32,115 bases of DNA, from NCBI RefSeq assembly GCF_012940005.1, contig NZ_SPMX01000076.1, forward strand, positions 1 to 32,115, given 5' to 3'. The position numbers were made by a program, and so were the translations under genes. Below, one piece after another: positions 1 to 32,115 of the stretch (positions are counted from its first letter, which is position 1; every line of letters begins with the position of its first letter). A model generated the notes under the pieces. That model did not search any database and was not told the origin of the DNA. It was given only the letters and a program-made list of their open reading frames with translations. The stretch comes from Candidatus Accumulibacter contiguus (lineage in GTDB: Bacteria > Pseudomonadota > Gammaproteobacteria > Burkholderiales > Rhodocyclaceae).

Positions 1-421
1 AGTCGACAGCAAACACGCCGAGCCGACCCCCGCCGCCGCGACTCGCAGTCACACCGTTCGCAAGGGGGAAACACTGGCGCAGGTGGCGGACCGCTACGAC
101 ATGAGCGTCGCCGAACTGAAGCAGCTCAACAAGCTGCGTGGCGATCAGGTGAACGCTGGCGCCAAGCTGGCGGTGGCGGCGCCCGAGCCCAGCAGCAAAC
201 CGGCAGTCGCAGGCCCACGCACCGTCCTCGCGGAAGTCGACAGCAAACGTGCCGAGCCGACCCCCGTCGCCGCGACTCGCAGTCACACTGTTCGCAAAGG
301 GGAAACACTGGCGCAGGTGGCGGACCGCTACGACATGAGCGTCGCCGAACTGAAGCAGCTCAACAAGCTGCGTGGCGATCAGGTGAACGCTGGCGCCAAA
401 CTGGCGGTGGCGGCGCCCGAG
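1..421 (+). repeat. Two in-frame tandem copies of a 234-bp LysM unit
   Basis: Bases 1-187 recur at 235-421 with only a handful of substitutions, mostly silent. The period is 234 bp, or 78 codons, so each copy adds one LysM module plus linker. Identity stops at 421, where the linker becomes different. The first copy begins at the window edge, so there may be more copies to the left. The closeness of the copies implies recent duplication or ongoing gene conversion. Confidence 0.9.
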
Positions 422-751
422 CCAGCCAGCAAGATCCCGGCAGGAAAATCGCGAATCGATGTCGCCGAAATCGAGAGCCGGCAGGGCAAGGCCGACAGCC
501 GCCAGACACTGGCCAAGGCCGACGCCAGGCCTGGGAAGAAGACTGAAGAGTCATCAGACCATTCCCGGCAGGCCAGCAGGAAACAGACCAAGCTCGCGCA
601 ATACACGATCCGTCGTGGCGACACGCTGGTCTCGATCGCCAAGCAGTTCCGGGTCGAAAAGGATGATCTGCTGCGCTGGAACCGTATCCACGGCAACGAG
701 ATCAAGCCTGGACAGACGCTGACCATCCAGCTCGTGCAGAACACGCTGTAA
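2..751 (+). CDS. LysM-repeat protein, C-terminal part (probably lytic transglycosylase MltD)
   Basis: The reading frame is open from the left edge, so only the C-terminal 249 residues are present. Three LysM peptidoglycan-binding modules can be seen. Two are near-identical (HTVRKGETLAQVADRYDMSV type, about residues 16-58 and 94-136) and a third, more divergent one lies near the end (YTIRRGDTL ... IKPGQTLTI). Pro/Ala/Lys-rich linkers join them. LysM modules bind glycan strands, so the protein should act in the periplasm or cell envelope. Repeated C-terminal LysM modules after a catalytic domain are typical of the membrane-bound transglycosylase MltD, but the catalytic domain lies outside the window, so that name is inference. 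The GTG at 83 is an internal valine, not a start. A strong hairpin follows the stop. Confidence 0.8.
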   Translation, partial: VDSKHAEPTPAAATRSHTVRKGETLAQVADRYDMSVAELKQLNKLRGDQVNAGAKLAVAAPEPSSKPAVAGPRTVLAEVDSKRAEPTPVAATRSHTVRKGETLAQVADRYDMSVAELKQLNKLRGDQVNAGAKLAVAAPEPASKIPAGKSRIDVAEIESRQGKADSRQTLAKADARPGKKTEESSDHSRQASRKQTKLAQYTIRRGDTLVSIAKQFRVEKDDLLRWNRIHGNEIKPGQTLTIQLVQNTL

Positions 752-765
752 GTCACCCGTTCTCC

Positions 766-797
766 GACAAAGCGCCGCCGTGAGGCGGCGTTTTGTC
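766..797. terminator. Bidirectional rho-independent terminator
   Basis: Fourteen-base arms GACAAAGCGCCGCC and GGCGGCGTTTTGTC pair around a GTGA loop, with one wobble pair. The hairpin sits between the convergent ends of the LysM gene (stop at 751) and the ABC ATPase gene (stop at 809). A T-run in the right arm, and As in the left arm for the other strand, let it serve both transcripts. Confidence 0.85.
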
Positions 798-808
798 GTG
801 CACCTTGA

Positions 809-2836
809 CTATCGATACAGGTGACAGCGTACCGTATGCGTGGTCGACAGCGTGCTCGTCCCGGGATAGCGTTCGCGGCAGACGGCACTGGCCTGCCGGC
901 AACGCGGATGGAAATGGCAACCATCTGGTGGATTGGCCGGCGAGGGGATTTCTCCCGGCAAGCGGATGAACTCCGGTTGCTCGTCCAGACGCGGACTCGG
1001 CACGGCGGACAACAGGGCGCGCGTGTAAGGGTGCTGCGGTGAACGCAGCACTTCATCGACCGTTCCCTGCTCGACGATACGGCCCAGGTACATCACCGCC
1101 ACGGCGTGCGCCAGATGATCGACGACGGCGAAGTTGTGGGTGATGAACAGGTAGGCGAGCCCGAGATCGGCCTGCAAGTCGGCGAGCAGATTGAGAATCT
1201 GCGCCTGCACCGAAACGTCGAGCGCCGAGGTCGGCTCGTCGCAGACCACCAGGTCGGGCTGTACCGCCAGCGCGCGGGCAATCGCGATACGCTGCCGCTG
1301 CCCGCCGGAGAACTCGTGCGGGTAACGTCCGGCGGCCGCTGGATCGAGGCCCACCTGTTGCAGGACGGCAGCGATCGCCGCCGCGCGATCCGGCCGCTGC
1401 GGGTTGGTTCCCGGCATCGCCAGCGCGCGCATGCCCTCGCCGATGATCTCGCCGACGGCCATGCGCGGATTCAGTGAAGCGAAGGGGTCCTGGAAAATCA
1501 TCTGCAGGCGCCGGCGCAGCGGCCGCAGCTCGCGGCGCGACTGGCCGACGAGTTCCTGTCCCAGCAAGCGCACGCTGCCGCCGCTGGCCGGCAGCAGTTG
1601 CAGGATCGCCTTGCCGACCGTCGTCTTGCCGCAACCGGATTCGCCGACCAGCGCCAGCGTGCGGCCGCGCGCCAGTTCGAGCGAGACGCCGTCGACGGCG
1701 CGAACGTAGCCGACGGGACGCTGCAGAAGGCCGCGCCGGATCGGGAAATGCACGCACAGATCGGCCACCGCGAGCAGCGCGGGTGTGGCCAGGGTGCCGG
1801 TGGTGCTGGCGATCACCTTTTTGCTGCCGGTGCTGTGCACGCGGCCCTGTTCGTCATCGAGGTGGCAGCGGACGCGATGATCCGGACCCACCTCCCGCCA
1901 CTGCGGTGCTTCCTGGCGGCACAGATCCCAGGCGTGCGCACAGCGCGCGGCGAAGCGACAGCCGCCGGGCATGGCCGATAGTGGCGGCACCTGCCCGGGA
2001 ATCGTTTCCAGGCGGCCGCCACGCCGCGCCAGGTTGGGCAGGGCGGCGAACAGCTTCTGCGTATAGGGATGGCGTGGAGAGGCAAAGAAGGCAGCGCGCG
2101 GCGCCTCTTCGACGATCTCGCCGGCGTACATGACGCCGACGCGGGTCGCCATCTGCGCGACGACGCCGAGGTCGTGGGTGATCAGCAACATACCCATCGC
2201 CCGTTCGGCCTGCAAACGCCGCAGCAGTTCGAGGATCTGCGCCTGAATGGTGACGTCGAGCGCCGTCGTCGGCTCGTCGGCGATCAACAGGCACGGATTG
2301 CCGGCCAGCGCAACGGCAATCATCACCCGCTGTTTCATGCCGCCCGAGAGCTGGAAGGGATACTCGCCGAGGCGGCGTTCGGGGTCGGCAATGCCGACCG
2401 CCGTCAGCAGTTCGAGCGAACGCGCACGCATTGTCTGCCCAGCCAGACCGAGGTGGTGTTCGAGTACTTCGGCCATCTGGCGACCAACGGTCAACACCGG
2501 ATTGAGGCTGGTCGCCGGTTCCTGGAAGATCATCGCCATGCCGCCACCGCGAACGCCGCGCATATCGGCTTCCGGCAGCCGCAGCAGGTCACGGCCGGTG
2601 AATGATACTTCGCCGCCGAGAATCCGCCCGGCGGCCGGCAGCAGCCGCAGCAGTGCCAGCGCCGTCGCCGACTTGCCGCAACCGGACTCACCGAGCAGCG
2701 CCAGCGTCTCGCCGGCTGCGACCTCGAAAGCAATGCCTTCGACCGCCGCCAACAGCGAACGCCCGCTGGCAAAAGCGATCGAGAGATCACGCACTTCGAG
2801 CAAGCGTTTTTCGTTCACGGTGGTTTCCTGGCTCAT
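809..2836 (-). CDS. Peptide-type ABC transporter, fused double ATPase (YejF/OppDF-like)
   Basis: This 675-residue cytoplasmic protein contains two complete ABC nucleotide-binding domains in tandem and should power import through the two permeases encoded upstream. Domain 1 has Walker A GESGCGKS (about residues 49-56), signature LSGGMKQR and Walker [13 protein letters not shown]. Domain 2 has Walker A GESGCGKT (around residue 400), signature FSGGQRQR and Walker [13 protein letters not shown]. Each domain ends with the oligopeptide-transporter extension (HPYT..L..A.P, then a Cys-rich CRFAARC or CHFHPRC segment). E. coli YejF has the same fused layout but is shorter (about 530 residues); part of the extra length is the linker. 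The ATG at 2836 overlaps the permease stop as ATGA, indicating translational coupling; the open frame further upstream overlaps the permease gene and is not used. Substrate specificity cannot be read from the ATPase. Confidence 0.9.
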
Positions 2837-4278
2837 GCCGACCCCGCCAGGCGGGGATCGAAAGCGTCGCGCATGGCGTCGGCCAGCAGGTTGGCTGCGA
2901 GCACCAGCGTGAACATGAAAACGAAAGCTGCCGCCAGCGACCACCACACCATCGGTTCGCGGGCCAGCTCCAGGCGGGCATTGTTGATCATCGTTCCGAA
3001 GCTGATCATCGTCGGATCGACGCCGATGCCGACGTAGGAAAGCACCGCCTCGGCGAGCACCAGGCTCGAAAAATCCATCACCAGCGCGATGATCACGATG
3101 TGCATCAGGTTGGGGAGGATGTGCCGCGCGATGATGCGCAGGTCGGAAACACCAAAGGCCTGCGCCGCCTGGATGTACTCGAGTTCGCGCAGCTTCAGCG
3201 TCTCGCCGCGCAGCAGGCGGCACAGCCCGGTCCAACTGGTCACCCCGAGAATGCAGCAGAGTGCCAGCAGGCGCAGGTCGGCGCGCTCGGCGGCAGTCGC
3301 AAACCATTGCGGATGCGTGTCGATCAGCACCTGCATCATCAGCACCGCGGCGGCGATCAGCAGCACGCCGGGAATCGAACTCAAGGTCGTGTACAGGTAC
3401 TGGATCAGGTCATCGATCCAGCCGCGGAAGTAGCCGGCGACGATGCCGAGAAAGATCGCCACCGGCAGCATCACCAGCGTCGTCACCAGGCCGATGACCA
3501 GGGCCGTGCGAACGCTCTTGAGCACCTGATAAAGGACGTCCTGGCCGACCTTGTCGGTGCCGAAGACGTGGTAATCGCTGGCCAGAATCGCCAGCGGCAG
3601 GCCGCACAGCAGCAGCGCGGCGATCGCGGCGAGCACCGCATTGCAGGCCAGATCACTCTCGTTGTGCCAGATGCGCCGCCACGCTTGCCGGTGCGAGCAG
3701 TTCTGGCGACGCGCCAGGAGAGCCGCGGTGGCTGCCGCCAGCATCCACCAGACGAGCATTGCGAGGCCGAGCGCGCGCAATACGCGTTCAGCGACGTCGG
3801 CATCGCGGCGTGCCTCGTCGCTACCCAGATGCGCGCCGCCATGCTTCAGCCGCGGGTAGTCGCGGCTTTGCCGAAGCTGGCCATCGGCATCGCGGATCTC
3901 GATCGATTCCTTGGCGTGCGCACGCGTCGCCAGAGGTTCCGAATAGGTTTTTTCGGTACGCGTGCGCAGCGGCGTCAGGAGGAAGTCGAGCAGCGACAGC
4001 ACTTCGACGGAATAGACCGCAGTTTTCTCGCTGCTGGTGCCGGTGCCGCGGCCGGCGCTATCTTCGAGGCGCGGCCGATAGTGGAGCGAATCGAGCAGGC
4101 CGATGCAGACGAAGACCAGCAATACCGTTGCCGATGCCATTCCCGCCCGGCTCCGGCCGACCCGCTGCCAGGCGGCGCGCAACAGCGGATTGCGCCGGGA
4201 GAGCCAGCCGAGCACGCTCGCCGCCAGTACCAGCAGCCAGATCAGCACGTCCGACCAGAGTACGACAGGTGTCATCAT
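2833..4278 (-). CDS. Peptide-type ABC transporter permease (YejE/DppC-like) with a large periplasmic insert
   Basis: This 481-residue inner-membrane permease is the second of the transporter pair. The C-terminal half is a classic binding-protein-dependent permease domain with the cytoplasmic EAA-type loop ([20 protein letters not shown]) that contacts the ATPase. It ends in a typical DppC-like tail ([16 protein letters not shown]). E. coli YejE has about 340 residues. The excess here is an additional N-terminal hydrophobic segment and a polar stretch of roughly 110 residues (about 65-175) between early membrane segments, probably periplasmic. Two adjacent ATGs are possible starts; the first (4278) overlaps the preceding stop as ATGA and is chosen. 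The stop overlaps the ATPase start in the same way. Function as a permease is secure; the role of the insert is unknown. Confidence 0.88.
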
Positions 4279-5252
4279 TGGAAGCGAATCCGCGGGTCGA
4301 CGAGAGTGTAGGAGAGATCGGTGAGGATCAGTCCGACGATGTACAACACCGAGCCGATGAACACCATCGCGCGCACGACGGCGAAGTCCTGCGCGTTGAT
4401 CGCGTCGATGGTGTAACTGCCGAGGCCGGGGATGCCGAAGAACGATTCGGTGAGCAGCGAGCCCATGAACAGCAGTGGAATCACCACCACCACGCCGGTC
4501 AGGATCGGAATCATGGCGTTCTGCAGGACATGCCGGAAGAGCACGGCCGCTTCGGCAAGCCCCTTGGCACGCGCGGTGCGGACGTAGTCCTTGGAGATTT
4601 CCTCGAGGAAGATCGTGCGGTACCAGCGCGTCGAGGAACCGATGCCGGAGATGACGCCGATCAGCACCGGCAGGATCAGGAACTTCCAGGCTTCGAGGCC
4701 GCCGCCATAACCCGAGATCGGCACCAGCCGCCAGAGCTTGCTGACCAGATACTGGCCGCCGATGATGTAGAAGAGGCCCGAGATCGACATCATCGCGACG
4801 CACAGGACGACGCCCCAGAAATCGAGATAGCTGGCACGGAAGAAGGTCAGCAGCAAGGCAAACGAGACCGTCACCAGCAGGCCGAGAATGAAGGTCGGCA
4901 GGGCGATGGCCAGCGACGGGCCCATCCGCGAGACGATTTCCCTGGCAATGTCGCGACCGTCCTCGGCGCGCCCGAAATCGGCGGCGAACATGCGCGCCGA
5001 CTTGGCGAAGAAGATGGTATCGGTGAACACCGCACTGCCGGTGGCCGCCGGGTTGATGAACAGCGGCTTGTCGTAACCGCGTTCGGCTTTCCAGCGCTCG
5101 ATGGCTTCCGGCGTCACGCGCTTGACGCCAAGCTGCATGCGTGCCATGTCGTCGGGCGTGTTGACCACGAAGAACAGCGCGAAGGTGATCAGGTTGACGC
5201 CGATCAGGATCGGCACCGCGTAGAGCAGACGGCGAATGAGATAGGCAAGCAT
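4275..5252 (-). CDS. Peptide-type ABC transporter permease (YejB/DppB-like)
   Basis: This is a 325-residue inner-membrane permease. The N-terminus MLAYLIRRLLYAVPILIGV is the usual first segment of DppB/YejB proteins, followed by a periplasmic loop of about 130 residues and a cluster of membrane helices. The EAA loop is visible as DYVRTARAKGLAEAAVLFRH, and the C-terminus reads [16 protein letters not shown], a family hallmark. The gene lies 40 bp downstream of the binding-protein gene and overlaps the second permease by ATGA. The three remaining genes are therefore probably translated as one coupled unit. Length is slightly below E. coli YejB (364). Confidence 0.9.
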   Translation of the reverse strand: MLAYLIRRLLYAVPILIGVNLITFALFFVVNTPDDMARMQLGVKRVTPEAIERWKAERGYDKPLFINPAATGSAVFTDTIFFAKSARMFAADFGRAEDGRDIAREIVSRMGPSLAIALPTFILGLLVTVSFALLLTFFRASYLDFWGVVLCVAMMSISGLFYIIGGQYLVSKLWRLVPISGYGGGLEAWKFLILPVLIGVISGIGSSTRWYRTIFLEEISKDYVRTARAKGLAEAAVLFRHVLQNAMIPILTGVVVVIPLLFMGSLLTESFFGIPGLGSYTIDAINAQDFAVVRAMVFIGSVLYIVGLILTDLSYTLVDPRIRFQ

Positions 5253-5292
5253 GGTTATCGTGAAAGTGGCTGTGGCGGGGTCATCAACGGAT

Positions 5293-7462
5293 TCATCCGC
5301 GTGCCGTACTGCGCTCGCGGCGGCGATAGCCGAGCGCCGCCGGCAGGAGCACGGCCAGGAGCAGAACGGCCATTGCCGCCAGCGGCCAGAGTACCGGTCG
5401 ATTCCATTCCTGCCGCAAGCGCTGCCGCTCGGCGACGTCGATACGCTGGTATTTCAGCGTATTGTGGCCGACCTCGGTCGGTTTGCGATTCTTGAGCCAG
5501 ACATGGCTCAGCGTATAACTCGTCGGGTGAAAGCCGTAGATCCACGGCGCATCGTGCTGCAGCAGCGCTACCGCCTGGCGGATGATCGCCAGCCTCTCGA
5601 CGCCTTGCGGTCCCTCGCTCTCCAGGTTCTTCATCTGTTCGAACAGTTGGTCGAACGCCGGGTTGGCATAGTTGGAGGCGTTCTCGCCGCCCTTGGCGAC
5701 CTTGCTTTCGCGGCTGGCGAGCAGGAACAGGAAGTTTTCTGGGTCCGGATAATCGGCGTTCCAGCCCAGGTAGTAAAGCTGCACCGCACCCTTGCGGACC
5801 TTCTCCTGGAAGCGGTTGAAGTCGGTCGAGCGAACCACGAGCTGAATGTCGAGCTTGGCGAACTGGCGCGTCAGCCAGTCGAGTCGCGACTTGTCGCCCA
5901 TGCCCCCGCTCGTGGTATCGAGATTCAGCACCAGCGGCTCGCCGGTGCTGGCATGGCGGCCATTCGGCCAGCCGGCTTCGGCGAGCAGTTTCTTCGCCAC
6001 TTCGAGCGGTTTGCGCCGCGCCTGTCCGTCGACCCAGTCGTAGACTACCGGGTTGATGCCCGCTTCACCCTCGACATGACCGAAGATTCCCGGCGGCAGC
6101 GGGCCATTCGCGGCAATACCCCGGCCGTTCATGAAGATCGAGATGAATTCCTCCTGGTCGATGGCGATCGACAGCGCCTGGCGCAGCTTCGTCTGCTCTT
6201 CTGCAAGGCCACCGACGACCGGGTCGAGCATGTTGAAACCCATGTAGAAGATCGAAGCGCGCACGCTGGTCAGCAGGCGAATCCCCTTGCCGCGCATCTC
6301 GTCACTCAATTGCACGTCGCCGCCGACGCCGAGCCGAACCGCCTGATCGAAGCTGTCGGAGGAAATCCCAGAGGCGTCGTAATAGCCCTGCAGGAACTTG
6401 TTCCAGTAGGGAATGCTCTCCTTTTCACGCGAGAAGACCGCCTGGTCGATGAACGGCAGCGCCTTGCCGCAGTCGGCCAGCAACCCGTCGGTCTGGTCTT
6501 CTGGGTCGCCCTGGCAGGGATAGGCCTCGCCATGGAAGTTCGGGTTGCGTTCGAGGAGCATGCGGCTGTTCGGATTGTTCTGCGTCAGCATGAACGGGCC
6601 GGTGCCGACCGGATACCAGTCGAGGGTCAGGTTCTTCGCGGCCATTCCGGGTTGATGGTAGAAACGGTCGACCTCGCGCGGCACCGGCGCGAAGAAGGGC
6701 ATCGCCAGCCAGTACACGAACTGCGGATACTTGCCGCGCAGGGTGATGCGATAGGTATGGCGGTCGACCCGCGTGACGCCGCTGAGCGCAAAGCGGTCGA
6801 GATCGATCCAGGCGTCGGGTGGCAGCGTCCTGGCCTCTGCCTGCAGCGCGGCGCCGAGTTCGCGCAGGCCGACGATGCGCTCGGCCATCATCCCGAAGAT
6901 CGGCGAATGCAGGCGTGGATGCGCGAGGCGCTTGATCTCGTAGATGTAATCGTCGGCGACCAGCTCGCGACTGGCCGTCATTCTGAAATCGGCAATCGTC
7001 TCGATGCCGCGCAGTTGTTCGCTGTCGAGATCCCGATACAGCGGCTGGCCGGTGGCATCGCTGGCAAAGGCCGGATGCGGTTGATAACGGATGCCGGGGC
7101 GAAGGCGAATCTCGTAGACACTGTGCGCGATTGCTTCTGCCGGTGCAGTGGCCGGCAGTTCGCGACCGCTGTCGTCGTAATAACGCGGCGCCGGCACGGC
7201 ATCACTGGTCAGGGGGATCAGTGTGTACGGTCGCTTCAGGTAATGGTATTGCAGCGGCGGCTCGTAGATCTGTGCGGTGAAGGTGATTTCATCCTCGGTA
7301 TAGGACTGCACCGGGTCGAGATGCTTGGGCCGCTCGGTGAATGCCGAGTAGAGGATGTTCTGGCCGCGCTCGGCGCGCGGATAGGGGTCATTCTGCTCGC
7401 TCCCACAGGCCGTGAGCAGGAGCAGCAGCGACAGGAGAAAGGGGAAGCGAAAAAAAAGGCAT
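5293..7462 (-). CDS. ABC transporter substrate-binding lipoprotein, family 5 (start needs a one-base correction)
   Basis: This extracytoplasmic solute-binding protein of the DppA/OppA/YejA class has about 720 residues and is the first gene of the transporter operon. After a hydrophobic leader the lipobox LTAC is followed by GSEQND, so the mature protein should be lipid-anchored. The body has the family-5 pattern (early FTAQIYEPPL segment, VGTGPFMLTQNNPN, internal peptide-pocket repeats). Unusually, it ends in a hydrophobic helix (WPLAAMAVLLLAVLLPAALG) followed by RRRERS, like a second membrane anchor. The only suitable ATG, at 7462, is one base out of frame because eight Ts follow (7450-7457 on the plus strand). 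With seven Ts the leader would read MPFFRFPFLLSLLLLLTAC. In-frame alternative starts would lie too far upstream for a signal peptide. Confidence 0.8.
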
Positions 7463-7835
7463 GGGCCGAAGTGTAGCGCGAAGTGGGCAGCTCTGCTGCC
7501 GAACCGATGGCCACTGGCCGTGCTGCTGGGGACACTCGGCAGGACGGGCCATGGCCGACATGCGGACACGCCGATTGCGTCACCTCCCGTCAATACCGGG
7601 ATCAGCGACATGAAGGTGGTGGTGGATGCAGAGCACAGCACAGCTACTACCCTGACCTCCTGGTCAGCTGCGTTCGATGGCCTGGTAAAGCAGGCGCCTT
7701 GAGGTCCGGCAGTCGCCAGAGCAGGTGCACAGGCGGCCATGAATCGCCGGCTCAGGCAGCAATTCCTTTATAATGCGCGGGTTAAGATGATCCAGAAACA
7801 CGGCAATTTTAGCCAACTTTAGTTACGGAGAACTC
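7463..7835. other. Divergent intergenic region between the transporter operon and fabI
   Basis: About 370 bases have no convincing gene. Both neighbours are transcribed outwards, so both promoters should lie here. Seen in it: a TATAAT for fabI at 7769-7774, and a small inverted repeat CTGACC-TCCT-GGTCAG at 7652-7667 that could be an operator. I could not find a clear promoter for the transporter operon. Confidence 0.5.
7769..7774 (+). promoter_or_regulatory. -10 element (TATAAT) of the fabI promoter
   Basis: A perfect TATAAT lies 61 bases upstream of the fabI ATG. No good -35 match is visible at 16-18 bases spacing. A GGAG ribosome-binding site precedes the ATG at a suitable distance. Confidence 0.5.
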
Positions 7836-8635
7836 ATGGGATTCCTCGCAGACAAGCGCATCCTGATCACTGGCGTGCTGTCGAAACACTCGATCGCCTA
7901 CGGCATTGCCAGGGCCTGTCACCGCGAAGGCGCGCAACTGGCTCTCACCTATCAGAACGATCGTTTCAAGGATCGCGTCGCCAAATTCGCCAAAGAATTC
8001 GACAGCACCCTCGTCTACCCCTGTGATGTCTCAGACGACGCCGCGATCGAACAGGTTTTCGCCGATCTTGCCGAAGCATGGGAAGGCTCGACGGTCTCGT
8101 GCATTCGATCGCCTACGCCCCCAGCGAAGCCATCGAAGGCGATTTTCTCGCCGGCATCACCCGCGACGCCTTCCGCATCGCGCATGATGTGTCGTCTTAC
8201 AGCTACCCGGCGCTCGCCAAGGCTGCCCGGCCAATGCTCCTGAAAGGCAGCAAGCCAGCCTTGCTTGCACTCTCCTACCTCGGCGCCGAGCGCACCATGC
8301 CCAACTACAACACCATGGGCCTCGCCAAAGCCAGCCTCGAAGCCGCCACCCGCTACCTCGCCTTCTGCCTCGGTCCACAGGGAATCCGTGCCAACGCCAT
8401 CTCGGCCGGCCCGATCAAGACGCTGGCCGCTTCAGGCGTTGGCAACTTCTCGCGCTTGCTCGCCTACAACGCGCACAACGCACCGCTGCGCCGCAACATC
8501 ACCATCGACGAAGTCGGCAACGCCGCCGCCTTCATGCTCTCCGACCTCGCCAGTGGCATTACCGGCGAGATCATGTATGTCGATGGCGGACTGAACACCA
8601 CGGCGCTCGGCAATCCGGAGCCGCTGCCGGGGTGA
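7836..8635 (+). CDS. fabI: Enoyl-[acyl-carrier-protein] reductase (NADH) FabI, frameshifted in this sequence
   Basis: FabI performs the last step of each fatty-acid elongation cycle, reducing trans-2-enoyl-ACP with NADH in the cytoplasm. The N-terminal part (7836 to about 8087) matches FabI well: [17 protein letters not shown] dinucleotide site and [12 protein letters not shown]. The remainder continues in the next frame with [12 protein letters not shown], the catalytic Tyr-x6-Lys segment ([13 protein letters not shown]), [15 protein letters not shown] and YVDGG. The switch falls at GGAAGGCTCGAC (8081-8092), where family members read W-x-G-L-D-G. One C missing at 8087 explains it, and adding it gives a 266-residue protein of normal length. 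A sequence error is likelier than a true null, since fabI is usually essential; a real pseudogene with a second reductase elsewhere cannot be excluded. Confidence 0.9.
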
Positions 8636-8709
8636 ATGGCGGGTGGGGTGGCCGCCGCGAGGGCCTCGAGCTTAACGTGGCGCCATGAGGCTCAGGGCCG
8701 GATTCGTGG

Positions 8710-8738
8710 ATTCGTGAGTCGCTGACGCGACTTTCACA
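8710..8738. repeat. Intergenic repeat, partial copy (AGTCGC/GCGACT hairpin end)
   Basis: ATTCGTGAGTCGCTGACGCG and the following ACTTTCACA match the 3' end of the larger intergenic repeats near 22750 and 29040, with one change from the latter. AGTCGC and GCGACT form a 6-bp stem around TGAC, no T-run follows. It lies between fabI and the aminotransferase gene; the 5' part of the repeat is absent here. Confidence 0.7.
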
Positions 8739-8786
8739 TTACACTACTTACTTCCTCACTCGTTACCGCGCCCGGCGCGGATCGCC

Positions 8787-9944
8787 ATGCGCCAGTCATC
8801 CGTCGGCATCGACTCGAAGCTGCCCCAGGTCGGGACCACCATCTTTACCGTGATGTCGAAACTCGCCGCCGACTGTGGCGCGATCAATCTCTCGCAGGGC
8901 TTTCCCGATTTCCAGGCCGATCCCTCATTGTTCGACGCGACCGCGCGCGCGATGCGCGAAGGACGCAATCAATATCCGCCGATGGCCGGTGTCCCCGAGT
9001 TGCGCTCGGCGATCGCCGACAAGGTGGAAGCGTTGTACGGGGCGAGCTACGACGTCGACAGCGAAATCACCGTCACCGCAGGTGCGACGCAGGCGATCTT
9101 CACCGCGATCGCGGCCTTTGTACGTGCTGGCGACGAGGTCATCGTCTTCGAACCGGTCTATGACAGCTATCTGCCGGCGATCGAAACGGTCGGCGGCAAG
9201 GCGGTGTATGCTGCGCTCGGTTTCCCGGATTACCGGCCGGACTGGCAGCAGGTGCGTTCGCTGATCAGTCCGCAGACGCGCATGATCCTCATCAATTCGC
9301 CGCACAATCCAACCGGCAGCCTGCTTGCTGCCGACGACCTCGATCAGTTGGCTGCGCTGACCCGTGATACCGACATCGTTGTGCTCTCCGATGAGGTCTA
9401 CGAACACATCGTTTTCGATGGCGTGCAGCATCAGAGCGTTGCTGCGCATCCGGAACTGGCGGCGCGCGGCATCATCGTTTCGTCTTTCGGCAAGACCTTT
9501 CACATCACCGGCTGGAAGATCGGCTACGTTCTCGGCGCCGCTGCCTTGATGGGCGAATTCCGCAAGGTGCATCAGTTCAACGTGTTTACGGTCAATACGC
9601 CATGCCAGCTCGGGATCGCCGAATACCTGCGCGACGCTGCACGCTACCTCGGTCTGGCGGCGTTCTACGAAGGCAAACGCGAGTTCTTTCGCAGCCAGTT
9701 GCATGGCTCGCGCTTCGAACTGCTGCCTTGCCGCGGCAGCTATTTTCAACTCGCTCGTTATGGCGCGATCAGCGACCTGCCGGACCGCGAGTTTGCCCGC
9801 TGGCTGACCTGCGAGGCGGGAGTGGCAGCGATCCCGGTGTCGGCTTTTCATCACGACGGTCGCGACGAGCGCGTCGTGCGCTTCTGCTTTGCCAAGCAGG
9901 AGGCGACCCTGGCCGCCGCCGGTGCAAGGCTGCGTAGCCTGTAA
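8787..9944 (+). CDS. ybdL: Methionine aminotransferase, YbdL-like (PLP, class I/II)
   Basis: This 385-residue cytoplasmic fold-type I aminotransferase closely follows E. coli YbdL (386 residues) over its whole length: [18 protein letters not shown] near the start, [29 protein letters not shown] and the C-terminal [11 protein letters not shown]. The PLP-binding lysine is K236 in [12 protein letters not shown]. The family transfers amino groups from methionine, and to a lesser degree Phe, Tyr or His, to 2-oxo acids. A role in recycling 4-methylthio-2-oxobutyrate in methionine salvage is possible, but no salvage genes are adjacent. The ATG at 8787 lacks a good ribosome-binding site but gives the family length. 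It stands alone between fabI and mscL. Confidence 0.88.
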
Positions 9945-9950
9945 GGGCTG

Positions 9951-9980
9951 TTCACATGCGCTGGCCATTCCACCTATAAT
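9951..9980 (+). promoter_or_regulatory. Promoter of mscL
   Basis: TTCACA at 9951-9956 and TATAAT at 9975-9980, 18 bases apart, match the sigma-70 consensus in 11 of 12 positions. Start of transcription would fall near 9987, leaving a leader of about 64 bases before the mscL ATG. Confidence 0.65.
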
Positions 9981-10050
9981 CGCGCGCCGAGTCGAGGAAG
10001 AGGGCTCGGCTTCCCGGAAACAATTTCAGAAACAACGTAAAGGATTCGCC

Positions 10051-10485
10051 ATGAGCATGGTGCAGGAGTTCAAAGAGTTTGCCATGAAAGGCAATGTCAT
10101 GGATCTCGCCGTCGGCGTGATCATTGGCGGAGCCTTTGGCAAGATTGTCGATTCGGTGGTTGCTGATCTGATCATGCCCTTCATTGCCTGGATCATGGGT
10201 GGCAAACTCGACTTCTCGGGCATGTTCCTGGTGCTCGGGACCATCCCGGAGGGTACCGCGAGGACCCTGGATGCACTCAAGAAGGCGCAGGTTCCGGTGT
10301 TCGCCTACGGCAGCTTCCTCACCATCCTGGTGAATTTCATCATTCTTGCCTTCATCATCTTCGTGATGATCAAGCAGATGAATCGTCTGAAGCGGAGCGA
10401 GCCGCCTGCCACAGCTGCGCCACCACCCGAGCCGGCCGAAGAAGTGCTGTTGCTGCGCGAGATTCGCGACAACCTGAAGAAATAG
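10051..10485 (+). CDS. mscL: Large-conductance mechanosensitive channel MscL
   Basis: MscL forms a pentameric inner-membrane pore that opens under membrane tension and releases solutes during osmotic down-shock. The 144-residue protein has the conserved amphipathic N-terminus ([20 protein letters not shown]), the glycine-rich first helix ([20 protein letters not shown]), a periplasmic loop, a second helix around residues 88-110 ([19 protein letters not shown]) and the charged C-terminal bundle ([14 protein letters not shown]). The Pro/Ala-rich linker before the bundle makes it slightly longer than the E. coli protein (136). The start at 10051 follows AAAGGA and agrees with the family. Its stop lies one base from the convergent stop of the M16 peptidase, so no intergenic terminator fits there. 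Confidence 0.97.
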
Positions 10486-10486
10486 G

Positions 10487-13267
10487 CTAACGGTCATGGC
10501 TGTGGCGACTCGTCAATTGGACTCGTCCGTTGGCAATACCCTTGCGGGTGTCGCCGGCGATGACCAGCGTCATTTGCTCGGGGTCGATGTACTTGCGGAA
10601 AGCGGCGCTGACTTCTGACGGGGTGACGGCCATCAGCCTGGCTTCGAAGTCTTTCGAAAACTGCCAGTTGCGGCCAAGATCGAGAAAGTTCATCCAGCGG
10701 GAGGCAACCGCATTGTCCTGCGAGCGGGCGACGGCACGCTCTTGGATGATGCCCTTCCTGGCCGCGGCGACCTCTTCGCTGGTGAAACCGTCGCGGCGCG
10801 CCCGCCGCAGTTCTTCGAGGAAGGCCTGTTCGGCACGGGCCGCGTTCTGCGGAGCCACCATCACCGCCACATTCCAGCTCGACAGTGGCTGGCGGCTGCC
10901 CATCGACAGGCTCGATCCGGCGCTGTAGCTGAGGCCTTCCTTCTGGCGCAGGCGATCGACCATGCGGCTCGACAGGCCGGAATGACCGCCGAAGATATCA
11001 TTCGCGACGTACAGGGCGGCAGCGTCGGGATCGTCGTCGCGCAGCCGGATGTCGATGCGCGCGCGCAGGAAAGCGTTTTCTTTGTCGGGCGTGTCGATCA
11101 CGATCCGCTGCGCTGGCACGCTGCGGTATTCGCGATCGAGGCGTTGATACGGCGATCTTGAGACGTGCTCCGGGAATAGCCTCAGCAGTTCGTCATTGAT
11201 CACTTTTTCATTGAAATCGCCGACGATGGCGATCTCGCCGCGGGCGGTTCCGATGAGGTCGCGCTGATAGCGGATGACCTCGTCCAGGGTCACCTGGCGT
11301 AGCTGTTGGATGCGTTCCTGCAGTGAGGCATGGTAACGGGGATCGCCAGGCGGATAGGTGTTGAAGTGCGTGTTCAGGGTGTCGTTCGACAATGTTTCCG
11401 GATTGTCGAGCTGGGATTGCAGTGTGGTCAGCATCTCCCGGCGAAGTTCCTCGAACTCGGCTGGCGGGAAACTGGGATCCTGGAGTAGTTGCGCAACCAG
11501 TTCCAGCGCCTCGGGCAGCTTGTCGTGGGTCGTTTCAAAGTTCGTCAGGCGGCCTTGAACTTTCAAACGTGTGAGTTGGTCGGCAATCTGCTGGCGGCTC
11601 AGGCGGCTGGTGCCGCGGGAGAGCATGGCAATCGCCAGCGTGCCGGCAATGTTGCGGTTCTGCAGCGAGCTTTCGTCACCCCAGCGGAAGCTCATCGCCA
11701 CGTTCACGGTTTGCCCACGGTTCCTTTTCGGCAACAGCGCAAGCTTCAGATCGCCGAAGGTCTGCAGGCGGGTGCGTCGATCGAGATTCTCGTAGGAGGG
11801 ATCGAAAGTCTCGCCGACATCGCCATTTTTCTGCGGCTTGAAATTGGCCAGCAGCTCGGCTGCGTTCGGTGCCTGGGGAACCTCGGCGCGTTGTGGAGAA
11901 TCGTCGGGAATGAAGGTGCCGAGGACGCGGTTGTCGCGAACGAAGTACTTGGCAGCGGCAGCGTCGAGCTGTGTCGTCCTGATCTGGTCGAGTTGATCCC
12001 GGCCGTAAAAGAAGAGCCGCCAGTCACCGAGCGCAATGTACTCTGACAGCATCACCGCGAAGGCCTCCGGATCGGCCAGAGCCCGTTCGTAGGCGGTGCG
12101 TGACTGTTCGACCGCACGATCGAGTTCAGCGGCGGTTGCGGCTTCCTTGGCGAAGCCGCCCTCGATCACCTCGATCATCTTGTCGCGAACACGATCGAGT
12201 GCTTCGCCCTTGTGGAGCAGCGCGCCGAAGACCACAAAGCCAGGCTCGCGCGCGTCGATGCCATAGGAAAACACCTGTGTCGCCAGTCCGCTCTGCACCA
12301 GCGCCCGGTAGAGGCGACCATTCGGGGTATCACCGAGCACTTCGACAGCCATGCCGATGGCTTCAGAGTCAGGATGCAGGCTGGACGGCGTGCGGTAGGC
12401 GAGGGTCACGAGCTGTACCTCGCCCTTGCGTCGGATCGTGAATTGGCGCTCGCCATCGGCCGTCGGTTCGACCGTCCATTGCTTTGGCAGTACGCGTGTA
12501 GGTTTCGGCAGTTTGCCAAAGGTGGCGGCAATCGCGCGGAGGGCCTGGTGCTCGTCGAACTTGCCGGCCACCGTCAATACGGCGTTGTCGGGCTGGTAAT
12601 ATTTTCGGTAGAAAGCCTGCAGGTTTTCTATTTTGACGTTCTCGATGTCGCTGCGCGCACCGATCGTGCTGTTGCCGTAATTGTGCCAGTCAAAGAGCAT
12701 AGACTGCATGCGCTTCAACATCACGCTGGACGGATTGTTTTCGCCCATCTCGAATTCATTGCGCACGACACTCATTTCGCTGTCGAGGTCTTTCCTGGCG
12801 ATGAACGAGTTGACCATCGCGTCGGCGCTCCACGCGAGAGCCCACTTGAGGTTGTCTTCGCTGGCCGGGAAGGTGAGATAGTAATTCGTCCGATCGAGCC
12901 AGGTGCTGCCGTTGATCTCGAAGCCGCGCGCCTTGAATTGCCGGGCCGGATCGACGAAATTCTTTGATCCCTTGAAGATCAGATGTTCGAGCAGATGTGC
13001 CATGCCCGTCTCGCCATAGTTCTCCTGGTGCGAACCGACCAGATAGGTGACGTTGACGGTGGCAGTGGGTTTGGCCGCATCGGGAAAAAGGATGCAGCGC
13101 AGGCCATTGGCCAGGCGGTACTCGCTGATGCCTTCGACGGTGGCCAGCTTGTCGACGCCGGCTGGCAGTGGCGTCGAAGCGGATTGCCTGGCCTCAGCGG
13201 TCGGCGGCAGCAGGCTCAGCGTCAGCCACGACAACAGGCATGCCAGAGTTTTCATCCAACGATTCAT
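10487..13267 (-). CDS. Periplasmic M16-family zinc metallopeptidase (pitrilysin-like)
   Basis: This 926-residue two-lobe M16 peptidase begins with a signal peptide (MNRWMKTLACLLSWLTLSLL, probably cleaved near TAEA), so it should act in the periplasm. The inverted zinc motif HLLEH sits at residues 91-95, with the downstream glutamate region MSVVRNEFEMGENN. The first M16 pair is catalytic; the second half (from about residue 490) repeats the fold with no second zinc motif, and contains the Arg/Tyr-type substrate-binding region (GLSYSAGSSLSMGSRQPL). The family degrades peptides inside a closed chamber; the substrate is unknown. The ATG at 13267 is preceded by GGAG at good spacing and gives the signal peptide; the open frame continues upstream but has no better start. 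Confidence 0.92.
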   Translation of the reverse strand: MNRWMKTLACLLSWLTLSLLPPTAEARQSASTPLPAGVDKLATVEGISEYRLANGLRCILFPDAAKPTATVNVTYLVGSHQENYGETGMAHLLEHLIFKGSKNFVDPARQFKARGFEINGSTWLDRTNYYLTFPASEDNLKWALAWSADAMVNSFIARKDLDSEMSVVRNEFEMGENNPSSVMLKRMQSMLFDWHNYGNSTIGARSDIENVKIENLQAFYRKYYQPDNAVLTVAGKFDEHQALRAIAATFGKLPKPTRVLPKQWTVEPTADGERQFTIRRKGEVQLVTLAYRTPSSLHPDSEAIGMAVEVLGDTPNGRLYRALVQSGLATQVFSYGIDAREPGFVVFGALLHKGEALDRVRDKMIEVIEGGFAKEAATAAELDRAVEQSRTAYERALADPEAFAVMLSEYIALGDWRLFFYGRDQLDQIRTTQLDAAAAKYFVRDNRVLGTFIPDDSPQRAEVPQAPNAAELLANFKPQKNGDVGETFDPSYENLDRRTRLQTFGDLKLALLPKRNRGQTVNVAMSFRWGDESSLQNRNIAGTLAIAMLSRGTSRLSRQQIADQLTRLKVQGRLTNFETTHDKLPEALELVAQLLQDPSFPPAEFEELRREMLTTLQSQLDNPETLSNDTLNTHFNTYPPGDPRYHASLQERIQQLRQVTLDEVIRYQRDLIGTARGEIAIVGDFNEKVINDELLRLFPEHVSRSPYQRLDREYRSVPAQRIVIDTPDKENAFLRARIDIRLRDDDPDAAALYVANDIFGGHSGLSSRMVDRLRQKEGLSYSAGSSLSMGSRQPLSSWNVAVMVAPQNAARAEQAFLEELRRARRDGFTSEEVAAARKGIIQERAVARSQDNAVASRWMNFLDLGRNWQFSKDFEARLMAVTPSEVSAAFRKYIDPEQMTLVIAGDTRKGIANGRVQLTSRHSHDR

Positions 13268-13331
13268 CACGACCACTCCAAGAGATGCGCAGTTTGCTGT
13301 CTGCAGCCTGGCAGGAAGTGCCGGTGGCACG

Positions 13332-13337
13332 ATTATA
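13332..13337 (-). promoter_or_regulatory. -10 element (TATAAT) of the M16 peptidase promoter
   Basis: On the minus strand a perfect TATAAT lies 65 bases upstream of the peptidase ATG. The matching -35 is poor. A leader of roughly 60 bases would result. Confidence 0.45.
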
Positions 13338-13399
13338 GCTTGCCAGAACGAGAACGGCCCGCTCAGAGGGAGGGCTGGGCGGGCCGGGTACAACGATCA

Positions 13400-13438
13400 C
13401 TGTCACGCGGGGGAGGGGGAGGGGGGAGGGCGTGACAG
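13400..13438 (+). other. Inverted repeat enclosing a potential G-quadruplex
   Basis: Perfect 9-base arms CTGTCACGC (13400-13408) and GCGTGACAG (13430-13438) enclose a loop made only of G runs separated by single As (runs of 5, 5, 6 and 2-3 Gs, counting the arm borders). Four G tracts with one-base loops is the strongest kind of quadruplex motif. It lies 60-130 bases upstream of the peptidase promoter region and could act in DNA or in RNA. Confidence 0.75.
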
Positions 13439-13721
13439 CGACGAAACAGAGAATAGCTAATGCGGACCCGGTAATCTGTTGCTTCTCTGTCCCTGTTGTG
13501 TAACGGGGTGTGATCTGCCCAGCGATCGCTGCGAATGATGCGGGACGGGTTTTCGATCGAGCGCCGATGACTATCGTCGCTGCTGCTGTCGATTGCTATT
13601 GCCTTTTCCCCATTGAAGCTGGCATTATTCTGTCGTCAAGTCGCAGTGTCCTACCTGCGCTATCGGTCGCCGGCCAATCGTGCGGCGAGTTCGGGTCAAT
13701 AAAGCAACAAAGGAGCGGGCA

Positions 13722-14000
13722 ATGACTCAGGAAAAGGAAGACATCGGTGTAGCGACAGTCGTGCTGGAGCGCTTGGAAAAGGAACGCTTGCCCAGAGCGC
13801 TCGATCTGAAAGCAAAGGTGGACGCGGGTGAGTGCCTCGACGACATGGACATCGCCTTTCTGGAGCGTGTATTTGCCGATTCCGAAGAAGTGAAACCCAT
13901 CCTCGGTCGGCACCCCGAATATCAGGATCTGGCGGCAAGAATGGCCAGTCTCTACGAAGAGATCACCGCCAAGGCGCTTGAGAACGAGAAGTCCGCCTGA
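13722..14000 (+). CDS. Small conserved-looking hypothetical protein
   Basis: I do not recognise this family. The predicted product has 92 residues, is acidic, Leu/Ala/Glu-rich and probably all-helical, with no signal peptide or membrane segment. A clear ribosome-binding site (AAAGGAGCGGGCA then ATG) supports the start at 13722; the open frame extends a little upstream but lacks such a site. A middle segment (AGECLDDMDIAFLERVFADS) and a C-terminal segment (YEEITAKALENE) look like amphipathic helices. It stands alone before the chemotaxis-receptor remnant on the other strand. Confidence 0.7.
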   Translation: MTQEKEDIGVATVVLERLEKERLPRALDLKAKVDAGECLDDMDIAFLERVFADSEEVKPILGRHPEYQDLAARMASLYEEITAKALENEKSA

Positions 14001-14030
14001 CGGTAGTCGTGGTGCGGTGCGGGCAAGCGC

Positions 14031-14219
14031 TTAAACCTTCATCCTGTCGACACTGGCTTTCAGGCTTCTGGCCAGTTGTTCGAGGCTGCTTGCGGAACGG
14101 GATACTTCCCTGGCCGGGGCGCCATTGTCTTCAATCCTCTGTGTGGCATCAATCATGGTGGCGATTTCCTGAGTGGAAACCGTCGTCCGTTCAGCAGAAT
14201 TGTAGCGGTCCGTGAATTC
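14031..14219 (-). pseudogene. Remnant of a methyl-accepting chemotaxis protein (C-terminal tail)
   Basis: Read on the minus strand, 62 codons end in the pattern typical of receptor C-termini: STQEIATMIDATQRIEDN, then AREVSRSASSLEQLARSL and SVDRMKV followed by TAA. In intact receptors this segment follows the signalling hairpin tip. Here an in-frame stop at 14220-14222 precedes it, and no start codon or upstream receptor sequence is present, since the kdp control region begins there. It is therefore a truncated relic, probably left when the kdp locus or its neighbour was rearranged. Confidence 0.65.
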
Positions 14220-14283
14220 TTATCGTTCCTTTACAGGCGGCAAGGCTCTTCTTAGACCATCTTGATGTTCCGATGTCTAATAT
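14217..14283 (+). promoter_or_regulatory. Candidate kdp promoter and KdpE-binding region
   Basis: A T-rich stretch at 14217-14240 (TTCTTATCGTTCCTTTACAG) resembles the E. coli KdpE site, which has TTATA and TTTACA half-sites in similar arrangement, as I remember it. Downstream, TAATAT at 14278-14283 could be the -10 of an activator-dependent promoter; the nearest -35-like hexamer is poorly spaced, as expected if KdpE is needed. The small ORF start lies 35 bases further on. Confidence 0.35.
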
Positions 14284-14317
14284 TCTTCTGGTCGACACAC
14301 TGATACGGAGGAATGTA

Positions 14318-14413
14318 ATGGACATCGTCTATCTAGCCGCTCTCGCTGCCCTGTTCGGCGTCGCTGTGGCTCTGGTCAAGGGCTTCGCGCGACTTGCGGG
14401 GAGAAGCGCATGA
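14318..14413 (+). CDS. Small membrane protein preceding kdpF
   Basis: A 31-residue ORF ([20 protein letters not shown] then a short basic tail [11 protein letters not shown]) starts after a strong GGAGG site and ends in an ATGA overlap with kdpF. It is one transmembrane helix with positive residues at the C-terminal side. Similar short ORFs occur before kdpF in other proteobacteria as far as I recall, but I know of no assigned role. It may stabilise the pump or simply couple translation into kdpF. Confidence 0.65.
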
Positions 14414-14502
14414 ACCTGCTGACGCTGTTGGCCGGGCTTGCCGCTGCTGGCCTGTTGATCTACCTGATTGCGGCGCTGCTGTTTTCGGAGGATTTTTCAT
14501 GA
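14410..14502 (+). CDS. kdpF: Potassium-transporting ATPase subunit KdpF
   Basis: This 30-residue single-helix peptide ([20 protein letters not shown] then [10 protein letters not shown]) matches the size and the Y-L-x-x-A-L-hydrophobic-x-E ending of KdpF. KdpF is a small lipid-like stabiliser of the KdpABC high-affinity potassium pump in the inner membrane. It overlaps the preceding small ORF and kdpA by ATGA on both sides, with a GGGGAG site inside the preceding ORF. Confidence 0.88.
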
Positions 14503-16307
14503 GCAACCATGCCTGGTTGTTGCTCGGTCTGTATCTGGGCATTCTGCTGCTTCTGGTCAGACCGCTGGGAATTTACATCGCCAGGGTAATGATGATGGAA
14601 AATCGCGTGACCTTGGTCACCCGATTCGAAGACACGCTATTCCGGATGTGTGGCATCGAGCGTAAAGAAGACATGGGCTGGCTGAAATACTCTTTCGCCG
14701 TGTTGCTGTTCAACGCGCTCGGCCTGCTGACCGTCTATGCCCTGCAGCGCCTGCAGGTCTGGCTACCGTTGAATCCGCAGGCCATGGCCAATGTCAGCCC
14801 GGATTCCGCGTTCAACACGGCGGTCAGTTTCGTCACCAATACCAACTGGCAGGGGTACGGTGGTGAATCGACAATGGGCTACCTGACGCAGATGCTGGGC
14901 CTGACGGTGCAGAACTTCCTTTCAGCGGCCACCGGCATTGTCGTCGTCATTGCCCTGATTCGCGGTTTTGTGCGGCATGTTTCGGCGGGCATCGGTAATG
15001 CGTGGGTGGACCTGTTGCGCGTTACCCTCTGGATTCTTCTGCCGCTGTCGTCGCTTTTCGCGCTGTTTCTGGCGAGCCAGGGCGTAATCCAGAATTTTGC
15101 TGCCTACCAGGATGTGAGCACGCTGGAAGTCACGAAATACGACAATCCGAAGCTCGACGCCGCTGCTCAGCCGCTCAGGGATGAAAAGGGCAACGCCATA
15201 ACCGAGCCGGCGACGACATCGACCCAGACCTTGCCGATGGGTCCGGTTGCCTCGCAGGAGGCGATCAAAATGATTGGCACCAACGGCGGCGGTTTCTTCA
15301 ATGCCAACTCGGCGCATCCCTTTGAGAATCCGACGCCATTGGTCAACTTCCTGCAAATGCTGTCGATTTTCCTGATTCCCGGAGCGCTGTGCATTGCCTT
15401 CGGTTGCATCGTTGGCGACGAACGCCAGGGCTGGACGGTGCTGGCCGCGATGACGGTACTCTTCGTCACCTTTGCCATCGCAGCGATCTGTTTCGAGCAA
15501 CAGGGCAACCCGCTGCTGGCGAAGGTCGCCACCGGCGATACCCTCGTAAGCACCACGGCATTGGCCGACGGCAACATGGAAGGCAAGGAGACACGCTTTG
15601 GCATCGCCGACTCCGCTTTGTTTGCCACCATCACCACCGCTGCCTCGTGCGGCGCCGTGAATTCGATGCACGACTCCTTTACGCCCTTGGGAGGTCTGGT
15701 GCCACTGGTCAATATGCAACTCGGTGAAGTGGTGTTCGGCGGCGTCGGTTCCGGCCTCTACGGCATGCTGGTCTTCGCCGTTCTGGCGGTATTCATCGCT
15801 GGCCTGATGATTGGACGTACACCGGAATACCTGGGCAAAAAGATCGAGTCGCACGAGATGAAGATGACCTCGATCGCCATCCTCGTCACCCCCCTGCTGG
15901 TTCTCGTCGGCACCGCCATTGCGGTGATGACCGAAGCCGGTCGTGCCGGCATCGCCAATCCGGGCGCGCATGGCTTTTCCGAAATCCTCTATGCCCTATC
16001 GTCGGCAGCCAACAATAACGGCAGCGCCTTCGCCGGGCTGTCCGCCAATACGCCCTTCTACAACGTCCTGCTGGCCGTGGCGATGTGGTTTGGCCGCTTT
16101 GGCGTGATCCTGCCGGTGTTGGCCATGGCCGGGTCGCTGGCGGCCAAGAAGCGGGTTGCCGCCACTGCCGGCACGCTGCCGACGCACGGCCCGCTGTTCG
16201 TCACGCTGTTGATTGGCTCCGTGTTGCTGGTCGGACTGCTCAACTATGTACCCGCGCTGGCGCTCGGTCCGCTGGTCGAACACCTGGTGTTGTGGCCTGC
16301 CCGTTGA
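14499..16307 (+). CDS. kdpA: Potassium-transporting ATPase, channel subunit KdpA
   Basis: KdpA is the potassium-selecting subunit of the KdpFABC pump, related to SKT-type channels, in the inner membrane. The 602-residue protein shows the repeated pore-filter regions characteristic of the family: [58 protein letters not shown] and [13 protein letters not shown]. About ten hydrophobic helices are present. The start at 14499 ([14 protein letters not shown]) overlaps the kdpF stop; the open frame runs further upstream through kdpF in another frame and is not used. kdpB follows after 16 bases. Confidence 0.97.
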
Positions 16308-16323
16308 TTGACTGGAGAATTCG

Positions 16324-18390
<2,067 letters not shown>

Positions 18391-18400
18391 GGAGGTATCC

Positions 18401-18976
18401 ATGAAAATGCTGCTGCGTCCCGCCATTTCGCTGTTCGTCTTGCTGTCGCTCATTACCGGTGTTCTGTATCCGCTCCTGGTCACCGGCGTGGCCCGGATCG
18501 CCTTTCCTGCCGCCGCCGGAGGCAGCCTGATCATCAAGGACGGCAAACCGATCGGCTCTGCACTGATCGGCCAGAACTTCAGCGATCCGAAGTACTTCTG
18601 GGGCCGCCCATCGGCGACGGCACCCCAACCCTATAACGCTGCCGCATCCTCGGGCTCGAACCAGGGACCCTTGAACCCAGCCCTCGCCGATGCCGTCAAG
18701 AGTCGGGTCGAGGCGCTGCACGCCGCCGACCCTGGCAACCAGCGACCCATACCGATCGACCTGCTCACGGCTTCGGCCAGCGGTCTCGACCCGCACATCA
18801 GCCCGGCCGCTGCCGACTACCAGGCGGAGCGCGTCGCCCGCGCCCGCCATCTCGAGATGAAGGCCGTGCGGCAACTGCTTGCCGAGAATACTGAAGGCCG
18901 CGACCTCGGCGTCTTCGGTGAACCGCGGGTGCATGTCCTCAGGCTCAACCTCGCCCTCGACGCGCTGCCGCAGTGA
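18401..18976 (+). CDS. kdpC: Potassium-transporting ATPase subunit KdpC
   Basis: KdpC is the single-pass subunit that associates with KdpA and KdpB and is thought to aid assembly or ATP binding. The 191-residue protein has one N-terminal membrane helix ([20 protein letters not shown]) and the family signatures [32 protein letters not shown] and [21 protein letters not shown] site lies before the ATG, ten bases after the kdpB stop. Confidence 0.97.
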
Positions 18977-19018
18977 ACACCGGCGGCCTCGCAGGCGGGC
19001 GTGTCGGCATCGGAAAGG

Positions 19019-19138
19019 ATGAACTTCAAGGTGATGCCTGAACTGGAGTGGGAATACGGCTACCCGCTGGCGTTGGCCATGATCGCTGGTGCCATGGGGT
19101 TTCTCTTCTTCCGCTTTAGGCGCCTGGGCTGGCTATGA
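19019..19138 (+). CDS. CorA-tail microprotein between kdpC and kdpD
   Basis: A 39-residue ORF reads MNFKVMPELEWEYGYPLALA, one hydrophobic helix, then FRFRRLGWL and a stop. This is the exact layout of the C-terminus of CorA-type magnesium channels: the MN of the GMN selectivity motif, MPEL, W..GYP, the second membrane helix and the basic RR.GWL tail. No other part of CorA is present upstream. Its stop overlaps the kdpD start as ATGA, so translation of kdpD is probably coupled to it. The ribosome-binding site is weak; a GTG at 19001 is an alternative start. It is either a relic of a corA gene fused into the operon or a functional small membrane peptide. Confidence 0.65.
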   Translation: MNFKVMPELEWEYGYPLALAMIAGAMGFLFFRFRRLGWL

Positions 19139-21840
19139 CTGAACGTCCCGACCCCGATCAACTCCTGGCACGCGTCCAGGAGGAAGAGGCTAAAGCCGCA
19201 CGCGGCAAACTGAAGATTTTCTTCGGCGCATCGGCCGGCGTTGGCAAGACCTACGCGATGCTCCTCGCCGCCCACCAGCAGAAAGAGCTGGGAACGGACG
19301 TGCTCATCGGCGTCGTCGAAACGCATGGCCGCAAGGAAACCGAGGCCTTGATCGCCGGTCTCGAACGGCTACCCCAGCTTGAAATTCCCTACCGCGGCAA
19401 GGTGCTCAGGGAGTTCGATCTTGACGGCGCACTCGCGCGCCGTCCAGCGCTGATCCTGATGGACGAACTGGCCCATGCCAACGTCGCCGGCTCGCGCCAT
19501 CCCAAACGCTGGCAGGACGTGCATGAACTGCTCGCTGCCGGCATCGACGTCTACAGCACGGTCAATGTGCAGCATCTGGAAACCCTCAATGATGTGGTCA
19601 GCGGCATCGCCGGCATTCGTGTCTGGGAAACCGTACCCGACCGTGTCTTCGACGACGCCGACGAAGTGGTGCTGGTCGACCTGCCGCCCGACGAATTGCT
19701 GCAGCGCTTGAAAGAGGGCAAGGTCTATCTGCCGCAGCAGGCGGAACGTGCGATCCGCAACTTCTTCCGCAAGGGCAACCTGATCGCCCTGCGCGAGCTG
19801 GCGCTGCGCCGCACGGCCGACCGCGTGGACGACGAGATGCTGGCCTACCGCCGCGAAACCTCGGTGAGCAAGGTATGGCAAACGCGCGACGCGCTGCTGG
19901 TGTGCATCGGACCGGGAAGGGGTGGCGAGCGCCTGGTGCGCACCGGTGCGCGCCTGGCCGGGCGGCTTGAAGCTCCATGGCATGCCATTCACGTCGACAC
20001 GCACACCGCGGGGCCGGAGCCGGAAGTGCAACGCCAGCGCATCGTCCGCGCGCTCGAACTGGCTGCTTCCCTCGGTGCCGAAACCGCGACACTTTCGGCC
20101 AACGAGGCGGTCGCCGCGATCGTCGACTATGCTCGCACTCAGAATCTGTCGCGGGTGCTGGTCGGGCGCGACCACTCGCGCCCCTGGCAACCCTGGTACC
20201 GTTCGATCGCCGACCGTATCGGCCACGCCGCGCCCGACCTCGACGTGGTTCAGGCGGCACGCAGCGAGGACAAGCGCGCCGCCGTGCCGGCGCCGACGGC
20301 TCCACCGACAGCTGGCGAGTGGCTGGCCTATCTCAAGGCAGCGGCGATCTGTGGCGCGCTAACGGCTCTGGCGGCGCCGCTGGCCGGCGCGATCGAACTC
20401 ACCAACATCGCCATGTTGTTCCTGCTCGCAGTATTCTTCGTGGCCATGCGTCTTGGCCGTGGCCCTGCGGTGGCCAGCTCCTTTCTGGCAGTTGCGGCCT
20501 TCGACTTCTTCTTCGTGCCACCGCGTTTTTCCTTCGCCGTCAGCGATGCACAATATCTGATGACCTTCGCCGTGATGCTCATTGTGGCCTTGATCACAGG
20601 CCAGCTCACCGCGCGTTACAAGCAGCACGCCGATGTGGCAACGCAGCGCGAGGCGCGCGCCCGCGGGCTTTACGAAATGGCACGTGATCTGTCGGCAGCC
20701 TTGCTGCCGATGCAGATCGCCGAGGCTTGCGATCGCTTTCTGGCGGTCGAATTCAATGCCCAGGCTGCGCTGCTCCTGACCGACGCCCAAGACCGCTTGC
20801 GAGCGGAAGTCGTCAATGCCAGACCGGGTACCGCCGATACGCTGATCGTCGACGAGGGCGTCGCCCGCTGGGCCTTCGATCACGGCGAAGCGGCAGGACT
20901 GTCTACCGACACCCTGCCGGGCAGCCCGCTGCTCTATTTGCCGCTCAAGGCGCCGATGCGCACGCGTGGCGTTCTCGCCATCGCGCCGCGCGACCCGCTA
21001 CGCGTCCAGGGTCCGGAGACGCGCCGCCAGCTCGAGACCTTTGCCAGTCTGGTGGCGATCGCCGTCGAGCGCATGCACTATGTCGAGGTGGCGCAGGCGA
21101 CGCTGCTGCAGATGGAATCCGAGAGCCTTCGCAACTCGCTTCTGGCCGCCATCTCGCACGATCTGCGAACACCGCTGAGCGTACTCGTCGGCCTGGCTGA
21201 ATCGCTCAGGCTGACGCAGCCGAGCGACGCTCAGGCTTTGATCGTCGAAACCCTCAAGGAGGAAGCGCTACGCATGAGCACCAAGGTCAACAAGTTGCTC
21301 GTTATGGCTCGTCTGCAGGCCGGCAGGGTTCAGCTCAACCGCCAGTGGCAGCCGCTCGAGGAAGTGGTCGGCAGCGCGCTCAAGGCCATGGAAATGTCGC
21401 TGACTGCACATTCGGTTCGTACGGCGCTACCCGATGAGCTGCCACTGATCGAGATTGATGCGGTACTGATTGAGCGGGTGCTCTGCAATCTTCTCGAAAA
21501 TGCCGTCAAGTACACACCGGCCGGCACCGTAATCAGCATCGGTGCCATGCTGCGCGAGTACGAGATCGAAGTCTGGGTCGACGACTGCGGTCCGGGTTTG
21601 CCGAAAGGACGCGAAGAGAGTATTTTCCAGAAGTTTGAACGCGGTGCGCGGGAAAGCACGACGCCGGGGGTAGGGCTGGGTCTGGCCATCTGCCGCGCCA
21701 TCGTCGAAGCGCACGGAGGCAGGATTCATGCCGAGAACCGCGCCAATGGCGGGGCACGTTTCCTCTTTTCTCTGCCTCGCGGTGTACCGCCGACGGTCTG
21801 CGAAGATGACTTGCTGGCGGCAGAGGACATCACTCCATGA
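19135..21840 (+). CDS. kdpD: Potassium/turgor sensor histidine kinase KdpD
   Basis: KdpD is the inner-membrane sensor kinase that phosphorylates KdpE under potassium limitation. The 901-residue protein begins with the KdpD domain carrying Walker A GASAGVGKTYAML (about residues 31-43). A universal-stress-type domain follows (about 250-370), then four close membrane helices (about 400-500), a GAF-like region, and the kinase core. The phospho-acceptor is H675 in ISHDLRTPLSVL; the ATP lid has NLLENAVKYTP, DDCGPGLP and GVGLGLAICRAIVEAHGG. Length matches E. coli KdpD (894). It overlaps the upstream CorA-tail ORF and downstream kdpE, each by ATGA. Confidence 0.97.
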   Translation: MTERPDPDQLLARVQEEEAKAARGKLKIFFGASAGVGKTYAMLLAAHQQKELGTDVLIGVVETHGRKETEALIAGLERLPQLEIPYRGKVLREFDLDGALARRPALILMDELAHANVAGSRHPKRWQDVHELLAAGIDVYSTVNVQHLETLNDVVSGIAGIRVWETVPDRVFDDADEVVLVDLPPDELLQRLKEGKVYLPQQAERAIRNFFRKGNLIALRELALRRTADRVDDEMLAYRRETSVSKVWQTRDALLVCIGPGRGGERLVRTGARLAGRLEAPWHAIHVDTHTAGPEPEVQRQRIVRALELAASLGAETATLSANEAVAAIVDYARTQNLSRVLVGRDHSRPWQPWYRSIADRIGHAAPDLDVVQAARSEDKRAAVPAPTAPPTAGEWLAYLKAAAICGALTALAAPLAGAIELTNIAMLFLLAVFFVAMRLGRGPAVASSFLAVAAFDFFFVPPRFSFAVSDAQYLMTFAVMLIVALITGQLTARYKQHADVATQREARARGLYEMARDLSAALLPMQIAEACDRFLAVEFNAQAALLLTDAQDRLRAEVVNARPGTADTLIVDEGVARWAFDHGEAAGLSTDTLPGSPLLYLPLKAPMRTRGVLAIAPRDPLRVQGPETRRQLETFASLVAIAVERMHYVEVAQATLLQMESESLRNSLLAAISHDLRTPLSVLVGLAESLRLTQPSDAQALIVETLKEEALRMSTKVNKLLVMARLQAGRVQLNRQWQPLEEVVGSALKAMEMSLTAHSVRTALPDELPLIEIDAVLIERVLCNLLENAVKYTPAGTVISIGAMLREYEIEVWVDDCGPGLPKGREESIFQKFERGARESTTPGVGLGLAICRAIVEAHGGRIHAENRANGGARFLFSLPRGVPPTVCEDDLLAAEDITP

Positions 21841-22544
21841 ACAACCCGATCGCCGGCATTGTCGTCGTCGAGGATGAAGCCAATATCCGCCGTTTCATCA
21901 AACTTGCGCTCGAAAGCGAAGGCTATCAGGTCTTCGAAGCCGACAGTGTGCAGCGTGCCCTGATCGAGACCGGCACCCGCCGCCCCGACTTGGTAGTGCT
22001 CGACCTCGGTCTTCCTGACGGTAACGGGATCGATTTCATTCACGAACTGAGAAGCTGGTCGGAGATGCCGGTGATCGTGCTTTCGGCGCGCAACGCCGAG
22101 ACCGACAAGGTCGCTGCACTCGATGCCGGTGCCGATGACTACCTGACCAAGCCCTTCGGCACCGCCGAGTTGCTCGCCAGGGTACGTGCGCAATTGCGCC
22201 GTCGCAGCCGTGATGATCGCGGTGTGGCCATCATTGAATTCGGTGCGATGCGTGTCGACCTGACGCGGCGAAGCGTCGAACGCAACGGCACCGTGATTCA
22301 CCTGACGCCGATCGAATACCGATTGCTCTGCTATCTGATCGCTAACCCCGACTGCGTGCTGACGCATCGGCAATTGCTGAAAAACGTCTGGGGTCCGGCG
22401 CATGTCGAAGACAGCCACTACGTGCGCGTTTATATGGGCTATCTGCGCAAGAAGATCGAAGACAATCCGTCGCGACCGCAGCACATTCTGACCGAAGCGG
22501 GTGTGGGCTACCGTTTTGTCGGTTCGCGAGCGGGCGATCAGTGA
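21837..22544 (+). CDS. kdpE: Response regulator KdpE
   Basis: KdpE is the OmpR/PhoB-type regulator that activates kdpFABC. The 235-residue protein has a receiver domain with the acidic pair in VVEDEAN, the phospho-acceptor D56 in VLDLGLPDG and the lysine in YLTKPFG. The C-terminal winged helix has LTPIEYRLLCYLIANPD, recognition segment HVEDSHYVRVYMGYLRKKIE and ending EAGVGYRFV. It is the last gene of the operon; a 14-bp-arm inverted repeat begins 43 bases after the stop. Confidence 0.97.
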   Translation: MNNPIAGIVVVEDEANIRRFIKLALESEGYQVFEADSVQRALIETGTRRPDLVVLDLGLPDGNGIDFIHELRSWSEMPVIVLSARNAETDKVAALDAGADDYLTKPFGTAELLARVRAQLRRRSRDDRGVAIIEFGAMRVDLTRRSVERNGTVIHLTPIEYRLLCYLIANPDCVLTHRQLLKNVWGPAHVEDSHYVRVYMGYLRKKIEDNPSRPQHILTEAGVGYRFVGSRAGDQ

Positions 22545-22586
22545 ACACGCCTCTGCTCGGTACACCGAATCGATGTCCGGTCACAA

Positions 22587-22775
22587 ACGGTCATGACTTT
22601 GCAAGACACCCCCGATGATGAAAGTCATGACCGTTTCCCCTCTCCCCCAACCCCTCCCACGGCCCGCGCTGCATCGCGGGCCGGCTGCGGCGGCGCGGAG
22701 CAGTGCTCCGCGAAACCCCGCCTTCGCCCCCGCGAGGGGGGAGGGGAGATTCGAGAGTCGCTCGCGACTTCCATA
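22587..22775. repeat. Intergenic repeat, long copy (before pncB)
   Basis: The copy has ordered blocks. A perfect inverted repeat ACGGTCATGACTTT (22587-22600) and AAAGTCATGACCGT (22621-22634) comes first, then a pyrimidine block (TTTCCCCTCTCCCCC). Next is an extra segment with two hairpins (GGCCCGCG/CGCGGGCC at 22661-22682; CGCGGAGCA/TGCTCCGCG at 22694-22712), then CCCCGCGAGGGGGGAGGGGA, and finally the AGTCGC/GCGACT hairpin. The same blocks, without the extra segment, recur at 28947-29066. The leading hairpin could also serve as the kdp operon end signal, although no T-run follows. Confidence 0.8.
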
Positions 22776-22909
22776 GTAATGCTTACAAATATAGAGCATT
22801 AGTCCCCGGGCCAGGCGATCGCCTGCTCTTTTAGATAGCTGTGGTCGATGAAGCCGCGTTCATAGCTCGGCCCGATAGCTTCCCTCGCCACTCGCGGGGG
22901 AGCGGGCAG

Positions 22910-22960
22910 AAAAAAATTTTGTGTCTGTTAGTTGCAAAATGCAACAAAGTGGTCTACAGT
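22910..22960 (+). promoter_or_regulatory. pncB promoter with overlapping palindromic operator candidate
   Basis: TTGCAA (22932-22937) and TACAGT (22955-22960) are 17 bases apart. An A7T4 tract at 22910-22920 just upstream looks like an UP element. A perfect palindrome GTTGCA-AAA-TGCAAC (22931-22945) covers the -35, where a bound repressor would block RNA polymerase. I cannot assign it to a known NAD regulator from sequence alone. Transcription would start near 22967. Confidence 0.5.
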
Positions 22961-23007
22961 GTGTTCATGCGCCGGCTGGTCGGCGTTGCCGAAGAAGGAG
23001 AGTGAGT

Positions 23008-24228
23008 ATGACCTGGCAGAAGATTCATCCCCCCGTCGTTCGCAGCCTGCTGGAAAACGACCTGTACAAGTTCACGATGTGGCAGGCGCTGCTGCATAGC
23101 CACCCGGGAGCGCAGGCCGAATACGCCTTCTTCTGCCGGAACCGGCCCGTCTATCCGCTGGCAGAGCTTAAGGCCGACGTCGATGCCGAACTCGACCAGT
23201 TGTGCACCCTGACCTTCGGCGACGATGAACTCGCGTATCTGCGCAGCCTGCGCTTCATCAAGAGCGACTTCGTCGACTTCCTCTCGGTGTTTCGCTTCCA
23301 GCGCCGCTTCATCAGCACGCGCGCCGACGGCGAGCATCTGCGGGTCGTCGCCAGCGGCCCCCTGGTGCATGTCATGGCCTTCGAGATTTTTGTGCTCTAC
23401 ATCGTCAATGAGCTCTATTTCCGCCGGCTGTCGACCGAGGCTTCGATCCTTGCCGTGGCGCGCGAACGACTGCAGGCGAAGGTCGAATTCCTCAAGTCGG
23501 AGCGCCCGGCGCTGCTGTCGGCGAACGAGCCTTTCATCTTCTTCGACTTCGGCCTGCGCCGGCGCTATTCCGCTGCCTGGCACGAGGAAGTCGTGCGCAC
23601 GCTGGCCAGAGAGGTGCCGGAGCATTTCCGCGGCACGTCCAACGTCTACTTTGCGAAGAAGCTGGGGCTGACGCCGATCGGCACGATGGCGCACGAGTAC
23701 CTGCAGGCTTACCAGGCGTTCGGCTTCCGCCTGCGCGATTTTCAGAAAGCGGCACTCGAGGCCTGGGTGCAGGAGTACCGCGGCGATCTCGGCATCGCGC
23801 TGACCGACGTGGTCGGCATGGATGCCTTTCTCGCCGATTTCGACCTGTACTTTGCCAAGCTGTTCGACGGCCTGCGCCACGATTCGGGCGATCCCGTCGA
23901 ATGGGCGGAGAAGGCGCTGCGCCACTATGCGCAACTGCACATCGACCCGATGAGCAAGCGCCTGGTCTTCTCCGACGGCCTCAACCTGCCGCGCGCGGTC
24001 GATCTGTACCGGCGTTTGCGCGGACGTGTGCAGACCTCCTACGGCATCGGTACCGACCTTTCGAACGATACGCCGCACCAGGCGCTGAATGTGGTCATGA
24101 AAATCATGGCGTGCAACGGGCAGCCGGTCGCCAAGCTCTCCGATTCTGCGGGCAAGACGTTGTGCGAGGACCGCACCTTCCTTGCCTACCTGCGCCAGGT
24201 CTTCAATCATCCGCTGGAAACGCCATGA
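23008..24228 (+). CDS. pncB: Nicotinate phosphoribosyltransferase
   Basis: PncB converts nicotinate and PRPP, with ATP hydrolysis, to nicotinate mononucleotide, the first step of the Preiss-Handler NAD salvage route in the cytoplasm. The 406-residue protein begins [20 protein letters not shown], as in the family. It has the phosphorylated histidine H229 in [14 protein letters not shown], the substrate motifs [17 protein letters not shown] and [10 protein letters not shown], and ends with LSDSAGKT. E. coli PncB has 400 residues. The ATG at 23008 follows AAGGAG; the frame is open further upstream but the family begins here. The stop overlaps nadE as ATGA. Confidence 0.96.
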
Positions 24229-25931
24229 GCCACTTTCGCATCACCCTCGCGCAGTTGAATCCGACGATCGGCGACATCGACGGCAACATCGGCCTGATGT
24301 GTCGAGCAGCCGCTCAGGCGCATGCCGAGCAGGCGCAGATGGTGGTTTTCCCCGAACTGTCGCTGACCGCTTACTCGCCCGGTGACCTGCTCGATGAACC
24401 CGAATTCATCGAGCGCGCGGCGGCGGGCCTGAACACGCTGCTTGCAGCCAGCCATGCGACACCGGGCCTGTATTGGGTGGTCGGCGCGCCGACGCGGCGC
24501 AGCGGCCCCGGCAAGCCGCTCGAAAACAGTCTGCTCGTGATTTGTGATGGCGCCGTCGTTGTCCGCTACGCGAAGCAGTTGCTGCCGACCTACAACATCT
24601 TTGACGAGCGCCGCCATTTCGAGCCGGGGCCGGATGTCGCCCGGATCCTGCGCGTTGGCGGCACGCAGGTCGGCTTCCTGATCTGTGAAGACGGCTGGAA
24701 TGACGCCGGCAGCGACTATGCGGTCAACCCGTTTAGCCGCCTCGCCGATGCCCGTCCCGATCTGCTGGTGACGATCAACGCCAGTCCGTCGAACATCGGC
24801 AAGCGCGAACAGCGCCATCGTCTCTTTGCGGCGGCCAGCCAGCGCCACCAGATCCCGCTGGTCTATGTGAACCAGATCGGCGGGCACGACCAACTGGTCT
24901 TCGACGGCGCCTCGTTCGCAGTTTCTCCAACGGCTGGTGTGGTTTTCGAGGCGCCGCGCTTTGCCGAAGCGGTGAGCACGCTGCTGTGGGACGGCACGCT
25001 TTTTCTGTCGGCTACCGGGGAAGCGCTGCCGCCGATCGTCGCCGGTGGTTTGCCGGTGATGGAGTTCTACCGCCGGCAGATCGTTCTCGGCTTGCGCGAC
25101 TACGCTCGCCGCTGCGGCTTCAGCCGCGCGGTCGTCGGTTCCTCGGGCGGGATCGACAGCGCGCTGACGCTGGCGCTCGCGGTCGAGGCACTCGGCGCGG
25201 ACCATGTCGTCGCCATCACCATGCCCTCGTCTTTCTCGACGCCAGGCAGCGTCTGCGACTCCGAAGTGCTCTGCCGCAGGCTCGGAATCCGCCTGATCGA
25301 GCATCCGATCCGCGACCTCGTCAGCCAGTTCGCAGCGGATTTTGCCTCAGCCTGCAACGGCCCCTTGCGCGGCCTGGCGCTCGAGAATCTGCAGGCGCGG
25401 GTGCGCGGCACCATCCTGATGGAGTATTCCAACAGTTATGGCCACCTGCTGCTCACCACCGGCAACAAGAGTGAAATCTCGGTCGGCTATTGCACGCTGT
25501 ACGGCGACACCAACGGCGGTCTGGGTTTGATCGGCGACCTCTACAAGACCGAAGTCTTTGCCTTGAGCCGGCACCTCAACGAATGCGCCGGTGGCGAAGT
25601 GATCCCGCAGGCGATCCTCGACAAGGAGCCTTCGGCCGAACTCGCGCCCGGTCAGCGGGACACCGACAGCCTGCCGCCGTATCCGCTCCTGGATACGATC
25701 CTCAAGGTGCTGATCGAGGGTGAGCGCCTCGGTGCCGGCGAGCGCGCGGAAGTCGAGTCCGCCTATGCGCAACTGCTGGCCGACGCCGAGGGCAGGGCGC
25801 TGCTGACGAGAATTCGGCGCATGATCGCGCGCAACGAATACAAGCGACGCCAGGCCCCGCCGATTCTGCGCCTGCGCGGGCGCGCTTTCGGCAGCGGCCG
25901 GCAGATGCCGATTGCCGCTTGCTATGACTGA
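24225..25931 (+). CDS. nadE: Glutamine-dependent NAD+ synthetase
   Basis: NadE makes NAD from nicotinate adenine dinucleotide, ATP and glutamine-derived ammonia. The 568-residue protein joins two domains. The N-terminal nitrilase-type glutaminase has its Glu in [15 protein letters not shown] (E44), Lys in [10 protein letters not shown] and nucleophilic Cys in LICEDGWND. The C-terminal synthetase has the P-loop [16 protein letters not shown], the NAD-site region [19 protein letters not shown] and [12 protein letters not shown], and ends GRQMPIA. It starts at 24225, overlapping pncB as ATGA, and is followed after 15 bases by the NadM-Nudix gene. It differs from the short ammonia-only NadE of E. 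coli. Confidence 0.95.
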
Positions 25932-25946
25932 ACAGGAGCCCATTAA

Positions 25947-26972
25947 ATGACCCCCGACCGATTCGACATCGCCGTACTGATTGGCCGTTTCCAGCCCTTC
26001 CACAATGCGCATGCGGCCTTGCTCGCCAGAACACTGCAAAGCGCCGGGCAGGTGATCGTCCTGCTCGGGTCGGCGCACGCCGCGCGCAATGCGAAGAACC
26101 CGTTTACCTGGGAGGAGCGCGCCGCCATGATCGGCAGCACGCTCGACGACGCGACGCGCGAGCGTGTCCGTTTTCTGCCGATTCGCGACTACTACGACGA
26201 TCGGCGCTGGAGCGAGGCGGTCGTCGCCGCGGTGCAGGAGCACAGTGCGCCGGGCGCGCGGATTGCCCTCGTCGGCTACCTCAAGGATGCCTCCAGCCAA
26301 TACCTGCAACGTTTTCCGCGCTGGCAGTTCGTCGCCGCGCCGCAATTTGACGAGATCGATGCGACCAGCATCCGCCAGATCTACTTCGAGAGCGAAGACT
26401 GGCCGGCGACGCAGGCACTGCTCGGCGGGCTGCTACCGGCGACGATCGTTCATTATCTGAAGGGCTGGACCCGTCTGCCGCATTACCGCCAACTGCGCGG
26501 TGAGCATCTGGCCCTCGAGGAGAACCGGCGGATCTGGGGAAACGGTCCTTTCGTGACCGTGGACGCGGTCGTCATCGCGTCCGCGCACGTCCTCCTCATC
26601 GAACGTGGGCATCCGCCGGGAAAGGGCTTGTGGGCGGTACCGGGCGGTTTCCTCGAGGCGCGTGAGCGCGTCCTGCAGGGCGCGATTCGCGAGTTGCGCG
26701 AAGAAACCGGCCTCGGCCTGCTCGATTCCACCCTTGAAGTGGCCCTGCAAAGCGTCGCCGTTTTCGATCATCCCGACCGCAGTCTGCGCGGGCGAACGAT
26801 CACGCATGCGCACTGCTTCGATCTCGGCGACTGCCGCTTGCCCGATGTCTGCGGCGCCGACGATGCGGCGCAAGCCAGGTGGACTCCGATTGCAGAACTC
26901 CAGGCCATGGAAAGTCGCTTTTTTGAAGATCACTTCAACCTGCTCGACCACTTCCTGTCCCTGCATCCCTGA
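25947..26972 (+). CDS. nadM: Bifunctional nicotinamide-nucleotide adenylyltransferase / Nudix hydrolase (NadM-Nudix)
   Basis: The 341-residue cytoplasmic protein fuses two activities. Residues 1-185 form an adenylyltransferase of the NadM type: VLIGRFQPFHNAHAAL with the ATP-binding HxGH-like histidines, then FTWEERAAMI and ATSIRQIYF. Residues about 200-340 form a Nudix domain with a full box, G-x5-E-x7-RELREETGL, which in the Synechocystis and Francisella homologues hydrolyses ADP-ribose. Between PncB and NadE the adenylyltransferase would supply the missing NaMN-to-NaAD step, provided it accepts NaMN. The Nudix domain would recycle ADP-ribose. An AGGAG site precedes the ATG; the next gene starts 10 bases after its stop. 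Confidence 0.93.
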   Translation: MTPDRFDIAVLIGRFQPFHNAHAALLARTLQSAGQVIVLLGSAHAARNAKNPFTWEERAAMIGSTLDDATRERVRFLPIRDYYDDRRWSEAVVAAVQEHSAPGARIALVGYLKDASSQYLQRFPRWQFVAAPQFDEIDATSIRQIYFESEDWPATQALLGGLLPATIVHYLKGWTRLPHYRQLRGEHLALEENRRIWGNGPFVTVDAVVIASAHVLLIERGHPPGKGLWAVPGGFLEARERVLQGAIRELREETGLGLLDSTLEVALQSVAVFDHPDRSLRGRTITHAHCFDLGDCRLPDVCGADDAAQARWTPIAELQAMESRFFEDHFNLLDHFLSLHP

Positions 26973-26982
26973 GCCTGGCGCG

Positions 26983-27960
26983 ATGTCATTCACCGCACTC
27001 ACCTGTCCGCAATGCGGCGCGGCGCTGCCCAGGCAGGCGAGCTGGCGCATGGTGATCTGTCCCTATTGCAGCGCGACGGTCACCCGCAACAAGTCGCTGG
27101 TGCAGGCGGCGCCCTTGCGCGAAGCGGCGGCGCGAGTTCGTGCGCAGGCCCTGGCCGGCTACCCATCGACCTTGCCGGTGCTGCGCTGGCAGGGGCAACG
27201 CTACCAACTGCTCAAGCGGGTGGGCATCGGCGAACACGCCGAAGTCCATCTCGCCGAACGCATGGGTCTCTTTCCGGAACGGGTGATCGTCAAACTGGCG
27301 CACGCCGGTACGAAACCCGGCGTGCTTGCAGCCGAGGCCGAGATCCTGCGCGCCCTGCAGGCGAGTACGCTGGCAGAGGCGGCGTACCTCTCGCAAAGGG
27401 TTCCGCAAGCGATTGCCAGCGGTGTCGGCGAAACGGCCGGCGGGAACGAGCGGGAAGGGCTGCTGCTTCGCCATCCTTCCGGATACTGGGGCAGTCTGGC
27501 GCAGGCCCTGCGTTACGCAGCAACCGGAATCGATCCGCGGCACGCTGTCTGGATCTGGAGGCGAGTCCTCGAAGTGCTGGCATTTGCGCACGACAGCGGC
27601 TGGACGCACGGCGACCTGCGACCCGAGCACTGGCTCGTACACCCGCGCGATCACGGCGTGCTCCTCGTCGGCTGGTCGCACGCCATGCCTGGCGCGGATG
27701 GCGCAGCGATCGCCCGCGATCTGCGGCAATCGGCGTGGACCCTGCGTGCGCTCTTGTGCGGAGGCGACGCGCTGCCCACCTGCGGGCGCAGTACGCCTTC
27801 TCCCCTGGTGGCTTTGCTGCAACGCAGCAGCGAAGACGCCGCCTGGTGTGCCGAGGTCGGCGCGCGTGGGCTCGACCAGGCGCTGGTCGCGGCCGCTCGC
27901 GCCGCCTTCGGGCCACCGAAATTCATCCCTTTCAACCCCACTTCGGCGACTTGCCGCTAG
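26983..27960 (+). CDS. Zinc-ribbon kinase-like protein, probable pseudokinase
   Basis: The 325-residue protein starts with a treble-clef-like zinc ribbon (C8, C11, C26, C29; CPQCG and CPYCS). A protein-kinase-like domain follows: glycine-rich loop VGIGEHAEVHL, Lys in VIVKLA, helix-C Glu in AAEAEILRAL, catalytic loop HGDLRPEHWLV. The Asp of the catalytic loop is kept, but the canonical Asn is His and the metal-binding DFG is replaced by VGWS, so phosphotransfer is doubtful. About 90 residues follow with no identified domain. There is no membrane segment or signal, so it should be cytoplasmic. It sits within the NAD cluster; the next gene's ribosome-binding site overlaps its stop (TAGGAG). Similar zinc-ribbon kinases beside VWA proteins are known in TerY-P-type gene sets, a resemblance I infer. 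Confidence 0.75.
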   Translation: MSFTALTCPQCGAALPRQASWRMVICPYCSATVTRNKSLVQAAPLREAAARVRAQALAGYPSTLPVLRWQGQRYQLLKRVGIGEHAEVHLAERMGLFPERVIVKLAHAGTKPGVLAAEAEILRALQASTLAEAAYLSQRVPQAIASGVGETAGGNEREGLLLRHPSGYWGSLAQALRYAATGIDPRHAVWIWRRVLEVLAFAHDSGWTHGDLRPEHWLVHPRDHGVLLVGWSHAMPGADGAAIARDLRQSAWTLRALLCGGDALPTCGRSTPSPLVALLQRSSEDAAWCAEVGARGLDQALVAAARAAFGPPKFIPFNPTSATCR

Positions 27961-27969
27961 GAGAAAATC

Positions 27970-28947
27970 ATGGGCTACGGTAGTTATTCACACAGCGCGC
28001 ATGCGGCGCTGACCACGGATCGGGCGGCGCTGTCACGCGCCGAAGTCTTCAAACAACGGGGCTGTCACGCCTTGATGGACCCCAGGGGCCTGACGGTTCG
28101 CGAAGCGCGCGACAGCGCCGAACATCCGAACTCGCTCGGCATCGTCTTTGCGCTCGATGTCACCGGCTCGATGGGAAATATTCCCGAATTCCTCGCGCGC
28201 CACGATCTGCCGACTTTCATGAAGTTGCTGACCGATTGCCGGGTTCCCGACCCGCAGGTGATGTTCATGGCGATTGGCGATGCCACCTCGGATGGCGCGC
28301 CGCTGCAGGTCGGGCAGTTCGAAACCACTGCGGAACTGATCGACCAGTGGCTCACCTGGAGTTACCTCGAAGGAGGAGGCGGTGGCTCGAATAGCGAGAG
28401 TTACGAGCTGGCTTTCTACGTACTCGCGCAACACACCGACCTCGACTGCTGGGTGAAGCGCAGGAAGCGTGGCTATCTGTTCATGACCGGCGATGAGCAC
28501 CCCTATCCGGCCGTTTCTCGTCATCAGATCGAAGCCCTGATCGGCGAGAGGCTCGACGAAGACATCGCGCTCGAGGAGGTCGTCGCCGCTGCCGCCGAAA
28601 CCTGGCATCTCTTCTTCCTGATTCCGGATCGGCAACGCCGTCAAGGCTGTGAAGCACGCTGGCGCGAGGTGCTCGGCGATCAGGTGATCTGCATGGAATC
28701 TCATGTGGATACCTGCGCGATCGCGGCAGCGATTGTCGGTCTGACCGAGGGCGCCCTCAGCGGCGTCGACGCGGTCGCCGATGTCCTGCACGCCAACGGC
28801 ACCCCGCGTGATCGCATTGCCGCCACCGTCCGTGCGCTGCAGCCTTATGCTGATCTGCTCGACCCGGACGCGCCAAAGCGTATACACACGCATCCGGCTT
28901 CGACCGCGATCGGCAAACCCGACTGGTGGAAGCGCCTGTTTTCCTGA
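27970..28947 (+). CDS. von Willebrand factor A-like domain protein of unknown function
   Basis: The 325-residue soluble protein has no signal peptide. After an N-terminal segment (MGYGSYSHSAHAALTTDRAA), a VWA-type metal-binding motif appears as FALDVTGSMG (D-x-T-x-S, the first MIDAS element), followed by a variant of the next motif (GDATSDGAPLQ), a Gly-rich loop (LEGGGGGSNSESYELAF) and FMTGDEHPYP, which can provide the last MIDAS acid. VWA folds usually mediate metal-dependent protein binding. I recall this subfamily as a conserved but uncharacterised bacterial protein. It follows the zinc-ribbon kinase-like gene with an overlapping SD, so both are probably made together. The stop codon lies within the first bases of an intergenic repeat. 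Confidence 0.78.
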   Translation: MGYGSYSHSAHAALTTDRAALSRAEVFKQRGCHALMDPRGLTVREARDSAEHPNSLGIVFALDVTGSMGNIPEFLARHDLPTFMKLLTDCRVPDPQVMFMAIGDATSDGAPLQVGQFETTAELIDQWLTWSYLEGGGGGSNSESYELAFYVLAQHTDLDCWVKRRKRGYLFMTGDEHPYPAVSRHQIEALIGERLDEDIALEEVVAAAAETWHLFFLIPDRQRRQGCEARWREVLGDQVICMESHVDTCAIAAAIVGLTEGALSGVDAVADVLHANGTPRDRIAATVRALQPYADLLDPDAPKRIHTHPASTAIGKPDWWKRLFS

Positions 28948-29066
28948 CGGTCATGGCGGTTGCAGGTATCCCCGATCATGACAGTCATGACCGTTTCCCT
29001 CTCCCCCCGACCCCTCCCCCGCGAGGGGGGAGGGGAGATTCGTGAGTCGCTGATGCGACTTTCACA
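28947..29066. repeat. Intergenic repeat, shorter copy (after the VWA gene)
   Basis: Left arm ACGGTCATG (28947-28955) and right arm CATGACCGT (28986-28994) form the leading hairpin, weaker than in the copy at 22587 because the left arm diverges after nine bases. The pyrimidine block, CCCCGCGAGGGGGGAGGGGA and the AGTCGC-TGAT-GCGACT hairpin (29045-29060) follow, as in the longer copy but without its extra two-hairpin segment. Its right end merges into the leader of the PurA-like gene; the left arm starts within the VWA stop codon. Confidence 0.8.
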
Positions 29067-29088
29067 CTAAGGGGGAGGGCCTGTGCGC

Positions 29089-30465
29089 ATGCCCCGCCTG
29101 GTCTCCCTGCTCGGTCTGGGTTTCGGCGATTGTGGCAAGGGCGTGTTTACCGACGCCCTCTGCCGGCGCTGGCAGGTACACACGGTCGTCCGTTTCAACG
29201 GCGGCGCGCAGGCCGGACACAACGTCGTCCTGCCCGACGGCCGGCAGCATACCTTCTCGCAATTCGCTGCCGGGACGCTGGTGCCGGGAGTGGCGACCGT
29301 TCTCGCCTATCCGGTGGTCGTCCATCCCGGCGCGCTTCTGGTCGAGCATTCCCGGCTGCAGTCGATGGGCGTCGATGATGGCCTGGCGCGCCTGTTCATC
29401 GATCGGCGCTGTCGGGTCAATACGCCGTTTCATCAGGCCGCCGGTCGTCTGCGCGAGCTGGCGCGTGGCGCCGCGGCACATGGAAGCTGCGGGGTCGGGG
29501 TCGGCGAAACCGTACACCATGCGCTCGCTCACCCCGAGCACACGCTGCATTACGGCGACCTGGCGCGACCCGCGCTGGCGATGCAGAAACTGCAGGCCAT
29601 TCGCCGCGATCTCCTGCCCGTGTTCGCCGCCCTGGGCAAGGCTGTCGCAAATGCTGCAGCAATCGCGGCCGAGCATCGTTTGCTCGCCGACGCGCAGCTT
29701 GCCGAAGCCTGGCTGGAAAACATCCAGAACCTGTTGCGGTACGTTCCCCCATCGTCAGCAGAAAGAATCGCCGCGCGCCTGACGCGCCCCGGGACGGTCT
29801 TGTTCGAGGGGGCACAGGGCGTTCTCCTCGATGAATGGCGGGGATTCCATCCGCACACCACCTGGAGCAGCATCCACCCGCGCGCCGTCGAAGCGGTAGC
29901 GGCAGACTACGGCTGCCCTGCCCGGGTCGAGCACCTCGGGGTCCTGCGCGCCTATCTCACGCGGCACGGAGCGGGTCCCTTCCCGACGGCCGACGCCGGA
30001 CTGGACGTTCTCCCGGAGCCGCATAACAGCGACCAGGGCTGGCAGGGCCGCTTCCGGCGTGGCCACCCGGACGGTGTGCTCCTGCGCTACGCACTGGCGG
30101 CCACCGGGCGTCTCGACGGCCTGCTGGTCAGTCACCTCGATGCCTTCGGGCATGTTCCCGGGCTGCGCTGGTGCGAGGCCTACGAGACGACCGTGCCCGG
30201 AGAAGAGTGCCAGGCTGCCGGCTGGCTGGCGCCGTCCGGGCGCGTGACGAGCCTGCCGTGCAGCGCCAGAGAAGACCTGGCACACCAGGCAGCGCTGACG
30301 GACCTGCTCTTCCGGGTACGTCCGGTCTATCAGGCGCGCACGCTGACTGCAGCGGCGTCGCTGCTCGAGCGGCTGGAGCAGGCCGCTGCCTGCCCGATCT
30401 GGTTTGCCTCCTGCGGGCCGAGCCACGAGGCTGTCCAGCTTCGTTCGCAACCGAGATGGAGGTGA
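29089..30465 (+). CDS. Divergent adenylosuccinate synthetase paralogue (PurA-like)
   Basis: This 458-residue protein has the full PurA fold by motif order: GFGDCGKGVF (PurA: GDEGKGK), NGGAQAGHNVV with the catalytic-type His, FEGAQGVLLD, AYLTRHGAGPFPT, an Arg loop GRFRRGHPDGV, LDAFG in the guanine region, and a final WFASCGPS. PurA normally condenses IMP and aspartate using GTP. Differences sit in functional loops: GDEGKGK to GDCGKGV, the IMP loop (GTT.RGIGP) to GSCGVGVGE, TKLD to SHLD. Substrate specificity is therefore probably altered; this is not the housekeeping purA, as neither its neighbours nor its loops fit. The ATG at 29089 is chosen over a GTG at 29083 because GGAGG lies about ten bases before it, though the GTG is possible. 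Confidence 0.8.
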   Translation: MPRLVSLLGLGFGDCGKGVFTDALCRRWQVHTVVRFNGGAQAGHNVVLPDGRQHTFSQFAAGTLVPGVATVLAYPVVVHPGALLVEHSRLQSMGVDDGLARLFIDRRCRVNTPFHQAAGRLRELARGAAAHGSCGVGVGETVHHALAHPEHTLHYGDLARPALAMQKLQAIRRDLLPVFAALGKAVANAAAIAAEHRLLADAQLAEAWLENIQNLLRYVPPSSAERIAARLTRPGTVLFEGAQGVLLDEWRGFHPHTTWSSIHPRAVEAVAADYGCPARVEHLGVLRAYLTRHGAGPFPTADAGLDVLPEPHNSDQGWQGRFRRGHPDGVLLRYALAATGRLDGLLVSHLDAFGHVPGLRWCEAYETTVPGEECQAAGWLAPSGRVTSLPCSAREDLAHQAALTDLLFRVRPVYQARTLTAAASLLERLEQAAACPIWFASCGPSHEAVQLRSQPRWR

Positions 30466-30574
30466 AGGGGCGGATTACCGAAGTTGCGGAATCTTGCCAA
30501 ACCCTGCGGACTACAGCGAAAAGAGGGGATTGAAACGCCGGAATCGGGTGCTCATCCACCCGGTAATCATCGCG

Positions 30575-31027
30575 TTACTCGCTTTTCAGTCCGACAGTCG
30601 CGGGCGGCACATCGCCGACGGTGATTTCCAGCGAGTTGCCTCGCAGGACCACGCTGTCGATCATTGCACGAACCTCCAGCTTACCTGCGGCAGGTACCGG
30701 GAAACCGGCAAATCCGACGACGAACTGCATGGCGTAGCCGTCGTCCAGTCCTACACGGGGTTGCTTGATAACCGATTGTAAAAACTCAGGCGGCGGCTCG
30801 ATCGCTTGCAAGACCTCGCCATCACGATGCACCTCAAGTTTTACAGAGGAAGGTGCCTTTTCAGATGGCATGCGCAAGTTGGCAATGATCGCCAATTTAG
30901 GGAGATGGGTTGGCACCGAGGGAACCCGCAACCCACCTTGAAAAGCTCCAATGATCGACATCTGCCCGGTAATTTCCTGGCGGACATCCTCGGCATAGAG
31001 GCAAAAGAGGTACGGGGAGTTAGACAC
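30575..31027 (-). CDS. DUF6941-like small protein
   Basis: The 150-residue product begins NSPYLFCLYAEDVRQEITGQ and continues MSIIGAFQGGLRVP, the pattern of the DUF6941 family as I remember it (an A/AEDIRQE segment and G.YQGG). The rest looks like a beta-rich soluble domain (KLEVHRDGEVL, KLEVRAMID, LEITVGDVP). No function is known to me. The GTG start at 31027 overlaps the regulator's stop codon (GTGTCTAA), indicating coupled translation. The frame is open further upstream, but that stretch is the antisense of the regulator gene. Confidence 0.65.
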   Translation of the reverse strand: MSNSPYLFCLYAEDVRQEITGQMSIIGAFQGGLRVPSVPTHLPKLAIIANLRMPSEKAPSSVKLEVHRDGEVLQAIEPPPEFLQSVIKQPRVGLDDGYAMQFVVGFAGFPVPAAGKLEVRAMIDSVVLRGNSLEITVGDVPPATVGLKSE

Positions 31028-31394
31028 GGTCAGCCTCCGCTTTATTAGTCGCCTCAACCGCAGCGATGACCTCTCTGATATCAACCCCGAGCACGGCGGC
31101 AAGTTTCTGGAGGGTAGACAGACTCGGGTCCCCTGGTTTTTTCTCGAGGCGCGCAATGTTGGGCTGCTTCATGTCCATCTTCCCAGCCAGCTCAGACTGC
31201 GACAGGCCGGCCGCCAGGCGCAAGGCGGAAAGTGGCCGGAATCCCGGATTAAGGTGGTCAGCAACTTTGGCAAGACGCTGTCGCCCTTTCACGATCGCCA
31301 CAGCACGCAGGGGGTTGTTCCTGATGCGCGCAATGCGCTCGGTTGCAGAAACGCCTCTCTTCGGCGAGCTATCGCCGGCCACATGCCGATTCAT
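31020..31394 (-). CDS. XRE-family helix-turn-helix regulator
   Basis: The 124-residue protein has a C-terminal XRE/Cro DNA-binding domain (SALRLAAGLSQSELAGKM, then KQPNIARLEK, then LSTLQKLAAVLGVDIREVI), the usual five-helix layout. The first ~60 residues form a basic N-terminal extension (ERIARIRNNPLRAVAIVKGR) that might contact a partner. This arrangement (small gene, then an HTH gene) is like HigBA-type toxin-antitoxin pairs, but the upstream protein is not a recognisable HigB. The ATG at 31394 is preferred; the frame remains open to 31517, where it would overlap the upstream gene. It probably autoregulates the three-gene unit. Confidence 0.78.
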   Translation of the reverse strand: MNRHVAGDSSPKRGVSATERIARIRNNPLRAVAIVKGRQRLAKVADHLNPGFRPLSALRLAAGLSQSELAGKMDMKQPNIARLEKKPGDPSLSTLQKLAAVLGVDIREVIAAVEATNKAEADRV

Positions 31395-31434
31395 CGCGAT
31401 GAATACCGGCGTGATCTGCAATCCGAAGAGGCCG

Positions 31435-31737
31435 CTATGGGACCCGCCTAATGGCAGGAATGTTGAGCCTGTCGTACCGATCACAGAGACTTCGGTGTTC
31501 ATCAGTTGTGGTGTCATAGCAAGTCGCCCTGGGTTGAACGGTCAAAACAAAATATTCGTCGGTATGCGCGTCATGCCCGATGAAAACACGGTAATCAATC
31601 AGATGTCCGTCTTCGTCATAAGGTTTCAGCGTGTAAATTCTTCGGCACGCTTGCCAACACTCTGCGAAGCACTTGATCTCGAAGGAGGGACTGAACATGT
31701 AGTGCCACTTGGGAACCTCGTCGCTGAGTGTGTCCAA
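31435..31737 (-). CDS. Unknown 100-residue protein upstream of the XRE regulator
   Basis: I do not recognise this protein. It is soluble, aromatic- and Asp/His-rich (RRIYTLKPYDEDGHLIDYRV, GHDAHTDEYFVL), with several Cys residues (CFAECWQACRR). The frame starts at a TTG (31737); an internal ATG (MFSPSF, 31698) is an alternative, and neither has a strong ribosome-binding site. It is followed after 40 bases by the XRE regulator gene, so it is a candidate partner or toxin. Base composition is visibly lower in GC than in the kdp and NAD regions. Confidence 0.5.
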   Translation of the reverse strand: MDTLSDEVPKWHYMFSPSFEIKCFAECWQACRRIYTLKPYDEDGHLIDYRVFIGHDAHTDEYFVLTVQPRATCYDTTTDEHRSLCDRYDRLNIPAIRRVP

Positions 31738-31831
31738 GGAACGCCTACGAAATAACTTCCCGTTTTGACTGTGCGCTCGGGCATGCCACTTGCTTGCTTG
31801 GTTGTTCTGAAAACAGCAAAGGGAATGCAGC

Positions 31832-32115
31832 GTGGGCTATTACCGGGAAGACGTAGAGCGGCGAATGAAGGAATTCTATCGGCGACTATCGGAAAAGGAT
31901 CGTCGCCGGTACGCGGCGGTGGAGTCTGACAAGTTGGGGCATGGGGGCCAGCAGTACATCGCGCAGTTGTTTGAGATCGATAGCAAGACGATCCGACAAG
32001 GACTGGCCGACCTGGACATAGCGGAAGAGGCGACGGGGGATAAGCTCCGAAAAAAGGCGGTGGGCGGAAGCGTAAGCTCGACCTGACGCCCGAATTATCG
32101 ACGACGTTTCTGGAC
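31832..32115 (+). CDS. ISAzo13-like transposase, N-terminal part, continuing past the window by -1 frameshift
   Basis: The predicted N-terminus has KEFYRRLSEKDRRRYAAVES, then LGHGGQQYIAQLF and KTIRQGLADL. This is the helical region found in ISAzo13/Rhodopirellula-type DDE transposases (Rxxx.AE/S..LGHGG...). The first frame ends at 32086 after reading out of character (VGGSVSST). One frame back, from 32056, the text becomes GGGRKRKLDLTPELSTTFLD and is open to the window edge; GGGRK is typical of the family at this point. The join sits at A_AAA_AAG. The GTG start (31832) follows AAGGGA. Terminal inverted repeats could not be identified. The catalytic domain lies outside the window. Confidence 0.75.
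32050..32056 (+). promoter_or_regulatory. A_AAA_AAG slippery heptamer for -1 frameshifting
   Basis: Six As and a G lie in the codon phase required for tandem slippage (CGA AAA AAG in the zero frame). After a -1 slip the reading continues GGC GGT GGG CGG, giving GGGR. Downstream, GGGCG and CGCCC (about 32061-32092) can pair over a 20-base loop as a weak stimulatory stem. A simple missing A in this run would give the same join and is the alternative. Confidence 0.55.

Follow-up and report, generated by a model that had tools for sequence, protein, structure and literature searches.

A predicted NrtR-controlled NAD salvage operon with a conserved kin-VWA-PurAL module in Candidatus Accumulibacter contiguus

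Why should genes that remake NAD be followed, on the same strand and at close spacing, by genes for a kinase-like protein, a VWA protein and a relative of adenylosuccinate synthetase? The question is raised by contig NZ_SPMX01000076.1 of Candidatus Accumulibacter contiguus, of which we analysed the whole stretch of 32,115 nucleotides (hereafter the window). Gene calls and profile matches (Table 1) agree with the first-pass annotation on the order pncB, nadE and nadM-Nudix, followed by the kinase-like gene (kin), the VWA gene and a PurA-like gene (PurAL). The pncB start proposed there (22921) is unlikely to be correct: the operator palindrome would fall inside that reading, and an ATG with GGAG 5′ of it lies at 23008. 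From pncB to PurAL the intergenic distances are −4, 15, 10, 9 and 135 bases, and the spacing and conservation together suggest that kin, VWA and PurAL may be co-transcribed with the NAD genes. Part of the 135-base gap is filled by a dispersed repeat, with 44 stretches, its own included, among the matches listed in the genome of the window; a related copy lies at 22587-22762. The VWA-PurAL spacing differs in other loci, being about 12 bases in G026 and about 290 in G010. A consensus scan found 0 promoters against 1.2 expected, and 8 terminator-like sites against 6.6, and is therefore of little weight for or against co-transcription.

Table 1. Features of the predicted operon in the window.
Feature	Coordinates	Strand	Evidence or remark
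NrtR-type operator palindrome (predicted)	22928..22948	+	5′ of pncB; genome site scan
pncB, nicotinate phosphoribosyltransferase	23008..24228	+	PF04095 5.9e-78; TIGR01514 479.6 bits
nadE, NAD synthetase, N-terminal carbon-nitrogen hydrolase, glutamine-using type	24225..25931	+	PF02540 3.3e-62; PF00795 4.4e-21; NF010588 568.9 bits
nadM-Nudix, bifunctional	25947..26972	+	NUDIX 4.3e-17; CTP_transf_like 1.4e-10; NF003791 1.2e-94 (below its cut-off)
kin, N-terminal zinc ribbon and protein-kinase fold, predicted pseudokinase	26983..27960	+	APH 6.8e-5 (at cut-off); CxxC...CxxC
VWA protein, MIDAS-like DVTGS...TGD	27970..28947	+	phrog_2971 4.5e-49
Dispersed repeat, VWA-PurAL gap	28947..29051	+	copies elsewhere in the genome of the window (G000)
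PurAL, divergent adenylosuccinate-synthetase paralogue	29083..30465	+	PF00709 3.6e-57

The last three genes form a unit of their own. VWA was the seed of every search, the first of which used patterns favouring close relatives, and open reading frames in the loci of relatives were picked by codon usage. Among the 79 genome loci holding VWA, kin was found in all 79 and PurAL in 77, the two remaining contigs ending before it could be seen. With all three genes present in 77 of the 79, the association exceeds chance, and it spans Betaproteobacteria, Verrucomicrobia, Myxococcota, Chloroflexi and Planctomycetota; the claim that the three extra genes make one set thus holds. The loci include duplicate contigs (L016 = G026, L018 = G008, L019 = G013, L020 = G018 and L091 = G007). 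When short rows were left out (kin below 260 amino acids, 5 of 79; one PurAL of 214 amino acids, of 77), the aligned sets, window included, comprised 75 kin, 80 VWA and 77 PurAL rows. On the question whether each gene also occurs alone, VWA is nearly always accompanied by PurAL in these VWA-seeded searches, the exception being a Rhodovulum stretch that has VWA and no PurAL match. One Burkholderiales genome (G092) has no kin match. A search for VWA in 35 genomes of another class gave no match, an answer that is uninformative by itself. Judged from titles and abstract starts in the open-licence literature, kin-VWA-PurAL is apparently an undescribed three-gene module.

The structural model of kin (pLDDT 90.5) matches kinases in the PDB from 2.5e-11, and its profile matches them at 1.5e-12. 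Just one of 75 bacterial-type rows, and none of 24 phage rows, has both the HRD Asp and the DFG Asp; the DFG Asp is replaced by Gly in 74 of the 75 bacterial-type rows, and all 75 have His at the position of the catalytic-loop Asn. As the first-pass annotation had proposed, the protein is pseudokinase-like, the usual catalytic pair being missing, and we predict from its residues that it is a pseudokinase. The zinc-ribbon cysteines lie at the N-terminus (residues 8-29) in 75 of 75 rows. One phage kin (L133) certainly starts with a J-domain (2.1e-25), and among 13 kin sequences without the ribbon that were compared with the Pfam J-domain, 1 scored above the cut-off, 5 were weak and 7 gave no match. 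The 24 viral rows derive from 34 matches, 29 of which were kept by length, after removal of L100, L101, L148 and two Variovorax-like contigs. In the Vibrio phage L100 and the Rhizobium phage L101, the genes 5′ of VWA were dropped as kin candidates, being unlike kinases, and L148 was dropped because it had matched through these genes. Against PADLOC, kin gave weak kinase-fold matches (best PD-T4-6, 1.4e-7).

The VWA protein of the window has no match in Pfam or NCBIfam. Residues D63, S67, T173, G174 and D175 are present in 80 of 80 rows, and T65 in 79, giving the MIDAS pattern DxT/SxS...T...D. The VWA fold is predicted from a model of modest confidence (pLDDT 72.3), for which Foldseek gives matches from 5.4e-7, integrin I domains and von Willebrand A3 among them. 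A VWA protein beside a zinc-ribbon kinase-like protein recalls TerY-P, described in PMC11090510 as a VWA protein, a PP2C-like phosphatase and a kinase with a C-terminal zinc ribbon. The TerY-P-type triad suggested earlier is not supported, and identity with TerY-P is rejected on these features: none of the six proteins of the window operon is a PP2C phosphatase, the ribbon is N-terminal, the kinase residues are lost and a PurA-like gene is present.

Is the module truly connected with NAD? Allowing up to 3 mismatches, an 18-mer operator has 2 sites in the 5.02-Mb genome: the window site, with 0 mismatches, and one on contig C44, with 3 mismatches, located between nrtR and pncA. The backwards control of the 18-mer gave 0 sites in the same genome. 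The same palindrome motif occurs 5′ of pncA, pncB or nrtR in related loci. With a score of at least 13, we have observed 19 operator-like matches in the 79 loci, 17 of them upstream of nrtR, pncA or pncB and two weak ones elsewhere (L024 +3704 and L042 +10332). Most of the 17 helped to build the matrix; the 5 that did not (L036, L039, L040 and two in L048) are all upstream of nrtR. Through this association with nrtR, the palindrome of the window is assigned as a predicted NrtR-type operator. The nrtR product of the window's genome (on C44) shares 59% identity with the L018 protein, which matches NrtR_WHD at 8.3e-21, and Pfam confirmed the winged helix in L018, L024, L035, L063, L099, L217 and L219.

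NrtR adjoins the trio in 11 of the 79 loci. Five of the seven alphaproteobacterial plasmid loci were examined, and in all five, as in G092, it lies beside trio genes. Within the genus, 5 of the 7 trio-bearing genomes have NrtR and 2 lack it, versus 3 with NrtR among the 21 that have no trio (P = 0.0095, Fisher's exact test, which ignores kinship). This adjacency and the operator bear out the suggestion of a real NAD link, and NrtR regulation of the window's operon is well supported. NAD control is not universal, because 68 of the 79 genome loci (some contigs being short) showed no member of the NrtR cluster within some 8 kb, and the 83 viral loci none alongside. Actinobacterial Nudix neighbours matched the NrtR profile weakly, at 0.0018 (L097) and 0.0037 (L220), or not at all (L096), and the nrtR match in Acetobacter is split over two frames and may be broken.

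One could regard the locus as a housekeeping NAD operon, with unrelated passengers read through from a shared promoter. It would agree with this that the trio is rare in the order (4 of 399 genomes, its own counted) and scattered within the genus (7 of 28 genomes), and that pncB and nadE adjoin it in just 6 of the 79 loci, 4 Accumulibacter-like and 2 from other Burkholderiales. The neighbourhood statistics thus divide, the NAD salvage genes themselves being rare neighbours whereas NrtR adjoins the trio in more lineages. Against this, the three genes are themselves conserved as a unit, and NrtR is their neighbour in loci of Massilia, Duganella and Alphaproteobacteria in whose vicinity neither pncB nor nadE was matched. 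We consider this explanation unlikely.

PurAL was proposed to be a paralogue of PurA, and indeed the canonical PurA of this genome is encoded on another contig. The two align over their full length. The tree was built from 82 of the 130 rows, roughly half of those from IMG/VR and the PurA rows numbered L206 or higher having been left out; in it, 60 PurAL rows fall on one side of a branch with support 100/99, and 21 PurA rows on another (99/97). Residues were compared in 97 PurAL rows, 20 bacterial or plasmid (16 from the 77-row set and 4 plasmid) and 77 viral. Asp13, Lys16 and His41 are found in all 97 and Gln224 in 96; these we take to be the groups that activate the 6-oxopurine. Together with Arg294, His295 and Gln321 (window numbers), they make a signature present in 96 of 97 PurAL and 0 of 31 PurA rows. 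Asn38, Thr129, Arg143, Thr301 and Arg303, each present in 31 of 31 PurA rows, are mostly gone: Asn38 remains in 1, Thr129 in at least 3 and Thr301 in 0 of the 97 PurAL rows, while Arg143 remains in 1 and Arg303 in 6 of the 20 bacterial rows, and neither is among the five commonest letters of the 77 phage rows. The replacements are Asn38 to Gln (96 rows), Thr129 to Cys (73), Val273 to His (97) and Thr301 to Gln (97), and at Lys331, a residue of the GTP site in PurA, 95 of the 97 rows have His or Cys, so that PurAL may use GTP or another nucleotide. By its tree position and these losses PurAL is not a canonical PurA. Because the changed positions are, on our assumption, those that hold the 5′-phosphate and aspartate in PurA, PurAL probably does not act on free IMP with aspartate; residue conservation suggests another purine-bearing molecule or another amine.

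PurAL might instead make a modified deoxynucleotide for DNA, as does PurZ, the 2-aminoadenylosuccinate synthetase of Z-genome phages and likewise a phage-borne PurA paralogue. The phage copies of PurAL are in fact annotated "2-aminooxy adenylosuccinate synthetase", and the PurAL of the window matches phrog_1211 of that name. However, phage PurZ has Ser where PurA has Asp13, as stated in PMC12884076, and phiVC8 PurZ, the one PurZ sequence compared, has Ser13 and keeps Asn38, Thr129 and Arg143, the reverse of PurAL with its Asp13 in 97 of 97 rows. Identity with PurZ is rejected on these features, the phage label is probably a misnomer, and synthesis of a modified deoxynucleotide seems very improbable.

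The module is also widespread in viruses. PurAL accompanies VWA in 81 of 83 viral loci, the other two contigs ending, and the VWA-seeded search gave at least 450 confirmed viral-contig candidates; after the length cut, 82 of 83 VWA and 77 of 81 PurAL rows remained. Carriers include Bixzunavirus mycobacteriophages, Vibrio phages and Rhizobium phages. A phage-response system, one of the roles proposed by the first-pass annotation, would be hypothetical; the module is carried by phages too. The trio could serve phage-host conflict, protecting or restoring a nucleotide pool that is hit by an NAD-depleting or nucleotide-altering defence. The viral carriers and the NAD-linked control in bacteria would be consistent with such a role, and phages do reconstitute NAD, through NARP1 (Adps and Namat), in the face of defence, according to the abstract of PMC12774641. 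The trio would resemble NARP1 in being phage-borne and acting near ADP-ribose and NAD, yet with other chemistry, its folds differing from those named for Adps and Namat in that abstract. Several observations speak against it: no constant fourth gene was seen beside the bacterial trio among annotated neighbour clusters, PADLOC at E 0.1 gave no match for VWA or PurAL, and the 83 viral loci have few NAD-type matches nearby, 4 of them nadM-like and 1 Nudix. A role in conflict is thus possible, if doubtful.

The reading that we prefer, at a probability of roughly 0.5, is an NrtR-controlled operon with an accessory module that makes or repairs a purine-bearing metabolite upon NAD breakdown, the nature of the substrate being deduced from the residue changes. 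NrtR releases its operator as NAD breaks down and ADP-ribose rises, so that NAD is remade. The run from 22928 to 30465 would accordingly be a single transcription unit under NrtR, in which a rise of ADP-ribose would free the operator and NAD would be resynthesized via pncB, nadE and nadM. This matches the known NrtR regulon of NAD salvage in having the operator and NrtR beside pncA, pncB, nadE and nadM, and differs from it in the adenylosuccinate-synthetase-like gene at the operon end; no link of NrtR with adenylosuccinate was found in titles and abstract starts of the open-licence literature. Kin-VWA-PurAL would be a self-standing add-on, occurring also without NAD genes and, in certain lineages, next to an nrtR of its own. 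PurAL may be the enzyme of the module, a PurA-fold ligase still able to activate a 6-oxopurine, with VWA as its constant partner and kin as an exchangeable adaptor that would recruit a target or Hsp70 through a zinc ribbon or a J-domain-like start, depending on lineage.

A more specific version of this reading, speculative and distinctly unlikely as it stands, is that PurAL serves to mend NAD or ADP-ribose damaged at the adenine end. PurAL would take the deaminated (hypoxanthine) form, activate the 6-oxo group and add an amino acid, as the first step back to adenine, which host PurB would finish; delivery or gating of PurAL would fall to VWA and to the pseudokinase with its J-domain or zinc ribbon. 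If true, such repair would account for the kept 6-oxopurine chemistry and the changed 5′-phosphate residues, as well as for NrtR control, the position behind the NAD salvage genes and the uptake by large phages.

The three genes keep together in several bacterial phyla and in hundreds of viral contigs, and their wiring to an NAD sensor in several lineages suggests that NAD breakdown triggers more than NAD resynthesis and points to unfamiliar nucleotide chemistry, a tool that phages carrying the trio may use as well. PurAL joins PurA and PurZ as a further group of the PurA fold, and its defined residue signature makes the reaction directly testable.

On a single strand of the window, pncB, nadE and the nadM-Nudix gene are followed in order by a zinc-ribbon kinase-like gene (kin), a gene for a VWA-like protein (VWA) and a divergent adenylosuccinate synthetase (PurA) paralogue (PurAL), the gaps from pncB to PurAL being -4, 15, 10, 9 and 135 bases. 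An intergenic stretch separates kdpD and kdpE from pncB. The closest named relative of VWA in the search of species genomes is from Candidatus Accumulibacter vicinus (97%). The VWA-PurAL gap varies, from about 12 bases in genome G026 to near 290 in genome G010, and that of the window contains a dispersed repeat. This repeat, of about 105 bases, has a related copy upstream of pncB and at least 44 matched stretches in the 5.02-Mb genome (40 of 196 candidates scored), and is possibly a small mobile repeat. A DUF6941 gene and an HTH gene adjoin the operon end, with an unannotated 100-aa ORF beyond both; the three are a possible small regulatory set.

Coordinates of features in the window and in two viral loci
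Feature	Sequence	Coordinates	Strand	Remark
kdpD + kdpE	window	19135-22544		named by eye from translations
related copy of dispersed repeat	window	22587-22762
NrtR-type operator	window	22928-22948		palindrome
kin	window	26983-27960	+
VWA	window	27970-28947	+
dispersed repeat	window	28947-29051
PurAL	window	29083-30465	+
DUF6941 gene + HTH gene	window	30575-31737	-
122-aa protein gene	viral locus L161	7547-7915
HAD-like, PRTase_3 and Nudix genes	Rhizobium phage RHph_TM61 (L101)	3942-6269

Kin, VWA and PurAL (the trio) form a unit. A VWA alignment was searched against 84,980 species genomes and gave 79 distinct loci. The six sequences behind the search patterns were all from one genus, which biases the set to close relatives. 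Every genome search was seeded on VWA, and counts of kin and PurAL hold for VWA-bearing loci: kin, whole or cut, was found at all 79 and PurAL at 77, the contig edge being reached at the other two. At locus L080, PurAL lies about 2 kb from VWA with one gene in between. VWA is duplicated in L081, L082 and L084, where kin and PurAL accompany the first copy. A gene of about 420-500 aa (cluster 13) adjoins VWA in L080 and L081. By database labels the trio loci belong to Betaproteobacteria, Verrucomicrobia, Myxococcota, Chloroflexi and Planctomycetota, and single MAGs labelled Acidobacteria, Deltaproteobacteria and others are also among the VWA loci. The trio is rare, being present in 4 of 399 genomes of the order (the A. 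contiguus genome counted), 7 of 28 genomes of the genus and none of 33 other relatives. No constant fourth gene was found among the genes neighboring the bacterial loci. VWA-PurAL occurs with no kin match in genome G092 (Burkholderiales), and kin and VWA with no PurAL match on a Rhodovulum plasmid stretch.

The genes are also carried by phages. VWA relatives were found in 206 phage-collection records (189 Mycobacterium or Mycolicibacterium, 10 Rhizobium, 6 Vibrio and 1 other) and PurA-like matches, other PurA homologues possibly among them, in 223. Sebata has a small gene between VWA and the PurA-like gene, with the kinase gene ahead of VWA. At least 450 IMG/VR candidates were confirmed, of which 80 were kept and, with three named loci, make up a set of 83 viral loci. 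VWA and PurAL occur together in 81 of these, mostly adjoining and in a few 1.5-3 kb apart, and the other two are at contig ends. Loci L105 and L106 resemble Variovorax chromosome. Upstream of VWA, 31 of the 83 loci carry a kinase-cluster member, 35 a 122-aa protein and 17 neither, and the first two were never found together upstream of VWA in this set. VWA-PurAL therefore forms a constant core with kin as an exchangeable partner. The 122-aa protein is charged, and its gene is located about 370 bases before VWA. In Rhizobium phage RHph_TM61, HAD-like, PRTase_3 (PF15610, 9.4e-46) and Nudix genes lie 5′ of VWA-PurAL; in Ter systems, PRTase_3 occurs in operons for nucleoside-like metabolites.

The structural model of kin is a confident protein-kinase fold (pLDDT 90.5; Foldseek kinase matches from 2.5e-11). 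Among 75 kin rows, the VAIK-type Lys is present in 74, and the helix-C Glu and the four zinc-ribbon cysteines in all. The HRD Asp is present in only 38, the catalytic-loop Asn position is His in all 75 and the DFG Asp position is Gly in 74, and both acidic residues occur together in 1 of the 75 rows and in 0 of 24 phage rows. A mixed set of 46 kin rows has the ribbon pattern in 17, an HPD-like motif near the start in 23 (phage and plasmid) and neither in 6. The label "J-domain" for kin comes mostly from this motif, because Pfam, run on 13 non-ribbon kin, gave one clear J-domain (L133, 2.1e-25), sub-cut-off matches in five (L182, 4.3e-5; L098, 1.7e-4; L166, 7.3e-4; L109, 0.009; L173, 0.016) and no J-domain match in seven. 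A swap of zinc ribbon and J-domain on one kinase fold would fit an adaptor role. Other activities are possible for pseudokinases, according to two titles in the reference list of PMC13174449, and kin may thus be an enzyme of another kind.

VWA itself has no match in Pfam or NCBIfam, and the best match in a sequence search of the PDB was only 0.37. All 80 rows keep the MIDAS-like residues D63, S67, T173, G174 and D175, and 79 keep T65; a moderate model (pLDDT 72.3) matches VWA and integrin-type domains in Foldseek (from 5.4e-7).

PurAL is distinct from the canonical PurA, which sits on another contig of the same genome (E = 2.9e-172 vs 6.6e-57 for the window copy) and shares 108 of 393 aligned residues with it. 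In an 82-row tree, a branch supported at 100/99 has 60 bacterial and phage PurAL rows on one side, and another, supported at 99/97, sets off 21 PurA rows; PurZ, the paralogue of Z-genome phages, is represented by one very long row of unsure placement. In E. coli PurA numbering, the 97 PurAL rows keep Asp13, Lys16 and His41 in all and Gln224 in 96, residues that serve 6-oxo group handling and catalysis in PurA structures. The changed residues are the PurA holders of 5′-phosphate, ribose and aspartate: Asn38 is Gln in 96 rows, Thr129 Cys in 73, Val273 His in 97 and Thr301 Gln in 97; Lys331 is replaced by His or Cys in 95, while Arg143 and Arg303 show no conservation. R325 (window numbering), kept in 92 of 97, may equal Arg305, two aligners differing on gap placement there. 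The phiVC8 PurZ shows the opposite pattern, with Ser13 and with Asn38, Thr129 and Arg143 kept. Ser13 is given as a PurZ rule in PMC12884076, which counts 481 phage PurA homologues and places 251 of 767 tree sequences in a PurA group and 151 in a PurZ group. By subtraction 365 of the 767 fall in neither group, and PurAL may be among them.

The link to NAD comes from the predicted operator and the NAD regulator NrtR. With up to 3 mismatches, the whole genome has two operator sites, one upstream of pncB in the window (0 mismatches) and one in the nrtR-pncA intergenic region of contig C44 (3 mismatches); a backwards control of the operator gave no site in the whole genome. Related loci have the motif ahead of pncA, pncB or nrtR. 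NrtR adjoins the trio at 11 of the 79 loci (three Accumulibacter-like, two Burkholderiales, five Massilia and one Duganella), and none was seen nearby in the other 68 or in viral loci. The two Burkholderiales loci carry a divergent pncA-pncB-nadE-nadM operon; pncB and nadE were not found at the Massilia and Duganella loci. In the Massilia loci, nrtR is followed by an SPFH-type gene and then by kin, VWA and PurAL. Six Massilia and Janthinobacterium loci (L035, L036, L039, L040, L048 and L054) encode, between nrtR and kin, an SPFH/Band_7 protein ending in SHOCT (assigned by Pfam on L035), which is a possible fourth member there. Of seven alphaproteobacterial plasmid loci listed, five were examined (Allorhizobium, Agrobacterium vitis, Acetobacter, Rhodovulum and Rhizobium), and each has a divergent nrtR match ahead of kin; the first two are near-identical, and the Acetobacter match is split over two frames. 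The nrtR-kin interval contains a TTAG...CTAA palindrome in Allorhizobium and Agrobacterium vitis, and by eye also in Acetobacter. In G092 nrtR is divergent from VWA-PurAL. Of twelve actinobacterial plasmid loci, three were examined; these have a Nudix gene after PurAL, with a weak NrtR winged-helix score in two. Within the genus, NrtR is present in 5 of 7 trio genomes vs 3 of 21 others (P = 0.0095, uncorrected for kinship).

Literature searches limited to open-licence papers, and judged by titles and abstract starts, gave no apparent description of the kin-VWA-PurAL module; any novelty lies in the module and not in its folds. NrtR is an ADP-ribose-responsive repressor. NAD breakdown would lead the window operon to resupply NAD and simultaneously make the trio, with VWA as a fixed partner and kin as a variable adaptor. 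PurAL would spend a nucleoside triphosphate in activating a 6-oxopurine-like group on a substrate other than a plain 5′-monophosphate. For this substrate the boldest proposal is a deaminated NAD or ADP-ribose, and the next is that a different amine donor is used.
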